From the NCBI RefSeq assembly GCF_001507595.1, contig NZ_LQBQ01000023.1, forward strand, positions 1-64,000: a stretch of 64,000 nucleotides of DNA. Reading direction: 5' to 3'. Origin of the DNA: Ruegeria marisrubri (GTDB lineage: Bacteria; Pseudomonadota; Alphaproteobacteria; Rhodobacterales; Rhodobacteraceae). The notes beneath the pieces are model-generated. The model worked only from the letters and a program-made list of their open reading frames with translations. It was not told the DNA's origin and searched no databases. Each line of letters starts with the position of its first letter. Within the stretch, counting starts at the first letter, position 1. Both the position numbers and the translations under genes were made by a program. Positions 1 to 64,000 of the stretch are shown here, one piece after another.

Positions 1-332
1 ATGAGGAACTTCACCATCGCAGCGAAAATTAGCGCTTCCGGATTGGGTTCGGAGCCGCCATGCGGCAGTACAGTAGATTCTGAGGATTTGACGCAATCTT
101 ATTGTCCACTCACGCCATTCTGCATCGATCAGGACGCACCCGCAGTGAATGTCTGCAGTCCGCCCTTTGTTGACGGATACTAATCACTCCGTTTCTCCAG
201 ATTGAAACGCATCTGTGAAAGTCGATTAGAAGTTTATTCAGTGAGAGCTGTTCCTGACGTGCGATAAACTTCCATTGTGATTTTCCGAACTGCCGGAGGG
301 CAAAAACTGGGTTAACTGTGGATCTTTCGTGT

Positions 333-1277
333 TCAAAAGCGGGACATGCCAGGCAAGGACCAGCAAAGGCTCTCGGCTTCATCAAGTGCACCCCAAAAGA
401 ACTCTTTGCCAAGACTCTCGAGGCGCCCGGAAGATCGTTGCTTGAAGAGTTCTTCGACTTCTTCTGCGGACTTCTTGTCAGGGAAAGCCTGCGAAATCAG
501 ACGCAATGCCCACTTCCCGCAAGCCGCCGGGGGAATCCCTGCGCTCAGTTCTTCACACCGGCGCTTTGGTGCAATGGATACGCCAATTTTCATGGCAACC
601 GACTTGTCGCCAAAGGCTTTCTTCCTGCCGATGAACGCGTGGCCGTCCCCATCATAGACGGCGAGATAAAGGTAGGTGTCGCCGTCCTCATAGACGGCGG
701 TCCTTTCGCCTGCGCTGCCTGGAAAAGCACGCGAAGGCTTGAAAACCTCAGCGAACGGCTTCACCGACTCCGCCTCCGACTGCACGGGAGGTTCGCCAAA
801 GACATTGACCTCTCGAACCCGGATTTTCAGAGCTTGGGCAATTTCGTCCGGATCGAGGTCGGTTCCATGAACCGCAAGGGCTTGGCCGGCTTCCGGCCGG
901 TAGGAATTGAAGGCAATCGTGCTGATCATGACCTTTTCTTCCGCGCGCCAGGCCCGGCGAACGGGGAGCCCGTAGGTCCATTTGTCCGCCCACCCCTTCT
1001 CCTTCTTGCGCTTCAGGCCAAGCTCAGACGCTTTCTCGTAATCCATGATGGGCGTTGCATCGATCTGCACGAAACCGAGCACATAAGAGCGGAGGGACTG
1101 CTCGGTTTCCTTCGCGTTTGCTCCGTAGATCATGATGAGATCGCCATCATTCAGCTTGCCCAGATAGCTGTCTCTGGCGCTTTCCTGGGACCAGCCGATA
1201 TAGCCGTCTTCCTCGGGGTTGAAGCCATAGAGGGAACGGATCCAGATTTGTTTTCCGTCGGGCAGCCCTGTATTCAT
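333..1277 (-). CDS. EVE/PUA-like plus GIY-YIG (T5orf172-like) protein, candidate modification-dependent restriction factor
   Basis: 314 residues in two parts. The N-terminal 125 or so residues have the look of an EVE/PUA-type domain: IWIRSLYGFN start, an LNDGDLIMIYG strand and an SYVLGFVQI strand, then the WTYGLPVRRAW segment. Such domains flip out and read modified bases. The C-terminal part (about 200-295) resembles a T5orf172/GIY-YIG fold: YLYLAVYDG stands for GIY, MKIGVSIAPKRR for YIG with the following Arg, and SAEEVEELF supplies the candidate Glu. It is the last gene of the hsd operon, 119 bases after the preceding gene. Inference: a reader plus nuclease acting on modified DNA or RNA. 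The domain calls are by eye; the GIY-YIG half is the weaker one. About 330 bases follow to the window edge with no gene I can support. Confidence 0.6.
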   Translation of the reverse strand: MNTGLPDGKQIWIRSLYGFNPEEDGYIGWSQESARDSYLGKLNDGDLIMIYGANAKETEQSLRSYVLGFVQIDATPIMDYEKASELGLKRKKEKGWADKWTYGLPVRRAWRAEEKVMISTIAFNSYRPEAGQALAVHGTDLDPDEIAQALKIRVREVNVFGEPPVQSEAESVKPFAEVFKPSRAFPGSAGERTAVYEDGDTYLYLAVYDGDGHAFIGRKKAFGDKSVAMKIGVSIAPKRRCEELSAGIPPAACGKWALRLISQAFPDKKSAEEVEELFKQRSSGRLESLGKEFFWGALDEAESLCWSLPGMSRF

Positions 1278-1396
1278 TCCGGTTTTCCCAAATCAAAGTT
1301 GTTTCAAGCTTCTCAGCCATGGGGTTTGCAACGCGATTTGGACGTGTGAACTTGCTACCACCAAGGCTCAATGCCGTCGGAAATAACGGCAATAAT

Positions 1397-1924
1397 TCAT
1401 CGGGTTGCAGGAAGCCAATTTCGGTGCTTGCGATAGTTCGAGACTTTGCGCGTCAGCCTGTCGAACGCATCACGCGCGATCAGTTCAGCTTCTTCCGCTG
1501 GACGTCCCCTTCTGCCTGTCTGAATGGCTTCTCTGACCACATCCCACGGCAATATCTGGCGCATCATCCTGCCATGCGGATCTCCATCCATTGGATTGAG
1601 CCGCGCCGCTGCCGCCGCCTGTTTCTCGGCCTGTTCAAGAATATCGTTGGGCACGCCGGCACTCTCGGCCAGCCAGAACATTGCGGGGCTGCATTTCAAC
1701 CGCCCCCACATGCCCCTGGCATCAACCGTCATCGGGTCCTTGCCTTTCATCCGAGCCTGACATTCCTGAACCACCATCCATCCCAGCATATGCTCGCGCT
1801 GAGATCGGTACCACTTGTCGTGAAACCCTGTTCCAATGCGAATGCGTTGTTCCAGAGCAGTCGTGCGTGGGGGGTGTTCCGGGTATGCGGCCATATATGC
1901 CTTGAGTTCCGTGATGCTTATCAT
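1397..1924 (-). CDS. Conserved-looking hypothetical protein of the hsd operon
   Basis: 175 residues, soluble, no signal peptide or membrane segment, Met- and Trp-rich (about ten Met, five Trp). I do not recognise a domain. The middle reads as helical with an EQAEKQAAAAARL stretch, and the end is basic. It begins 38 bases after hsdS and precedes the EVE/GIY-YIG gene, so it is probably co-transcribed with the restriction genes. An accessory role in the type I system is inferred only from position. Confidence 0.55.
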   Translation of the reverse strand: MISITELKAYMAAYPEHPPRTTALEQRIRIGTGFHDKWYRSQREHMLGWMVVQECQARMKGKDPMTVDARGMWGRLKCSPAMFWLAESAGVPNDILEQAEKQAAAAARLNPMDGDPHGRMMRQILPWDVVREAIQTGRRGRPAEEAELIARDAFDRLTRKVSNYRKHRNWLPATR

Positions 1925-1962
1925 GTCGAGATCTAATTTTTGGATTGGGACAAAATGCAGTT

Positions 1963-3699
1963 CTACTCCGCCGCCGCCAGCACGTTGGCGGAGGGCTCCA
2001 GCGCCTCGTGGAGGAGGGCTTCGAGGAGGCAGGTGCGGGTGGTGTCGGCGGTGGTCAGGGCGGCCTCCAGCCGGTCGCAGAGGGCCATGAGGGCATCGAC
2101 CTTCGCCACGATGCGGTGTTGTTCGGCGAGAGGGGGAAGGGGAATTAGGACTGTCTCGAGTATGCCGAGATTGATGTTCTTTTGCGCAGTCGCTGGGGCG
2201 AACTCGAACAAGTTCGCTTTTGCTGTTCGAATGAAATACTCAAAATACTTCGCACTATCGAACATTGAAGCAGGAACAAGACCGACAACGCTGTCGGGAA
2301 AACAAGCGTCGAAGTCAAGAATCCCACTATCGGCAATATTGGCAGCAATAGTGATGCACATTGTGCCACGGGGCCAAAGCATACTTTGAGCTAAACCCAC
2401 ATCATTATAGAAACTGGTGCTGGATGTGATTAAGCCTTTGGATCGTGCGACATCGCCTGTCTGAACAAATGGAATTTTCCCATCACTGTAAAGCGCAGGG
2501 TCATTTCTCGGACGGTGCTTGGATTTGCCACGCCCAAAAATTCCGAGTTCTGGGAACCTCGCCCAAACCCAACCCACTGGCAACTCGAACGGCACCAACT
2601 CTGAATCAATCGCTGGTAAGCGCTTTGGTTTCTTCATCTTGCCGGCTTTCGCCAACACCGCTTGCTCAACTTTAATTTGCTGCAACAACTCCGACGCCGG
2701 TTCATCCTCCGGATCCTGCTCGACCAGCTTCCCGCGGACGGCGAGGTTGAGGATGGTTTGGCGGAGGGTTTTGATCTGGTCGGGGCGCTTGGTGAGGGCG
2801 GGCAGCGCTTCGAGGGCGAAGCGGGCGTGGGCGGGGAAGTCCTCGGGCGTGGTGTCGGGGGCGGTCAGGCGGGCGAGGCTGGCGGCGGTGAGCTTGTCGC
2901 GCGTCTCCTCGCGGGTCTTGCGGGCCTCCTCCAGCCGATCACAGAGCGCCATGAGCTCATCGACCTTTGCAACGATCCGGTGCTGTTCGGCGAGAGGGGG
3001 GAGGGGAACAGTTAGCTGCCTTACCTTGTCTGCATTTAGGTTCTGAACAACAGCGCCAGATGCGGCCTCCGCAAACGAGCGCTTTGCGTGTTCCGACAGG
3101 AACAATGTATAGAGGAATAATTTGCTGATAAGTTTCTCGGGCGTCCGAATGACCAGCCATCCATCGTGGATGCAGCCTTCGACATTCGTGATGTACGGGA
3201 AGCCAAAGCTCATTGAGTTTGATAACAGCAAGTCCCCTGGAACCACGAGCCGAGATTTCGCAAGGCCCTCTGCCTTAATGCGCTCTGCGGTGTTATCGAT
3301 GTAGATGCTGCCGCGAGTTGAATCGCCGATTTTAATCCATGGAATTCCATTTGGTTCGTCCGTTAAGTACGATTTAATTGGGCGGGGCGAACCACCTCGT
3401 GCAATAGCTGCTACATCATCCAAATAGCACCAATGCCAGTTTGTGGGGAGCTGGAAAGCAAACGCTTCCTGATTCCTTTCGAATTTCCCCTCATACCGCT
3501 TGAACTTGCCGTCACCGACAATTTGCGCTTTCTCTACCTCGATCCGCTTCAATAGCTGCGATGCAGGCTCATCCCCCGGATCCTGCTCCACCAGCTTCCC
3601 CCGCACGGCCAGATCCAGCACAAACCGCCGCAGCCGCACGATGGCGTCCGGCGCTTCGCTGATCTGCTCATACAATTCCAAAAAACGGTCGGCATTCAT
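1963..3699 (-). CDS. hsdS: Type I restriction-modification specificity subunit
   Basis: 578 residues, longer than the usual 400-450. HsdS binds the bipartite target through two target recognition domains (TRDs) and holds two HsdM and two HsdR subunits. The internal duplication is visible directly: LVEQDPGDEPAS and LVEQDPEDEPAS precede each TRD, and PLPPLAEQHRIVAKVD follows each one. These pairs are the conserved dimer-like spacer helices. The two TRDs differ in sequence, as expected for an asymmetric bipartite target. The start overlaps the stop of the NucS-like gene (ATGA), so translation is coupled. The conserved-repeat scaffold with variable TRDs is the usual substrate for recombination that changes specificity. 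Confidence 0.93.
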   Translation of the reverse strand: MNADRFLELYEQISEAPDAIVRLRRFVLDLAVRGKLVEQDPGDEPASQLLKRIEVEKAQIVGDGKFKRYEGKFERNQEAFAFQLPTNWHWCYLDDVAAIARGGSPRPIKSYLTDEPNGIPWIKIGDSTRGSIYIDNTAERIKAEGLAKSRLVVPGDLLLSNSMSFGFPYITNVEGCIHDGWLVIRTPEKLISKLFLYTLFLSEHAKRSFAEAASGAVVQNLNADKVRQLTVPLPPLAEQHRIVAKVDELMALCDRLEEARKTREETRDKLTAASLARLTAPDTTPEDFPAHARFALEALPALTKRPDQIKTLRQTILNLAVRGKLVEQDPEDEPASELLQQIKVEQAVLAKAGKMKKPKRLPAIDSELVPFELPVGWVWARFPELGIFGRGKSKHRPRNDPALYSDGKIPFVQTGDVARSKGLITSSTSFYNDVGLAQSMLWPRGTMCITIAANIADSGILDFDACFPDSVVGLVPASMFDSAKYFEYFIRTAKANLFEFAPATAQKNINLGILETVLIPLPPLAEQHRIVAKVDALMALCDRLEAALTTADTTRTCLLEALLHEALEPSANVLAAAE

Positions 3700-4775
3700 G
3701 GCTTAGAGAACTCCTCAAAGGTCGGGCCGTTCTTGAGGCGGAATTCGACCTCGTAGGATTTGAACGTCACTGAGGGCACGACCGTGAGCGCGTAGTGCAG
3801 TTGCGGGTCGCCTTCGGTGGCGACGACGAGGCCCTCGACCGTTTCGCCACCTTCAACCAGATGTTTCTGCACCCAGCCCATATAGCGGAGCACCTGACCG
3901 ACCACCGCGTCCGATGATTTCTCGCGCTTGAGTTCGATCACCAGCCAGCTCGGTTTGCGTTTATGCTTGGCCAGCAAGTCGATGCGCCCGATGGGGGTGC
4001 GGAATTCGTAGCCGGCCTCGGGCTCTCCGTCGCGGGTGTAGATATCCCACTCCTGCGCAAGGTCCAGCATGTCCCAATTGTCGAACATGTAGTCATGCAG
4101 GTGGCGTTCGAGGGCAAAGCGGGTGGTCTTGGTGGCTGGAAGAGCGTTCTGAGTTCCCAGTGGGGGAACTGCAGGCTGATCGACGTTCTCTTCGTCATTG
4201 TCATCTTCAAGATACCACCAGATCGAATCAAGGGTCCAAAGGTCGACATCAAGTTCATCCGCCAGAGCGACGAGGACTTCGTTCACTGCGGCATAGCGTT
4301 CGCCGAAACTGGCACCCCGAGGTGGATGAGGGAGCAGGCCGAGAGCGTCCAGACCATCATTCGATGTGTTGTTCCACACGCCGTATTTTTTGGGATAAGC
4401 GACATGAAGGATTGCGGAGATGATCCCTTTCCCCATGCCTTTTATCTCAGTAACAGGTTGCATCCGGTCTGCTATTGGACGCGTCTCATTAACTAACTCA
4501 GCGAGTGCTGCACGGGTTGCGGTCATGTCGGCGCATACACGGTTTACCTGACGATGCAGACCGGACCAGTGGTGATTGTTTTCAATACGCAGAAATGATC
4601 GAAGGACGTCTTCTTCGAGGTTTTTAATGCGATCGGGTTGGAACGCGGGGCTATACCGCGCAAGGACCTCATCCTGGGATTCGAGGATTTTAGCGATCTC
4701 AAGATCCTCGACCATCGCGGCCTTGGCCGCCCGCAGTTGCCCCAAGGCATAGTCAGAAAAGCTGTGAGTGTTCAT
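3696..4775 (-). CDS. NucS/EndoMS-like (DUF91-type) nuclease inside the hsd operon
   Basis: 359 residues. The C-terminal third shows the NucS-type PD-(D/E)XK core: GRIDLLAK with Asp near 266, VIELKRE with Glu281 and Lys283, then the Q-x2-RYMGW helix near 294-300. This spacing and the Q..RY signature are characteristic of the NucS/DUF91 family, which cuts near mismatches or branched DNA. The N-terminal half is unrelated to NucS and has a helix-hairpin-helix-like segment EIKGMGKGIISAILHVAYP (about 110-128). The gene lies between hsdM and hsdS and overlaps both by the ATGA arrangement, so its product is made in step with the methyltransferase. Inference: an extra nuclease or target processing factor of the type I complex. 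The partner and substrate are not known. Confidence 0.75.
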   Translation of the reverse strand: MNTHSFSDYALGQLRAAKAAMVEDLEIAKILESQDEVLARYSPAFQPDRIKNLEEDVLRSFLRIENNHHWSGLHRQVNRVCADMTATRAALAELVNETRPIADRMQPVTEIKGMGKGIISAILHVAYPKKYGVWNNTSNDGLDALGLLPHPPRGASFGERYAAVNEVLVALADELDVDLWTLDSIWWYLEDDNDEENVDQPAVPPLGTQNALPATKTTRFALERHLHDYMFDNWDMLDLAQEWDIYTRDGEPEAGYEFRTPIGRIDLLAKHKRKPSWLVIELKREKSSDAVVGQVLRYMGWVQKHLVEGGETVEGLVVATEGDPQLHYALTVVPSVTFKSYEVEFRLKNGPTFEEFSKP

Positions 4776-6217
4776 CGTGCCAGAGCCTCAGTCAGAATGG
4801 CTTTCAGCTCGGTGCGCAGGCTTTCGACTGAGGCCTCAGCCTTGGTCAGATCGTTCAGCAGTTCTTCTGGATCGCCATGATCATCCTCGACGATATGTGG
4901 GTTCTTGATGTCGAGGTTGAAGTTCCGCTCGCGGATCTCGTCGATCGAGACTTTCCAGGCGCGGTCGTTTTCCTGCCGCCCTTCACGCTCGGCTCCGCCC
5001 CACCATGCGGCGCAGTCGTCCAGATGTTCCAACCGGATCGGCTTGGTCATGGAATAGGCCTTCTGCCCCTCGGGCACGCGGTGCTCCCAATACCAGACCT
5101 CTTTCGTTGGTGAGCCCTTTTCAAAAAACAGCAGATTGGTGCCGATCGAGGCGTAGGGTTTGAAGACCGAGTTCGGCAGCCGCACGATGGTGTGCAGGTT
5201 GCATTCGGTCAGCAGGTGTTCCTTGAGCCGGGTCTTGATCCCCTCGCCAAAAAGCGAGCCGTCGGGCAGCACCACCGCGGCGCGGCCGCCCTTTTTCAGC
5301 AGGCGGATGATCAGGGCGAGGAAGAGGTCGGCGGTTTCGCGGGTCTTGAAGGCGGGGAAGTTGTTCTCGATCCCGTCCTCTTCCTTGCCACCAAAGGGCG
5401 GGTTGGTGAGGATGATGTCGACGCGCTCGTCCTTGGTCCAGCTGATCAGCGGGCGGGCCAGCGTGTTGTCGTGTTTGACCCAGGATGGTTCCTCGACATT
5501 GTGCAGCAGCATGTTGGTGGTGCAGAGCATGTGCGGCAGCGGCTTTTTCTCCACCGCGCGCAGCGAGGCCTGCATCAGTGTCTCGTCCTCTGGGCGCTTG
5601 ACGTAACGCTCGCGCATGTGGCGCATGGCGCAGGTGAGGAAGCCGCCGGTGCCGCAGGCGGGATCCATCAGGATTTCGCCGGGCTTGGGGTCGACCTGTT
5701 GCACCATGAACGAGGTGACCGCGCGGGGCGTGTAGTATTCGCCGGCGTTGCCTGCGTTCTGCAGGTCGTTCAGCAGCTGTTCGTAAATATCGCCGAAATG
5801 CTGGCGTTCGGTGAGCGAGTTGAAGTCGACTTCGTTGATCTTGTTGATCACCTGCCGCATCAGGTGGCCGGACTTCATGTAGTTGTAGGCGTCCTCAAAG
5901 ACCGATTGCACGACGCGGGCGCGCGGCGTGGTGGCCGGCAGTTCCTTGAGGGTCGGGAAGAGTTCGCTGTTGACGAAGTCGAGCAAGGCGTCGCCGGTGA
6001 TGCCCTCGGGGTCGGCCGCCCATGCCCGCCATTGCAGGTTGGCGGGGATCGGCGAGACGTAATCGTCCTTCATGACCTCAAGCGCTTCGTCCTGGTCGTC
6101 GATGATCTTGAGGAAGAACATCCAGACGAGCTGCGACAGGCGCTGCGCATCACCGTCGACGCCAACGTCCTTGCGCATGGTGTCCTGGATGGATTTGATG
6201 AGGTTTCTCATGGACAT
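4772..6217 (-). CDS. hsdM: Type I restriction-modification DNA methyltransferase subunit
   Basis: 481 residues, the normal size. It transfers methyl groups from S-adenosylmethionine to adenine N6 in the target set by HsdS, protecting self DNA. The N-terminal helical HsdM domain is present (MSMRNLIKSIQDTMRKDVG), followed by the SAM-binding motif MDPACGTGGF and the gamma-class catalytic motif NPPFGG. The YEQLLNDLQNAGNAGEYYTPR segment before motif I is typical of the family. The gene starts three bases after the protease-like gene and overlaps the next gene by ATGA, so it sits in the middle of one transcript. Confidence 0.95.
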   Translation of the reverse strand: MSMRNLIKSIQDTMRKDVGVDGDAQRLSQLVWMFFLKIIDDQDEALEVMKDDYVSPIPANLQWRAWAADPEGITGDALLDFVNSELFPTLKELPATTPRARVVQSVFEDAYNYMKSGHLMRQVINKINEVDFNSLTERQHFGDIYEQLLNDLQNAGNAGEYYTPRAVTSFMVQQVDPKPGEILMDPACGTGGFLTCAMRHMRERYVKRPEDETLMQASLRAVEKKPLPHMLCTTNMLLHNVEEPSWVKHDNTLARPLISWTKDERVDIILTNPPFGGKEEDGIENNFPAFKTRETADLFLALIIRLLKKGGRAAVVLPDGSLFGEGIKTRLKEHLLTECNLHTIVRLPNSVFKPYASIGTNLLFFEKGSPTKEVWYWEHRVPEGQKAYSMTKPIRLEHLDDCAAWWGGAEREGRQENDRAWKVSIDEIRERNFNLDIKNPHIVEDDHGDPEELLNDLTKAEASVESLRTELKAILTEALAR

Positions 6218-6220
6218 AGC

Positions 6221-6754
6221 TCAGGCGACCTTTTCAATGATTATGACTTCCTTGCGAACAACGCAGTAAGTTTGACCGTTAGTTCGACGATCTCCCGCAT
6301 AGATATCCTCTCTGGGCACCTTTGTGTTGGAGGACAAACGGTCTGAATCAATGAACTCGATCTTGCTTCGCTTCGGAAGCGCCACCAACCAGTGCAGGTC
6401 CGGTTTTGTCAGTCCGACTATTGCGCTTTTCCCTTCGCGGTTTTCCGCGAACAATCTATCGAATGCTTGCCAAAACTCGTCGTTGGACTTGGGTTGGTTC
6501 GCGCGGAAGGGATACGAAACATGAAATCTGTCTAATCCCTCAACTTCACCCAGGCAGAACTTAATCATGGTCTCAAGATCGCGAAGTGATGTGCCTTCCC
6601 AAAGGGTGCTCGGCCAGCGTGAGCGCGACAGTGCACGACAGCAAGCTTGAAAAATTTCGTTTTCGTATCCGGCGTTGAGTTTCAGAAAAGAGTTCACAAC
6701 TGCATATACACCGCACAAGCCATCCAAATGGCCTTGCTGTTTTGCTCCCGACAT
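6221..6754 (-). CDS. Papain-like cysteine peptidase candidate between hsdR and hsdM
   Basis: About 177 residues. The start is the ATG that shares one base with the hsdR stop (TGATG). The N-terminus shows QQGHLDGLCGVYAVVNS, that is Gln, Cys within G-L-C-G and a following helix, the layout of papain-fold peptidases with the oxyanion Gln before the nucleophile Cys. A candidate His lies in KPDLHWLVALPK and a candidate Asp in EFIDSDR shortly after, with hydrophobic strand spacing as in C39-like or Josephin-like peptidases. No signal peptide or membrane segment. Position inside an hsd operon is unusual. Inference: a regulated protease, possibly turning over HsdR or acting on phage or host proteins after restriction is triggered. 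A non-catalytic fold relative is possible. Confidence 0.5.
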   Translation of the reverse strand: MSGAKQQGHLDGLCGVYAVVNSFLKLNAGYENEIFQACCRALSRSRWPSTLWEGTSLRDLETMIKFCLGEVEGLDRFHVSYPFRANQPKSNDEFWQAFDRLFAENREGKSAIVGLTKPDLHWLVALPKRSKIEFIDSDRLSSNTKVPREDIYAGDRRTNGQTYCVVRKEVIIIEKVA

Positions 6755-9213
6755 CAACTAACCTTTTTGTAGATGGCGTCCTGCAGGTCTTGAACCGCCT
6801 TCTGATAGGCTGCTTTTCCCCCAAATGCGCGGACAAGTTCAAGCGGTGTTCCCATGTGCGCGAAAGGATCAATCTTGAGCACATTGGTGTCGTCGAGATT
6901 GAGCACGCCGTCATCAGCGTATTTGTCGAGAAGCGCCTCGAGCACGGCCCGCGCCGTGTCCCCATATCTTCCGAAGGCATCCTGTTTCTTGACGTTGTTG
7001 GCCCGCTCCTTTCGGGTCAGAGGCTTGGCGTCGAAGGCGACATGGCAGATCAGGTCGAAGGGATCGAGATCCTTGCCGAGTTCAGAGCCGATGATTTTGA
7101 GATCGAGGCCCTCTTCGGCAAGTTCTTCAATAATGGCCTGTTTGCGCTCCTCCTCGTTCCAGCGCCGAAGGAAGTCGTCCATCGTGGCGAAGCGCTTGGT
7201 CAGGTGCTTGCGCGTGAAGTCCTTGAGGCTTTCAGTGACGAGCTTGCCGTTGGAGTCGAGATATTCGACCCGTTCGGCGAGGATGGTGGCGCCGATGCCA
7301 TCGACATAGATCTTCTTCTGCGGGCCGGTTGGTGGGCTCGTGTCCTGACCAGGATCGATCCATGAGCCCTCCGGGTCCACTGGATCGATCAGGTCTTCAC
7401 CACCATCCGACCCACCTTCATCCTCGCCTGGACCGGGAGCCGGTTCATCAGGCGGCATCATCGGATCATCCGGGCCCGGCTGGTAGATCTGAACCGGATC
7501 ACCGTCGAAGTCAGGATCGGCGAAGTGGTTCGTCGCACCGCGGAAATCCATCAGAGTGAAGTAGTATTTTCCTGTATCGGTATGGACCCGGGTGCCCCGG
7601 CCGACAATCTGCTTGAACTCGGTCATCGAGCCAACTTCCCGGTCCAGCACGATCAGCCTGCAGGTCTGCGCGTCCACGCCAGTGCTGAGCAGGCGCGAAG
7701 TTGTTACGATGACCGGGTAGTCGACCTCAGGATCGATAAAGTTGCTGAGTTCGTTAAGTCCTTCCTTGTCGTTCCCAGTGATCCGCATCACATAGCGCGG
7801 GTCTTTGGCGACGAGGTCTTGGTTCTCGTTGACGAGGGCTTGGCGCATCCGCGCCGCGTGTTCCTGGTCGACGCAGAAGACGATTGTTTTCTGGTAACGA
7901 TCACCACTTTCCTTCAGGAACTGGGTGACGCGCTGGGCCACGAGTTTCGTGCGGTCATCGATGACGAGCGTTCGGTCGAAATCCTTGGCGTTGTAGATCC
8001 GGTCCTCCACCTCGTTGCCGTCGCGATCGAGTTGCCCCGGATCTGGGCGGTAGCCTTGAACGTCCCGATCTATGTGGCACTTGATAACCTTGTAGGGCGC
8101 GAGGAAACCGTCATCGATTCCCTCTCTCAGGGAGTAGGAATAGATCGGCGCACCAAAGTAGTTGATGTTCGAAACATACTCCGTTTCCTTCGGGGTCGCG
8201 GTCATGCCGATCTGGGTGGCACTGGAGAAGTATTCGAGGATTTCCCGCCATGCGGAGTCGTCGGCAGCGCTGCCGCGGTGACACTCGTCGACGACAATCA
8301 GGTCGAAGAAATCCGGAGACAATTCCTTGTAGATTTTCTGCGCCTCAGTGGGGCCGGTCAGGGCTTGGTAAAGACCGAGGTAGATTTCGTAGGCGGTGTT
8401 GATCCGGCGTTTCTTGTCGATAGCCAGATCCAGGGTCTCCACGCTTCCGTCCGCACGTTCGATGGTCTTGGAATGCGTCGAGAGCTTGGCCATCGCCCCC
8501 TCGAAGGGCCTGAAGTCGTTTACCATGGTCTGATCGACGAGAACGTTCCGGTCGGCCAGGAACAGGATCCGTTTCTTGGCACCCGATTTCCACAGCCGCC
8601 AAATGATCTGGAAAGCCGTGAAAGTCTTGCCTGTCCCAGTCGCCATGACGAGGAGAAGCCGGCTCTGCCCTTGCGCGATTGCCTCGACCGCGGCGTTGAC
8701 GGCGTTCATCTGGTAATAACGCGGCGTCTTTCCGGTGTCATGGTAACCGTGGAACGCCACCCCCGCCTGGGCCTCATTCATGCCTTTCCAGGCTTCATAA
8801 CGGCGGAGCAAACTCTCCGGAGACGGAAACTCGTTGAGACCAATCTGCGTTTCCATGGCGGCCGAAAATCCGGTCTTGTCGTGGAAGACAAATCCATCGC
8901 CATTTGACGAGAAGGCAAACGGGACACGCAGCATTTTTGCGTAGGTCAGTGCTTGCTGCATTCCATCGCCGATGGCGTGCTTGTTATCCTTTGCCTCGAT
9001 GACAGCGATCGGGATGTTCGGCTTCAGGTAGAGGACATAGTCGGCCCGTTTCTGCTTGCCGCGCGCCACCAGCTTTCCGCGGACGATAATGCGCCCATCC
9101 GTGAGGGTCTTCTCCTCAGAAATCTGCGTTTGCAGGTCCCAGCCCGCGCTCTGGAGCGCAGGCGTGATATACTTGCTGCAGATGTCTCTTTCGGAAAGAA
9201 GTTGTTTGTCCAT
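6754..9213 (-). CDS. hsdR: Type I restriction endonuclease, motor and nuclease subunit
   Basis: 819 residues, in the EcoEI/EcoR124 size range. The N-terminal PD-(D/E)XK nuclease is seen as RADYVLYL followed by IAVIEAKDN, with the Q of QQALTYAKML behind it. The SF2 helicase follows: Walker A MATGTGKT, DECH box VVDECHRG, motif III GMTATP, and the QIVGRGTRVH motif VI. The last 150 residues resemble the EcoEI-type C-terminal domain that docks on the methyltransferase. The product translocates DNA after meeting unmethylated targets and cuts at a distance. It is the first gene of a seven-gene minus-strand operon. Its promoter must lie in the 418-base gap shared with the divergent gene. Confidence 0.94.
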   Translation of the reverse strand: MDKQLLSERDICSKYITPALQSAGWDLQTQISEEKTLTDGRIIVRGKLVARGKQKRADYVLYLKPNIPIAVIEAKDNKHAIGDGMQQALTYAKMLRVPFAFSSNGDGFVFHDKTGFSAAMETQIGLNEFPSPESLLRRYEAWKGMNEAQAGVAFHGYHDTGKTPRYYQMNAVNAAVEAIAQGQSRLLLVMATGTGKTFTAFQIIWRLWKSGAKKRILFLADRNVLVDQTMVNDFRPFEGAMAKLSTHSKTIERADGSVETLDLAIDKKRRINTAYEIYLGLYQALTGPTEAQKIYKELSPDFFDLIVVDECHRGSAADDSAWREILEYFSSATQIGMTATPKETEYVSNINYFGAPIYSYSLREGIDDGFLAPYKVIKCHIDRDVQGYRPDPGQLDRDGNEVEDRIYNAKDFDRTLVIDDRTKLVAQRVTQFLKESGDRYQKTIVFCVDQEHAARMRQALVNENQDLVAKDPRYVMRITGNDKEGLNELSNFIDPEVDYPVIVTTSRLLSTGVDAQTCRLIVLDREVGSMTEFKQIVGRGTRVHTDTGKYYFTLMDFRGATNHFADPDFDGDPVQIYQPGPDDPMMPPDEPAPGPGEDEGGSDGGEDLIDPVDPEGSWIDPGQDTSPPTGPQKKIYVDGIGATILAERVEYLDSNGKLVTESLKDFTRKHLTKRFATMDDFLRRWNEEERKQAIIEELAEEGLDLKIIGSELGKDLDPFDLICHVAFDAKPLTRKERANNVKKQDAFGRYGDTARAVLEALLDKYADDGVLNLDDTNVLKIDPFAHMGTPLELVRAFGGKAAYQKAVQDLQDAIYKKVS

Positions 9214-9481
9214 GCTTCACACTCGTCACGTTCTGTAGGCAAGGTAACGAAGGCACAGATTGATACAAGCACTGGTTGCTTTTTCAGTTGGAGCAAGCAC
9301 TGATTGTCACAGATTTCAGAGATTCTTCCAGCGTCATGGCTGGATAGCCGGACAGAACAGGCATGTGAGAAGCGCACCGCTTTGGGTTTTTTTTATGGCG
9401 CTTTGAAATGACACCCAAGAGAATTTTCAGAAAACGAAAAACCGTGACCGTAGAGGGTATCCACTCTGCTTGCACGTGTGG

Positions 9482-9516
9482 GTTGACAACGTCGATTAGC
9501 ACTCATATGTGTCAAC
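9482..9516 (+). promoter_or_regulatory. Sigma70-type promoter enclosed by an inverted repeat
   Basis: TTGACA at 9483-9488, a 17-base spacer and TATGTG at 9506-9511 form a plausible promoter for the plus-strand gene starting at 9632. A perfect 7-base inverted repeat, GTTGACA (9482-9488) and TGTCAAC (9510-9516), covers the -35 box and lies just past the -10 box, as an operator would. The rest of the 418-base gap to hsdR (9214-9631) holds a 9-base direct repeat CAAGCACTG at 9266 and 9294, nearer hsdR, and no gene that I can support. The regulator is unknown. Confidence 0.45.
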
Positions 9517-9631
9517 GCAGGCTATGGTCGGCCTGGGGCAGCTACGAAGTTCGGTGTGGCTGACAAAGAGACCTACAGCTGTCGCTGAGCCAACATGTTT
9601 TGCCACTCCCACCGAACGCGGAGAGGCTAAT

Positions 9632-11431
9632 ATGCTTTCAACAACATCAAACTTTGCACCGAAATTCCTTCCGTTCGACAACTTTCACGTCGCGGAACTA
9701 ACTGGAATTGAGCCGGATTTTCTGCGCGGTTCAGCGCGTCGTCTCGCGAAAGACCGAGAGGATATCAAACACACTACCGTCCTCAACTATATCTGCAGAG
9801 AACTCGGTTTTCGGGGTGGCTTCGCGGGCTTCAAAGAGACACAAGTGGCCAAACTTGAGGAGTTCAAAAAGCGCCATAACTTGCAGATCGCTGGCCTGCG
9901 CGATCCGAATACTCTGGACAGGCCAATCGAAGTAGACTTGGCCCAAATTTCGGATCGGTGTTTCGGGTCAGGAAGACAGTGTCCTACTCGTGTCTTCACG
10001 GGTGCAGGTGTAGACTGGTTTGACTTGCTCGAGGCGGCCGTGGGCATTCCTGGATTTGAGGTCAGGAACCGGTTTACCGGAGCGACAATTCGCGACACCT
10101 CAGAAATACCTATAGCTCGGCGCGACATACCCATGAATTGGATCATCCAACATGAGGATCGGATTCTTTCGTTAGATGCTTGTTGGATGCTGAGCACGCT
10201 GCTTGGTGACCAGTTGCTTCAATACGCACGCGATCCCGGCGAAACGGAAACGACTTTTGTCGCGAAGGTCTACTTTCCCAATTACATGGGGGCCGAGGAA
10301 ATTGAACTGGAAGAAAAACGCTACCGTGGAGCGGCCGAAATTCTGACCCGAGTAATACCAAAACTGAAGCGGGGATGGGTGGACGTATTGCCGTTCAATG
10401 AGAAGCTGATCTTTCTTCGCGATTGGGCTGGGGGATATGATTTTGTTTTTCCAAAACTCAGAAAAACCAAGTTCAACCACAACATTCACCTTCCCTATTT
10501 GAAGAACGCCGATGTCCCGAAATCGGATGATCTCTATCATTTTCGGAGATGGGCCTATTTCGAGAACGATGGATGGTTGGAACTGGATCAGCACAACGCT
10601 GAGCAGCATTACTATGCGAATGGGAACCAACCGCGAAGTCACCCCGGCGAGGAGCAAGTTCTCCGAACCTATCTCATTGAGAAGGGGCGTTACATAGCGC
10701 CTGCAAGAGGCGCACCTTTGGCCGATGGGTTCAACGAGGTCATCATTGAGGGCAAGCGTCTCGCGGTTTCGGATCCAATCTCGATCAAAGAGTTTCGGCA
10801 CTTCATGATGCATGAGAACGAACTCTACACCCGCTACCGTCCTTTTCCACCCGAGCAAGATGATTGGCGTCAATGCAATCTTGACGATGACATCCAATCC
10901 GCTCCGGCATCAGTCACGTGGTATGACGCTGCGGCGTTTGCCGCGACTGTCAGCAAGGTTCGAAAACTGCCGGTCAGACTTCCGACCGAAAAAGAATGGC
11001 TCGCAATCACAAAAGAGTTTCGCTCCAAACTTCGGGCGGTCCAGGTTGATTTCGAGTATCTCAACGCGGGCCGTATCGTTGAGACCGGCAACAGGGATGA
11101 AAAGCATCAGTTTTTCGGGACCAAGTATAGATGCAATGAATCCAAGCTTCCCTGGGAACGAACAGATGATGGTGTGCGTTTCCTGCGAGCAATTGACTTC
11201 GGTGAATGGCTTTCGCTTCATGGGGCGGCGATCAACAGCTTGCACGCTGGGGCTATGAATTCGGCGCCACTGCATCTCGCGGCGATCCCTGATTCAATGT
11301 CCGAGGAAGGAACCGAGTCCCCTCGCTGGGGAGACAGAGTTTCAGCCGAGCGAGACAGGATGGCTCCACATTCAACTGGTGCCTACAAGAGAATGCGTAT
11401 CGGATTCAGGCTTGTCTACGAACTTGAGTGA
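9632..11431 (+). CDS. Large protein with C-terminal formylglycine-generating-enzyme-like (SUMF1) domain
   Basis: 599 residues from ATG 9632, chosen because GGAGAGG lies just upstream; the frame is open back to 9509. The C-terminal part (from about residue 365) has FGE-sulfatase family marks: SVTWYDAAAFAATVSK, then VRLPTEKEWLAI, and the closing RIGFRLVYE. Family members include oxidases that make formylglycine and many non-catalytic C-type-lectin-fold binders found in defence loci and as targets of diversity-generating retroelements. The N-terminal 350 residues are unfamiliar, and include an Arg/Lys-rich start and aromatic strands. The usual catalytic Cys pair of true FGE is not evident, so a binding role is more likely. 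Base composition is more AT-rich than the flagellar region, consistent with transfer. Confidence 0.6.
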   Translation: MLSTTSNFAPKFLPFDNFHVAELTGIEPDFLRGSARRLAKDREDIKHTTVLNYICRELGFRGGFAGFKETQVAKLEEFKKRHNLQIAGLRDPNTLDRPIEVDLAQISDRCFGSGRQCPTRVFTGAGVDWFDLLEAAVGIPGFEVRNRFTGATIRDTSEIPIARRDIPMNWIIQHEDRILSLDACWMLSTLLGDQLLQYARDPGETETTFVAKVYFPNYMGAEEIELEEKRYRGAAEILTRVIPKLKRGWVDVLPFNEKLIFLRDWAGGYDFVFPKLRKTKFNHNIHLPYLKNADVPKSDDLYHFRRWAYFENDGWLELDQHNAEQHYYANGNQPRSHPGEEQVLRTYLIEKGRYIAPARGAPLADGFNEVIIEGKRLAVSDPISIKEFRHFMMHENELYTRYRPFPPEQDDWRQCNLDDDIQSAPASVTWYDAAAFAATVSKVRKLPVRLPTEKEWLAITKEFRSKLRAVQVDFEYLNAGRIVETGNRDEKHQFFGTKYRCNESKLPWERTDDGVRFLRAIDFGEWLSLHGAAINSLHAGAMNSAPLHLAAIPDSMSEEGTESPRWGDRVSAERDRMAPHSTGAYKRMRIGFRLVYELE

Positions 11432-11581
11432 AAATCCACCCGGTAAAGATCCAAAGCACTCAACGGGCGGGGCCTTGCCGCCCCCCCAAAAAAAACACTC
11501 AGACAGATGCCGTGCGGATCTGACCAATCGGCAAGAAATGCGAAGGCAGCAATCAATCAAACTTTCAGAGGAGAAAATACA

Positions 11582-11686
11582 ATGGGAAAAGGTCAAGGAA
11601 ATGGTGGTGGCTGGCCGAGCACAACTGGCAACCCCTCCGGCGGCGGGCGTTCGAACGGCCCCGCGGGAGGTGGAAAAGCGAAGTAG
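11582..11686 (+). CDS. 34-residue glycine-rich peptide
   Basis: A short frame reading MGKGQGNGGGWP then STTGNPSGGGRS and a GGGKAK end. It has a strong ribosome binding site (AGAGGAG, nine bases before ATG) and a hairpin eight bases after its stop, so it looks like a real independent gene. Composition is about 40 percent Gly with Pro, Asn and Ser, one Trp, and Lys at both ends. No signal peptide or membrane segment. It lies 150 bases after the FGE-like gene on the same strand. I do not assign a function; a disordered peptide, a toxin-like product or a substrate of the upstream protein are all possible. Confidence 0.55.
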   Translation: MGKGQGNGGGWPSTTGNPSGGGRSNGPAGGGKAK

Positions 11687-11693
11687 ATCGAAA

Positions 11694-11716
11694 GGCGGGG
11701 GCTTCAAGCCCTCGCC
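11694..11716 (+). terminator. Hairpin after the small peptide gene
   Basis: GGCGGGGGC, loop TTCAA, GCCCTCGCC: a 9-base stem with one G-T pair, followed by ACTTTCTC. The T tract is weak, so it may be an intrinsic terminator or an mRNA-stabilising structure. A second GC hairpin with arms GGGCGG and CCGCCC lies at about 11,465-11,483 before an A8 run. Between these and 11,795 I see no further gene. Confidence 0.45.
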
Positions 11717-11794
11717 ACTTTCTCAAGGCCGGTTTTGGCTTCCTGCAGGGACCGACAGAGCATCTACTCCGACTTCGTGGACGGTCTCGGTTTC

Positions 11795-12646
11795 CTAATC
11801 CTTCGTAACAGTAGATTCCCACGGCTTGGCCTTACCGTCGCCAACCAGGAAAATCTCCAATGGAGTGACGCCGCACTTGATTGCCATGGATTGGAACTTG
11901 TCAATTCGTGGGGCGGCATCAGACGGGAAAAACAGCCAGGGGGAAAATCCCTGATTTTGCCAGAGCGCGCAGTTTCCCAGTAGAGAAACCAGATTGGTGG
12001 TCGGCTCCTTGGAGGAAAAGTTTTTCACTTCTGCAACGATTGTCGGTTTTCCATCCACGCTCACCACGAAGTCACATGGAGGAACAACAGCGCGTCCACT
12101 CGATACTTCGGGTCTTGATGGAAAATTTTCGCCCTCGAGCAATTGCGCAAGCAAGTTGCTGACTTCCTCCTCCAGTGCTTCAGCTTTTCTTCTCTTGATT
12201 TCAATTGGGCTGAGTTTGTCAGGTGCTACTGGCTTTGGACGGTATTTTTTGTTTAGCTCGACGACTATGTCCGCGAGTTGCGGGCCGCTAAATTTTCCTT
12301 CGAAAACATCACTGGAAATTTCCTTTCCGACTGATGGATCGAGCCTATGGATTGTCCGCAGTTGAAGCGCTTGCGTTAAGGGAAAAAGTTCGGGCGGATT
12401 TTCAATGAGCTTCGGGTAAAATCCCTTCACCCAAGTTGTGGCATCTATGATTTTCCGGATGGTGTGAATGCTCTTCCCATACCGCGCGGCGCACTTTTCC
12501 ATGATGCCCGCCTCTGTCATGCCACCCGAATCATCTCGGGCCTCCATCGCGCCCAGTATCTCTTTTCCGACCTGAAGCCAGTGTTTGCCATCGTGGGCGG
12601 ATGATATTTTTCTCTTTCTTTTCAATGATTCAAACCTGAGCCACAA
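11795..12646 (-). CDS. PD-(D/E)XK-like protein with N-terminal helix-turn-helix, divergent from tnsA
   Basis: 283 residues if the TTG at 12646 is used; no in-frame ATG exists before residue 34, so the start is uncertain. The N-terminal part contains a helix-turn-helix-like run, TEAGIMEKCAARYGKSIHTI (about 44-63). The C-terminal part shows CDFVVSVDGKPTIVAEVKNF, an Asp then E-x-K arrangement typical of PD-(D/E)XK nucleases, followed by Asn and Trp-rich strands. It diverges from the Tn7-like transposition operon across a 76-base gap holding a palindrome. It may be element cargo, a regulator, or a nuclease that works with the transposition genes. Identity beyond the fold is not recognised. Confidence 0.5.
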   Translation of the reverse strand: MWLRFESLKRKRKISSAHDGKHWLQVGKEILGAMEARDDSGGMTEAGIMEKCAARYGKSIHTIRKIIDATTWVKGFYPKLIENPPELFPLTQALQLRTIHRLDPSVGKEISSDVFEGKFSGPQLADIVVELNKKYRPKPVAPDKLSPIEIKRRKAEALEEEVSNLLAQLLEGENFPSRPEVSSGRAVVPPCDFVVSVDGKPTIVAEVKNFSSKEPTTNLVSLLGNCALWQNQGFSPWLFFPSDAAPRIDKFQSMAIKCGVTPLEIFLVGDGKAKPWESTVTKD

Positions 12647-12655
12647 ATGACTTGA

Positions 12656-12668
12656 TTACACGGTGTAA
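12656..12668. promoter_or_regulatory. Palindrome in the divergent tnsA promoter region
   Basis: TTACAC-G-GTGTAA, arms perfect, with a further GTGTAA at 12673-12678. It sits in the 76-base gap between the PD-(D/E)XK-like gene and tnsA. A dimeric repressor site is a reasonable reading, possibly for the helix-turn-helix of the adjacent minus-strand protein. I cannot exclude that it belongs to the transposon end. Confidence 0.4.
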
Positions 12669-12722
12669 TGATGTGTAAAGTCCCGCCATATCCAAACACC
12701 CTCCCCAACATCATTGAGACCT

Positions 12723-13430
12723 ATGAAGCTCCACCCACATGCAGAGCCTGTGGCTCGTCGTATTCATACAAGAGGAAAAATGCAGAAAGCCAGTTTCCTG
12801 TCTGGCAGCAAATTTCCCGGGATTGTCCAAACCGAAAGCAGCATGGAAGCAACAACTGCCATGCTTGCTGAACTTGATCCTCGCGTCAGGAAAATACAAC
12901 CGCAACCCTGCACGATCGATCTTCTTTCAGGGGAAGTTTTTTCCTCGAAGACCGCTTGCCTCGATCGGTTCTCGGGAACTGGTCACATTCCCAAGCCCTT
13001 CACGCCGGATTTCCGAATTACCAAGATTTCCGGTGCAACAGTTTTCCTCGAAACCAAGCACTGCCACTGGATCAAGGTCAATCCAGAATACCAAGACCTT
13101 CCGGTTTTGCTGGGCACGATCGGTCTCGATCTGCAACTGGTCACCGACGAACTTCTGTTCGGTCCCATACAGTGGAATGCTCGAGTCCTGGCGCGCTATG
13201 TCCGAGGTCAGAAACCTCCCCAAGAAGCTTGTGAACTCCTTGCAGCTGCAACAGAGCGCGGAACCGTGCTCGGAGCACTTTTAGACGACGGATTCGACAA
13301 GAAGACCGTCTATGCGGCCATCGCTCAGGGCTACCTCGCCTGCAACATCGTCAATTCCAGATTTTCTTCCAACACCGCGGTTCAATGGGCCGACGGCGAC
13401 CTGAGCTACCTGGAGGTTCTACCGCTATGA
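12723..13430 (+). CDS. tnsA: TnsA-like transposon endonuclease
   Basis: About 235 residues from ATG 12723 (a TTG at 12714 is also in frame). In Tn7-type elements TnsA cuts the 5' ends of the transposon, so the element moves by cut and paste. The restriction-like core is visible: Glu in ESSMEATTAMLAEL, the PFTPDF aspartate near residue 95, and VFLETKHCHW with Glu and Lys. The C-terminal half is the helical region that contacts TnsC. It starts a four-gene operon, and its stop overlaps the tnsB start (ATGA). Confidence 0.8.
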   Translation: MKLHPHAEPVARRIHTRGKMQKASFLSGSKFPGIVQTESSMEATTAMLAELDPRVRKIQPQPCTIDLLSGEVFSSKTACLDRFSGTGHIPKPFTPDFRITKISGATVFLETKHCHWIKVNPEYQDLPVLLGTIGLDLQLVTDELLFGPIQWNARVLARYVRGQKPPQEACELLAAATERGTVLGALLDDGFDKKTVYAAIAQGYLACNIVNSRFSSNTAVQWADGDLSYLEVLPL

Positions 13431-15367
13431 AAAAGGACTTCAGAGACTACATCGGCGCAACAGTCATCCTCGACGATCAGCAATATTCGGTTGGTAGCCT
13501 GTTCTCCGATAGAGGCATCGTCGAGCTTCAAAGCGAAAAGGGAGGCGACGCGGAGATTTCGCTTGAGAGATTCCGTGTGCTGATTGCCAACGAGAAGGTG
13601 CTCTTCGACAACAACAGGCACGAGCACGCCAACCGGATCTATTCACCAGCGCAGCGCGAAAAGGCCCGCTGTATACGCAGATTGCTCAATCGGGACGACC
13701 AACTGCTCGCGCAAGGCCTGCCTTGGGCAATGCGGCACCGGAAACTGACCGAGGAATTCGCCAATGATCCCAAGTTTCTGGCAGCAGGAATCGGGGTTCC
13801 CAGCATTCGAAGCATCCAGAATTATCGCAAGATCCGAAGGGATCTTGGTGACGCCGGCTTGGTCCCGAAGGATCACCTGAAGGGGAATCGCACAGCGCGG
13901 CATGATCTGTTGTTCGAAGAGATCGTTCTGGATCTCTTGGAGGAATTCTATCTCACTTCTGACAGACTTTCGATTTCAGAGATCGTGGCCGTAGCTGGTA
14001 GGCGCTATCGCGATGCCTGCAATGAAAAGCGGAAAACGCCCAAATGTTGCGGGTACAAGGCAGTCAAGTCGATTACCGACAATCTTCCGTGGTTGCGAGT
14101 GACCAAGCAACGTCTCGGCGGTGATGAGGCGAGGCAGCGGACCGTGTTCGCGCAGGACATCCTGAAGGTCGAACAACCTTTCGATAGGGTAGAGATCGAC
14201 TGCACGACAGCTGATATCTTTGTCGTAGATGACGAAGGCAACGTGGTGGGACGCCCGACGATCTGCGCGGCCATTGATTCCGCGACGGGCGTCATACTCG
14301 CAATGCAGCTGTCCCTCAGTGCTCCCTCGCAATCGCTTGTTGCCCGAACCCTGAAGGAAATGTTGGTGCCGAAAGACGACTCGTTTTTTGACCGGCACGG
14401 AATTTCCAACAGATTTCAGGCGTATGGCCGCCCACTGACAATCGTGACCGATCAAGGGTCCGAGAATGGAGGCGATATGATCGAAGCCTTTGTCACTGCC
14501 GGCTCGACGGAATGGCAGAAGAACCTGCCAAAGCACCCGTGGAAAAAGCCCTTCATCGAACGGTTGTTCCGGGAAATAAGTGCATTCCTGCAAAAGCTGC
14601 CCGGCGCAACTTGCACGGCGGAGATCAAAAGGCAGGATCGCACCGAAAAGGCCATGAAAGAGGCTTCGCTTACCCTCGATGACCTTGAAACCATGCTTCA
14701 GGTCTGGCGCTACGACAGCTATGGGATGAAACCTCGAAGGCGCGTCATGAACCCGCTGCGTTCACAAGAAAGCCCCACCAAATGCTGGCGGCGTCTTGAA
14801 ACAACTGGGTTTCTCGACGCGCCCTATACCGCCAGTGAGGTACGGAACATGTTCATGGTCCGGAGCGAAGCCCGAACGCTGTTCCGTTACGGGATCAACT
14901 TCAAGAGGTTGATCTACGCTGGTCCGGAACTATCCAGCATCATTGCAAAGATCGGAACCGGCCGAAAAGTCGAGGTCTGTTTCGATCCGCATGACATCCG
15001 AGAAATCGCCGTTCTGGACCCCGACACCGGCCGCCATGTTCCAGTCCGGACAAAGGATCCTGAGATGCCGGCCATCTCGTTTGCGGAACTCACCGAGATT
15101 CTCGAAAAGACCAAACCGGACCCTGAAGAAGAAATCGCCGCCCGCCTGGTACTCGCGGAGCTTGCCATGGCAGCGGACAAAGCCGGCAAATCCAACAAGG
15201 GGCTGAGATCCAGGCGCAAAGCCGAGATCGGGCGCAGGAAGGCAAGAGAAGTCAACGCCCGCTCTCTGCACGACAAGAAGGTCGAAATGCCGTTGGTCGA
15301 TGAAGCCCATGCTATTCCCAAGCCATTGAAGCGACCGGAGAGTTACACGCGGATGGTGCCCCGATGA
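13427..15367 (+). CDS. tnsB: TnsB-like DDE transposase
   Basis: 646 residues from ATG 13427, which has GGAGG eleven bases upstream and overlaps the tnsA stop; the frame runs back to 13385. TnsB binds the element ends and joins the 3' ends to target DNA. The retroviral-integrase-like catalytic triad is seen as VEIDCTTADIFVVD, IVTDQGSENGG and KKPFIERLFREI. A Mu-type beta-barrel region follows, then a basic tail (RSRRKAEIGRRKAREV) ending in the segment expected to touch TnsC. Length is within the Tn7/Tn5053 range. Confidence 0.9.
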   Translation: MKKDFRDYIGATVILDDQQYSVGSLFSDRGIVELQSEKGGDAEISLERFRVLIANEKVLFDNNRHEHANRIYSPAQREKARCIRRLLNRDDQLLAQGLPWAMRHRKLTEEFANDPKFLAAGIGVPSIRSIQNYRKIRRDLGDAGLVPKDHLKGNRTARHDLLFEEIVLDLLEEFYLTSDRLSISEIVAVAGRRYRDACNEKRKTPKCCGYKAVKSITDNLPWLRVTKQRLGGDEARQRTVFAQDILKVEQPFDRVEIDCTTADIFVVDDEGNVVGRPTICAAIDSATGVILAMQLSLSAPSQSLVARTLKEMLVPKDDSFFDRHGISNRFQAYGRPLTIVTDQGSENGGDMIEAFVTAGSTEWQKNLPKHPWKKPFIERLFREISAFLQKLPGATCTAEIKRQDRTEKAMKEASLTLDDLETMLQVWRYDSYGMKPRRRVMNPLRSQESPTKCWRRLETTGFLDAPYTASEVRNMFMVRSEARTLFRYGINFKRLIYAGPELSSIIAKIGTGRKVEVCFDPHDIREIAVLDPDTGRHVPVRTKDPEMPAISFAELTEILEKTKPDPEEEIAARLVLAELAMAADKAGKSNKGLRSRRKAEIGRRKAREVNARSLHDKKVEMPLVDEAHAIPKPLKRPESYTRMVPR

Positions 15368-16347
15368 CAAACACACTTGCCGAAACCATTGCAAAGGACC
15401 TGCGCAAAACGGTTCTTCACGACAAGTATATCAAGGCAAAGAATGAAGTCCTGGCGCTGGCGGGGCTTAATGACGAGCATTCGGGGCTCATCATACCGCT
15501 CCTTGGCCCCACTCGATGCGGAAAGACAGAGCTCCTTCAGGATCTGAAGACCACGCTCGAAACCAGGCAGCAATCTTCACGGCTGTTTGCGGAAAGCGAT
15601 TTTGTTCTTGGACGTGTGCCGCCGATCCCGAATGGCAAGAGTCTCAATGGCGCGATCCTGGCCGCCTTGGGTTTCAGGGTCCGCCAGAAGGAACCGACCA
15701 GCAGCGTTCGGGACCGGGTCATTTCGACGATCCAATCCGATGGAATCCGCTTCGTCGCACTCGATGAGTGCAATCACCTCGTCGAACGCGGGTCCGACCT
15801 TTCGCTGCGAACGGCGGCTGACCAGTTCAAGGCGCTGGTTGATGCGACCGGAATCACACTGATTCTTAGTGGCCTACCTCGCTTTCAGAAAATAATCGAC
15901 GCCAATGAGCAGCTCCGGGACCGTGCCACCCGAACGGTGAACTTCCTTCCCTACAATTGGAGCATCGAGGAAGATCGAAATGAGTTTTTCCGCGCGTTTC
16001 TGACTGTGCTCGACGTCTTCGCGGTGCATGGTGTGCGCATCGAGCTCGATGACGAGGATTGCGCGCGCAGGACTTACGGCGTGACGTCTGGCCGTGTGGG
16101 CATGATGCTGCGCCTGTTCTCAAGTATTGCGAGAAACCTCCGCGAGCCTGTTCTGGATCTTGCAGCGGTGTCCGAAGTGTCCCAGAGCCTGCTTCAGACG
16201 TCGAGGCAGCCAGAAATCTATTTCGGCGAGCAGCCGCCCACAGATGCCACTCTCGTCCGTTCATACACTTCTCTTCTCACGGAAGCCGGCGTGAAGTTCA
16301 CGCCTGCCAATCTTCTCGAGTTTTCTGCGGCGGTAGAACATGCGTAA
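15364..16347 (+). CDS. tnsC: TnsC-like AAA+ transposition regulator
   Basis: 327 residues. TnsC polymerises on DNA with ATP and bridges the target selector to the transposase. Walker A is LLGPTRCGKTEL (about 44-55) and Walker B is IRFVALDECNHLV, followed by sensor region ITLILSGLPRF. It is shorter than Tn7 TnsC and close to TniB size. ATGA overlap with tnsB and an 8-base overlap with tniQ show translational coupling. Confidence 0.88.
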   Translation: MTNTLAETIAKDLRKTVLHDKYIKAKNEVLALAGLNDEHSGLIIPLLGPTRCGKTELLQDLKTTLETRQQSSRLFAESDFVLGRVPPIPNGKSLNGAILAALGFRVRQKEPTSSVRDRVISTIQSDGIRFVALDECNHLVERGSDLSLRTAADQFKALVDATGITLILSGLPRFQKIIDANEQLRDRATRTVNFLPYNWSIEEDRNEFFRAFLTVLDVFAVHGVRIELDDEDCARRTYGVTSGRVGMMLRLFSSIARNLREPVLDLAAVSEVSQSLLQTSRQPEIYFGEQPPTDATLVRSYTSLLTEAGVKFTPANLLEFSAAVEHA

Positions 16348-18124
16348 CGGCAGATGGCGACTGGTTGACCCTGAGCAGGACGAGAGCCTGAACGGATATC
16401 TTCACAGGCTGGCCGCGGCCAACGGGTTTCCCGAGACGGCCGAGTTCATCGCCTGCTTCGGGCTTCGATATGGACGCCAGATGATGGAACGGATCGAAGA
16501 TCTGGCCCGAGAACTCGGCCAAGATCTCTCCCTGATGCAGAACCTGGCGCCGAGGGCAAGGCCAGAGGACATCCGGCTCGAATGGCATTTTCACAGGACG
16601 AATATCGCTCCCGTTTGTCCGGATTGCATCGCAAATGGCCATGTGCATGATCGGGCTTGGCAGCATGTATTTGTAACCGCCTGTCCTGCCCACGGCACGC
16701 GCCTCATCGAAACCTGCGACCGGTGCCAAGAACCGCTTCGCCCGTTGACGGGTTCCTTCGATAGCTGCTCCTGTGGATGGCCATATCGGTCGTCTTATCG
16801 TCACGGGGCGACCGAGTGGGAACTGCAGATCAGCAAAGTGCTTTGCCGTTCTGACCAGTCTGAAACCGTCCTTTTTGAGCGCACACCGGCGCGGATTGCG
16901 GCCTTCCTGCAATTTCTCGGAAGTCACGCGAAGTCACACCAAACGGGAAAGCCGGGGAAAACGCCCCTCCCAAAAACCGTGGGGTCTGCAGCCGCCTTTC
17001 TGGCGCCTGTCGGTGAAATGCTGACCCGGTTCCCGGAAGGGTTCGATGACCACATTCGGGAACGGTTCGAGACCGCCCCGCCCGAAGCGACCACGATCCC
17101 GATGGCGCTCGGAAAATGGTATCAGCGCCTCATGTCATTCAGAGAAGCGGAGTTCAGGACGTTTCAGGAACGTGTGCCAATCGTAGCGAGATCTTTTCCG
17201 GTCCTGAGCGGAGAAAACTGCGATGATGGAGATTGGCTATCTGTGAAAGCCGCGGCAAGCTTGATCGGTGTTGGTGTGACACGCCTCACCAAGGCCATTG
17301 ATGATGGAAAGCTTCGCGCCAGGACTTCAACTTCCCAATCAGGCCATCGCCAATACCTGGTTTCACGCGAGGTTGCGAATCGTGCGGCCGGGGTGCGTAG
17401 CGATACGATCGGATCAACCGAGCTTCGCGCGATCTGGGGGATCTCCAAAGCACAACTTCACCTGCTCGACGAGGCCGGCGTTCTCGATAAAATCACGGCC
17501 GGCGACGGATATGGAGTCGCCGACGGAAAATTCTCCAAATCCCGAGCGGAAGAGGTGGCTTCGGCCCTGCGCATTTGCCTCTCTGAGCCGACAGGTGACA
17601 TAATCAGGTTTGGCGAAATCAACCTGCGCAAAACAACTGATCGCATGGCGGTCGCGCAGGTGTTCCGGGCGATCTTTGATGGTATCCTAAATCCGATCTA
17701 TGCGCCGGAATCCGCGCGTTTGAACGACTTCGCATTCTGCAAAAGGGAAGTCGAACATGCGATGGCGACCAGTTCGAAACCTCTCGGCATGACGATCGAG
17801 GAAGTCGCAAGCATCCTCGGACAGAAGCCTCAATGCGTCGGCTGGTGGGCCAAAACTGGCCTGCTGAAGTCTACTCAGGCTCCGCATGCAGGGAAGGAGC
17901 GGCGGGTGGTATCCCGAGAAGCCCTTTCCGCGTTTCAGGCCGAGTTCATACCGGTTTCAATGCTGGCCAGACGCACCGGCCGTAGTTCGCGCAAGATCTT
18001 GAAAACTCTGAAGACACGCGGGATCGAGACACACGGTTCGTTTGCCGAAGGCAATACCACAAGAGGGCACCTTGTGAGGGTAGGGGATCTGTTGGATGCA
18101 TTATTCGAGCCACAAGCTCGCTGA
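16340..18124 (+). CDS. tniQ: TniQ/TnsD-like target selection protein
   Basis: 594 residues. The TniQ domain starts at once (residues 8-170) with ESLNGYLHRLAAANGF and zinc-binding Cys/His pairs: CPDC, CPAH, CDRC and CSCG. After it come at least three excisionase/MerR-like helix-turn-helix segments: WLSVKAAASLIGVGVTRL, STELRAIWGISKAQLHL and MTIEEVASILGQKPQCVGWW. Such a chain of DNA-binding modules suggests recognition of a specific attachment site, as TnsD does. No CRISPR array or cas gene is present, so RNA-guided targeting is not indicated. It ends the operon; about 250 bases follow to the next gene. Confidence 0.85.
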   Translation: MRNGRWRLVDPEQDESLNGYLHRLAAANGFPETAEFIACFGLRYGRQMMERIEDLARELGQDLSLMQNLAPRARPEDIRLEWHFHRTNIAPVCPDCIANGHVHDRAWQHVFVTACPAHGTRLIETCDRCQEPLRPLTGSFDSCSCGWPYRSSYRHGATEWELQISKVLCRSDQSETVLFERTPARIAAFLQFLGSHAKSHQTGKPGKTPLPKTVGSAAAFLAPVGEMLTRFPEGFDDHIRERFETAPPEATTIPMALGKWYQRLMSFREAEFRTFQERVPIVARSFPVLSGENCDDGDWLSVKAAASLIGVGVTRLTKAIDDGKLRARTSTSQSGHRQYLVSREVANRAAGVRSDTIGSTELRAIWGISKAQLHLLDEAGVLDKITAGDGYGVADGKFSKSRAEEVASALRICLSEPTGDIIRFGEINLRKTTDRMAVAQVFRAIFDGILNPIYAPESARLNDFAFCKREVEHAMATSSKPLGMTIEEVASILGQKPQCVGWWAKTGLLKSTQAPHAGKERRVVSREALSAFQAEFIPVSMLARRTGRSSRKILKTLKTRGIETHGSFAEGNTTRGHLVRVGDLLDALFEPQAR

Positions 18125-18303
18125 ATTTCAACGGCATGTTCGGAAAGCCGTCATTCGTCAGGATTGGCGAAAAGCCTCTCAAAGAGTTGTCAATCTGAGG
18201 ACCTTCCAGCGGACGAAGGGTGACTGAAGTCTTAATGATCCTTCAAAATAGTTCCGTAGGGGTCGGTGGATAGAGAACAGAGAAATCAAACTCTGGATAA
18301 ACT

Positions 18304-18318
18304 GGGTTGGTTCAACCC
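18304..18318 (-). terminator. Small hairpin between tniQ and the Hsp70-like gene
   Basis: GGGTTG, loop GTT, CAACCC. On the minus strand it is followed by AGTTTATCC, a poor T tract, so termination of the 29-18 kb operon here is only possible. The gap 18,125-18,370 also contains GGAAAGCC and GAAAAGCC about 25 bases apart, but I could not define a transposon end there. Confidence 0.3.
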
Positions 18319-18370
18319 AAAACACTTCCCAACCGAGAGCCTGTGTCCATTTTTTGCTACGCCCAGACCT

Positions 18371-20740
18371 TCAGGCGTCGTCCTTGGCACTGCTGCGCGT
18401 AAAGCTTTCCAGATCGACCAGAAGATTGGGGTTGGTGCCCTTGCCTTCCAACTCTTTGCAGACGTCGTTCAACACCTTCACATAGCGTTCGAGATGCGAT
18501 TTTCCGTCCACCTTTCTGGCCAGATCGTCTGCCAGAGTTCGGGTGGCAGCCAGCAGCCGGTCGGCGGTTTCGTCGCGGCCGGCGACCAGCGCCCAAGGCT
18601 CATTCAATCGCCAGCGCAGCAATCCCACCAGAAGATAGGGGCCATAGGAATAGCGCGTGGTGAAATCGCGGCCCACTGCGTCGTGCACCTTGGCTTCGGC
18701 GATGTCGGCGAGTTGTTCCACCTCGTCCCGCGTCAACAACATGGGCGCGGTTTCGGTGCGCGACAGCAGGAAGGCGGCGCAGGCCATCTGATCCTTTTTC
18801 CAGCCGTCTTCGGGCAGGCTGAACAGGTGATCGAAGGCGCGCCGTTGGTCCCGTTCGTCGCGGGCCGTGCGCCCGACCCCCTGCAACAGAAGCGTGCGGG
18901 ACTGGTGGTGTGCAAAGAACACATGGCGTCCGTGCCCCGCCTCGAGCGCATCCAGCATGGCCGGAACCACCCATTCGGGACATCTGGCAAACAGCCAGGT
19001 CAGGAATTTCAGCGAATGGTTGTCGCGGCTACCGCCTCCGTCCAGCCGGGCCCGCACATCCGCCTCGGCCAGTTCGGTCGCCCGGTCCAGCAGCTGCCGC
19101 CCCTCGTCCGGCAGATCGTCGGGCAGCTCGCCGTCGCTCGAGACCGCATAGCGGCCTTCGGGCCGGTTCGACAGTTTGCTGGCCAGCAGGTTCCAGTCGG
19201 GCCACAGCGCGGGCACCTCCTGCTGCAGCAGTTCCAGCAGACCGGGACGGTTCCGGCGCGGATACCAGTTGTCGGTGCCGCAGGGCAGGACCAGCCGGTG
19301 CGGGATGGTGGGCATCTCGGGGGTCAGACTGTCGATCAGCTCCGGCCAGCTCTGGCTCAGCTCTTCGGCGCTGTCCCAATCCACCACCACCGGCCCGGAA
19401 AAGGCCGGCGACATCAGGGTCAGCCGTGCGGCCCCGGCGGCGGGGGTCTGCTGGACGTGCAACTCGACCCGCTCGGCCGAGGTCTGAGGCACCGGCAGCC
19501 TCACCTCGGCACGGCGCGGGGCAGGTGCGGTTTCCTTCTTCAGATGCACCTTGATTTCGGACGTGCCCGGTTGCAGCCCCAGAACCGCCGGTCGGGTGCT
19601 GCGATAGGGTTGGCCGGCCGGCAGCAGCGCGTCCTTGGGGATCAGGTCGTAATTCTTCGCCGTGTCGCCATCCTGGACGATGGTCGAGATCTGCGGAAGA
19701 AAGTCGAAATAGACCGGTTGGTTGGCGGACAGGCGGCGGGCGGCCTCGAGCGCCCCCAGCGCGACCGCATCGGGCGCAAGCGCGTAGATGTCGCGCCCCG
19801 CCGCCGCAACGAGCGCTTCGTGGATCTGCCGACGGATCGCGCCCCGCGTCGGCGTTTCGAACAGGATCAGATCGCAGCCCTGCACGCTTTGGGCCACGCT
19901 GTCGGGAATGGCGCAGGGCGCGGGGCGGAAATCCGGGGGCGGCACGATCAGCTCCCAGCTGGCGTTCCATTTCCGCAACGGTTCGGGCGGACAGTCGAAG
20001 CCCAGGGCCAGCCTGTGCGGCAGATCCGAGGCGATCAAGTGATCCGCGCGATCGGGGTTGGCGCAGCAGGCCCGCAGGGCGGTGACGGCCTGATCCAGCA
20101 GCGGTTTCAGGCCAAGGCCGCAAGGGTGCAGCCGGCCCGTGTCGCGGCGTTCGGGCGCGATCAGCGCGCCGTGCCGCAGGCGCAGGGTCTGCGTGACGAA
20201 GCCGCCCGCATCATGGCCGATGATGCCGATGTTGCGCACGTCGGACCAGCCGATCCGATCCAGCCGTTGCAGGGCCGCCAACACCGCCAGAACCGGTCGC
20301 CAGACCAGAACCGTGCGCCCCGGCCGCAACTGGCGCAGGGCCTTCAGCAGGGCCTCTTGACGGTGTTCGTCCAGATCCGGCAGATCGGGGATGGCCAGCG
20401 CGACCGTGGCCTTGCGGGCACCCGCCATCGCCTTCAGCGCGGCGGCGATCGCATCACTCTGCGACGCGGGGTCGGTCAGAATATCGCTCACCCGGAGGCG
20501 CGGTTGCGTCCCGATGTCGCCCCAGCCGCCGCCGCGGCCATGCGGAGCGCGCGCCGCCTGCATGCCACCGATCAGATCGGTTTCGGCACCGGAGTCCTTC
20601 AGCCGCACGACCACGCCGCCCGCGCCGCCATTCACGACCTGGTCCCTGTCTTCGACGGGCTCCTGCCCCGGAATTTCCAGCCAGTTCCGGGCGGCGAAGT
20701 CGCTCCAGCCGTTCAGATCATAGCCGACCAGACGTTTCAT
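18371..20740 (-). CDS. Hsp70/actin-like ATPase protein
   Basis: 789 residues. The nucleotide-binding fold is readable in order: phosphate-1 motif LVGYDLNG (5-11, compare GIDLGT), the VALAIPDLPDLDEHR segment (about 113-127, compare VPAxFxxxxR of Hsp70) followed by VWRPVLAVLAAL (compare EPTAAAL), phosphate-2 IIGHDAGGF (about 173-181), the DLILFETPTRGAIRRQI region (290-306, equivalent of the adenosine loop) and a DAVALGALEAARR helix (324-336). The catalytic residues are diverged, so ATP hydrolysis is uncertain. The C-terminal 400 residues are unfamiliar. It is the last gene of a five-gene operon and overlaps its neighbour by ATGA. RNA-binding Hsp70 homologues are a described part of coiled-coil nuclease tandem (CoCoNuT) systems, which is the likeliest context. 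Confidence 0.65.
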   Translation of the reverse strand: MKRLVGYDLNGWSDFAARNWLEIPGQEPVEDRDQVVNGGAGGVVVRLKDSGAETDLIGGMQAARAPHGRGGGWGDIGTQPRLRVSDILTDPASQSDAIAAALKAMAGARKATVALAIPDLPDLDEHRQEALLKALRQLRPGRTVLVWRPVLAVLAALQRLDRIGWSDVRNIGIIGHDAGGFVTQTLRLRHGALIAPERRDTGRLHPCGLGLKPLLDQAVTALRACCANPDRADHLIASDLPHRLALGFDCPPEPLRKWNASWELIVPPPDFRPAPCAIPDSVAQSVQGCDLILFETPTRGAIRRQIHEALVAAAGRDIYALAPDAVALGALEAARRLSANQPVYFDFLPQISTIVQDGDTAKNYDLIPKDALLPAGQPYRSTRPAVLGLQPGTSEIKVHLKKETAPAPRRAEVRLPVPQTSAERVELHVQQTPAAGAARLTLMSPAFSGPVVVDWDSAEELSQSWPELIDSLTPEMPTIPHRLVLPCGTDNWYPRRNRPGLLELLQQEVPALWPDWNLLASKLSNRPEGRYAVSSDGELPDDLPDEGRQLLDRATELAEADVRARLDGGGSRDNHSLKFLTWLFARCPEWVVPAMLDALEAGHGRHVFFAHHQSRTLLLQGVGRTARDERDQRRAFDHLFSLPEDGWKKDQMACAAFLLSRTETAPMLLTRDEVEQLADIAEAKVHDAVGRDFTTRYSYGPYLLVGLLRWRLNEPWALVAGRDETADRLLAATRTLADDLARKVDGKSHLERYVKVLNDVCKELEGKGTNPNLLVDLESFTRSSAKDDA

Positions 20741-22236
20741 GCGGCCTCCGCCGTGAACAGAGAGCGGACGAAACCCGCCAGCGCCTGCTTACCCTGCCGC
20801 AGCGCCGCGCCGCGCGCATCGAAGACGATGCCGCGGACCCGGCTGCCGCCGCTGGTGGTCTCGTGGCTGTCGAAGGTCGCATCGGCCGGGGCAAGGATCA
20901 CCCCCTCGCGCATCACCTCATGGGTGGCGTGGCGGCGCAGCATCTCGATCAAGGTTGCCGCCTGCTGCGTTTCGGTGCGCAGATCCATCGGTTCAAAGCT
21001 GTGCGGCGTCCAGACCGGCACCCGTCGTTCGATTGCGTCCGAATTCAGATCGGTCACCCGCAGCCAGACATGCGCCCGCGCGGCGAACTGGATGCGGGAA
21101 ACCCGTTCAGGGCGGGCCTGGACCTCGACGATCAGGCCGCTGTCGCGCAGCCAGAACACCGCCAGAGGCCGGTCATGCAGGAACCGGCGCCCCTGGATGG
21201 CCTCGTCCAGCCAGATCAGAGGGGCCTGCGCCAGAAGCTGGGCCTCGTCCAGACCGTGCAGGGCCAGCGTGACCGCCAGAACGCAGAAATCGGTCCAGCT
21301 CTGGGCCTGCCACGCCCACAGCTCGTCCTCGGCCTTGTTCTGCCGCAGCAGTTTGTCCCAGGCTTGGCGGATCGCGCGATAGGCGCGGTCCTCCATCAGC
21401 ACGTAATTGTCGGTCACGTCCGGGTCCGCCACGCCGACATTCAGCTCGCGCAGCTGGCGCGAAAGGCGGCGGCACAGGCGCTGATAGGATTCGACATTGC
21501 GATAGCGCTGACTGCTCTGAGCCGTCTTGTGTTCGCGCAGCCATTGCCTTGCAAACCGCTCGGCCAGCCGCAGATAGGCGTGGAACACGCGGTTCTCGAG
21601 CGTGTTGAAGTTCTCGTGCCGGGCAATCGCAAGAACCCGCTGGTCGGCGCCGGCCCGTTCGGCGATGCTGCGGCCCGGCTGGCGCACCATCCACAGCATC
21701 GAGGCCCGGTCCATTTCCTGCACCCGGTCCAGCGGCACCATCTCGCGGTTGCGGCGCAGCACCCGGCGAATGCGTGATTCCAGTTGCAGAACATGGGGCC
21801 GGGTCTGCTGCGACTGGCGCACGATCTCGGCCATGCGCGGATCGGCTTCGTTTTCGGCCCGGTCCCACGCCGCCTGCAGGCGCGGCCACAGGTTTTCGGG
21901 GTCGTCCAGCGCGCCCTCGACCTCGTGGATGCGCGCCAGCACCCGGTGCATCCGCGCCGAAGCGGCAAGGGCCACCCTTTCGTCCTCGGTGCGCGGCTCG
22001 AGCCCGATCTTGGGGCGCGCGGGCAGGCCGGTGATCTGGCACGGGGCATTTGACCGGCCCGTCTTGGGATAAGGGTACAGGCGCAGCTCGGCCCCGTCGC
22101 GCGCCAGAAGAACCGCATGCCGGGACTGGGCGCCGTGGCTGCCCGAAGCCTCGCCCAGCAGACAGTCCGACGGACCGAGCACCGCCGCCGCGGGGTCCTC
22201 GGTGCGGTGCGACCAGGGCCTACGGATCAGCTTCAT
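20737..22236 (-). CDS. DUF2357-like protein, McrC-like partner of the AAA+ protein
   Basis: 499 residues, Arg-rich. The central NFNTLENRVFHAYLRL segment (about 200-216) matches the signature of DUF2357 proteins, which accompany McrB-like AAA+ GTPases and often carry a McrC-related PD-(D/E)XK nuclease. Here the only nuclease-like strand I find is DSGLIVEVQA (about 372-381), an E-x-Q rather than E-x-K, so catalysis is doubtful. Start and stop each overlap the neighbours by ATGA, so it is made in fixed ratio with the AAA+ and Hsp70-like proteins. Inference: a structural or nuclease subunit that binds the AAA+ ring. Confidence 0.6.
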   Translation of the reverse strand: MKLIRRPWSHRTEDPAAAVLGPSDCLLGEASGSHGAQSRHAVLLARDGAELRLYPYPKTGRSNAPCQITGLPARPKIGLEPRTEDERVALAASARMHRVLARIHEVEGALDDPENLWPRLQAAWDRAENEADPRMAEIVRQSQQTRPHVLQLESRIRRVLRRNREMVPLDRVQEMDRASMLWMVRQPGRSIAERAGADQRVLAIARHENFNTLENRVFHAYLRLAERFARQWLREHKTAQSSQRYRNVESYQRLCRRLSRQLRELNVGVADPDVTDNYVLMEDRAYRAIRQAWDKLLRQNKAEDELWAWQAQSWTDFCVLAVTLALHGLDEAQLLAQAPLIWLDEAIQGRRFLHDRPLAVFWLRDSGLIVEVQARPERVSRIQFAARAHVWLRVTDLNSDAIERRVPVWTPHSFEPMDLRTETQQAATLIEMLRRHATHEVMREGVILAPADATFDSHETTSGGSRVRGIVFDARGAALRQGKQALAGFVRSLFTAEAA

Positions 22237-24233
22237 CCGCGCGCCACCCCGCGCCAGACGAACTGTCCGGTCTCGTCCTCGGCGTGGCGGACGGACTCGC
22301 GGATCGCCTGAGCCAGATCGGGGTCGCCCAGATCCGCCTCGACATAGCCGGCGAGGTTGTCCAGCGGTCCGGTCAGGTTTTCCACCTCGACGCCGCGCAG
22401 CTTGGGCAGCAGCCGCATTTCGACCTGATCGGCCAGCGCGGCCTGAAGGTCGCGGTGGCCGTTGTCCTCGGGGTAGTTGGCGGCGTAGGCCATGATCGCC
22501 CGCCCCAGCCTGTGTCCGAAGGGGCGACCCAGTGCTGTCATGTGGCCCACCATCTTTTCGACGTGGTCTTCAACCTTGGGACGGTCGGACCCCAGCGTGT
22601 CGATGTCACGCACCCAGGCGCGCCACTGGCGGCGGGTCAGGGCCCGGGTTTCGACCGGCGTGCCCTGGGTCTGCCCGGCTTTGATCGTGCGTGGCGCCGC
22701 AAAGCGCAGCACGTTGGCCCGGTCGACCACCTTGTCCGACAGCGACTGGGTGCTTTCATCCTCGTTCATGGTGCCGGCGAACAGCACGTTGTAGCCAGGG
22801 AATATCCGCGGCGCCTGCCCATCCGGCATGGGAATGTCCAGGTTCAGCTCGGCATCCTTTCGGGCTTCGGCGCGGTCGGTCTCGTCGATGCCGGGGCGGC
22901 TTTCCAAGCGGCTGAGGAAGTCCGAGAAGTAATATTCGACCCGCGCCAGGTTCATCTCGTCCAGCAGCACCAGCAGCATCCGGTCGTCAAAGCCGCCATC
23001 CGCCGGACCATTCCATTCATCCATGTAATACAGCGCCTGCGCCAGATCGGTGGGCCGGTATTTGCCTTCGATATAGTTGTAGAACCCCATCAGATCCTGC
23101 GGGCTGTCCCATCGCGGCTGAACCGGGACCTGCAGGAACCCGATCCCCATCGCCTGCGCATAGCGGCGCGGCAGCTGGCTTTTGCCGGTGCCCGAAATCC
23201 CCGCCAGAACCGCCATCTGAGTGGTCTCGTTCACCTTCATCGCGGTGTGATAGGCGCGGATCACCCGGCGGTGATAGTCCAGCCCCAGCACCTTCATGTG
23301 CACGGAAACGCGGTGCAGCGCCTCGGCTTCGGTCTCGCGCGCGTGTTCGTCCCAGCCCTGCATGTCGCGCAGCACCGGCGGCAGCGACCTGAGCTCGACC
23401 AGCGGGTCGGCCTGCTTGCCGCCCCCGCCCGCCGCAAGCCCGGCCTTGTCCTTCATCGCCTCGATCTGGGCCAGCAGTTCTGCGCGCTGTGCGTCCATCC
23501 GGGTCAGTTCGGTCTGGGCCGAGGCCAGCCGGGCCGCCTCGTCGGTATGGGCCGCGCGGATCTGTTCCAGCCGCTCCTCTGCGGCGCGGGTACCATCTTC
23601 GGCCTCGTCGCGGCGGGCGCGGAAGGTCTCGACCTCGCCCTGCAGGCGGGCGGCATCGCGCTCGAACCGGTCGATGCGCTCGCGCAGCTCGGCCTCGCGG
23701 GCCTTCAGGTTTTGCAGATCGGACAGCTCGCCGCGCAGATCGGCCACCGCCTGTTCCAGCTGGGCGCGGCTCTGTTCCAGCTGCTCCGTCTGGGCGACCA
23801 GCCGTTCCGCCTTCTGAAGGCGCGCTTCGACCTGTTCCAGCTCGGCGGCCTTTTCGGTCAGATCGCGCGTGACCTGCGCCAGCGCGGTCTGTGCCTCGTC
23901 GGTTTCCTGGCGCAGGGCCAGGATTTCCTGCCGGCGGTCTTCAAGCTGGTTCCATTCGGCCTGCAACTCGGCCTTTTGCCGAACCAGCGCATCCACTTCG
24001 GCCTGTTTGAACGCGTAGTCCGCTGCGGTTTCGCGAAGCTTTTGTACTTCGGCCTCAAGATCGTCGCGCAGGTGTTTTTTGCCCGCGATCTGCGCTTCCA
24101 ACTCGCCCAAGGAGGCCATCGGTCCCTTGATCGTGATGGCATGGTCGGCCCGCCAGGCCACCATCCCCATGATCGCCGCCAGGACGAACAGAACGAATGC
24201 CGCAAGCAGCGCCGAGATCAGCAGCGTTCCCAT
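22233..24233 (-). CDS. Membrane-anchored coiled-coil McrB-like AAA+ NTPase
   Basis: 666 residues in three parts. Residues 2-26 are a transmembrane helix (LLISALLAAFVLFVLAAIMG). Residues 40-262 are an almost unbroken coiled coil, Glu/Arg/Leu/Gln rich. Residues 310-640 are a McrB-type AAA+ domain: Walker A AGISGTGKSQ (344-353), Walker B LLVLLDEMNLARVE (420-433), and GTMNEDESTQSLSDKVVDRA (487-506), the McrB-family sensor region that replaces NTADRS. McrB proteins use GTP and drive a McrC partner; which nucleotide this one uses is unknown. It shares one base with the preceding gene (TGATG). The coiled coil fused to a McrB motor is the hallmark for which CoCoNuT systems were named. Confidence 0.72.
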   Translation of the reverse strand: MGTLLISALLAAFVLFVLAAIMGMVAWRADHAITIKGPMASLGELEAQIAGKKHLRDDLEAEVQKLRETAADYAFKQAEVDALVRQKAELQAEWNQLEDRRQEILALRQETDEAQTALAQVTRDLTEKAAELEQVEARLQKAERLVAQTEQLEQSRAQLEQAVADLRGELSDLQNLKAREAELRERIDRFERDAARLQGEVETFRARRDEAEDGTRAAEERLEQIRAAHTDEAARLASAQTELTRMDAQRAELLAQIEAMKDKAGLAAGGGGKQADPLVELRSLPPVLRDMQGWDEHARETEAEALHRVSVHMKVLGLDYHRRVIRAYHTAMKVNETTQMAVLAGISGTGKSQLPRRYAQAMGIGFLQVPVQPRWDSPQDLMGFYNYIEGKYRPTDLAQALYYMDEWNGPADGGFDDRMLLVLLDEMNLARVEYYFSDFLSRLESRPGIDETDRAEARKDAELNLDIPMPDGQAPRIFPGYNVLFAGTMNEDESTQSLSDKVVDRANVLRFAAPRTIKAGQTQGTPVETRALTRRQWRAWVRDIDTLGSDRPKVEDHVEKMVGHMTALGRPFGHRLGRAIMAYAANYPEDNGHRDLQAALADQVEMRLLPKLRGVEVENLTGPLDNLAGYVEADLGDPDLAQAIRESVRHAEDETGQFVWRGVARG

Positions 24234-25831
24234 CAGTTGGCCTCCTGCGTCTGTGCTTCGTCGGATTGTCCGGCGTCATTCTGCGGGTCGGGCGCGGCCG
24301 GCGCCTCGACCATCGTCCGCATCACCGCAAGCCGCCCGGTGATCGTCGCCAGTTCCTTGCGCGCGTCGGCTGCTGCGGTCTCGGCGGCTTTTTTCTGTGC
24401 CCGCAGATCGTTCACCGCGACCTCAAGTTCGATTTTCTCGGCAGACAGCCGTTCTTGCTCGGTCTTCAACGTCGCGGTTTCTGCCGTCAGCGCCGAAAGG
24501 CTGGCCATCAGATCCGCCTTCTGTTTTTCCAGACCGTCCCGATCCTGTTCCAACTGCGCAATGGCCTCGGCAATCCGGGCGCGGCGGTCCTGCTCGGCCT
24601 TCGTTCTGGCCAGAGCCTGGTTCAGCGCCTGTTCGGCTGCGTCCTTGTCCGTGGTCACCGTCGCCAGCGCGGTCTGTTTTTCGGTAATCTTTCGGTCCAG
24701 ATCCGCAAGCCGGTTTTGGGCCTGCTGCAGGTCAGTTTCCAGCTTTTGGGCCTGCTGCTGCCAGTCCGAGGCATCCGCCTGAGCCGAGGCCAACTCCGCC
24801 TGCGCTTGCAGCAGGTTCTGACGTGCGGTGGTGATTTCGGTTTCCAGTCGGCGCTTTTCCTCCCGGCGCGCGTTGATCTGCTGATTGACCTCGTCCAACC
24901 GCGTTTCGGCGTCCTGAACCTTGGTTTCGATCCCTTTCAGGCGGGCTTCTTGATCCTGAAGTTCGCCAACCCGGTCTTCGGCAAGCTCGATATCGCGGCG
25001 CAGCCCGTCCAACTCGGCCGTCCGTTCGCGGACTTCGTTCTGCGCGGACTGAAGGTCCGAGCGCGCCTGTTCGATCTGAGGCTGAAGCCGATCGAGATCC
25101 TCCTGCGCCTGCTTCGCGCGGCGCTCGGCGGCAACCGCTTGGGCGCTCTGATCGGCACTTTCCTTTTGAACGGTCTTCAAGTCACGTTCGGCGGCGGCCA
25201 GTTCGTCTTTCGTCTTCTGAAGATCGGCCGCGACCCGGTCGCGCTCTTGCTTGAGGCGATTCAGGTCGTCCACCTGATCCTGAAGCTGGCCACGGCGGGA
25301 TTCCAGATCGCGGGCTTCGTTCCGGGCGTTGGTTTTGCGGGTCTCAAGCTGATCGATCTCACGCTGCAGTGCCGCTTGTTGGTCGCGCATCCCGTCCAGA
25401 AGGCTTTGAGCCTTGTCGATTTCAGACCGGACCGCGTCGCGGGTAGCGATCTTCTGCTGGGCATCGGTTCGGTCGGCCTCCAACGCCTTCAGGGCGGTCT
25501 GTGCCTCTTGGACCTTGGCGTTCAGGCTCTGCAGCTGTCCGATCAGGGTTTCGGCCTGCACCCGCTCGGCCTGCAACCCCGCCAAATCGGCCTTCGCGCC
25601 CTCGATTTCCGCACCAAGTGCGGCAAGCGTCGCCTGCCCGTCGGCGATGTCGCGCTCGATCCGGGCGCGGTCGTTGCGGATCTCGCCGAACTCCTGCTCC
25701 AGACCGATCACGAGGTACACGAAAGCGGCCAGAACCGCCGCCGTGATGACGGCGCTGCCGATGGCCAGCCAGGCAAACAGATGCGACTTGCGCACGGTGT
25801 CAGTCGTTGAGGTCTCGTTCGACGAGGTCAA
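24233..25831 (-). CDS. Membrane-anchored long coiled-coil protein
   Basis: 532 residues. A transmembrane helix at about 18-42 (LFAWLAIGSAVITAAVLAAF) is followed by coiled coil almost to the end, with heptads of Leu/Ala and many Glu, Arg and Gln. The last 30 residues are acidic and Pro/Ala-rich. There is no enzymatic domain. With the next gene it makes a pair of membrane-tethered coiled coils of the same topology, which probably dimerise or form a shared rod. The start overlaps the helicase gene by 32 bases and the stop overlaps the AAA+ gene. Long coiled coils also occur in tail-fibre and cytoskeletal proteins, but this operon makes a defence role more likely. Confidence 0.65.
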   Translation of the reverse strand: MTSSNETSTTDTVRKSHLFAWLAIGSAVITAAVLAAFVYLVIGLEQEFGEIRNDRARIERDIADGQATLAALGAEIEGAKADLAGLQAERVQAETLIGQLQSLNAKVQEAQTALKALEADRTDAQQKIATRDAVRSEIDKAQSLLDGMRDQQAALQREIDQLETRKTNARNEARDLESRRGQLQDQVDDLNRLKQERDRVAADLQKTKDELAAAERDLKTVQKESADQSAQAVAAERRAKQAQEDLDRLQPQIEQARSDLQSAQNEVRERTAELDGLRRDIELAEDRVGELQDQEARLKGIETKVQDAETRLDEVNQQINARREEKRRLETEITTARQNLLQAQAELASAQADASDWQQQAQKLETDLQQAQNRLADLDRKITEKQTALATVTTDKDAAEQALNQALARTKAEQDRRARIAEAIAQLEQDRDGLEKQKADLMASLSALTAETATLKTEQERLSAEKIELEVAVNDLRAQKKAAETAAADARKELATITGRLAVMRTMVEAPAAPDPQNDAGQSDEAQTQEAN

Positions 25832-28800
25832 GGCACCCCTCCATGTCCTGTTTCAACTCATCCACCCAGAACCGCCGCACCTTCCAGCCCAGTGCGCGCA
25901 TCTGGTGATCACGCCAGTGATCGTCGATCTTGCGGTTGCCGTCGGCATCCTGGTGCCAGCGGCGACCGTCGACTTCGAGGTCCAGCTTGACCCCGTTCGC
26001 CCCGAACAGGGCAAAGTCCAGCCGGCGGCCTGCGATTTCGTATTGCGGCTGCGGATCGAGGCCGCGCGCCTTCAGCGCGTGGAACACGATGCGTTCCCAG
26101 TCACTTTCGAACACGCCCTCGCCGGAACGGCCACGCGGTTCGGTCGCGCGCGCGGCGAGGCTTTGCAGCTGCCTGATCTTCCCCGAACGCGCGTAATCCA
26201 GATCGCCGAACACATGGGCCACCGCCCGCGCTCGGCTGATCGCCACGTTCATGCGCCGCCATTCGCGCACCAAGAACGTCACCGCAGAGGGCGCGGCCCC
26301 TTCATGCACGGTGGGCGAAAACAGGATCAGGTCGCGTTCCTGGCCCTGAAACCCGTCAACCGTGCCGACGCGCAGATCGGCCCTGGTCCAGCAAGTGTCC
26401 GGCAGCGCCTGTCGCAACGCCTGGGTCAATGCGTGCACCTGCGGTCGGAACGGGGCAATCACCCCGACCGTTCCCATGTAGGCCTGAGTCACCAGAAGAT
26501 CCTGAACCTCGCGCGTGATCGCGGCAACTTCGGCAAGGTTCACGTTCTGTGCCGTGGATGTCGCCCGGCCCGGGCCGGGCACATGCGTCCACGCCAGGCC
26601 CGGCTTGCGCCCCTTGGGCAGTTTCAGCGCCTCCAGATCCGCCGCGACCCGCAGCTTACCGCCGTAGAACTGCGTGTTGATGTAGTCCACGATCCCTTCG
26701 GCCGAGCGATACTGATCGCGTAGCATGACCGCCGGAACCTCCGGCGTGCTGCGGGCCAGGTCGAACAGGCTCTTGCGGCCCTGCGAGAACCGGCCGGTTC
26801 CCGAATCCGGCAGCCCGTTGGCGGCCATCAGGTTGCGATCCTGGGAAAGCCCGATCTGGGAAATGAAGGCCAGCTGCCGATCGTCGCCCACGATCACCGC
26901 CCGCTTTGCCCGCGCCAGCAGGGGCAGGGCCGAAGCGATGTCGCACTGGCTGGACTCGTCAAAGATCACCAGATCGAACAGGCCCTCGTACAAGGGAATG
27001 CGCCGGGGCGTACCCAGAACCGAGGCCAGCCACAGCGGGCGGTGATCCAGCACCGTCTGGGCCAGATCGCGGGACATGGCGCCGCCTCCGTGCAGGGCCA
27101 GGTCGTCATGCTGGTTCGACAGATCGATGCGCTGACCCTCGGTCAGGGCCGCCCGTGCGACCAAGGTCTGGCGCATGACGGTCTTGGCGAGGGGTTCGAT
27201 CTGTTGGGTCAGATCCACCGGGTCCGGTGGTGGGGCCAGCCGGGCCAGTTCGGCCCGCAGCGCCCGGATTTTGGCCTCGATCGCGGCGCGGCCCGAGGGC
27301 GGGGGAGCGTCCGCGGCGCCGGTCGGGTCAAAGCGGCCCGGCAGCAGCCAGCGCAGCAGACGGGCCAAAAGGCCCCGCGCCTCGGGGCCTGTGGCCGGTT
27401 CCGGTTCGGGGTCGTCCGCGCGCAGGTCGAGGGTTTCGATCAGATCGGCCAGTTGCAGGTTCAGCACGCGCCGGGCCTCGACCGTATCGAGCGCTTGCAG
27501 GCGTCGGCCCGCCAGGTCGGTCAACTGATCCGCCAGTGCCGGATCGTGAAACCCGGGCGCCCTGCCGGGGTCGTTGACCAGCTGCGCGACCACATCTGTC
27601 ATGCCCTGATCGATCTCGCGCGCGGGGTCCAGCGTGCGCACCATGAACGGAACGTCAGGCGCGATTTCGGACAGGCGTTGTTCGACCGCGTCCAGCGCCT
27701 GGTGGTTCTTCGAGGCCACCATCACCGACCCGCCCCGCAGCAGGGTCGTTGCGGCCATGGCGACGATGGCCTGGCTTTTGCCGGTGCCCGGCGGCCCTGT
27801 CACCACCGAAAGCGGATGCGCGGCGGCATTTGCCACGGCGCGGATCTGTTCGTGGTTCAGCGGTCCGACATTGATCGGCGGATCCGCGGGGATCTCCCCG
27901 TCATGTTTCAGCCCCAGCAAGGGGCCCAGGGCGGTGCGGGCGATCTTCTCGGGCGCCCAGGTGGCGATCTGGTCGAGGTCACGCACCGCGCCCGCCGTGA
28001 ATGAACTTTCGGTGGGCAGAAACAGCCCCATCGCGTCAAAGATGCCCCCATCCGCCGGGTCGAGGCTGGTGGCGAAGCGGCGGCCCGTGATCTTGCCGCG
28101 GATCGATTTCGCCGCGGCCTCGCGCAGCCGCAGCAGGAAATCATCGCGCGACAGCCCGGCCCCGCCCTGACCGGCAAAGATGTCGCGCAGGGCCCCGGCC
28201 GTCCAGGCGGTTCCGGTTGCGGCGGCCCGGATCCAGTCGGGGTTGACCATGACGTCATCGACCGCGATCCGGATCACCAACTGTTCGCCGCTGCGCTCCC
28301 ACGTGGCCGCGATCAGGCCGACGGGCCGGATCGCGGGCGCGCCGCTTTTGCGGCCGATCGAAATGGGCCAGCCGATGGCCAGCGCCCGGTCATTCGCCTC
28401 GCGGCGGGACAGAGCCTCGCGGAAACTGTCGGGCAGATGCTCCAACGTGACCCGGATGATGCCCGTTTCGCCGTCTTCGGGGAACGGGTCGCCCGCGCCG
28501 CAGATCAGCTGATACGCGGTTCCGTGCCGGTCATCGGCCTGTGTCAGCGCGCCGCGCGGATCGCTTTGCAGCGCCGCACGATAGTATCGCAGCAAGGCAA
28601 TCGGATTGATCTGTGCCGTGTCCGCGCCGTCCTCGGATCCGGCGGTTTCCCGGTCCGCCTGCCGCGAGAAACCCGCCGGAACCGCCTGAAGCACCGCGCC
28701 CGGATCCGCGCCGGCATCCAGCCCTGCCCCGGTTTCGTGACGCCCGGCCGCCACCACCGTCCGGCTGACCGCCCGCCACTTGTTGTCATGACCAAGGGTC

Positions 28801-28964
28801 ACGACGCCCTGCTTCTGCAAGGCGAGCAGTTCGGCCAGGATCTGCTCGCGCCGGGCGGCGCTGAACTCAACATCCAACAGCGCGTACAATTCGTCGGTCG
28901 TGCGACCGCGGGGGAAGGCTTCGACTGTGCGCAGCAGGGTGCTCAAAGGCGACGCTCCATGCAC
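25800..28964 (-). CDS. SF1 (UPF1/Dna2-like) helicase with C-terminal DUF559/Vsr-like nuclease
   Basis: 1054 residues, GTG start at 28964. After about 370 residues of unfamiliar N-terminus comes an SF1B helicase: Walker A VVTGPPGTGKSQAI (388-401), DEAD-equivalent LVIFDESSQCDIASAL, VIVGDDRQLAF, and the motif V/VI run VGTVDGFQGQERDLILFS with MNVAISRARAVAHVF. The last 100 residues form a Vsr/DUF559-type endonuclease: SDWERIVFHAL, then RRLDFALF and LDLEVDGRRWH with Asp and Glu in place. UPF1-like helicases work on RNA or DNA, and a Vsr-like domain nicks DNA. It heads the five-gene operon. The Walker B motif and the helicase order are clear; the substrate is not. Confidence 0.82.
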   Translation of the reverse strand: MHGASPLSTLLRTVEAFPRGRTTDELYALLDVEFSAARREQILAELLALQKQGVVTLGHDNKWRAVSRTVVAAGRHETGAGLDAGADPGAVLQAVPAGFSRQADRETAGSEDGADTAQINPIALLRYYRAALQSDPRGALTQADDRHGTAYQLICGAGDPFPEDGETGIIRVTLEHLPDSFREALSRREANDRALAIGWPISIGRKSGAPAIRPVGLIAATWERSGEQLVIRIAVDDVMVNPDWIRAAATGTAWTAGALRDIFAGQGGAGLSRDDFLLRLREAAAKSIRGKITGRRFATSLDPADGGIFDAMGLFLPTESSFTAGAVRDLDQIATWAPEKIARTALGPLLGLKHDGEIPADPPINVGPLNHEQIRAVANAAAHPLSVVTGPPGTGKSQAIVAMAATTLLRGGSVMVASKNHQALDAVEQRLSEIAPDVPFMVRTLDPAREIDQGMTDVVAQLVNDPGRAPGFHDPALADQLTDLAGRRLQALDTVEARRVLNLQLADLIETLDLRADDPEPEPATGPEARGLLARLLRWLLPGRFDPTGAADAPPPSGRAAIEAKIRALRAELARLAPPPDPVDLTQQIEPLAKTVMRQTLVARAALTEGQRIDLSNQHDDLALHGGGAMSRDLAQTVLDHRPLWLASVLGTPRRIPLYEGLFDLVIFDESSQCDIASALPLLARAKRAVIVGDDRQLAFISQIGLSQDRNLMAANGLPDSGTGRFSQGRKSLFDLARSTPEVPAVMLRDQYRSAEGIVDYINTQFYGGKLRVAADLEALKLPKGRKPGLAWTHVPGPGRATSTAQNVNLAEVAAITREVQDLLVTQAYMGTVGVIAPFRPQVHALTQALRQALPDTCWTRADLRVGTVDGFQGQERDLILFSPTVHEGAAPSAVTFLVREWRRMNVAISRARAVAHVFGDLDYARSGKIRQLQSLAARATEPRGRSGEGVFESDWERIVFHALKARGLDPQPQYEIAGRRLDFALFGANGVKLDLEVDGRRWHQDADGNRKIDDHWRDHQMRALGWKVRRFWVDELKQDMEGCLDLVERDLND

Positions 28965-29213
28965 GTTAAGCGGGTTTTCACGCGATCCGGCCCCGTACCT
29001 TCTGAATGTTAACCGTTTGTTTCAAAAGTGTTGTTCCACCCGACAGTTCGAGGCGCGGATGAACAGATGCCAAGTTTCAGTCTGACATGCAAGGGTTGGT
29101 TGTCCTGACCATGCGTCGGTGCCGAAGCGCGAAAAACCGACTGCGCGGCATCTGCCGACAGGGCGACGTCTTCCGCGCAAGTCGGCGTCAGGCCGGGTCC
29201 TCCGGCCCGCTGC

Positions 29214-29831
29214 TCAGGCCTTTTGGGGCGGGATGCACAGCTTGTCCTTGATGGGGCCGAAAACTTTTTCAGGGGCATTGCCTTTGATCAACGCGCGCAA
29301 AGGATTCACGAGGTATCCATCGACGGCTTCAGGTCTGTCGAGTGCTTCGAGCTGCACCGCGTAGAACCAGCTGCGGTCGTCGTCGCAGTAGACCCAGAGA
29401 CTGCCTCTCGGGTTGCCGTCTTCACTTTCGCCCGCGCCCTCGGGGTTGGCAGTGTCGAATTCCCACCGGTCGTCCGATTTCGGGGACGGGCAATACCCGA
29501 CCAGAACCTTGGCTTGCCGCCCGTACTCCCAATCGTCGCCGTGACCCGGATCGGAGGTCAGTTGAATGGCCAGAGTAATGTAGCCCAGCCCCTTCTTTTT
29601 TTCCTTGTCCTTCCCGACGTTCAGGCGCTCGTTCACCTTGTAATAGGCATTCCAGACGGGTCTGACCCAATCCCCGCCTTCATAGGTGTTGCTGTCAAAT
29701 TCGATGATCAGACCACCTTTACCGGTTTCGTCAAGTTCAACCGTGTCGAACGCGTCATACAGCTTTTCCAGGTTCACCTGCACATCCAGCAGGTTTCGGG
29801 TCGATTGCCAGAGGGCTTCGCTTGCACTCAT
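29214..29831 (-). CDS. Hypothetical acidic protein of the defence island
   Basis: About 205 residues from ATG 29831. Soluble, acidic, rich in Asp, Gly and Trp. Strand-like segments GLIIEFDSNTYEGGDWV and GLGYITLAIQLTSD alternate with polar loops, and the acidic stretch ANPEGAGESEDGNP lies before WVYCDDDRSWFYAVQLEAL. I do not recognise the family. It stands alone: 230 bases separate it from the Gre-like gene upstream and 250 from the helicase gene downstream. All three point the same way, so it could be the first gene of the helicase operon. Confidence 0.5.
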   Translation of the reverse strand: MSASEALWQSTRNLLDVQVNLEKLYDAFDTVELDETGKGGLIIEFDSNTYEGGDWVRPVWNAYYKVNERLNVGKDKEKKKGLGYITLAIQLTSDPGHGDDWEYGRQAKVLVGYCPSPKSDDRWEFDTANPEGAGESEDGNPRGSLWVYCDDDRSWFYAVQLEALDRPEAVDGYLVNPLRALIKGNAPEKVFGPIKDKLCIPPQKA

Positions 29832-30061
29832 CAATTCATTTCTTGTTGAAACGTGGTTTTGTCGTGGCCAACCTGTGCCGCGTCATTGCGCATCGCAGCC
29901 GGTGCCATCGTTGAAGAAAAACGTGACGGCAGGCGGCATGGCCAGGTCCAGCCATTTGCCCAGCACAGCGCCCTGACCTGTGCCACTCAGGAAGGTTGCT
30001 GCCACGTCGGCTCAGGCTTTCAGGCCCGGGACGGTATCCGATTACATCGAGACTACTTCAG

Positions 30062-30652
30062 TTAATCAAAATGTGACATTTCGACAAAAAAACCCTTGCT
30101 GACCTTTGTGATCTGCACAATTTGGTATCTGACCCGCCCATCGAGCTCTACGAAATCGCCAACTCGCGCTCCGAGCAGATCTGCCGAAATCGAGTGGTCA
30201 GGGTGACGAAACGTCACTTTTTGCGTTGGGTCTGTCGAAGGAGTTTCCGATACGCTTACGAAGAGAACGCCATCTTTGCCCGGCTTCTTCAAACATACGA
30301 TGTCATCGAAATCTACCGTTGTTGCGCGCCGTTCCGCTTCAAGTTCAGCTTCCAAAGTTTCAACACGCAATCTGAGAGCCACCAGCTGTCGCTTTGTTTG
30401 CTCAAGAGCTTGTTTCGTCTGGTCGTGACTTCGCATCTGCCTGAGCAGACGCAGAATGGTTTCATCCTCGCTGCTTCTGGACTGAAGTGAAGCGATCCGT
30501 TTGGAAACTCTTTCCTGCAATTCTAACGCATGCGGCCGCGAGCGGTGCTTTAGTTCTTCCGACAACTCCAGCAGTTTTTTCAGGTTCCCGAAATGCTGTC
30601 GGTATTCGTATTCCAATTCCTGCGTGGAATAATGAAAGTAGGTCCGGTTCAT
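30062..30652 (-). CDS. Coiled-coil protein with Gre-factor-like C-terminal domain
   Basis: About 196 residues from ATG 30652; the frame extends to 30742 with no better start. It opens with YFHYSTQELEYEYRQHF, followed by a coiled coil (to about residue 120) and a small beta domain. The end, ISADLLGARVGDFVELDGRV then RYQIVQITKV, follows the pattern of the GreA/GreB C-terminal domain (ALLGxxVGD...I..I). Gre factors enter the RNA polymerase channel with a coiled coil and rescue stalled transcription; here the coiled coil lacks an obvious acidic tip. A role at RNA polymerase is inferred. An OB-fold protein is the alternative. Confidence 0.5.
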   Translation of the reverse strand: MNRTYFHYSTQELEYEYRQHFGNLKKLLELSEELKHRSRPHALELQERVSKRIASLQSRSSEDETILRLLRQMRSHDQTKQALEQTKRQLVALRLRVETLEAELEAERRATTVDFDDIVCLKKPGKDGVLFVSVSETPSTDPTQKVTFRHPDHSISADLLGARVGDFVELDGRVRYQIVQITKVSKGFFVEMSHFD

Positions 30653-30886
30653 TTGTCTCAGCTCAATAATTGTGCAGCCCTGCTGGCAGCCTCGGTTAAG
30701 CGAAGATTTCTTCTCGCAACGAGGCAGATGCGTTCCGAGCAACGTCGAAACAAATAGATCCTTGCGCGGGTGTAATTTTTCACCGTTGATTGTCGTTTTT
30801 TAGAGCTCTCATTGCAATCACTGCATGAAACATCGTCGTCCTACTCAATCAGTTTTCTGCCAATTCAGCGCGCTGCGCGCCATTCG

Positions 30887-31411
30887 TCAATCGGTGTTCG
30901 GCCCCTGTGTGCCGACATCTCGTCGCAGCTCGACCTTGCGCGGTGCCGGGTCGGTCAGGCGGGTCAGCAGGGCCGCCAGATAGCGGTGCCCATCCGCCCA
31001 GGACCCCTCGGTCCAGCGCGCGTCATCGGGGGTCAGGCGGCCGCTGCGGATCTCGGCCATCAACAGGCCCGGAAGCGTGTCATAGGCCGCGACCGGCAGC
31101 GCCCGGGGCGGCAGCTTGTCCAGGAACCAGCGCACCGTGTCGGCGGCCTGCCCGAACCGGCAGGTCATCAGGAAGCGTTCATTGGACATCAGCAGGTTGC
31201 GCCGCAGGATCGGCACATCGTCCTGCGTGACCTTCAGGCCCGACAGAACCGCCGCGACGGCGTGACGCTTGGCCGCCGTCAGGCCCCAGAACGCGGCGCT
31301 CCAATCGTCGGGGAACAGCTGATCCAGCCGCGCGGCCAGCGGCGCGCAGGCCGCGAAGGTGCCGGCCGCAAGGCGTCGGTTCAGGGTGTCGTCAAACAGT
31401 TTTTCAAGCAT
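30887..31411 (-). CDS. Hypothetical protein coupled to mcrC
   Basis: 174 residues, start overlapping the end of mcrC by eight bases. Mostly helical by composition (Ala, Leu, Arg), no signal peptide or membrane helix. Segments DRLFPDDWSAAFWGLTAAKRHAVAAV-like in the middle give it a compact helical look, but I recognise no domain. Coupling to mcrC suggests a small accessory subunit of the McrBC complex. It is the last gene of the six-gene operon; no convincing terminator follows. Confidence 0.5.
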   Translation of the reverse strand: MLEKLFDDTLNRRLAAGTFAACAPLAARLDQLFPDDWSAAFWGLTAAKRHAVAAVLSGLKVTQDDVPILRRNLLMSNERFLMTCRFGQAADTVRWFLDKLPPRALPVAAYDTLPGLLMAEIRSGRLTPDDARWTEGSWADGHRYLAALLTRLTDPAPRKVELRRDVGTQGPNTD

Positions 31412-32696
31412 CCGTCATGCTCCGTTCCATGATCGGGTCCGGCATCAAACCTGGGTCGGTCAGCGGGCCGAGGCGCGGACCTTCGGGGCCGGGCGACAGG
31501 TCCAGGCTGGCCACCTGCAGGGCAAAGCCGCTACCGTCGACCACCCAGTCCCGCCAGACCCGCGTGCCCTGTCCCGCAACCGCGGGATACAGCAATACAA
31601 GCCGCGTCGGCGTCGGACTCCGTCCGTATCCCTGACCGTAGGCAAGCATCTGATAGATGTCGGATTGCGACACCCCGGCCTTGTCCTCGGATAGGGTCAA
31701 TCGTTTCCACTTGGTATCCACGATGAGGGTTTCGCGCTCGGTTTGCACCAGAATGTCCGGGCGCAGCGCGAACAGGCCGCAGGTCGTGACGCTCTTGCCC
31801 CTGGCCTGAATGCGCGCCCGCCGCCCCATCGCCCGGCGGAACAGTTTGGCGGTGTAGTTTTCGAACAGCTCGTTCATCGGAAACAACAGGGCAAACCCCT
31901 CGTCACTGCCCCGCCGCGCCGATTGCGATCGGCCGGCCAGCAACAGGCGCGCCATGCGGTACATCCCGTGCCAGGCCGTGTTGGTCCGATCCAGCACGAC
32001 GCGTTCGCGCAGAGGGTCGGGGCTGCGGCCGACTCTGTCCATCCGATCCAGCGCATCGTTCAGCATGGTCAATGTTGCCGCCAGCGCCGTGCGGCGGACC
32101 AGCATCCGAGCGGCGGCCGCCACGACACGGGTCAGGGGGATATCCGGGGTCAGTTCGTCGAACCGGCAGGCCAGCCGGTCGGGGCGGACCGCATGTGCGG
32201 AGAACTGGCGTTTGACGTCCAGCGCCCCGCGCAGAACCGGCAGGTCGTCGGCCTCCGTCCGATAGCGACGCGGCAGCCCGTTGCGCAGCGTGTCCGACAG
32301 GTGCCGGGCAAAGGACAGGATCACCACCTCGAGCAGGTCCAGAGACTGCGGCGCAAAACCCGCCTGCCCCTCGGACCAGATGCGCAGGTCATGGGCCACG
32401 TTCAGCATATGAACCAGGGTCGCACGCCCGTCTTCGCCGTCGAAATCCAGTTTGGGCAGGATTTCCAGCGTCACGCCCGGCGCCGCCAGAACCCCGCAGA
32501 TCTGCCCTGCCTTCAGATGCGCATGGCGCCGCGCGAGAATGTCCTCGGGGCGGCACCTGAGCCGGTTGGCGTAGGCGGCCGCGAGGCGGCACAGGCGGTC
32601 GGCCTCGGTCGGGGTCACGGCGCCTGCGCCGTCGCCGACCGGAATCTGCTGCCATTCGCGGCACGTCAGGCGCTTGTGACCGGTGAAGGGTTTCAT
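31404..32696 (-). CDS. mcrC: McrC-like nuclease subunit
   Basis: 430 residues, usual for McrC. McrC joins the McrB ring, stimulates its NTPase and cuts DNA. The C-terminal PD-(D/E)XK motif is clear: LRPDILV then TLIVDTKWKRL, with Asp, Asp and Lys in place. Before it stands LLFPMNELFENYTAKLFRR, the conserved McrC segment. The N-terminal region (DILARRHAHLKAGQICGVL) fits the McrB-binding half. The start overlaps the mcrB stop (ATGA). The reading is straightforward. Confidence 0.9.
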   Translation of the reverse strand: MKPFTGHKRLTCREWQQIPVGDGAGAVTPTEADRLCRLAAAYANRLRCRPEDILARRHAHLKAGQICGVLAAPGVTLEILPKLDFDGEDGRATLVHMLNVAHDLRIWSEGQAGFAPQSLDLLEVVILSFARHLSDTLRNGLPRRYRTEADDLPVLRGALDVKRQFSAHAVRPDRLACRFDELTPDIPLTRVVAAAARMLVRRTALAATLTMLNDALDRMDRVGRSPDPLRERVVLDRTNTAWHGMYRMARLLLAGRSQSARRGSDEGFALLFPMNELFENYTAKLFRRAMGRRARIQARGKSVTTCGLFALRPDILVQTERETLIVDTKWKRLTLSEDKAGVSQSDIYQMLAYGQGYGRSPTPTRLVLLYPAVAGQGTRVWRDWVVDGSGFALQVASLDLSPGPEGPRLGPLTDPGLMPDPIMERSMTDA

Positions 32697-35347
32697 GCCG
32701 CGGCCTCGGACGCCGCGGTGCCCGTCAGCAGCTCCTGATAGGCGGCGGGGCCGAACACGCGGTTGACCTCGTAGCGATAGCGGATCTCGCCATAGCCATC
32801 GTCCAGACCCGGCGGCGGCGCCAATTCGACCCGGCGCAGAAAGGCATCGCCGCCGCCCAACACGGCCCGCACGCGCCCCAGGTCGTCATGGAAGTACTCG
32901 CGCAGAAGGGGGATGATCTTGTCAGCCATGATGCGATCCAGTGCCGCAATGTCGGCAACCCCCATCATCCAGCCATGGCCGATCAGGTGATCGGGCCCGA
33001 TCAGGTATTCCAGCCGCGCGTTGATCGTTTCCAGAACCGCCCGCAGGTCGATGCCCTGCACGGGCTCCACCAGGGTCGGATCGGGTGCGACCGACTCGAA
33101 TCGGAAGCGCCGGCGCAGCGCGGTATCCAGAAGCGCGATCGAGCGGTCGGCCGTGTTCATCGTGCCCAGGATGTGCAGGTTGCTCGGCAGCGAGAAAGGT
33201 TTGCGCGAATGCGGCAGGATCACCGACAGGGCGTTGGCCGCGCCCTCGCGTTTGTCTTCCTCGAGCAGGGTGATCAGCTCGCCCATCACCTTTGACACAT
33301 TGGCGCGGTTGATCTCGTCGATGATCAGGACATGGGGTGGTCGATCCGCCGAGGACTGGATCCGATCATCGCCAGATTGAAGATAGGGCAGCAGACCTTC
33401 CCAGCGGATCTTGCTCGGAACCATCCGATAGATGCTCTGCTGTGAAAAGCGGCTTGAATAGATGTCTGCAACATCAATACCGTCACCGCTTGCGTCGATC
33501 CAATGCCATTCGACCTTGCGACGATGATAGTAGTGATCGTTGGCCCGGGGCACAAATTCGTAGTCTCCGGTCACGATGCCGATTGCTTGAGCTTTCAGGT
33601 TGCCGTGACTTACCACGACCACGTCGCCTTTCTTCATGGACGCACGAAGTTGCGCCGTCTGCACAATATTCGGATCGTATCCACTGGCGGTTTCGTTTCC
33701 GGGTAGGCTGCGCCAATGTTTGTAAATGGTGTTGAAATTGTCGAACCGGGCGTCTGACCAATCGACTTCACCGCCATAACCCAACAGCACATAGCCGTTC
33801 TGGAAACACTCCTCTCGCAAGTATTCCTCTTCCTCGAAGCCTGCGCGTCCGAGGGACATTTTGAACACGTTTCGTCCGGCTCGGTCGAACTTAGTTCCCT
33901 GGGAAACCGGTCGTGTACGCGCGCGGTCGGAGATGGTCTTGAGTACACCATCGACGGCCTCCAGCCGGAACCCGGCCTGCCCCTCGGCACCCTCATCCGT
34001 CACCGGACGCAGGCCCTCGACGAATTCCTCGTAGCCATAGCTTTGGTGGAAGGTGACGAAGGCAACCCGGTTTTCCGCGCACAGTTCGTGATAGCGTGCC
34101 ATGATCGCGGCGCGCCGCTGCCGCGGGTCCGGGTGATCGGGCACGGTTCCGTCGCAGATGCGAACCGCGCGTTCGGCGGTGGCAAAGGTCTTGCCGGTGC
34201 CCGGTGGCCCGTACAGGATGGTGTTCAGCGGTTGGGACACGGAAGCCTCCATGGTGGGTTTTTTCGATGTTTCAGCGCTTTCAAGCTTGGGGGTGTGATC
34301 GTGGATCACCCACAATGCCGACTGCACGTCCAGCAGGTTTCGGGGGGCCAGGCCGCGATCCGCGAAGGCCTGTTCGACGGCTCGGGCAAATTGCAGCTCG
34401 TTGGCGAATTCCTCGGCCGTGTCGTCTGAACGCGGAAACGCCTGGCCCGTGGCCTCTCGAAAAAGCGAATCCAACGCACGGCGGCGGAAATAGACGGCCC
34501 GGTCGGGGTGCAGCAGCATGGCGATCAGGCCGGCGATCTGTCGTGGATGATCCTGCTGTGGGGCCGGGCAGTTCTGCATCCATGCGTCGATGAATTGCGA
34601 GACGAACTGCCCGTCGTCCATATCCGGTGCGTGAAAATACCGGCGGATCACCCGTCCCAACTGGGCCTGTGGCCAAGGTTGCTTGAGCGGATTGATCGTG
34701 CGCCAGTTCAACAGGTTGAACCCGTCGAACACGGCCACCACGGTCGCGGCATAATCCTCATCGGTCGCGCAGCGGTTCAGCGCGGCGCGCAGCTTCTCGG
34801 CCTTGTCCAGCTTGTAGGCGGTCTCGGTTTCGTCGAATGTTTCGTGCGGCGGGTCGAAATGGTGGAACCCCGGAAATGCGGATTGCAGAACCGCGACCCA
34901 GCGGTCGATCGTTTCATCATTCAAAATCATGTCTTTCATCAATCCCAATGCGGCAAGTGCGGCCCGGATACTGGGCAGCGAGTTGTCGAGCAGATCCCAG
35001 GCCGATCTGTCGCGGAACCCGTGGTTTTTCAGCCCCGAATGGCGCCCTTCCCGGTCGGCGACGGCGTCCCAGGGCGGTTGCTCGCGTAGTTGGAACCCGG
35101 CGTCGCGCAACCGGTCCGCCAGCCCGTCGCAGAACCACAGTTTCGGGCGGGCCTGCTCGTAGGCGATGGCAACGGGCTGGTGATCGGGTGTGACCAGGCC
35201 GCCCATCTTCTGCGCCATCGTGCAATCGGGGTTGGGCCTCAAGGCAGACGCCTTGATCAGCGCAACCACCGCGCGCCGGTCCTGCGACACACCTTTCTTG
35301 GCCTCCACGATCTTTACTTGCGCGTCCATCGCGCTCCAGTCAGTCAT
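32693..35347 (-). CDS. mcrB: McrB-like GTPase with PUA/EVE-like insert
   Basis: 884 residues from ATG 35347, chosen for the strong GGAGGTG just upstream; a start four codons earlier is possible. The N-terminal 370 residues are unfamiliar. The AAA+ domain has Walker A ILYGPPGTGKTFAT (about 378-391), Walker B VLIIDEINRANVSK (674-687) and the McrB signature GTMNTADRSIALLDTALRRRF. Between Walker A and B lies a 160-residue insert with MKKGDVVVVSHGNLKAQAIG and HYYHRRKVEWHW, the pattern of a PUA/EVE (YTH-like) base-reading domain. In classic McrB that reader is N-terminal, so its place inside the motor is unusual. The gene overlaps the preceding helicase gene by eight bases. Confidence 0.85.
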   Translation of the reverse strand: MTDWSAMDAQVKIVEAKKGVSQDRRAVVALIKASALRPNPDCTMAQKMGGLVTPDHQPVAIAYEQARPKLWFCDGLADRLRDAGFQLREQPPWDAVADREGRHSGLKNHGFRDRSAWDLLDNSLPSIRAALAALGLMKDMILNDETIDRWVAVLQSAFPGFHHFDPPHETFDETETAYKLDKAEKLRAALNRCATDEDYAATVVAVFDGFNLLNWRTINPLKQPWPQAQLGRVIRRYFHAPDMDDGQFVSQFIDAWMQNCPAPQQDHPRQIAGLIAMLLHPDRAVYFRRRALDSLFREATGQAFPRSDDTAEEFANELQFARAVEQAFADRGLAPRNLLDVQSALWVIHDHTPKLESAETSKKPTMEASVSQPLNTILYGPPGTGKTFATAERAVRICDGTVPDHPDPRQRRAAIMARYHELCAENRVAFVTFHQSYGYEEFVEGLRPVTDEGAEGQAGFRLEAVDGVLKTISDRARTRPVSQGTKFDRAGRNVFKMSLGRAGFEEEEYLREECFQNGYVLLGYGGEVDWSDARFDNFNTIYKHWRSLPGNETASGYDPNIVQTAQLRASMKKGDVVVVSHGNLKAQAIGIVTGDYEFVPRANDHYYHRRKVEWHWIDASGDGIDVADIYSSRFSQQSIYRMVPSKIRWEGLLPYLQSGDDRIQSSADRPPHVLIIDEINRANVSKVMGELITLLEEDKREGAANALSVILPHSRKPFSLPSNLHILGTMNTADRSIALLDTALRRRFRFESVAPDPTLVEPVQGIDLRAVLETINARLEYLIGPDHLIGHGWMMGVADIAALDRIMADKIIPLLREYFHDDLGRVRAVLGGGDAFLRRVELAPPPGLDDGYGEIRYRYEVNRVFGPAAYQELLTGTAASEAAA

Positions 35348-38300
35348 CGTCACCTCCAAGGGATTTCAAAGCCGCCAGCGCGTTGACCAAGCGCATCTGC
35401 TCGACCGTGTCGCACAGGGTGGCGGCCAGCTGCGGCGCGGCGAAGACGAGGCTCAGCGCCTTGGCGCGGCTGATGGCGACGTTCAGGCGCTCGCGTGAGA
35501 GCAGGAAATCCAGCCCGCGCGCGGTTTCCGCCGCCGAACTGGCCGTCATCGATATCAAGGCGATCGGGGCCTCCTGCCCCTGGAACCGGTCCACCGTGCC
35601 CACGCGCACCCCCTCCAGCGCCTCGGTCAGAGCGTTGACCTGCGCGTTGTAGGGGGCGACGACGATGATGTCGGATCGTGTGATCGGGCGGGTCGTGCCG
35701 GTCTTGTCGGTCCAGGTGCCGCCCAGCAGGCGATCGACCGTGGCGCGGATGGCGGCGACCTCTTCGGGGCAATCCTGCGCACGCCCCTCATGCGGGACGG
35801 GCACCAGAAAGGCGCCCGCGCGGGGCAGCCCGTTCGCCGTCACCGCCTGCCGCTCGGTGTCGGGATGGGCGGTCAGCGTGCCGGCATAGAACTGGTCCGA
35901 GACATAGGCGGTCACGGCCGGGTGCATCCGCCTTGTGGTGTCCAGATACAGGCCGCGATCGGGCGACAGCACTGGCTCGTCACCCATGATCCAGTCCAGG
36001 CACGACAGGTCGGCCGGATGCGGATGCGCGCCCTGGATCACCTGCGGCAGCTGGCGCGGATCGCCCACCAGCACCAGGTTGCGCGCCGCCCGCGTCATCG
36101 CCAGCGCATTGGCCAGCGACACCTGCCCGGCCTCGTCCACGAACAGATAGTCGAAGGCATCGGCCAGATCGTCGCGCGCGAACAGCCAGGCGGTGCCGCC
36201 GACCACATGGGCGCTGCCGTGCAGCGGGTCGCCCGACGAGCGGGTCTGGCGGATTGCCTCGAACCCCTCGGGCAGAGGCGCGGCCCCGGCCTTGTCCTTG
36301 TGGGCGATGGTCAGGTCCTCGACCGTCAGATCGATGTCGTCATCCTCAAGCGCCCGGATGCAGCCCATCAGCACGTTGCGGATCGCCTCGTGGCTGTTCG
36401 AGGCCACGCCCACCCGCTTGCCCCTGCGCACAAGCGACAGGATGGCGCGGGCGGTGACATGGGTCTTGCCGGTTCCGGGCGGGCCCTGCACCGGCAGCAC
36501 GGTGTCGTCCATCGCGCCCACGGCGGCGATCAGGCGCTCGACCGGTTCGCCCGTGGCCCGCAGCGGCGAGGGCCCGACAAAGCGCGGCGCGGCGCGGGCA
36601 AGAAGGTCTTCGGCGGCGCGGTTGCGGCGCGGACCGCATTGATCGGCGATCACCGCCGCGATGGCCGAGGGGATCGGATGCGGGTTGATGGCGAAATTCG
36701 GCAGCAGGTCCAGCCGGTCGCGCAACACATCAGCGTTCTTGTTGCCCACCTTCAGGGTGACGGTGCACGCCGTGCGGTCCAGCGCCGTAATCGTCACCGA
36801 AGCCATCGTGCCGTCGCCCCGATCCACGCAGGCGGTGGCATCGCGGCGCAGTTTCGTTTCCTGAAACGGATAGCGATAGCTGCGCTCGACCGAGGATTTC
36901 ACCGGTTGCGCCGGGCCGGTCGCGCGCAGCCCCGCCAGACAGTCCAGATCATCGGCCAGATCGTCGAAATCCTTGCCCGCGGCATCGAACACCGCCCAGG
37001 CGGCGGGCTTGGCCTCGCGCGTGTGGAACTGCCCCAGATCATACAGCAGCTTGCGCCGGTCCTCGGGCAGATCGGCCCCGGCCAGCCGGTCGCGCAGCTG
37101 GTCGGCCTCGGCGTCGGCCTCTTCGGTCTTTTCGGTGGTTGCCTCGCCCAGCTCGTTCCATGTCGCCCAGTCGGGGCGCAGCCCCAGCAGCCAGTCGCGC
37201 AGCATCTGGGTCGAGATGCAGTCGATCCGGTTGTACTCCTCGATCTCGTCCAGAATGCCCTGATCGCCGGTCTCGCGCCAAGCCTCGTAGGCCACGACCG
37301 AGCCACCGGCGGTCTTGACCTCGCCGGTGCGGGCGATGTCGTAGAAGGCTTCCATGTCCTTGATCGAATAGCTTTTCTCGGACGCGATGATCCCGCCGCG
37401 CACCACCGCGAACAGGTCCACGAACCGCCCCTCGCGCAGCCAGCGGTCCAGCTGCGCCTCGCCGAAACCGTACTGCGTGCACAGCCGTTTCAGCGAAGTG
37501 ATCTCGTAGGGCGCATAGTGATAGATCCGCGCCTGCGGATGCGCCGCCAGCCGGTCCGAGAAGAAGGCGAACAGCTGGATCAGGGCGTCCTTCTCGGCGG
37601 CATGGTCATGCGCCCAGAAGGCGGTGAACTGGGCCCCGTCCCAGACCCCGTGCAGATATTCCAGGCCTTCGGCTCCGTCCTCGCGATAGAACGGGTCGCC
37701 CTCGATGTCATAGAACAGATCTCCCGCCTGCGGCCGTGGCAGCAGGTCGAACCCCTTGCCCGCGACATGGGGGCGCAGCTCGGCCCTGGGCGGGCCGGAT
37801 TTGCGGGCCTGCTGCAACCGCGCCTGCGTCACCAGCTTGTCCAGCGTCGGCGCCGCGATCCGTGGAACGCGCTCGGTCCGCTCGGCCAGCGCGGCCATGG
37901 TGGTGACCCCGGCGGCTTCGAGCCGCTGAACCTGCGGGCGGGTGATGTTGGCGACCTGGAACAGGCTGTCCTCGTTTTCCCAGACCTGCTGGCAATGCTC
38001 GCGCCAGCGGCACAGGCCGCAGGTCTTGCAGGGCACCGGGCGCGTCGGATGCGGGTCGGCCACGAACCGTTCCAGCCGCCACCGCGCGGCGCGGGCATAG
38101 GCGGCGTATTCCGACAGGCGAAAGCTGAACCGCTGCCCGTTGCCCAACTGCACATGGGCGCGGTCGGGCGCAAGGCCCTGAACCTGCGCCAAGAGGTCGG
38201 AATACAGGACCAATTGCAGCACATGGCCCGGCGCGGGTTTGCGTTTCAGCTTGGTGTCCACCACCTCGTAGGAAAAATCGCCCAGGTCCGAGGGCCGGTC

Positions 38301-38657
38301 CACCCGCTCCAGAAAATCAGAGTATCCGCCCCACATGTCGCCTTCGAGCGCGCCCTGAAAGATCACCTCGGGGCCGGCGCGCAGGGCGGTCAGCGTGTCG
38401 GCCACCGCCCGGTCAAAGGGCACGCCGTCGGTCTCGATCCGCGCGATGCTGCGCCCCTGTTCGGCCAGGCGGTGCAGATGGTCGGCCTCGTGCGCGTCGC
38501 CGTGGCGTTGCAGCAGTTCGGCATCCGCGCTGTCCTCGACCGGGTCGGGGCCCGCCCCTTGCAGCCGCTGCAAATCCAGCGTCGTGGCATGGGCGCAGGC
38601 CATGAAGCGCATCAGATCCGAGGCGGACAGGCGGATTTGGCCATCATCCAGCTTCAT
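35340..38657 (-). CDS. TM0106-type RecB-like nuclease fused to SF1 helicase
   Basis: 1105 residues from ATG 38657, set by ATGA overlap with the SbcC-like gene; the frame is open further upstream. The first 270 residues are the TM0106 nuclease part: DTKLKRKPAPGHVLQLVLYS carries the D-x-K and the Q helix, and CKTCGLCRWREHC supplies the cysteines of a RecB/Cas4-type iron-sulfur site. A ribonuclease H-like domain follows with DLFYDIEGDPF, IYHYAPYE and EYNRIDC. The last 500 residues are a UPF1/Dna2-like helicase: QGPPGTGKTHVTARA, VDEAGQVSL, GDPRQLPQ, VGTVDRFQGQEA and RLNVAISRAKAL. One chain thus has two nucleases and a motor. Probably resects or degrades DNA opened by SbcCD or McrBC. Confidence 0.86.
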   Translation of the reverse strand: MKLDDGQIRLSASDLMRFMACAHATTLDLQRLQGAGPDPVEDSADAELLQRHGDAHEADHLHRLAEQGRSIARIETDGVPFDRAVADTLTALRAGPEVIFQGALEGDMWGGYSDFLERVDRPSDLGDFSYEVVDTKLKRKPAPGHVLQLVLYSDLLAQVQGLAPDRAHVQLGNGQRFSFRLSEYAAYARAARWRLERFVADPHPTRPVPCKTCGLCRWREHCQQVWENEDSLFQVANITRPQVQRLEAAGVTTMAALAERTERVPRIAAPTLDKLVTQARLQQARKSGPPRAELRPHVAGKGFDLLPRPQAGDLFYDIEGDPFYREDGAEGLEYLHGVWDGAQFTAFWAHDHAAEKDALIQLFAFFSDRLAAHPQARIYHYAPYEITSLKRLCTQYGFGEAQLDRWLREGRFVDLFAVVRGGIIASEKSYSIKDMEAFYDIARTGEVKTAGGSVVAYEAWRETGDQGILDEIEEYNRIDCISTQMLRDWLLGLRPDWATWNELGEATTEKTEEADAEADQLRDRLAGADLPEDRRKLLYDLGQFHTREAKPAAWAVFDAAGKDFDDLADDLDCLAGLRATGPAQPVKSSVERSYRYPFQETKLRRDATACVDRGDGTMASVTITALDRTACTVTLKVGNKNADVLRDRLDLLPNFAINPHPIPSAIAAVIADQCGPRRNRAAEDLLARAAPRFVGPSPLRATGEPVERLIAAVGAMDDTVLPVQGPPGTGKTHVTARAILSLVRRGKRVGVASNSHEAIRNVLMGCIRALEDDDIDLTVEDLTIAHKDKAGAAPLPEGFEAIRQTRSSGDPLHGSAHVVGGTAWLFARDDLADAFDYLFVDEAGQVSLANALAMTRAARNLVLVGDPRQLPQVIQGAHPHPADLSCLDWIMGDEPVLSPDRGLYLDTTRRMHPAVTAYVSDQFYAGTLTAHPDTERQAVTANGLPRAGAFLVPVPHEGRAQDCPEEVAAIRATVDRLLGGTWTDKTGTTRPITRSDIIVVAPYNAQVNALTEALEGVRVGTVDRFQGQEAPIALISMTASSAAETARGLDFLLSRERLNVAISRAKALSLVFAAPQLAATLCDTVEQMRLVNALAALKSLGGDDD

Positions 38658-41260
38658 GCCGCGTCTCCTGCTTGCGTGATGGCCAAGGCCGTGCCCCCCA
38701 AGGCGCGGAAGGCCCGTTGCCGGCATGAGAACACGATCACCTGCAGATCCTGCGACTGCCTGGTCAGGGCGTCGAACATCTGCTCGATCCGGTCATCGTC
38801 GGTATAGACGATGGCATCGTCCAGAATGACCGGCGCCGGGCGGCCGTCCCTGGCCAGGATGCGGGCAAAGGCCAGCCGCACCAGAAGGGAGATCTGCTCT
38901 TGCGTGCCGCCCGACAGCACGTCGAACTCCTCTTCCTCGCCGCGGCGCGTGATGCGGGTGATCAGCCCGGTATCGGCGTCGATCACCGGCTCGGCGTCTG
39001 GCCAGATCATCCGCAAAAGCGGCAGCAGCTCGCGGTGGACAGCGGCGACATAGTTCTCGCGCGCGGTGTCGCGGGCGGCCTGCAACGCGCGTTCCAGTCG
39101 TTGATGCACGGCAATGTCGAACCGGATCCGCGCCAGCCGGTCTTCGGCCTGCTTCAGCTGGTCCTCGGTCAGGGCCAGCTCCTCTTCGACCGCGTTGGAA
39201 GAGACCACCGAGATGCGTGAATTCAGCCCGGCGTACTCCTCGCGCAGGCGGGCGATCGTGTCAGTGGCCGATTTGATCACCGACTCGGCCCGCGTCATCG
39301 CGGCCTCGGCCGCCGCCAGATCGGGGGCATTGGCCAGACGAGCCTGTTGCGCCTGCCGGGCCTGTTCCAACGCGCTGGCGGCCTCCTGCTGCAAAACCCG
39401 CAGATCGGCCAGTGCCTTGGCGGGATCCTGATGGGCTCCCAAGGCCTCCTGCGCCCTCATGGCTCGGTTTTCGGCATTGGCCATGTCGACCTCGGCGCGG
39501 GTCAGGCTGTCCTTGGTCGCATCCGCCGCCGATCGCGCGGCCTCAAGCGCTTCAGAGGCTTCTGCCAACGTGTCCTGGGCCGCCATTTCGGCGGCTTCGG
39601 CCTGTGCCACGTCCGGCACGTCTCCTTCGGTCTCCACCGGCTCGGGCAGCGCATCATGCTCGGTGCGCAGGGCATCCAGTCCGTGCGGGGCCAGCGCCCT
39701 GAGGTCGGCCTCGGCCTGCCGGAGTTGCGTTTCGATCCCGCGACGCCGAGTCAGGGACTCTCGTGCCGCGGCAACGTTGTCCATTCCGGCCTCGGCCAGC
39801 GCGGTTCGCAGCGCGGCTTCGGCCTCGGCCACCGCGCCGTCATCCGCCTGCGCCGCACTGATCTCAAGCCGCCCGATTCCGTCAAGATCCAGCGTTGCCC
39901 CGGTCAGGACCGGATGCCGCCTGCCGCCCTCCACCGGCTGGCCTTCGCTGGTGATCCGGCCTTCGCCGCCGGCGCAATAGGTGACGCTGAAGGCCGCCGC
40001 CGCGTTCTCGTGGCTCTTCCTCGCGATGCTCAGGTCACGGGCCAGCTCTTCCAGCTTGCCCAGCGTTTCCGGAGCGATTTCGCCGCCCACCTGCTTGCGC
40101 AGCTCTGCGATGCGCACGCCCAGCTTCTCGGCCTGTGCGATACGCTCCTTGAGTTCGGTGCGTCGGGTGGCCGAGGCTGCGGCCTCTTTCGCCCGCATGG
40201 CCCGCCGCAGATCGGATGCCGCCCTTTCGACCGCCTTGCGGGCCGTGTCATGGACCTTCTTCGCCCTCTCGAGTCGCTTTTGCGCCTCGTCATTCTGGCC
40301 GGTGCGCTCATCAACGATCGCCTTGGCCTTTTCCACGGCTTCATGGGCGGATCTGGCCTCGGTGAGGATGCCGTCCAGCGCCTCGATTTGGGCATCGCAG
40401 GAGTCCAACTGCGCCGACAACCGGGCGATCTCGTTTTCTCCATCCTTCACTTTGCGGTCATGCGCACGCGCGGCCTCAAGAGTCTCTCGGGCCTCCTCAA
40501 GCGCTTTGGCGCGCTCGTGATGGGCTTCGGGCGCGTCCAGCTCGGCCAGCTCGCGCCGCACCTGGCGGCGACGCTCCAGATCCTGTTGCAGGGCGCGCAT
40601 GTCGGCCTGCAGCTGGTCGCGACGTTCGGTCAGCGCCTCGACCTCGGTCGTGGCCTGATCCAGCCCGCCATTCCTTTTCGGCCTGCCGGTGCCGGTCAGG
40701 TGCTGACCCAAGAACGCGGCGCAGTTTGCCAGCGCGGCTTCCATCCGCCGCCCGCCGGTCATCGCCTCGACCTCGCCCGCGACCGAGGTCATGATGTCGC
40801 GCCGCGCCTGCTGTTCCTCGCCGCCGCTGTCCAGCCCGACAACCCCCTGCCGCACCCACAGAAGCCCCGCCGGGCCGCCATCCGAGGGCGGTTTCAGCAG
40901 CCCCGACAGCATCGCGTCGGCCTCGGCTTTCTGGGCGACCAGAACACCGTCGCGCCACAGTTTCGCATCCTTGCGCCCGGCGCTGGAGCTCCAGCATTTC
41001 ATCAGCTTCCACTGCGCGCCGTCGGCCTCGAAACTGACCGTGACCTCGGGGTCGCCGCCCACACGGGGCACCAGCGCCTTGACCGTCTTGTCGAACGATC
41101 GGTGGCTGACGAAGAACGCCGCGTGCAGCGCCTCGAAGAAGGTGGATTTGCCATGCTCGTTCGGCGCCACCAGCACGTTCAGGCCGGGGCCGAACCCGTC
41201 GATGCGGACCGGGTCCACGAACCGGCGCACGTTTTTCAGGGTGACCGAGGTGATCTGCAT
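38654..41260 (-). CDS. SbcC/Rad50-like ATPase without zinc hook
   Basis: 868 residues. Walker A is VAPNEHGKST (about 31-40). A long coiled coil occupies the centre, and the C-terminal half has the ABC signature LSGGTQEQISLLVRLAF and Walker B PVILDDAIVYTDDDR. It pairs with the SbcD-like nuclease three bases upstream. Unlike Rad50/SbcC it has no CxxC zinc hook; a beta-rich stretch near the middle (TYCAGGEGRITSEGQ to LEISAAQA) takes its place, as in YhaN-type proteins. The Q-loop, signature and Walker B are intact, so it should be an active SMC-like ATPase. It overlaps the next gene by ATGA. Confidence 0.85.
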   Translation of the reverse strand: MQITSVTLKNVRRFVDPVRIDGFGPGLNVLVAPNEHGKSTFFEALHAAFFVSHRSFDKTVKALVPRVGGDPEVTVSFEADGAQWKLMKCWSSSAGRKDAKLWRDGVLVAQKAEADAMLSGLLKPPSDGGPAGLLWVRQGVVGLDSGGEEQQARRDIMTSVAGEVEAMTGGRRMEAALANCAAFLGQHLTGTGRPKRNGGLDQATTEVEALTERRDQLQADMRALQQDLERRRQVRRELAELDAPEAHHERAKALEEARETLEAARAHDRKVKDGENEIARLSAQLDSCDAQIEALDGILTEARSAHEAVEKAKAIVDERTGQNDEAQKRLERAKKVHDTARKAVERAASDLRRAMRAKEAAASATRRTELKERIAQAEKLGVRIAELRKQVGGEIAPETLGKLEELARDLSIARKSHENAAAAFSVTYCAGGEGRITSEGQPVEGGRRHPVLTGATLDLDGIGRLEISAAQADDGAVAEAEAALRTALAEAGMDNVAAARESLTRRRGIETQLRQAEADLRALAPHGLDALRTEHDALPEPVETEGDVPDVAQAEAAEMAAQDTLAEASEALEAARSAADATKDSLTRAEVDMANAENRAMRAQEALGAHQDPAKALADLRVLQQEAASALEQARQAQQARLANAPDLAAAEAAMTRAESVIKSATDTIARLREEYAGLNSRISVVSSNAVEEELALTEDQLKQAEDRLARIRFDIAVHQRLERALQAARDTARENYVAAVHRELLPLLRMIWPDAEPVIDADTGLITRITRRGEEEEFDVLSGGTQEQISLLVRLAFARILARDGRPAPVILDDAIVYTDDDRIEQMFDALTRQSQDLQVIVFSCRQRAFRALGGTALAITQAGDAA

Positions 41261-41263
41261 CGC

Positions 41264-42391
41264 TCAGCCCTCCCGCACCAGCGACCACAGGCGGTTCAGC
41301 GCCGCCTGCGCCACGCGCCGGTCCTCGGCCGAAACCTCGGACCCCTGTGCCTCGGCCCGCAACTCCTCGGCCGCTGTTCGCAGTGCGCCGCCCGCGGCGA
41401 TCAGGTCCAGATCGTCGGCCTCGTATTCGGTGGCCAGCTCGTCGTCGCGCAGATCGAACAGGGCAAAATCGGGCGCGGCCCGGCGCACGGCGTCCTCGAA
41501 GGCGGCGCGTTCGGTCATGCGCAGATAGCCGGCGGCGCGCAGCTGCACCAGCACGTCGCGCCGCGCCGCCCGGTCGGACGGCAGCAGCCGGTCCAGCTCG
41601 GCGCCCAGATCCATGCCCGGGCTCAGCATCAGCTCGGGTGCGCGCCAGTCGAAGCGGCCGGTCTGAACCGGGGTGATCTGCGGCATCGCGCCGGGGCCGT
41701 CGATCGTTACCGCAAGGCACTGCCCTCGGCCGCCATGTTTGAACCGGTCCCGTTCCGGCGTGCCGCTGTAGCAGGTGCGCTCGCCGATGGTCAGCTGGCC
41801 GTGCCAGTCGCCCAGGGCCAGATAGTCCAGCCGCGCGGTGCGGGCGCGGTCCGGCGGGATCAGGGCGGAGCCGTCAAAATCCTCGCCGAAGGACACCACC
41901 CCGCCATGCGCGAGCCCGATCCGCAGCGCCCCCTCGGGCGTTTCGGCCCCGGCCATCCACGCGGTCAGGTCCGTGCCCGGAAACTGACGCGGCAACGGCG
42001 CGGGCAGCAGGAACACGCCTTGGGACATCTCGACGGGCTCGGGGCTGCGCAGCAGGCGCACGTTTGTGGAGCATTCGTCCTCAAAGGCTGCCCACAATTC
42101 CTCGCCCTGCAACGAGTCGTGGTTGCCCGGGATGATCCACCAGATCACGTCGCTTGCCGCGCTCATCGCGGTGGCGGCCTGACGGCGGACCTGCGCCGAC
42201 GGGCCGGTGGTGTCGAAGAGGTCGCCGGCGATCAGCACGTGGCTGGCGCCGTGGTCCCGCGCCGCCTGGGCCAGGCGGCCAATCACCTCGAACCGCGCCT
42301 CGATCAGGCGGCCGCGCAGGTCCTCAGGCATGGAGCCGAACCCTTTGCCAAGATGCAGGTCCGAGCTGTGGATGAAACGAAAATCGGCCAT
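41264..42391 (-). CDS. SbcD/Mre11/YhaO-like metallophosphoesterase nuclease
   Basis: 375 residues from ATG 42391, which has GAGGAAG upstream; the longer frame to 42457 lacks a site. The two-metal centre is intact: FIHSSDLHLG, HVLIAGDLFDT, IPGNHDS, then LGLAHGG-type HGGVV and LALGDWHG. The product cuts DNA ends and hairpins under control of the SbcC-like ATPase. It heads the six-gene operon running to 30,887. The 147-base leader contains the candidate operators listed at 42,404-42,482. Confidence 0.88.
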   Translation of the reverse strand: MADFRFIHSSDLHLGKGFGSMPEDLRGRLIEARFEVIGRLAQAARDHGASHVLIAGDLFDTTGPSAQVRRQAATAMSAASDVIWWIIPGNHDSLQGEELWAAFEDECSTNVRLLRSPEPVEMSQGVFLLPAPLPRQFPGTDLTAWMAGAETPEGALRIGLAHGGVVSFGEDFDGSALIPPDRARTARLDYLALGDWHGQLTIGERTCYSGTPERDRFKHGGRGQCLAVTIDGPGAMPQITPVQTGRFDWRAPELMLSPGMDLGAELDRLLPSDRAARRDVLVQLRAAGYLRMTERAAFEDAVRRAAPDFALFDLRDDELATEYEADDLDLIAAGGALRTAAEELRAEAQGSEVSAEDRRVAQAALNRLWSLVREG

Positions 42392-42403
42392 CAAGTCTTC
42401 CTC

Positions 42404-42482
42404 GTCAAAACACGTCGCAGCGACAAAATGCACCGCCGCCGCATTCCGATGTGACATCGGGGGGTGTCAAAACCTGTCGCAG
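42404..42482. promoter_or_regulatory. Cluster of candidate operators before the SbcD-like gene
   Basis: A perfect dyad CCGATGT-G-ACATCGG (42446-42460) is flanked by two copies of a 17-base direct repeat, GTCAAAACACGTCGCAG at 42404 and GTCAAAACCTGTCGCAG at 42466 (15 of 17 identical). The first copy also begins the short palindrome GTCGC-A-GCGAC (42414-42424). On the coding strand both copies contain TTTTGAC, and the second gives a possible -35 TTGACA. The arrangement suits a dimeric repressor such as the WYL protein encoded just upstream. No -10 box is convincing. Confidence 0.5.
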
Positions 42483-42538
42483 GGGGTGACGCCTGCCGCG
42501 AAAAAATACTGGAAATCCGGAACAAAGATGAAACATGA

Positions 42539-43516
42539 TCAGGGAAGTGCGTCAAAATCGCCGCGCCGGGCCGGGTGGACCAGCCGAGCCAGCGCCTCGG
42601 GCGCCACCACCTCGACCGAATCGCCCCATTGATACAGGTGCCAGGCCATCTCGAGCCAGCCGCCCGCGTGAAAGCGCACCTCGAGCCGCCCGTCCTCCAG
42701 CAACCGCGTGGTCTGGCCGGGGTGGAACTGCCACGAGGCCGCACGCTCGGCCGCGTCGGGGGCAAAGCGCCAGATCACCTCGCCATACTGGCCGTCGTCA
42801 TGGTACGAGCCGAAGGCACGGGCGGCGTGATCGGCCAGGTTGAAGCCTTCGTCGCGGGCGAACCACTCGTCGGTCGCGGTGGCCTCCTCGATCCGGTCCA
42901 GCCGGAAATGGCGCAGCCGGGCATCCTTGTCGGGCTGGCGCGCCACCAGGTAGCGCCGCGCGCCCAGCAGGATGCCGTAGGGTTCCAGCAGGCGCCGCGT
43001 GCCCGTGTAACGGATCCACAGCCGGTGCGGCCCCCGCAGTGCCTCGGAAATCGCATCCACGATCCCGGCTTCGATCCGGGCCACAGGGCCGGGCCGGGCC
43101 GCCATGCCATAGGCTTCCAGCAGCGCTTCGGCATCGGCTTCTACCCGTCGCGCGCTGGCCGAAGGGATCGCGGCCAGCAGCCGTTCCCGCAGGCCGGTCA
43201 GCGCTCGCCTTTGCCGCAGGTCGGCCGGGTCGTCCAGCCGCGCCAGCGCCACCTCCAGCGCCTCGAGCTCATCGGCGCCGTTCAGCGCCAGTGACGACAG
43301 GCGGTTGGGTTTGAGCACCCAGCGGCGCGTGCGGTCGGGATCCTCGATCACGTTGACGGAATGGGGGAAGGCCTCGTGCAAGGCCTGGGTCATCCGCTGC
43401 GCGGTGCGTCGGGTGACGCCGAACGCCTCCTCGATCTCGCGCAGGCTGACCCCGCGATGACGTGCGGCGGCCATGTCCGCCAACCGCAACAGATCCTTTG
43501 CCTTTTCGAATGACAT
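42539..43516 (-). CDS. WYL-domain transcriptional regulator (BrxR/CapW-like architecture)
   Basis: 325 residues from ATG 43516 (internal to a frame that opens at 43567). The N-terminal winged helix reads VSLREIEEAFGVTRRTAQRM (about 24-43). The WYL domain begins near 160 (RLWIRYTGTRRLLEPYGILL) and the C-terminal WCX-type part holds WLEMAWHLYQWGDSVEVVAP. This order is that of BrxR and CapW, repressors of BREX and CBASS systems that respond to a nucleic acid or nucleotide signal. It is placed between the SbcD-like operon and a divergent HEPN gene, and probably controls one or both. Confidence 0.85.
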   Translation of the reverse strand: MSFEKAKDLLRLADMAAARHRGVSLREIEEAFGVTRRTAQRMTQALHEAFPHSVNVIEDPDRTRRWVLKPNRLSSLALNGADELEALEVALARLDDPADLRQRRALTGLRERLLAAIPSASARRVEADAEALLEAYGMAARPGPVARIEAGIVDAISEALRGPHRLWIRYTGTRRLLEPYGILLGARRYLVARQPDKDARLRHFRLDRIEEATATDEWFARDEGFNLADHAARAFGSYHDDGQYGEVIWRFAPDAAERAASWQFHPGQTTRLLEDGRLEVRFHAGGWLEMAWHLYQWGDSVEVVAPEALARLVHPARRGDFDALP

Positions 43517-43554
43517 GCTCTGCACCGCCCCGGTTTTTGCTTGCCCGGTGTACA

Positions 43555-43565
43555 GCAAATATTGC
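43555..43565. promoter_or_regulatory. GCAA-ATA-TTGC dyad in the WYL/HEPN divergent region
   Basis: A short palindrome with four-base arms lies in the 103-base gap between the WYL gene and the HEPN gene; additional TTGC copies occur around 43,537-43,543. It could be the autoregulatory operator. The arms are short, so chance is not excluded. It differs from the operator cluster before the SbcD-like gene. Confidence 0.25.
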
Positions 43566-43619
43566 ACCCGCTATCGAGAATTGCCAGTCTGAGTTGAAAC
43601 GCATTGAGGATATTCCCGC

Positions 43620-44267
43620 ATGTCAGATTTCGACCGATTGAAAACCCGTCAACGCGCGATCCGCGACGGCTTCCCGTCTGACTTCGGCCTGCGCATCCAC
43701 CGCGCCATCAGCTGGCTGGGCCGGGCCGAGCGCGAAACCGAGGACCCCGACGCCGCCTTCCTGTTCTACTGGATCGCCTTCAACGCCGCCTATGCGGCCG
43801 AGCAGGATCTGGCGGGTGAAAAGGATCTGTTCCGCAGCTACCTGCAGAAGGTCGTGGCGCTGGACCACAGCCACCGCATCTACGATGCCGTCTGGACCGG
43901 GTTTCCCGGCCCCATCCGCATGTTCCTGCAAAACCGGTTCGTCTTTGGCCCCTTCTGGCACCATTTCAACGGGATCGAGGGCTTTGACGACTGGCAGGAC
44001 CGTTTCGCCACCTCGAAACGCCGCTTTGCCGAGGCGCTCAAGGCCAGGGACACGCTGACCATCCTGTCGATGCTATTCGACCGGCTGTATGTTCTGCGCA
44101 ACCAGTTGATTCACGGCGGCGCCACCTGGAACAGCGGCGTGAACCGCGACCAGATGCGCGACGGCACCGCCATTCTGGCCTTTCTGGTGCCGGTGTTCAT
44201 CGACCTGATGATGGACGCCCCCGAGCAGGACTGGGGCGCGCCCTTCTATCCGGTGGTGCAGGCGTGA
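43620..44267 (+). CDS. HEPN-domain protein, candidate RNase
   Basis: 215 residues, all helical by composition. The HEPN fold is suggested by AFLFYWIAFNAAYA near residues 51-64 and by the VLRNQLIHGG motif near 160, an R-N-x3-H match to the catalytic R-x4-H of HEPN RNases. Such proteins cut tRNA, mRNA or rRNA and often act in abortive defence. It is transcribed away from the WYL repressor from a shared gap. Start at ATG 43620 with GAGG upstream. HEPN proteins are listed among the RNases of CoCoNuT loci. An inactive HEPN is possible, but the motif is intact. Confidence 0.7.
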   Translation: MSDFDRLKTRQRAIRDGFPSDFGLRIHRAISWLGRAERETEDPDAAFLFYWIAFNAAYAAEQDLAGEKDLFRSYLQKVVALDHSHRIYDAVWTGFPGPIRMFLQNRFVFGPFWHHFNGIEGFDDWQDRFATSKRRFAEALKARDTLTILSMLFDRLYVLRNQLIHGGATWNSGVNRDQMRDGTAILAFLVPVFIDLMMDAPEQDWGAPFYPVVQA

Positions 44268-44451
44268 CGGCGGCAACCCCAAAAGGGGTTTTGCGCCGCC
44301 CCGTGGCCGGAAATCGTACCGCCGTTGACATCTATTCATTGAGCCCGCCTTTCGAGCGAACATGGCCTGAGTCTGTCCCCACCCTTCTTCGAAACCGACA
44401 AACTCGCCGTCCTGACGCTGTTTGAGAAGGCGCTTCAGAAGCACCTTTTCG

Positions 44452-45183
44452 TCATTCATTTTCTTCACCACCACCCTCCGAAAGCTTCAATTCCTCTTCG
44501 GGCATGGATTCAACGAAGTCTGGCCCCACGCCCTTCTTTTCGGGCAGTCCCGCTCGATACGCATAAGCCAGGTTCGCCGCATCCTGGCCAGCGCGGTGTA
44601 TGACCTTCCTGTTCATGCGACTCTTGTATGCGTGATGCAAACGCCCCGGTGCAACGATGCCATCCTCGTGCGAGAAAGCGATCCAAAGAATCCGGTCAAA
44701 GTCGTCGACCTGCATATGCGGCGGCTCTTCTATTGTGCTCATTAGCCTATCAAGCCAGCGCTGATCGAATTCGGGGGCATCAGAGACAAGGGTCCGTCCG
44801 ATCGTGATAGCTCGAAGCCATTGCGCCACTTCTTCCGCCGGCTCAGCCTCGTCTAAGTCAATGCGCGGGATGTTGTGAACCGTTTCGCTCTCTGGATTCC
44901 AGTCTTCTTCAGGCCAACTCGGATCCGGCTTGATCAGCTTGCTTTCAACAAAAACCCGGTTGCCATCGAGCCAGGCAATTCCAACTTCGACCGGCCAGGA
45001 TCGTGGGCTAAGGGACGATGCTTCAAAATCTATGAAAACCAGCCCCTTCAGATGGACTATCTTGCCGTCCTCATCGAGACCGACGCCAACACCAAGTGTC
45101 CGCTGCTTCGCAAAGAAAGTTTTCTCGTCCGGCCCGGGGTTGCTAAGAGCCTCCAGCAGCTTATCGCGTTCGTCCTTGTCCAT
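44452..45183 (-). CDS. DnaQ-like 3'-5' exonuclease (DEDD family)
   Basis: 243 residues if started at ATG 45183; earlier ATGs in the frame exist at 45234 and 45330 and none has a clear ribosome site. The DEDD order is visible: FIDFEASSL gives the first Asp and Glu, RTLVSDAPEFDQRWL gives a middle Asp, and VIHRAGQDAANLAYAY gives the closing His and Asp (DEDDh type). The C-terminus is acidic. A solitary exonuclease of unknown target; in this island it may degrade RNA or DNA fragments. It stands apart from the HEPN gene, whose stop is 184 bases away on the opposite strand. Confidence 0.7.
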   Translation of the reverse strand: MDKDERDKLLEALSNPGPDEKTFFAKQRTLGVGVGLDEDGKIVHLKGLVFIDFEASSLSPRSWPVEVGIAWLDGNRVFVESKLIKPDPSWPEEDWNPESETVHNIPRIDLDEAEPAEEVAQWLRAITIGRTLVSDAPEFDQRWLDRLMSTIEEPPHMQVDDFDRILWIAFSHEDGIVAPGRLHHAYKSRMNRKVIHRAGQDAANLAYAYRAGLPEKKGVGPDFVESMPEEELKLSEGGGEENE

Positions 45184-45401
45184 GAAATCAGTATAAGTTG
45201 CGGCATAAATCGGAGCAAACAAACGTGGCTCCATCAGAATGCAACGCGTTGATATTGCGACAATTCTAATTTCGCAGCACAGCGGAAAGCTTTGATTTTT
45301 GGTTTCAAATGGGCGGCGTAGCGTAACCAAGCCCTTTTCAGTCGACCAAGTTTCGCTGCGTCCGCTTGGCGTGACCTACGCCTCTGCTCTATACTCATTT
45401 T

Positions 45402-45620
45402 ATGTCGAAGAAGCTTCAACATCTCAGCAGATCTGACCTCATCGCGCTGATTGAAGAATTTGCGCCGCGAGAAGAGCTCGCTCTTCGCGTTGATGAGTTG
45501 CTTGAACTGAAGACCGAAAGAGCAAAAGAATGGCAGCGCGAGAACGCGGGCGCCTTCTCTGAACATCAGCGGTGGCTTGAAGAGAATGGCCATCCGCTCG
45601 CTAAATTCTTCAAACCCTAA
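45402..45620 (+). CDS. Orphan CcdA-like antitoxin fragment
   Basis: 72 residues. The C-terminal half, EWQRENAGAFSEHQRWLEEN then GHPLAKF, follows the CcdA pattern (W..EN..A....N..VE..G.PL..yR.F) through which CcdA binds CcdB. The N-terminus (LSRSDLIALIEEFAPREELA) is not the usual ribbon-helix-helix. No CcdB toxin gene follows, and the ending FFKP lacks the final RxF, so it may be a decayed or reused antitoxin. The 258 bases to the IS remnant contain no other gene. Confidence 0.45.
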   Translation: MSKKLQHLSRSDLIALIEEFAPREELALRVDELLELKTERAKEWQRENAGAFSEHQRWLEENGHPLAKFFKP

Positions 45621-45804
45621 CAACTAAGCTCTTTCGGCCACTCGCGACCTTCTTCGGATTGATTTTCGCTTCCGCCAAAGATTTCTCATTCATCCCAACT
45701 TCGCCGACGATCTAAACATCTGTCGTGGCTACATTCTTGCGCGCAACAAATGCTCTTACGTGGGCGAGTTCAGCACCACGCCGCCCATGGAAAAGCGAAA
45801 CTAA

Positions 45805-46250
45805 CAGGCTGCTGAAGAAGTCGGCTCTCGACGCGGCCTGAGGAACTTGATTCACCCACAGCACAATTTCGGCGGGGGTTGATGAAGCGCGGGACGGACG
45901 AAGCGAGCGGATCGCTTTTCAGCTATGTCGAATTGGAAGAGCGTATCCCCGCGCGGCAACCTCTCCGCATGATCAGGCAGGTGGTCAACGACGCGCTGAC
46001 CAGTCTGGATGCCGACTTCGAGGCGGTCTACACCGATATCGGCCGCCCCTCGATCCCGCCGGAACGGCTGATCCGGGCCAGCCTGCTGCAGATCCTGTTC
46101 TCAATCCGCTCCGAGCGGCAGTTGATGGAACAGATGCAGTATAATCTACTGCTCCGCTGGTTCGAGGGCCTCGGGATCGATGATCCGGTATGGGTGCCGA
46201 CGGTGTTCAGCATGAACCGCGACCGGCTGCCCCGGTTGCTGGCGGAATGA
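45805..46250 (+). pseudogene. Truncated IS5/IS1182-type transposase
   Basis: The frame from 45,879 encodes 123 residues of the N-terminal DUF772-type region: GSLFSYVELEERIPARQPL, then RPSIPPERLIRASLLQILFS and RSERQLMEQMQYNLLLRWF. It stops after MNRDRLPRLLAE, before any catalytic Asp, so only the first quarter of a transposase remains. About 75 bases upstream a segment AGGCTGCTGAAGAAGTC resembles the inverted repeat end of this class. No matching right end is found. It marks one border of the island. Confidence 0.75.
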
Positions 46251-46542
46251 GGCTGGAGGGGGGGCGCAGGCCAGCTTCCAGCCACCCAATCCGGAAGACC
46301 GATAAGAGACCTCAATCCACCACAGAGAACTGCGTCCCGCTGGCCTGACTAATTCAGCGGCCTGACAAGAGATACTGCTTCCATGAATCGAAAAACTGTG
46401 GTTTGAATCTAATGCGAAAGAGCCTTTCTTCTTGGTAAGAAAAGATTTTTTCTGAGCGCAGCATTATAGGCAAAACGCGCAGTCTTATGCGCAACTGCCG
46501 CGAAGATATTTGAGGAAATATCGCCTGTTTTTCTCTTTGAAA

Positions 46543-46725
46543 TCAATGAAGGCTGCGCAAGCTTTCGCGGCGACATACAGGAAGTGTTTGACGGATCGCA
46601 AGCCTCCAACGCGCCCCGGTGGCGGGAGATAGCTTCAGACGCAGGGCAGCTGCGCGCCCACTCAACCCTTCCTCGATCAACTTCTGAAACCGCGCCCGAA
46701 GCGCCTCCGGCAAAGGTGCTGACAT
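46543..46725 (-). pseudogene. Truncated IS630-type transposase N-terminus
   Basis: About 60 residues from ATG 46725. MSAPLPEALRARFQKLIEEG followed by LSGRAAALRLKLSPATGARW is the IS630-family helix-turn-helix; it breaks off after IRQT into unrelated sequence. No DDE domain is present. The 292 bases between this and the IS5-type remnant are AT-rich and hold a TTTCTT/AAGAAA hairpin (about 46,424-46,441) before a T6 run, but no gene. Confidence 0.7.
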
Positions 46726-46808
46726 GATCAATCCTCCCAAGCAGGGTGAATCACAGATCAGCCATCAAGGGAAGCCCAACGATTCAGGTTTTGAGCCGGA
46801 CGCTTTGG

Positions 46809-47921
46809 TCAGTTGTCCTCGCCCAGCTTGGGTGCCGGGCGCGTCAGGGCCAGATCTGCATCGGAGAACACGAAGGGGGAACGGACGCCCGGCACGCCGT
46901 CCAGTTCGATCTGCATGCCGCGCGCCACGACCTGCGGGTCAGCCATCACCTCGTCGAGCGTGTTGATCGGCCCGGCGGGGATGCCTTGCGCCTCGCAGGC
47001 CGCCAGCAGGTCTGCCTTGGCCCACTGCGCTGTCGCCCCGTTCAGGCGCGCGATCAGCACGCGGCGATTGGCCAGCCTGTCCTTGTTGCGCAGAAACTCG
47101 GGCGCCTCGGCCATGTCATCGAGGCCCAGCACCCGGCACAGCCGCTGATACTGGCGGTCGTTGCCGGTGGCGATGATGATATGCCCGTCGGCGCAGTCGA
47201 ACACCTGGTAAGGCGCGAGGTTGACATGCGCATTTCCCATGCGTTCGGGTACCTTGCCAGTGCTGAGATAGTTCAGCGCCTGGTTCGCCGTGACCGCCAC
47301 GGCCACATCCAGAAGCGCCATGTCGACCTGCTGCCCGCGCCCGGTCCGCTCGCGCTGGTAGAGCGCGGCCAGAACGCCGGCCACCGCGTGGATGCCGGTG
47401 AACACATCAGTGATGGCGACGCCCGCCTTTTGCGGCTGGCCCTCGGGCTCGCCGGTAATCGACATCAGGCCGGACATACCCTGTATGATGAAATCGTACC
47501 CCGCGCGGTGCGCGTAGGGGCCGGTCTGGCCGAAACCGGTGATCGAGCAATAGATCAGGCGGGGGTTGAGCTCTTTCAGGCTGTCATAGTCCAGCCCGTA
47601 TTTCCTGAGCCCTCCGACCTTGAAATTCTCGATCAGGATATCGGCATCCGCCACCAGCTCGCGCACCCGCGCCTGCCCCTCGGGTGTCGAAAAATCCACT
47701 GTGACCGAGGCCTTGCCCCGGTTCGCGGAATGATAATAGGCAGCGGAAACGTCCTCGTCCCGTGTGATGAATGGCGGGCCCCATGCCCGCGTGTCGTCGC
47801 CCGCGGGCGATTCAACCTTGATCACTTCGGCGCCGAGATCCGCAAAGGTCTGGCCGGCCCAGGGGCCGGCCAGGATCCGCGCCAGTTCGATGACCTTCAG
47901 GCCAGCGAGAGGTGCCGTCAT
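46809..47921 (-). CDS. CaiB/BaiF family III CoA-transferase
   Basis: 370 residues. These enzymes move CoA between carboxylic acids through an aspartyl-CoA intermediate. The N-terminus LAGLKVIELARILAGPWAGQ and LADLGAEVIKVE-like motif FADLGAEVIKVE are diagnostic, and NFKVGGLRKYGLDY with LIYCSITGFGQTGPYA is the conserved CoA-binding core. The catalytic Asp lies in the DFIIQGMSGLMS region. It is complete and shares the TGATG junction with the DsbA-like gene upstream. The substrate cannot be told from the sequence. First ordinary chromosomal gene after the island. Confidence 0.92.
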   Translation of the reverse strand: MTAPLAGLKVIELARILAGPWAGQTFADLGAEVIKVESPAGDDTRAWGPPFITRDEDVSAAYYHSANRGKASVTVDFSTPEGQARVRELVADADILIENFKVGGLRKYGLDYDSLKELNPRLIYCSITGFGQTGPYAHRAGYDFIIQGMSGLMSITGEPEGQPQKAGVAITDVFTGIHAVAGVLAALYQRERTGRGQQVDMALLDVAVAVTANQALNYLSTGKVPERMGNAHVNLAPYQVFDCADGHIIIATGNDRQYQRLCRVLGLDDMAEAPEFLRNKDRLANRRVLIARLNGATAQWAKADLLAACEAQGIPAGPINTLDEVMADPQVVARGMQIELDGVPGVRSPFVFSDADLALTRPAPKLGEDN

Positions 47922-48595
47922 CAGTTCCCCAGTTCCGCTTCGATCAGCTTCTTGAAGTCGGCATAGGGCTGGTTCTCGACCATCTTACCGTTCACGATAA
48001 AGGTCGGAGTCGCGTTGACCTCATGCTTCTCGACGTTTTCCTGATACCAGGCTACCAAGGTCTGCGCGTTTTCCCCATCCTGCAGACAGGCTTCGAGCTG
48101 ATCGTTGTCGATGCCGGCAAGACGCCCGATCTTGCGCAGTTCTTCCACGATCTCGTTGGGCCCTCCAGCACGCGCCCATTCGGACTGGCCCTTGAATATC
48201 AGTTCCGTGATCCCAAAGAATTTTTCTGGCCCCGCACAACGCGCAATCGTGGATGCCCACAATCCGTAGCGGTCGAAATAGACCTCTCGATAGATGAATT
48301 TCACCTTGCCGGTGTCGATGAAATCCTTCTTGAGCTGCTTGTAGGGGCCTTCGTGAAAGGCCGCGCAATGTGGACAGGTATAAGAGGCGTATTCGATGAT
48401 CTCGACGGGCGCATCCTCGGCCCCTTGGACCATTTCGACAACCGAAGACGTGTCGATGCTTGCCGCCTGGGTTTCGTCCGTTTCGATCTGCGGAGCGGCC
48501 GGCGGCGGGGAAGAAGGCCGGGTCATCCAATAAGCTCCGGCGGCCACGGCGGCCACGACGACGACCGCCAGGGTCACGGTTGAATTTCGGCTCAT
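47921..48595 (-). CDS. DsbA-family thiol-disulfide oxidoreductase
   Basis: 224 residues. An N-terminal signal anchor (TVTLAVVVVAAVAAGAYW, 6-23) and a Pro-rich linker precede a thioredoxin-like domain with active site YTCPHCAAF and the cis-proline strand VNATPTFIVNG. It exports disulfide oxidising activity to the periplasm, like other DsbA/BdbD proteins of this group. The gene starts 12 bases after the DciA-like gene and overlaps the CoA-transferase by one base. Confidence 0.9.
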   Translation of the reverse strand: MSRNSTVTLAVVVVAAVAAGAYWMTRPSSPPPAAPQIETDETQAASIDTSSVVEMVQGAEDAPVEIIEYASYTCPHCAAFHEGPYKQLKKDFIDTGKVKFIYREVYFDRYGLWASTIARCAGPEKFFGITELIFKGQSEWARAGGPNEIVEELRKIGRLAGIDNDQLEACLQDGENAQTLVAWYQENVEKHEVNATPTFIVNGKMVENQPYADFKKLIEAELGN

Positions 48596-48607
48596 TTTTG
48601 CCCTTTC

Positions 48608-49114
48608 TCAGCGTTTTTTCTTGGATAATACGTTGCGACCCAGACGTTCAAGAGCGGCGCGCAGATCACCATCATGCACCTCGCTCGCCGCCTTGCTGGC
48701 CTCCGCGACAATCTCGGGCGCCGGGGCGGTTTTCGCAGGTTCGGCCTTGTGCGTGAACTGGGCCTGCCCCTCGGCAAACCCCGTCGGCGCGGTCTGGGTG
48801 ATGCGGATCCGGCTGATCGCGTTGTAGCCATAGGCTGCGTTCACCCTGGCGCGCAGCTGCTCCCTCTGCATTTCCAGCATCGGCGCCTGCGGCCCGGTCG
48901 TCAGCACGGTCAGCGTGGCCCCGAACCCGTCCTTTCCATATCCCACCTTCACCGGTCGGGCGATGGCGGCGATGTCCTGCCCCACGATCTCGGCCCAATG
49001 GGTCAGCACCCGCGACACGGCAAAGCCCCGGCTTTCCCCTGCCCGGCGGATCTGGTCATTCAGCAATGTCGCGGTCCGCTTGAACCCGCGCGTGGTTGAT
49101 TGTCTGGACGGCAT
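48608..49114 (-). CDS. dciA: DciA-like DUF721 protein
   Basis: 168 residues from ATG 49114; the frame runs on to 49324 into the mutY region and is not used. The DUF721 core reads VLTHWAEIVGQDIAAIARPV and LTVLTTGPQAPMLEMQREQL, then RVNAAYGYNAISRIRI. DciA loads the replicative helicase in bacteria that lack DnaC. The C-terminus is a basic linker ending LGRNVLSKKKR. Divergent from mutY, first in a run with the DsbA-like and CoA-transferase genes. Confidence 0.85.
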   Translation of the reverse strand: MPSRQSTTRGFKRTATLLNDQIRRAGESRGFAVSRVLTHWAEIVGQDIAAIARPVKVGYGKDGFGATLTVLTTGPQAPMLEMQREQLRARVNAAYGYNAISRIRITQTAPTGFAEGQAQFTHKAEPAKTAPAPEIVAEASKAASEVHDGDLRAALERLGRNVLSKKKR

Positions 49115-49195
49115 CTGGTTTCCGACTCCTGTGCGGCTATTGTAGTGAGGCAGATTGCGGGTGCTAGCGAAACCCGACGGGCCGGGGGATAAAAC

Positions 49196-50251
49196 TTGCG
49201 TGACAGTATCGACCTTGAAGTGAGCCATGCTCTGCTGGAGTGGTACGACCGCCATGCCCGCGACCTTCCGTGGCGGGTCGGGCCGGTCGAGCGGGCCGCC
49301 GGGGTGCGGCCTGATCCCTACCACGTCTGGCTGTCAGAGATCATGTTGCAGCAGACCACGGTCGCGGCGGTGCGCGACTATTTCCACCGCTTTCTTGCAC
49401 GCTGGCCGACGGTCGAGGCGCTGGCCGCCGCGCCGGATCAGCAGGTCATGGGGGAATGGGCCGGCCTTGGCTATTATGCCCGCGCCCGCAACCTGCTGAA
49501 ATGCGCGCGGGTCGTCGTGGAGGAGTTCAACGGCCGGTTTCCCGGCACGCACGACGCGCTGTTGAAGTTGCCCGGCATCGGCCCCTATACCGCTGCCGCC
49601 ATTGCCGCCATTGCCTTTGACCGGCCCGAGACCGTGATGGATGGCAATGTCGAAAGGGTCATGGCGCGCCTGTTCGACATCCACGAGCCGCTGCCCGGCT
49701 CGAAGCCGGTGCTGAAAGAGAGGGCCGCGGCCCTGACACCCGCAGTCCGGCCCGGAGACTATGCCCAGGCGGTGATGGATCTGGGCGCCACGATCTGCAC
49801 GCCGAAATCCCCGGCCTGCGGCATATGCCCCCTTCGCGAGGCCTGCCGCGCGCGGGTTTCCGGCACGGCCGCGGACCTGCCGAAGAAAAGCCCGAAGAAA
49901 CCCAAGCCCACGCGGTTCGGCCATGTCTATCTGGCAAGGCGCGCAGACGGGGCCTGGCTGCTGGAGCGCCGGCCGGACAAGGGGCTACTGGGCGGCATGC
50001 TGGGCTGGCCGGGGTCCGAATGGAACGACTCTCCGTGCGAGGCGCCCCCGTTCGAAGCCGATTGGCGGCCTTTGCCGGGCGAGGTGCGCCACACCTTCAC
50101 CCATTTCCACCTGATCCTGAAAGCGCACGCCGCCACGCTGCCCGCCGACTTTCAGCCCGCGGATCTGCACGTTGTCGGCAAGCACGAATTTCGCCCCTCG
50201 GATCTGCCCACGGTCATGCGCAAGGCCTACGGCCTCTGGCGCGGCCAATAG
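49196..50251 (+). CDS. mutY: A/G-specific adenine DNA glycosylase
   Basis: 351 residues, TTG start with GGGGG upstream. It removes adenine mispaired with 8-oxoguanine. The catalytic Glu lies in LSEIMLQQT, the helix-hairpin-helix in LPGIGPYTAAA, the catalytic Asp in VMDGNVERV, and the [4Fe-4S] ligands in CTPKSPACGICPLREAC (spacing 6-2-5). The C-terminal NUDIX-like 8-oxoguanine sensor is present (VYLARRADGAWLLERRP). Complete and normal length. Confidence 0.95.
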   Translation: MRDSIDLEVSHALLEWYDRHARDLPWRVGPVERAAGVRPDPYHVWLSEIMLQQTTVAAVRDYFHRFLARWPTVEALAAAPDQQVMGEWAGLGYYARARNLLKCARVVVEEFNGRFPGTHDALLKLPGIGPYTAAAIAAIAFDRPETVMDGNVERVMARLFDIHEPLPGSKPVLKERAAALTPAVRPGDYAQAVMDLGATICTPKSPACGICPLREACRARVSGTAADLPKKSPKKPKPTRFGHVYLARRADGAWLLERRPDKGLLGGMLGWPGSEWNDSPCEAPPFEADWRPLPGEVRHTFTHFHLILKAHAATLPADFQPADLHVVGKHEFRPSDLPTVMRKAYGLWRGQ

Positions 50252-50303
50252 ACTGCTGGGCAGCTTGGCGATGCGGGTTTATGATCCGCGCCAACAGAGA
50301 TGG

Positions 50304-51446
50304 ATGACCAAGATGATCGCGCCCGAAACCCTGTCTCGCTGGCAATCCGCCCTGCCTTTCTGGATTTCCTTCCTGCTGGTGCCGCTGATCTGGGTAACCG
50401 CCAGTCTGGGCGGCTGGTGGCTGCTGCTGGTGCCGGTTTCGACATGGTGGGTCTTTGCGGTTCTTGACCGCCTGACCGGGCTGAACCTGGAGAACGCAGA
50501 CCCGGACACGCCGGATGATGACCTGCGCTGGTACATCCTGCTGACCAAGGCTTGGGTGCCGGTCCAGTTCCTGACCCTCTATGGCCTGATCTGGTATGCA
50601 ACCCGCGCCGGGCATCTGGACAGCATCGAACGCGTCGCGCTGTTCTTTGGCGTCGGCATCCTGACCGGCACGATCGGCATCAACTACAGCCATGAACTGA
50701 TGCACCAGAAGGGGCGGTTCGAACGCTGGCTGGGCGACATCCTGCTGGCGATGGTGCTGTATTCGCATTTCCGCTCGGAACACCTGCTGGTGCATCACCG
50801 CTATGTCGGCACGCCGCGCGACCCGGTAACGGCGCGCTACAACGAGGGCTTTCACCGTTTCTACCCGCGAGTCCTGCGCCAGAGCCTGTTGTCGGCCTTC
50901 CGCGCGGAACGACAGAAGCTGGCCCGCAAGGATCTGCCCTGGACCGACCTGTCAAACCCCTTCTGGCGGTACTGGGCGCTACAGGGCGGGATGCTGTCGC
51001 TGGCCTTCATCATCGGCGGCTGGAGCGGGCTGGCGCTGTTCCTGATCCAGGCCGGGACGGCGATCTGGCAGCTGGAGCTGGTCAACTACGTCGAACACTA
51101 CGGACTGACGCGAAAGCACCTGGGCGACGGCAAGTACGAGCATGTACACCCGCGCCATTCGTGGAACGCGGCGCACAAGGCGTCGAACTGGCTGCTCATC
51201 AACCTGCAGCGCCATTCGGACCACCATTACAAGCCCGACCGCCGCTTTCCGCTGTTGCAGAACCACGATGAAGAGGCCGCGCCGCAACTGCCCTATGGCT
51301 ATCCGGTGATGACGATTGCGGCGATGATCCCGCCGCTGTGGCGGCGCGTGATGAACCCGCGAGTCCGGGCGTGGCGGCGACAGTATTACCCCGAGATCAC
51401 CGATTGGAAGCCCTACAACAAGGCGCGAAACCCCATGCCGCGGTAG
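50304..51446 (+). CDS. alkB: Alkane 1-monooxygenase
   Basis: About 380 residues from ATG 50304, chosen for AGAGATGG upstream; ATG 50271 is in frame too. The membrane di-iron enzyme adds oxygen to the end carbon of n-alkanes, with rubredoxin as electron donor. Histidine boxes are intact: HELMHQK, HLLVHHRYVG, LQRHSDHH, with NYVEHYGLTR between. At least five membrane helices surround them. The rubredoxin partner is not encoded nearby. It follows mutY by about 50 bases and converges on the cyclase gene. Confidence 0.9.
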   Translation: MTKMIAPETLSRWQSALPFWISFLLVPLIWVTASLGGWWLLLVPVSTWWVFAVLDRLTGLNLENADPDTPDDDLRWYILLTKAWVPVQFLTLYGLIWYATRAGHLDSIERVALFFGVGILTGTIGINYSHELMHQKGRFERWLGDILLAMVLYSHFRSEHLLVHHRYVGTPRDPVTARYNEGFHRFYPRVLRQSLLSAFRAERQKLARKDLPWTDLSNPFWRYWALQGGMLSLAFIIGGWSGLALFLIQAGTAIWQLELVNYVEHYGLTRKHLGDGKYEHVHPRHSWNAAHKASNWLLINLQRHSDHHYKPDRRFPLLQNHDEEAAPQLPYGYPVMTIAAMIPPLWRRVMNPRVRAWRRQYYPEITDWKPYNKARNPMPR

Positions 51447-51455
51447 AAACGCCCT

Positions 51456-52838
51456 TCACATCGTCCAGATGTTCATGCGTTGGCCGATGCCCCGGATCTC
51501 TTGATCTTCTTTCAGTTCGAAGCCTGACAGCAGGTCGGGGTCGGCCCCCGTCTCGCGCAGCACCTGACTGCGCAGTTCGTCGCTCATGATGATCCGCACG
51601 CCGTAGTCCCGGGTCAGGGCTTCGAGCTTGGCAGCCACGTTCACCGCGTTGCCGATCACCGCGAATTCCAGCCGGTTCGCCCCGATGTCGCCCAGTACCA
51701 CCGGGCCGTAATGCAGGCCGATGCCAACCTTGATCTGCGGCTCGCCCGCCCGCTGACGCTCGCGGTTCCAATCGTCGATGACCTTGACCATGGATCGGGC
51801 GCAGGCCAGGGCGTTGGTGGCATCCCGCTCGCCCGCCACCGGCGTGCCGAAGGTGGCCATCAGCCCGTCGCCCAGATACTTGTCGAGCGTGCCGTGGTGG
51901 CGAAACACCTCGCTTTCCATGCGTGCGTGGAAACTGCGCAGAACCTCGATCACCTCATAGGGATCGCACCCGGCGGCGTATTTGGTAAAGCCCACGATGT
52001 CGATGAACAGGACGGCGATGTTTTCCTGGCGCACCTGTTTCAGCGGCTCGTCATTCTGGCTGAGTTCCTCCACCACGTTCGGCGAAAAGTAACGCGACAG
52101 GTTGGCCCGCTCACGCTCGAGCCCCGCGTTGGTCATCAGCAGGCGGTTGAGCCTGCGCATCGACACCCCCAGGGTGACCGCGACCATCATGAACACGATC
52201 ACCTCTTGCAGGCGCATCGGGATCATGAAGCTGTTGGGGTCAAGCATCTCGGCAACGGCCGGATAGCCGGCAAAAGCCGCCGCCGCGGCTGCCGACAGTT
52301 CCGGCATCGGCGTCGACAGCCACCAGGCCAGAAGCCATCCCGCCGTCCACATGCCCGCCGTCCACGAGCCGATGGCGATCACCGTGCGCCAGGAATAGGC
52401 CAATGTCCCGGCCGCAAGGATGATGAAGAAATACTGAAAGTTGTCGAAGCGATACTGCATCGCCACGGGCCGCACGTCGTCGCTGAACGGGTTGGGAACG
52501 ACCATTCCGACGGTCATGATGAGCAGATCCAGGAAGATCAGGAACAGTTCGGCCCGCGACTGCCCGACCCGGCCCGCCCGCCGGATGAACCAGCCGTTTG
52601 CGGCGATCAGCGCCAGAATGAAATGGTAGTAAAGAACGTCCCAGTTCGGGTTCAGAAACACCAGAAGCGGCGCGGTCAGCGCCATCGCGATCCAGCGCGC
52701 CCGAACCGCCAGTTCCAGCCCTTCCCGCTTGTGCCGCTCCAGCGCGGCTTCGGTGTATTTGTTGTCCAGATCGAACGCCTCCGGCTGCGTGATGAAGAAC
52801 CGCTGGAACCTCGATCGGCTCGGGCTGGTGTCGGTCAT
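51456..52838 (-). CDS. Membrane-bound class III adenylate/guanylate cyclase
   Basis: 460 residues from ATG 52838 (GAGGAAG and AGAGG upstream; the longer frame would run through the ccrM terminator hairpin). Six or so membrane helices (about 45-250) are followed by a cyclase homology domain: metal site VLFIDIVGFTKY, GDGLMATFG, and VNVAAKLEAL. It makes cAMP or cGMP inside the cell on a membrane signal. Substrate-specifying residues were not resolved. It converges with alkB. Confidence 0.88.
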   Translation of the reverse strand: MTDTSPSRSRFQRFFITQPEAFDLDNKYTEAALERHKREGLELAVRARWIAMALTAPLLVFLNPNWDVLYYHFILALIAANGWFIRRAGRVGQSRAELFLIFLDLLIMTVGMVVPNPFSDDVRPVAMQYRFDNFQYFFIILAAGTLAYSWRTVIAIGSWTAGMWTAGWLLAWWLSTPMPELSAAAAAAFAGYPAVAEMLDPNSFMIPMRLQEVIVFMMVAVTLGVSMRRLNRLLMTNAGLERERANLSRYFSPNVVEELSQNDEPLKQVRQENIAVLFIDIVGFTKYAAGCDPYEVIEVLRSFHARMESEVFRHHGTLDKYLGDGLMATFGTPVAGERDATNALACARSMVKVIDDWNRERQRAGEPQIKVGIGLHYGPVVLGDIGANRLEFAVIGNAVNVAAKLEALTRDYGVRIIMSDELRSQVLRETGADPDLLSGFELKEDQEIRGIGQRMNIWTM

Positions 52839-52915
52839 GCCTCTTGCTTCCTCGTATCGGAACTGGGGTGGGGCTCTGCGGGCTATCCAAGCACCCCATG
52901 CCCAAAAGGAAAAGA

Positions 52916-52935
52916 CCCCGCCGGTGTCGGCGGGG
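52916..52935 (-). terminator. Intrinsic terminator of ccrM
   Basis: CCCCGCCG, loop GTGT, CGGCGGGG: a perfect 8-base stem about 55 bases past the ccrM stop. On the minus strand it is followed by TCTTTTCCTTTT, a good U tract. It lies between ccrM and the cyclase gene. Confidence 0.8.
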
Positions 52936-52988
52936 CAAGGTGGTAGTGCCATGTGTCAGGCCACAGGCACCGGCGGTGTTCATCGGGG

Positions 52989-54101
<1,113 letters not shown>

Positions 54102-54146
54102 TCAATTTCCACGGCGCTTTTGCGCTCATTTGGTTGAGACAAGGAT

Positions 54147-54185
54147 GAGTCAAACCGGATTCGCGGTCAATTTCTTTTTTGAATC
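54147..54185. promoter_or_regulatory. Cluster of three GANTC sites before ccrM
   Basis: GAGTC at 54147, GATTC at 54158 and GAATC at 54181 fall within 39 bases of the 106-base gap between ccrM and rnhB. In Caulobacter, GANTC sites in the ccrM leader let methylation state affect ccrM transcription. Presence is certain; the regulatory effect is inferred. Confidence 0.7.
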
Positions 54186-54198
54186 AGCGGCTTACGAT

Positions 54199-54822
54199 TT
54201 ACTCTTGATACAAGATATTGTGGACGGGCTTGAACGAACGCCTATGATGTGGGGTCACGCCCAAATTTTGCAGTGCCTCGCGATGCTGTTTTGACGGATA
54301 TCCGGCGTTGGTTTCCCATCCGTAACCCGGATGCTGTTGCGCCAAATCCACCATCACCCGATCCCGCCGGATCTTGGCGACGATCGAAGCGGCCGCGATC
54401 GAGACCGATTTGGCGTCGCCCTTGACCACCGCCTGAGCCGGCAGCGACAACCCGGCGGGAATCAGATTCCCGTCGATCAACAGGTAGTCCGGCACCGGAT
54501 CCATCGCCGCCACGGCCCGTTCCATCGCCAGGTGCGAGGCGCGCAGGATGTTGAGCTTGTCGATCTCTTCGACGCTGGCCTCGGCAACTGACACCTCGGC
54601 CCGTTCCAAGAGGATCTGGTTCAGGGCTTCCCGCCGCTTTGCCGTGAGTTTCTTGGAATCGTTCAGCCCTGCGGGGATGTCCTCAGGGTTCAGAATCACG
54701 GCCGCGGCCACAACCGGACCGGCCAGGGGCCCGCGCCCCACCTCGTCGACCCCGGCGACTCTGAGATACCCTTGCGCGCGCAGCGCCTGTTCCAGTTCGT
54801 AGTTCGGTGCAGTCATGCCCAT
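54199..54822 (-). CDS. rnhB: Ribonuclease HII
   Basis: 207 residues from ATG 54822 (ATG 54816 also fits). It cleaves ribonucleotides out of DNA. The catalytic set is visible: GVDEVGRGPLAGPVV gives Asp and Glu, YLLIDGNLIP gives the second Asp, and KSVSIAAASIVAKIRRD the third. C-terminal SFKPVHNIL-type ending is present. Complete. Divergence is not involved: it reads the same way as ccrM. Confidence 0.93.
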   Translation of the reverse strand: MGMTAPNYELEQALRAQGYLRVAGVDEVGRGPLAGPVVAAAVILNPEDIPAGLNDSKKLTAKRREALNQILLERAEVSVAEASVEEIDKLNILRASHLAMERAVAAMDPVPDYLLIDGNLIPAGLSLPAQAVVKGDAKSVSIAAASIVAKIRRDRVMVDLAQQHPGYGWETNAGYPSKQHREALQNLGVTPHHRRSFKPVHNILYQE

Positions 54823-54860
54823 GCAAAACCGCGTTTGCGCCCGACAGGCAAGAAAAAAGA

Positions 54861-54882
54861 GAGGGCGCCTCGGGCGACCCTC
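54861..54882 (-). terminator. Intrinsic terminator of the secreted basic protein gene
   Basis: On the minus strand GAGGGTCGCC, a CGA loop and GGCGCCCTC form a near-perfect stem, followed by TCTTTTTTCTT. It lies about 40 bases past the stop of the gene ending at 54,923. Confidence 0.75.
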
Positions 54883-54922
54883 CCCCGCGGCACGCTTGTC
54901 CGGTGCCGCTTCTGCTCGACTT

Positions 54923-55408
54923 TCAATAGTTGTAGACGACCCGGTATCCCTTCTGCCGCAGGCAGCGCGGTTCATAGGCGTGGCGCACCTTGGAGCCGTT
55001 CCAGAACCCCACCTTGCAGGACTGCGGCAGGCTGCCTGCGTGCTTGTAGTGCTTCTTCAGGCATTTCGGCCCCAGAAGCGGGTGCTTGCCGGGATAGCCT
55101 TCATAATGGCGCAGGCACCTTTGGGGCAGGTCATACCGCGCCACGCGGGCCGGCAAGGGGCGAACGTGATGCGGCCCGGAATGCGGGCGGACATGCTGCG
55201 GGCGCGGAGGCTCGTAGCGCCGGGTTACGTATTGGTCCCGTTCGCGTTCCCTGTTCTTGTTGTATTGATGAACCGCGGCACCGATGAGGGCGATGGCCGC
55301 AAGACCGCCCAGCAGATCCTTCGCATCGGCGGCCCTTGCCTGTGAGGCGGAGACTCCGGTGACGATGATCGCGGTCGATACGATGAGAGCAATGAATTTG
55401 CGATGCAT
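54923..55408 (-). CDS. Secreted basic hypothetical protein
   Basis: 161 residues. A signal peptide (FIALIVSTAIIVTGVSASQA, cut after ARA) is followed by an Arg/His/Pro-rich region and four Cys (RCLRHY, PKCLKK, SCKVGF, RCLRQK) that could form two disulfides. Tyr and Lys rich end RVVYNY. Family not recognised; similar small cationic periplasmic proteins are common in roseobacters. Alone, with its own terminator. Confidence 0.65.
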   Translation of the reverse strand: MHRKFIALIVSTAIIVTGVSASQARAADAKDLLGGLAAIALIGAAVHQYNKNRERERDQYVTRRYEPPRPQHVRPHSGPHHVRPLPARVARYDLPQRCLRHYEGYPGKHPLLGPKCLKKHYKHAGSLPQSCKVGFWNGSKVRHAYEPRCLRQKGYRVVYNY

Positions 55409-55583
55409 GGTGCGGATCCTTTCGAGTGCGTTTGCGATCCCTCAGCGGACCGCGTCGAACATGAACCCACACTGTCCGTCGCCCTTCCCGACAAGCAATA
55501 TCGACGGCGTGTTATCGGATATCAGCCGCCTCAAACCCCCACTGTTATTGAATATCCCCTCATCCCTGCGCAGGATGTGGCCC

Positions 55584-55871
55584 ATGAAACAGATCCTTGC
55601 TTCCTTGGTCCTGACGACCCTGATAACCCTGTCACCCGCAGTTGCGGCAGCGCAGTGCTATGCCGAATACAAGGCCAAGAGGGATTCGCCCCTGCGCCTG
55701 CATTATGGCGTCATGGAGGTGTCCAGCTGCTCGCCCGGCGAAGCGAAGGGTGAAGTGGCCGGGCGGCTGAAATCGGCAGGCTGGACGCTGCTGAACGTGA
55801 TCTCGGTCTTCGGGCCGGAGGGGTTGGAGAAAAGGAAGGCGAATGCCGGAAAATACTATCTCCGTTTCTGA
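55584..55871 (+). CDS. Small secreted hypothetical protein
   Basis: 95 residues from ATG 55584, with AGGA about nine bases upstream; the frame is open from 55284 but crosses the divergent gene. A signal peptide (ILASLVLTTLITLSPAVAAA) precedes about 75 residues with two Cys (QCYAEY, VSSCSPGEAKGEV). Function unknown. Its end overlaps the next gene by 29 bases, so the two are probably translated together. Confidence 0.6.
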   Translation: MKQILASLVLTTLITLSPAVAAAQCYAEYKAKRDSPLRLHYGVMEVSSCSPGEAKGEVAGRLKSAGWTLLNVISVFGPEGLEKRKANAGKYYLRF

Positions 55872-56544
55872 TGCCCGGCGCTCGGGCGCGCGGCTGGTCG
55901 GAGTAGGAATAGCAGCCATCGTCATCATTCTGGTGACCGCCGCGGCTTTGCTGTTCTGGACCCTGCCGGATGCCAATGCCTTCAACGCAAGGGTCGAGCG
56001 GTTGTTCGTCGAGAGCGACCTGACCTCGCAGGCCGAGATCCGGCTGCTCGAAATCCTGGCGCAGTCGGGCACCGCCTTTGCCGACACGCTGGCAAGCTAT
56101 CGCATGGTGATATTCGTGCTGCTGATCTTTGCCAGCGCCATGCTGATCGCCGCGCTTGTCTTTCTGGTGATGCTGGCCGCCCTGAACCGGCGCATGGCGC
56201 AGATCGAGCGCACGGGCATACAGGTGACCTCGTTGTTGATCAGCCGAGAAGAGAACACCGTCTATCTCAACAACATGGATTTCAAGCTGACGCCCGCCGC
56301 AATGGAGACGCTTTCAGTGCTGGCGGAATCACGCCTTGATGACGAAATCCTGTCAGGCGCTGAAATCGAGGCGATGGTATCCGGCAAGGAGGCCTCGGAA
56401 TGCGAAGAGGCCGCCGGCGCCACCCGGATCAAGAGGTTGCGCGATACGCTGGGCAACCAGATGGTCAGCGAATTGCTGGTCAGGAACGTGGCCCGCAAGG
56501 GTTACATGCTGGCCATCGACAAGGATGTCATCCGGATGATCTGA
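55843..56544 (+). CDS. Membrane protein with C-terminal winged-helix-like domain
   Basis: 233 residues. Two transmembrane helices (about 17-40 and 88-112) with a short loop between, then a cytoplasmic domain. The last 95 residues resemble an OmpR/PhoB winged helix: FKLTPAAMETLSVLAES, a region TRIKRLRDTLGN and VRNVARKGYMLAID, the usual wing ending. A DNA-binding domain on a membrane protein recalls ToxR or CadC, which have the domain at the N-terminus instead. DNA contact is inferred. Starts inside the preceding gene. Confidence 0.6.
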   Translation: MPENTISVSDARRSGARLVGVGIAAIVIILVTAAALLFWTLPDANAFNARVERLFVESDLTSQAEIRLLEILAQSGTAFADTLASYRMVIFVLLIFASAMLIAALVFLVMLAALNRRMAQIERTGIQVTSLLISREENTVYLNNMDFKLTPAAMETLSVLAESRLDDEILSGAEIEAMVSGKEASECEEAAGATRIKRLRDTLGNQMVSELLVRNVARKGYMLAIDKDVIRMI

Positions 56545-56547
56545 GCG

Positions 56548-56838
56548 TCAGTGGTTGGGGGATTGGCGGCCCCCGACCTCCGGTCGTTTCACCGGCCGCG
56601 TGAGAGGTTGGCACGCGCACCGTGCCATGTTGTCGTATATCAGTTCTTCGTGGATGTTCGTGCACCCCTTTCCGGGGCGCGTGACCAGACGTCCGCCGTT
56701 GGCGCGGGTCTGGCAAACAGCCATGCAGATGCACTCGCTGCGGTTGGGCCGTTTCGACGTATCCGCCATGGCAGCACCCGAAAGCACCAGGCCCAGAGCC
56801 ACCCCCATTATCTTCAATCCAGTCATTCCAACTCTCAT
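56548..56838 (-). CDS. Small secreted cysteine-rich protein
   Basis: 96 residues (an ATG at 56826 is an alternative start). A signal peptide (GLKIMGVALGLVLSGAAMA) precedes about 70 residues with six Cys, in CICMAVC, GCTN and CAC motifs. Probably a disulfide-bonded periplasmic protein. Family not recognised. It converges with the preceding gene and diverges from the cyclase gene. Confidence 0.55.
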   Translation of the reverse strand: MRVGMTGLKIMGVALGLVLSGAAMADTSKRPNRSECICMAVCQTRANGGRLVTRPGKGCTNIHEELIYDNMARCACQPLTRPVKRPEVGGRQSPNH

Positions 56839-56918
56839 CTGGTAAAATCCTCGCGCCGCCTCTTGGAAACCGGGCGAAACAGACCATCCTTAAAAGATCT
56901 CCTGAAAGGAGGCCGTAC

Positions 56919-58523
56919 ATGAACGTTCACGCTACTCCGCAGTCCAAAGGGTATGGCATCGACATCGAGCCCCTCAAGGGCCGTGTCGCGATCTATCGCG
57001 GCGACACGCTTCTGGCCGAAAGTTCACGCGCCAAGGTCATGTACGAAACCCGCCTGCCGCCCACGATCTATTTTCCCCGCGAAGACGTGCGGGTCGATCT
57101 CAGCGATCCGACAGAGCTGCAGACCTTCTGCCCCTTCAAGGGAACCGCCACATATCACGATGTCCTTTTAGGAGAGGAACGGATCACCAACGCGGTCTGG
57201 ACTTATGAGACAGCCCTGCCCGAGAGTATCGGCATACAGGGCCATGTAGGCTTCATGCCCAATGCCCATACGCGGATCGACCTTGGTGAAAACAAGCTGC
57301 GCAAGGGCGATGACGGCAACATCAGCGGCCCGCTGATCGATTGGCTGTTGCGCGAGGCCTCGGGAATCAAGACACCCGAGGACTTCACACGGGCGCTGGC
57401 CGAAAAAATGCTGGAACACGGGATCGCCGTCCAACGCCTGGGCATCCTGGTCTGGTCGCTGCATCCGCTGATTGCCGGAAAACACTACATCTGGGAAAAG
57501 GGCGCGGCAGAGATTTCGACTTTCGCACCGACCTACGAAATCTATGACCACCCCGCCTATACCAACAGCCCGCTGCGCCACGTCTCGAACGGACTGGGAG
57601 GCGTGCGGCAGCGGTTGACCGATAGCCGTCTGGAAGACAGTTTTCCAATCATGGAAGATCTTCGGGCCAAGGGCGCAACCGACTATGTCGCGATGCCGAT
57701 GCCCTTTTCGGACGGGCGCACCAATGTCCTGACACTGACTTGCGATCACCCCGACGGATTCACGACGGCAAATCTCGGGCTGATTTTCGAATGCTCCGCC
57801 ATCATCGGCCGGTATTACGAGGTTTTCGTGCAGCGTGAGAACGCACAGACACTTCTGGAAACATATCTCGGCAAACGAACGGGCGCGCGGGTCCTGGGTG
57901 GCGAGATCCGGCGCGGCGACGGGGATGAAATCGATGCGGCGATCATGTTCTGCGACCTGCGCAATTCCACGGCTCTTGAAGAAAGCCTTGGCCGGAATGC
58001 CTATCTCTCGTTGCTCAACGGGTTCTTTGAAACCGTTTCCGAGATCGTAAACGAAAATGGCGGAGAAGTTCTGAAGTTCATCGGAGACGCCGTGTTGGCG
58101 GTGTTTCCCGCAGGCGACGACGCCACGGCGGCGCAAGCCAACGCACTGCGCTCGGCCAAGGATATTGTTGAACGGCTGGCTGAACTTCGCGCCTCGGCGG
58201 AAGATACGCATTGCGATTGTGCGATCGGTTTGTCCTACGGAAGAGTCACCTACGGGAATGTAGGTTCGCGCGAGCGACTGGATTTCACGGTCATTGGACA
58301 AGCTGCGAACATTGCCGCGCGCCTTGGCGACTATGGCAAAAGCAATGGTCACCGGATCGTGGCATCGCAGGAAATCCAGCCGGTTCTTTCCGATGCTGCT
58401 CCACTTGGCCAGGTCAGGCTGCACAATGTCTCGCGCCCGGTGGCATGCTACGCGATCCGAACACCGATGGATGGCGCGTCTCTTGCCAAGCCTTCGGCAG
58501 GCGAGGTCAGAAACGCAGGATAG
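56919..58523 (+). CDS. DUF427 domain fused to a class III adenylate cyclase
   Basis: 534 residues. Residues 10-110 match the DUF427 pattern (VAIYRGDTLLAESSRA, LPPTIYFPREDV, CPFKGTATYHDV). A middle region of about 200 residues is unfamiliar, possibly GAF-like. The cyclase domain begins near 340: IMFCDLRNSTALEES gives a metal Asp, FIGDAVLAVFPA and IGLSYGRVTYGNVG follow, and VIGQAANIAARL is the cyclase helix. No membrane segment, so it is a soluble cAMP source. AAAGGAGG lies ahead of the start. Fusion with DUF427 is the odd point. Confidence 0.85.
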   Translation: MNVHATPQSKGYGIDIEPLKGRVAIYRGDTLLAESSRAKVMYETRLPPTIYFPREDVRVDLSDPTELQTFCPFKGTATYHDVLLGEERITNAVWTYETALPESIGIQGHVGFMPNAHTRIDLGENKLRKGDDGNISGPLIDWLLREASGIKTPEDFTRALAEKMLEHGIAVQRLGILVWSLHPLIAGKHYIWEKGAAEISTFAPTYEIYDHPAYTNSPLRHVSNGLGGVRQRLTDSRLEDSFPIMEDLRAKGATDYVAMPMPFSDGRTNVLTLTCDHPDGFTTANLGLIFECSAIIGRYYEVFVQRENAQTLLETYLGKRTGARVLGGEIRRGDGDEIDAAIMFCDLRNSTALEESLGRNAYLSLLNGFFETVSEIVNENGGEVLKFIGDAVLAVFPAGDDATAAQANALRSAKDIVERLAELRASAEDTHCDCAIGLSYGRVTYGNVGSRERLDFTVIGQAANIAARLGDYGKSNGHRIVASQEIQPVLSDAAPLGQVRLHNVSRPVACYAIRTPMDGASLAKPSAGEVRNAG

Positions 58524-58643
58524 ACCGGATCCCGGCCCTTGTCGCAGTTGATACGGCAGGTGCGCCGGGGCGGCAGGTGGCACCCCGCAGTTCGGCTGGC
58601 GCGAGCGGTGAAACAGGCCTGAGCCTGCCACGCCTGAAACGCT

Positions 58644-59438
58644 CTATTTGTATTGCAGCAATTGCAACGCAGTGCGGGCCGAGACACTGGATAGTGAAGA
58701 CGGCGGTGCCTGTGCCCTGGCAAAGAAAGTGGTCATCAAACGGTCGACCGCCTCCGGCAGCTGGAATTGAGATATGTCCGGAGAACCGGTCTGTCGCGCC
58801 AGCTTGTCCCTGAACATCTCCAGTTGCTTGTCGATATCGAGTTGGGCGAAGGCTTTGGGCAGCCCCAACGCCGTTTCCATCAGGTCGCGCAGGGGCGGCA
58901 GGCTCATCAGTTCGAACCATTTCGCATTTTCACCGCCGTTCTTGCGGGCCAGGTCGGTCAGGGTACGTCTCGCAAAGAGCGCGATCCGCATCGCCTCATC
59001 GGTCTGACCGACCGCAACCTCGAACCGCGAAACCAGATTTCTGTGTGCGATCTGCGCCATTTCACTCGCCTGCCCCGTCTTTACGACCTCGCCGGGGCCA
59101 AACCCGAAAGCCGATGCCAACTGCTTGTACCGCTTGTCCGACAGACGGCTGGACAACGCATCCTGCGCACTGAAACCGTCCTGCAACACCCTGCGGATGA
59201 AATATGTGTTGGCCAAGTCGTCCTCCAACCCGAAGGCCGTCAGGGCCACCCGCAACAACCGCCGGTCGGACACCAGGCTCTCGGCCGTTTTCACCTTGCC
59301 GATATTGTCCAGGAAATACCGGGTGTCCCTTTCGTTTTGTGGCGTGCCGGAAAAAACCTCCAGCTGGGCGTCGTAGGTCCTTTTCAGAAAATGCCAGCCG
59401 ACAAGTCCGGTGGCGGGAATGACTGGCTGGAAACTCAT
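58644..59438 (-). CDS. DUF1217 flagellar-locus protein
   Basis: 264 residues from ATG 59438, set by ATGA overlap with flbT. DUF1217 marks: YDAQLEVFSGTPQNERDTRY, FGLEDDLANTYFIRRVLQ, SAFGFGPG, and the closing DRLMTTFFARA. The family travels with flagellar genes of Rhizobiales and Rhodobacterales; its role is unclear. Last gene of the flaF-flbT unit. Confidence 0.85.
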   Translation of the reverse strand: MSFQPVIPATGLVGWHFLKRTYDAQLEVFSGTPQNERDTRYFLDNIGKVKTAESLVSDRRLLRVALTAFGLEDDLANTYFIRRVLQDGFSAQDALSSRLSDKRYKQLASAFGFGPGEVVKTGQASEMAQIAHRNLVSRFEVAVGQTDEAMRIALFARRTLTDLARKNGGENAKWFELMSLPPLRDLMETALGLPKAFAQLDIDKQLEMFRDKLARQTGSPDISQFQLPEAVDRLMTTFFARAQAPPSSLSSVSARTALQLLQYK

Positions 59439-59836
59439 TGCCGATAGGCCAGCAGCCTCTCCTCGCGCGGCAACAGCGACCGCAACGACTTGAGGCACCG
59501 GTAGTACTGGCCGCTGGTCAATGCGCTGGTCGCCTGTGCCAGGATGTTTCGGCTGTCAGGGTCTGTGAACACCTGGCTCAGTTCCTCTACCCGGCGCAAC
59601 AGCTGCAGCCGAGCGGCGTCCGGGTCCAGATCGCCCGACAGCACGAGCTGCGCGGCATAGCAGACACGCCGTACCGGAGTACTGGCCTCATCGGGGCGAA
59701 TCGCGTCTCGCAAACGCAGAACATGAGCTCCGGGCGTCATGATCGAAAACCGGCCGCGACGGTCCCCGTTTTCGATCACCACGCCGTTGATCAGCACCCG
59801 TTCCTTTGGGGCGAGTTTCAGTACCAACCCGCTCAT
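59435..59836 (-). CDS. flbT: Flagellar biosynthesis repressor FlbT
   Basis: 133 residues, usual size. FlbT binds flagellin mRNA and lowers its stability until the hook is built. LVLKLAPKERVLINGVVIEN and GQYYRCLKSLRSLLPREERL are characteristic. ATGA overlaps on both sides. Flagellin lies upstream on the same strand, as expected. Confidence 0.92.
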   Translation of the reverse strand: MSGLVLKLAPKERVLINGVVIENGDRRGRFSIMTPGAHVLRLRDAIRPDEASTPVRRVCYAAQLVLSGDLDPDAARLQLLRRVEELSQVFTDPDSRNILAQATSALTSGQYYRCLKSLRSLLPREERLLAYRQ

Positions 59837-60210
59837 GAGGCGGCTCCGCCCGGGCGCAGGCCACGCAGCACGGCCGTGTTGATCTCGAGAAGCGGTTCGA
59901 CCGTGCCCTTGCCGGCCAGTACCCGGCTGCTGTGGTGCCTGGTAAACTCAGCCAGATAGAAAATCCTGGCGCGCAGTTCCTCGGGGAGCCAATTGTCGGC
60001 GTCCGCGACCCCTGCCGCCAGGATTGTCCAGAGGCGCCGATTGTCATGCAACGCCTCGGCGAATCCGCCAAAATCGGTATCCTTGCGCGCGGCCGCGGCA
60101 TTGAGCCGGCGGGTGACCCTGGAGATCACTTCGAATTCCGTGTCCCGAGGCGTTCGCGTCGGCGTGCTGGCCTGCGCATAGGCCTGTCGTGCTAAAGTCT
60201 GCGGCGTCAC
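59833..60210 (-). CDS. flaF: Flagellar biosynthesis regulator FlaF
   Basis: 125 residues. FlaF works opposite FlbT and is needed for flagellin secretion or translation. The core reads LHDNRRLWTILAAGVADADN and LPEELRARIFYLAEFT, then the LLEINTAVLRGL end. Follows flagellin after 79 bases with a strong hairpin between. Confidence 0.92.
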   Translation of the reverse strand: MTPQTLARQAYAQASTPTRTPRDTEFEVISRVTRRLNAAAARKDTDFGGFAEALHDNRRLWTILAAGVADADNWLPEELRARIFYLAEFTRHHSSRVLAGKGTVEPLLEINTAVLRGLRPGGAAS

Positions 60211-60250
60211 TTTGGACCCCCTTTTTGATTGATCTGGTCAGCGGGCATCA

Positions 60251-60275
60251 CCGGAGCGCGCCAAACGCGCTCCGG
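60251..60275 (-). terminator. Hairpin after the flagellin gene
   Basis: CCGGAGCGCG, loop CCAAA, CGCGCTCCGG: a perfect 10-base GC-rich stem 15 bases past the flagellin stop. No T tract follows on the minus strand, so it more likely protects the 3' end of flagellin mRNA or partly ends transcription before flaF. Confidence 0.7.
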
Positions 60276-60289
60276 CTGAGACAGCGCGG

Positions 60290-61597
60290 TTAGCGGAACA
60301 GCGACAGAATAGTCTGCGGCGCCTGATTGGCGATCGACAGTGACTGAACCGCCAGTTGCTGCTGTGTCTGAAGGGCCTGAAGACGAGCCGAAGCCTCCTC
60401 CATATCGGCATCGACCATCGCGCCGATCCCGGATTTCAGCGAGTCGCTAAGTTTCGAGACAAACTCCGACTGGGTTTCGATCCGACCCCGCGCCGAGCCG
60501 AAGGAGGCCGCCGAATCGATGGCCGTCTGGATCAGCCCCTCGATATCCGTCAGGGCGCTTTTGGCCCCGGCAGCGGTGGTCACATCGATGTTGGCGAGAT
60601 CTTCGAGGCCGCCACCGATCGTCACGCCAGCCGTTTCAATGGCCTGAAGCGACACGTTGTTCCCTGTGCCGGTCTCACCGGTAAAGGTGATCGTGGCCAC
60701 GCCGCTGGCAGCAACCGTGACCGCCGCCTTCAGGGATGTCCCCGATGACAGGGTTCCGTCTTCGACGGCTGCGGAAACCCGGTCATTGAAAGCCTTGGCC
60801 AGAGCGTTGGCCACATCTGCCTGGGTGTCACCATCCCGTGCCACATAGGAAACGGCGCGGGCGCTGTCATTGAATGCCGCGCCCACCGAACCGGCGGCGC
60901 CCGAGATATTGATCTGCACCCCGGTTCCGGCCGCGACGCTTTCGATGTCAAGCGTCGTGGTCGGAGGCGTGGCCGCCCCCGTCAGCGCAACGGCGGACGC
61001 CGCGTCCAGGGCACCGCCGATCGTGGCGCCCGAGCCGCCGGCCGCTGCTGTGCCGGTCGTCCAGTCCGTAGCCTGGGTGCCCAGATCCTTTTTGACCACG
61101 TTAATGTGGCTGACGTTGACGGTTCCATCCGAACTGCGATCGAGCGAGCTCAGCACGTCGATGCTTCCCGATCCGGTGGTGGTGTCCCGGTTCGACAACA
61201 GGTTGAGGCCGTTGAACTGGGCCGCGCCGACCACTGAATTGATCTGATCCCGCAAGGCGGAGATATCGGTCTGGATTTTGGCGCGGTCGACGTTCTCTTC
61301 CTGTGCGGCGACGATCTTGCCCTTGATCTGGGTCAGAAGGTCGGCAACCGTTTCGGCCCCGTTCTGGGCGACGGCCACGGTGGATTCCCCCAAGGACAGG
61401 CTGTCGGAAATTCCCTTGAAGCCCTTGACGTCGGACTCCATCACCTTGGAGATGGCCCAGACCGCCGCGTTATCCTTGGCTGACGCCACCGACTTGCCGG
61501 TCGATATCTCGTTTTGGGTCACGCCAAGGTTCTTGTTGATCGACTTCAGGGTTTGCAGCGCAACCATCGCGCCGTTGTTTGTCAGAATGCTGGACAT
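60290..61597 (-). CDS. fliC: Flagellin
   Basis: 435 residues. The filament subunit. The N-terminal D0/D1 helices (SSILTNNGAMVALQTLKSIN, then EISTGKSVASAKDNAAVWAI) and the C-terminal helices (RLQALQTQQQLAVQSLSIAN, then QAPQTILSLFR) are intact. The central region is Gly/Ala/Thr-rich and surface-exposed. Followed by flaF and flbT, its regulators. No sigma28 promoter was obvious in the 207 bases upstream. Confidence 0.95.
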   Translation of the reverse strand: MSSILTNNGAMVALQTLKSINKNLGVTQNEISTGKSVASAKDNAAVWAISKVMESDVKGFKGISDSLSLGESTVAVAQNGAETVADLLTQIKGKIVAAQEENVDRAKIQTDISALRDQINSVVGAAQFNGLNLLSNRDTTTGSGSIDVLSSLDRSSDGTVNVSHINVVKKDLGTQATDWTTGTAAAGGSGATIGGALDAASAVALTGAATPPTTTLDIESVAAGTGVQINISGAAGSVGAAFNDSARAVSYVARDGDTQADVANALAKAFNDRVSAAVEDGTLSSGTSLKAAVTVAASGVATITFTGETGTGNNVSLQAIETAGVTIGGGLEDLANIDVTTAAGAKSALTDIEGLIQTAIDSAASFGSARGRIETQSEFVSKLSDSLKSGIGAMVDADMEEASARLQALQTQQQLAVQSLSIANQAPQTILSLFR

Positions 61598-61804
61598 GGT
61601 TTCATCCTTTTCAGTTAGGGCATTTCATCGCCCTCGGTCATCCCGCCCACCAGGGCGAGGGCTATGTCGTTCTGACTTATGCGACTGACCGGATCGGCTT
61701 CGCGCCACCCGTGTTTCGGGTGCCGGCCCACCATCGTCCGCAATCCCCTAACGGAATCCTAAGTCCACCGGTTCACGTCGTGCGGATTTGAGACAAATCG
61801 AAAC

Positions 61805-62164
61805 TCATGCCTTTTTCTCAAGCTGGGTCTGCAACCGCACAGGAAAACTGTTCCGCTTCCCGGCCGCATCATAGGTATGGAGACCCTGCCGCACCCGGCG
61901 CAGTTCGGCCATGCGGTCGAACACAGCCCGCACTCCGTCGGCCGCGCTTTCGAGCAGCGCCTGGTTCCGCTCGAGCTTCTTCTGAACCCGCTGCACTTGT
62001 TCCGACCTGCCAGTTGCGCTCTTGCCCAGGGAATCAAACAGCTTCTCTTTTTCCGGCAGCAGATTCTCCAGTTGACCCAGCTGCCCGTCGAGCACCGCTT
62101 TGCGCTCGAGATCCAGCAACTCCTCCAAGGCACGAAACGGGTCTATTTTCGTCTCATTCTTCAT
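61805..62164 (-). CDS. FlgN-like flagellar chaperone
   Basis: 119 residues, helical and charged. RNQALLESAADGVRAVFDRM and HTYDAAGKRN resemble the C-terminal part of FlgN, which escorts hook-filament junction proteins. The start lies inside the FlgJ-like gene (11-base overlap). Similarity is modest; it could be another small flagellar helical protein. Confidence 0.6.
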   Translation of the reverse strand: MKNETKIDPFRALEELLDLERKAVLDGQLGQLENLLPEKEKLFDSLGKSATGRSEQVQRVQKKLERNQALLESAADGVRAVFDRMAELRRVRQGLHTYDAAGKRNSFPVRLQTQLEKKA

Positions 62165-62450
62165 AGGCTTGCTCCAAGATTGACCTGAACAGGATTTCGG
62201 ACAAACCGATGCCGCCTGCCCGGGCTATCTGCCGGGCCTGCTGCATCACCAGCATCGAAGAAAACTGCTCCTCGCCGACCCCGCCGCCCAGGGCGCCCGA
62301 CGACTTCCCCAGGCCGCCCGACCGGAGCATTTCAGCAAGAAACGTGGCCTCAAGCTCTACGGTGGCGGATTTCAGGGCCTCGCGGTCGGGCAGGTTGTGA
62401 GCGGGAGGCACATGCATGTGCACTTTCATCGCATACCTCGGAAATTGCAT
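62154..62450 (-). CDS. Rod-binding (FlgJ N-terminal/CheL-like) protein
   Basis: 98 residues from ATG 62450; later ATGs at 62429 and 62420 also fit. The rod-binding motif is clear: ELEATFLAEMLRSGGLG, GGVGEEQFSSMLVMQQARQI, GIGLSEILFRSIL. It lacks the muramidase domain, as in other alphaproteobacteria. Diverges from fliK. Confidence 0.88.
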   Translation of the reverse strand: MQFPRYAMKVHMHVPPAHNLPDREALKSATVELEATFLAEMLRSGGLGKSSGALGGGVGEEQFSSMLVMQQARQIARAGGIGLSEILFRSILEQAYEE

Positions 62451-62479
62451 CGAACTTTCACGATCAGAGCAGGTAGCCG

Positions 62480-62494
62480 TTAAAATAGCCGTAA
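62480..62494. promoter_or_regulatory. Candidate CtrA box between flgJ-like gene and fliK
   Basis: TTAA-N7-GTAA, one base off the TTAA-N7-TTAA consensus, in the divergent 84-base gap. CtrA controls flagellar genes in roseobacters, so a site here is expected. One copy only. Confidence 0.35.
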
Positions 62495-62534
62495 CCTGGA
62501 CCCGGCAGATTACAGCCATCCGAAGGAGGACCGG

Positions 62535-63871
62535 GTGGCCATGCTGGCATCAGAAACGACCATGATCCCGACAACCAGGCTCGCAGAGGCGGTGCCGGCG
62601 AAACCCATGCGCCAGGAATTGCCGGGCAACCATCGAACCTTTGGTCAGTTCGTCGGGGAAGATACACAACAAGACACCCAAGAAACCGTCGCCAGGGACC
62701 ACACCCTCTCGGGTTCCGAGGCGACTCGGGGCACCCCCGATGGACAGACCGAAACCCAGGGCAGCGAACATCGGATCAGCGAAACGCCGGGGGTCGCGAA
62801 AGGACATGCCGTTGATTCGGAACCGCCGGGTACCGTATCGGACGACTCTGAGGAGAAATCCGGTGAACGGATGCCGTCGGACATGCAATCCGTGCCGCCC
62901 GCAAGCTTCACCCGAAATGGGCCGCCCATCCGCCCTTCTGCGGTGGACTTGACCGGTCAAGCCGGGGCCGTGGACGCCGGAGGACTGGATATTCTTGCGT
63001 CTGCCTTGCCCCTCGGGCCGCCGGAGTCACTCGGCGAGGGCGATCGAAACGAAATCACAACCGTGCCCCCCACGGCCCGGGCGGAAAGCGGACGACAGGA
63101 TTGGATGCCGCAGCGGGTTTCGCCCGGCACAGCCGTGCGAATGATCCGTCTTTCACCATTAATGAAACCGGAGTGGAATTGGACAAGGGAAAGAAAACAC
63201 CACCCGAGGCTGCAAGTGGCGAACCGCGCGGATTTTCGGTTGGTCAGCAAGGGCCCTGGCCTGCACCGCCACCCAGAGATACCCCGATCCGCCCAATCCA
63301 TGCTGCGATGGAACCGCGCGCCCTCCGCCTGCATACCGAACCTGGTGCCGCCCTTGACCCGCCAGGCATCGGTGCGGAATTCAGTGCGGCCCAGGACGCT
63401 GAAGCCCCGGTTGGCCTCCCGGTTACCCATACCCCGGACCGCGTTCATCCCCAGACCCCGGCGGCGACATACTCCGAGACCATTCGCTCGGTAGCACGTC
63501 AGATGTCCGCCGCGATCGCCGTCCGCCCGGAAAACGGCGGCGCGGATATCGCCCTCAACCCCGTGGAGTTGGGTCGCGTCTCGATGGCATTGCGCGCCGG
63601 GGAAGACGCAGTGCTGTTGTCCATCGCCACCGAGCGCCCCGAAACGTTGGAACTCATGAAACGCCATATCGCGGATCTGACCGCAGAGTTCCAGGAGCTG
63701 GGCTACAGCGATATTTCGTTCGAATTCCAGTCAATGGCGGACGGTGCGGGCGGACATTCTGGATATGCCGACCACCTACCGGCAGGCGACATGATGGACA
63801 GCGCCGAGCCGACATCGGACATCCGCACGTCAAAGAGCAGTCCATCGACCGGCATTGATATGAGGTTGTAA
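62535..63871 (+). pseudogene. fliK: Flagellar hook-length control protein FliK, apparently frameshifted
   Basis: Starts at GTG 62535 (or ATG 62541) after AAGGAGGA. The first frame codes a low-complexity Pro/Ser/Glu-rich N-terminus; near 63,060-63,180 the FliK-like coding moves to the -1 frame. The second frame (63,101-63,871) has the FliK C-terminal core: IALNPVELGRVSMALRAG, LLSIATERPETLELMKRHI, LGYSDISFEF. A run of six C at 63,066-63,071 could account for a one-base loss. Loss would leave polyhooks and impaired motility; a sequencing error is equally possible. The next gene follows three bases after the stop. Confidence 0.75.
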
Positions 63872-63874
63872 CCC

Positions 63875-64000
63875 ATGATCACCGAGACAGGCCCGAGCGT
63901 GCAGCGCGAAATAACGGGCAATCAGGTTGCCCAGCGCGAGACGAAATCGGGGCTCACATCCGATTTCGAGACCTTTCTCAAGATGTTGACGGCTCAGGCG
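63875..64000 (+). CDS. flgD: FlgD hook-assembly protein, N-terminal part
   Basis: Only 42 codons lie in the window. The end LTSDFETFLKMLTAQ is the FlgD N-terminal signature (DFLKLLxxQLxxQ type) that anchors hook capping. Begins three bases after fliK, matching the usual fliK-flgD order. Truncated by the window end. Confidence 0.8.
   Translation, partial: MITETGPSVQREITGNQVAQRETKSGLTSDFETFLKMLTAQA

What the first reader, a model, noticed from the sequence alone, without database searches (positions are those of the whole stretch)
18371..28964. Five-gene coupled operon resembling a coiled-coil nuclease tandem (CoCoNuT) system in an alphaproteobacterium
Seen: an SF1 helicase with a Vsr/DUF559-like C-terminus, two membrane-anchored coiled-coil proteins (one fused to a McrB-like AAA+ motor), a DUF2357-like protein and an Hsp70-like ATPase, all overlapping by 1-32 bases. 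Established: CoCoNuTs are McrBC relatives with long coiled coils, tandem nucleases, UPF1-like helicases and RNA-binding Hsp70 homologues, often beside type I restriction genes. Inference: this is a CoCoNuT (probably the helicase/DUF2357-bearing type) or a sister group with a membrane anchor on both coiled coils.
Basis: partly seen in the sequence, partly recalled or inferred. Interest (0 to 1): 0.88.

Follow-up and report, generated by a model that had tools for sequence, protein, structure and literature searches.

The report
Membrane-anchored Type III-B CoCoNuT operon
A five-gene bacterial operon, most likely an anti-virus system of an already described but untested kind, which seems to be fastened to the cell membrane by two of its proteins, something the main text of the paper describing this kind does not mention.

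Summary
Five minus-strand genes (18371-28964) overlap by 32, 1, 4 and 4 bases: a UPF1-like helicase with a C-terminal Vsr/DUF559-type nuclease, two coiled-coil proteins with N-terminal hydrophobic helices (one fused to a McrB-like motor), a DUF2357 protein and a protein with an Hsp70 fold.

This matches the published Type III-B CoCoNuT (PMC11090510: CnuH-Vsr, CnuA, CnuB, CnuC, CnuD). Tested and met: NxD GTPase motif, dead PD-(D/E)xK domain in CnuC, Hsp70 fold of CnuD, Vsr fusion. All five genes stay together in 14 of 14 CnuB-bearing loci with room on the contig; three more loci with room are CnuD-side remnants. A CnuB tree puts a cyanobacterial III-C next to the 16 III-B rows (moderate support).

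Not found in the eLife main text or preprint: membrane anchors. An N-terminal hydrophobic helix is present in 16 of 16 CnuB and 14 of 14 CnuA with readable N-termini, and in 0 of 13 McrB-type comparators outside III-B/III-C (the one III-C has it). CnuB should face the cytoplasm; charges hint, not uniformly, that the CnuA coiled coil faces the periplasm. Function is untested.

The parts
25800..28964 (-). CnuH: UPF1-like SF1 helicase with 273 residues between Walker A and B and an intact C-terminal Vsr/DUF559-type PD-(D/E)xK nuclease; N-terminal ~65 residues possibly a winged helix
   Evidence: Walker A GPPGTGKS, DESSQ, RRLDF-x12-ExDG; for the N-terminus (weak)
24233..25831 (-). CnuA: N-terminal transmembrane-like helix (residues ~18-44) plus long coiled coil; TTG start lying inside cnuH
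   Evidence: (SMC/Rad50/tropomyosin-type coiled-coil matches)
22233..24233 (-). CnuB: N-terminal transmembrane-like helix (residues 1-27), coiled coil (~40-263), McrB-like AAA+ GTPase with NxD motif (NED, 490-492)
20737..22236 (-). CnuC: DUF2357 McrC homologue whose C-terminal PD-(D/E)xK domain lacks the catalytic motif
   Evidence: DUF2357; profile alignment to McrC and residue columns; fold matches
18371..20740 (-). CnuD: Hsp70-like NBD plus SBD-beta (about 85-460) followed by an all-helical, possibly HEAT-like C-terminus (545-780)

Best explanation
This is a Type III-B CoCoNuT, a predicted anti-phage Type IV-like restriction system (membership about 0.95). Proposed mechanism (about 0.45 for the chain as a whole): CnuB is tethered to the cytoplasmic side of the inner membrane by its N-terminal helix; its coiled coil holds the McrB-like GTPase ring off the membrane; CnuC plugs into the ring through DUF2357 and stimulates GTP hydrolysis but, its nuclease being dead, uses that domain to hold nucleic acid; CnuD (Hsp70-like) loads or senses the target, perhaps phage RNA or a ribosome-bound transcript; CnuH unwinds it and its Vsr domain, the only nuclease with an intact motif recognised in the operon, cuts it. 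CnuA is a second membrane-bound coiled-coil rod that organises or triggers the complex. Shown here: gene set, motifs, folds of CnuD and (weakly) CnuC, conservation, hydrophobic helices. Inferred: complex formation, target, order of events, defence role.
For: Gene-by-gene match to the III-B description. NxD motif GTMNEDEST in the 16 III-B rows of the tree. Tree of 26 AAA domains: 16 III-B rows on one side of a branch (100/99), the Synechocystis PLD-type (III-C) next to them (83/81), E. coli McrB and the window's own NxxD McrB apart (100/100). CnuD = DnaK fold. CnuC: DUF2357, profile match to ten McrC homologues E 3.7e-05, and no PD-x(8-25)-(D/E)xK motif in the last 200 residues of 16 of 16 III-B CnuC. 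Vsr motif intact in all 13 uninterrupted CnuH and in the 3' part of the IS21-split one in L031. Five genes together in 14 of 14 CnuB-bearing loci with room. Hydrophobic N-terminal helix: CnuB 16 of 16 (KD 2.29-3.23), CnuA 14 of 14 (1.78-2.45); none of 13 comparator McrB-type proteins above 1.31. Neighbourhood: Type I RM, canonical McrBC, TM0106/UPF1 helicase and SbcCD-like genes.
Against: No experiment on a Type III-B system appeared in the paper listings and passages I saw. RNA versus DNA as target is undecided: Vsr-type nucleases are best known on DNA (recall). The CnuC model is poor (mean pLDDT 52); its best fold match, McrC, has Z 7.5, within what models without a clear match reach according to that tool, and no Foldseek match was below 0.001. 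A first profile comparison with six sequences failed (E 0.92). The III-B/III-C join is only moderately supported and flagged for long branches. Three of 17 loci with room carry only CnuD-side remnants. CnuB and CnuH were not folded. Anchors rest on hydropathy, not on a trained topology predictor.
Confidence: 0.6

Rival explanations
1. Trans-envelope version: CnuB faces the cytoplasm but CnuA is inserted the other way (N-terminus inside, coiled coil in the periplasm), so the system senses phage entry or envelope damage across the inner membrane and CnuA does not pair with the CnuB coiled coil.
For: By K/R count in 15-residue flanks, 12 of 14 CnuA have more positive residues before the helix (N-in), while 16 of 16 CnuB have them only after it; by net charge all 14 CnuA lean N-in. 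The CnuA coiled coil evolves faster than the CnuB one in the same genomes: 28-31% against 67-69% identity in L004/L005, 84% against 96% in L003; whole-gene dN/dS 0.467 against 0.105.
Against: By K/R the window's own CnuA is at -1 and L003's at 0. The net-charge measure is not trustworthy: for CnuB, whose motor must be inside, it gives the expected sign in only 4 of 16 rows (7 zero, 5 opposite). In L007/L008 the two coils differ much less (22-24% against 33%). Rows are not independent, and the CnuA N-terminus overlaps the cnuH frame. The published proposal is that CnuA pairs with the other coiled coils.
Confidence: 0.25
2. Type III-B acts as an RNA-targeting abortive-infection system: CnuD and the dead CnuC domain bind phage or ribosomal RNA, and the Vsr domain cleaves RNA, shutting the cell down.
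For: This is the general CoCoNuT hypothesis of Bell et al. (abstract and sections 7 and 9 read); Hsp70-like CnuD confirmed here.
Against: No HEPN or other dedicated RNase was recognised in the five proteins; Vsr/DUF559 nucleases are usually DNA enzymes (recall); nothing here tests the substrate.
Confidence: 0.35
3. The hydrophobic N-termini are not anchors (for example they pack inside the coiled-coil assembly) and the system is soluble like other CoCoNuTs.
For: [quoted passage not shown] no topology predictor was available.
Against: 19-residue means of 1.8-3.2 close to the N-terminus in every III-B member with a readable N-terminus, against 1.31 or less in 13 comparators; K/R after the CnuB helix in 16 of 16 fits the positive-inside rule.
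Confidence: 0.1
4. Not a CoCoNuT but a CoCoPALM (the published relative whose McrB GTPase is fused to an FtsB-like transmembrane coiled coil) or another NxD lineage.
For: A transmembrane helix plus coiled coil on the GTPase is the CoCoPALM hallmark.
Against: CoCoPALMs are described with signal-peptidase-like pilus factors and coiled coils on both McrB and McrC, and the passage seen mentions no CnuH-Vsr or CnuD; none of the 30 window proteins scanned gave a signal peptidase hit. No CoCoPALM sequence was in the tree.
Confidence: 0.03
5. A housekeeping nucleic-acid or envelope maintenance operon, not defence.
For: No phage data; purifying selection on all five genes.
Against: Patchy: 11 of 394 family genomes, plasmid-borne copies, broken remnants (L006, L009), restriction genes around it.
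Confidence: 0.05

Closest known systems
Type III-B CoCoNuT (Bell et al. 2024, PMC11090510)
   Same: CnuH with C-terminal Vsr, separate coiled-coil CnuA, coiled-coil NxD CnuB, CnuC with dead PD-(D/E)xK, separate Hsp70-like CnuD; alphaproteobacterial; no TerY-P genes among the 30 window proteins scanned
   Different: The paper's main text does not mention N-terminal membrane helices on III-B CnuA and CnuB (all six 'membrane' places seen)
Type III-C CoCoNuT (reference used: Synechocystis pSYSX, L032, labelled by its PLD gene)
   Same: NxD CnuB with N-terminal hydrophobic helix (KD 2.39), DUF2357 CnuC
   Different: PLD nuclease gene instead of the Vsr fusion; only a weak helicase match in a 467-aa gene
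Type II/III-A CoCoNuT (L033, L034, L044, labelled by TerY-P genes)
   Same: UPF1-like helicase, NxD GTPase (GTMNQDETT) and DUF2357 gene in one array
   Different: TerY-P-type phosphatase/kinase genes, an extra gene between helicase and GTPase, cold-shock domain on CnuC in L033 (just under cut-off in L034; L044 not scanned), no N-terminal hydrophobic helix on CnuB
CoCoPALM (named in PMC11090510)
   Same: Transmembrane helix plus coiled coil attached to an NxD McrB GTPase
   Different: Described with pilus-type signal peptidases; the passage seen names no CnuH or CnuD
Canonical McrBC (E. coli K-12; also 31404-35359 in this window)
   Same: McrB-like motor and a McrC partner
   Different: NxxD motif; McrC with an intact nuclease; no helicase or Hsp70-like partner of its own (E. 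coli details partly recall)

Membership tests
CoCoNuT (all types) | McrB-like GTPase with NxD in place of NxxD | tested here: met
   GTMNEDEST in the window CnuB and the other 15 III-B rows; NxxD (GTMNTADRS) in the window's separate McrB
CoCoNuT (all types) | Long coiled coil with the GTPase | tested here: met
   Residues about 40-263 match SMC/Rad50-type coiled coils; no dedicated coiled-coil program was run
CoCoNuT (all types) | GTPase falls in the CoCoNuT branch of the McrB tree | tested here: inconclusive
   Groups with a III-C reference (83/81), away from NxxD McrB (100/100); but 26 of 30 rows used, one III-C row, no CoCoPALM, few published references
Type III-B CoCoNuT | UPF1-like SF1 helicase CnuH with Vsr nuclease fused at its C-terminus | tested here: met
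   AAA_11/AAA_12, MTES_1575, DUF559; catalytic motif intact
Type III-B CoCoNuT | Large helical insertion after Walker A in CnuH | tested here: inconclusive
   273 residues between K396 and D669 (numbering) leave room for it; whether they are helical was not folded
Type III-B CoCoNuT | N-terminal winged helix on CnuH resembling Sul7s | tested here: inconclusive
   Profile of residues 1-75 finds only 2mlg (Sulfolobus Stf76) at E 0.12
Type III-B CoCoNuT | OB-fold in CnuH | not tested
Type III-B CoCoNuT | Separate coiled-coil protein CnuA without other domains | tested here: met
   24233-25831; only coiled-coil matches, plus the N-terminal hydrophobic helix
Type III-B CoCoNuT | CnuC with DUF2357 and an inactivated PD-(D/E)xK domain | tested here: met
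   DUF2357 3e-05; profile match to McrC E 3.7e-05, probability 71%; in that alignment the D of PD falls on H (14) or N (2) and D-x-K on T/P-x-H in 16 of 16, and no PD-x(8-25)-(D/E)xK exists in the last 200 residues of any; fold match McrC 6hz4_N Z 7.5 over 306-491, modest
Type III-B CoCoNuT | Immunoglobulin-like N-terminal domain on CnuC | tested here: inconclusive
   Model has strands within residues 2-54 but with low confidence
Type III-B CoCoNuT | CnuD: Hsp70-like NBD/SBD encoded by a separate gene | tested here: met
   Foldseek DnaK E 1.1e-08; VIA Z 13.0, rmsd 7.0, 340 aligned
Type III-B CoCoNuT | HEAT-like repeats on CnuD | tested here: inconclusive
   Residues 545-780 all-helical; best match listed for that part 7mq8_LM Z 11.6 over 552-771, in the range that helical arrays reach by chance
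Type III-B CoCoNuT | Coiled coil in CnuD (said to be usual) | not tested
   No coiled-coil program was run on CnuD
Type III-B CoCoNuT | No TerY-P genes in the operon | tested here: met
   None among the 30 window proteins scanned with Pfam
CoCoPALM | Association with signal-peptidase-like pilus assembly factors | tested here: not met
   No such hit among the 30 window proteins scanned
Canonical McrBC | NxxD motif and active McrC nuclease | tested here: not met

The most novel reading that the evidence does not exclude
Type III-B CoCoNuTs are inner-membrane machines that span the envelope: CnuB places the GTPase/CnuC/CnuD/CnuH-Vsr assembly on the cytoplasmic face, while CnuA, inserted with opposite topology, puts a fast-evolving coiled-coil rod into the periplasm that detects phage genome entry or envelope disturbance and switches the nuclease on at the entry site. 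(Odds lowered from 0.25 to 0.2 on rechecking, because the net-charge measure that favoured it fails on CnuB.)
Probability: 0.2. Interest if true: 0.78.

Novelty: new member of a known kind. Interest (0 to 1): 0.45.

Why it matters
I saw no bench study of a Type III-B CoCoNuT in the paper listings and passages searched, and the published model treats its coiled coils as interaction modules. If both coiled-coil subunits are membrane proteins throughout the type, as the sequences suggest, a new question comes up beside which nucleic acid it cuts: why a McrBC-like motor sits at the membrane. That is directly testable by topology fusions and anchor deletions. The window gives a complete operon, with a second copy in Jhaorihella thermophila (L003; 86-97% protein identity).

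Tried and rejected
Sequence-only searches for CnuD failed in Pfam, PADLOC, NCBIfam and PDB; only the fold search identified it. The first CnuC-McrC profile comparison (six CnuC rows against one McrC) gave nothing (E 0.92); 16 rows against ten McrC homologues gave E 3.7e-05. On rechecking I dropped my own first reading of the dead active site (RPLAVFW...EVQ, residues 357-373): the profile alignment instead puts McrC's PD and DxK on residues 389 and 410-412; neither register keeps the motif. A single-sequence class search gave a weak second genome (G283, 86 residues, E 7e-05) that the profile search did not keep; I set it aside. Foldseek for CnuC had no match below 0.001; its four best are chains of McrBC entries (that they are McrC is recall). 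A first tree script stopped on a missing row name and was rerun; 4 of 30 proteins (L039, L042, L045, L046) were dropped because my pattern found no sensor motif in them. In the topology count rows cut at their start (CnuA of L026 and L029, CnuB of L023), the second piece of L026's broken CnuB, the III-C and TerY-P rows, and a 17-bit false CnuA match in L030 were left out.

I considered that the island is cargo of the adjacent Tn7-like element (TniA/TniB/TniQ, 13385-18124). No inverted repeats of score 15 or more were found between its left side (8500-13400) and four stretches to the right. Of 19 CoCoNuT-related loci only one, L028, holds a relative (a TniQ piece at its edge, 37% over 147 residues), though several contigs are short; so I do not claim it. 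Druantia I/II ('Type IV CoCoNuT', PMC12458937, passages seen) was set aside because that group is described with inactivated CnuB and YprA helicases. Passages of PMC12839542 had no DUF2357, McrC or Hsp70. CoCoPALM was set aside as above.

Full report
1. Observation. They lie on the minus strand at the start of contig C23 of a 4.0 Mb genome. Relatives found by CnuD are Jhaorihella, Tateyamaria, Shimia, Ruegeria, Gemmobacter, Rhodobacter and a Rhodobacteraceae MAG. Adjacent genes overlap by 32, 1, 4 and 4 nt. In 14 of 14 loci that hold CnuB and have room, all five genes are present in the same order and on one strand; cnuA begins with TTG inside cnuH with a 29-41 nt overlap in 14 of 14, by my choice of start. 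Those are the window, L003, L004, L005, L007, L008, L024, L025, L027, L028, L030, L031, L037 and L038; in L031 an IS21-family insertion splits cnuH. L023, L026 and L029 are cut by contig ends. Three further loci with room hold only CnuD-side remnants: L006 (pieces of CnuD), L009 (CnuD in two frames after a CnuC tail), and L036 (one CnuD frame after CnuC positions 331-496). So 14 of 17 loci with room are complete.

2. Anatomy. CnuH: AAA_12 (2.3e-33), AAA_11 (1.3e-15), C-terminal MTES_1575 (2.7e-12) and DUF559 (1.3e-05); the nuclease motif RRLDF-x12-ExDG (with small substitutions) is intact in the 13 uninterrupted sequences and in the 3' part of the split one. CnuB: coiled coil, then an AAA+ motor with Walker A GISGTGKS and sensor motif GTMNEDEST, i.e. 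NxD. CnuC: DUF2357; profile match to McrC E 3.7e-05. In that alignment McrC's PD falls on residues 388-389 and its DxK on 410-412; 16 of 16 III-B CnuC have A/S-H or A-N there and T-P-H or P-L-H at the second place, and none has a PD-x(8-25)-(D/E)xK motif in its last 200 residues. The C-terminal part of the model aligns best to McrC (6hz4_N, Z 7.5, residues 306-491), then to other PD-(D/E)xK enzymes, with unrelated folds further down. CnuD: no relatives in the family libraries, but the AlphaFold model (mean pLDDT 68; residues 1-145 below 50) matches DnaK (Foldseek 1.1e-08; VIA Z 13.0 over 88-456), with an all-helical C-terminus.

3. Identity. Section 9 and the Figure 4 legend of Bell et al. 2024 (PMC11090510; abstract, sections 7 and 9 in full, and passages) describe Type III-B by this set and say it is found primarily in Alphaproteobacteria. 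In a tree of 26 AAA domains the 16 III-B rows form one side of a branch (100/99), a Synechocystis PLD-type system is next (83/81), TerY-P-linked CoCoNuTs and four other NxD proteins come off an unresolved fork, and two NxxD McrBs are apart (100/100). Caveats: 4 of 30 proteins dropped, few references, long branches flagged, and III-B labels of the relatives are my reading of their gene content.

4. Distribution. Among 72,556 plasmid records, 4 hold a CnuD relative: two Rhizobium, one Sinorhizobium, one Jannaschia; the first three carry the five genes, with cnuH split in one, the fourth is a remnant. Patchiness, plasmid carriage and remnants fit a mobile defence module.

5. What is not in the published main text. 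N-terminal hydrophobic helices: CnuB 16 of 16 rows with a readable N-terminus (KD19 mean 2.29-3.23), CnuA 14 of 14 (1.78-2.45). Of 14 comparators, 13 reach 1.31 at most and the III-C CnuB has 2.39; of seven further genome loci, four gave a readable motor (maximum 1.32, one cut at its start) and three did not. The eLife main text (six places) and the preprint (four places) mention transmembrane parts only for CoCoPALM/FtsB, ShdA, a 4-TM neighbour and, in eLife, EssC-type ATPases, and say III-B CnuA has no recognisable domain besides the coiled coil. Supplementary files were not open to me.

6. Topology. CnuB has K/R only after the helix in 16 of 16, which puts the motor inside, as GTP requires. 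By the same K/R count 12 of 14 CnuA are N-in/C-out; the window's own is -1 and L003's 0. By net charge all 14 CnuA lean N-in, but that measure gives the expected sign for CnuB in only 4 of 16, so I give it little weight. The CnuA coil diverges faster than the CnuB coil (28-31% against 67-69% in L004/L005; 84% against 96% in L003; but 22-24% against 33% in L007/L008; dN/dS 0.467 against 0.105). A periplasmic CnuA rod is possible, not shown.

7. Mechanism. I commit to a membrane-tethered McrBC-like motor with a dead McrC nuclease, an Hsp70-like target binder, and CnuH-Vsr as effector. Shown: parts and conservation. Inferred: assembly, target and defence. Whether the target is RNA (the authors' view) or DNA is open.

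8. Verdict. The membrane anchoring is the point worth testing. On rechecking, the odds of the trans-envelope reading were lowered (rival 0.3 to 0.25, novel case 0.25 to 0.2) because of the net-charge result.

Noticed in passing
window 13385-18124 (+): Tn7/Tn5053-like transposition genes: Mu-transposase C-terminal protein, TniB and TniQ, 246 bp from the end of cnuD; no inverted repeats found to the right. Of 19 CoCoNuT-related loci only L028 has a relative, a TniQ piece at its edge.
   Followed up: partly
window 35340-43567 (-): TM0106-family RecB-like nuclease fused to a UPF1-like helicase, SbcC-like, SbcD-like and WYL genes. In Shimia abyssi (L005:15173-22108) the same four genes sit on the other side of the CoCoNuT operon (59-76% identity); a TM0106-family gene also follows a TerY-P-linked CoCoNuT in Caballeronia (L034). 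Possibly a recurrent partner module.
   Followed up: partly
window 29214-29834 (-): Small gene upstream of cnuH whose copy in L003 differs far more (60% identity over 197 codons, dS 0.54) than its neighbours (dS 0.10 for 30062-30742, 0.13 for cnuH): an allele swap or variable gene of unknown function.
   Followed up: partly
window 31404-35359 (-): A separate canonical McrBC (NxxD motif; McrBC Pfam 5.8e-66) upstream of the CoCoNuT on the same strand; its McrB carries a stretch (515-622) matching PADLOC PDC-S02.
   Followed up: no
window 1963-9213 (-): Type I RM genes hsdS, hsdM, hsdR with a NucS-type endonuclease gene between hsdS and hsdM (3696-4775; NucS_C 1.5e-07, PDC-S02 3.7e-44).
   Followed up: no
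L026:3190-7068: CnuC and CnuD read as one 1292-aa frame, as in Type III-A CnuCD; the contig is short and its CnuB is broken, so an assembly error is possible.
   Followed up: no
window from about 47921: Island edge: a same-genus genome (G427), which had no CnuC match, is collinear from window 47921 onward (71-81% protein identity) and no window ORF of 120 aa or more to the left matched its adjacent 18 kb at E 1e-20.
   Followed up: partly
L036 (Jannaschia plasmid) 12525-15352: CnuD without the rest of the system, preceded by a 170-aa C-terminal piece of CnuC: remnant or stand-alone use.
   Followed up: no
window CnuC residues 409-412 and relatives: The dead nuclease site of CnuC keeps a nearly invariant W-T-P-H (W and H in 16 of 16, T and P in 15 of 16), which suggests a new role for that pocket.
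   Followed up: no
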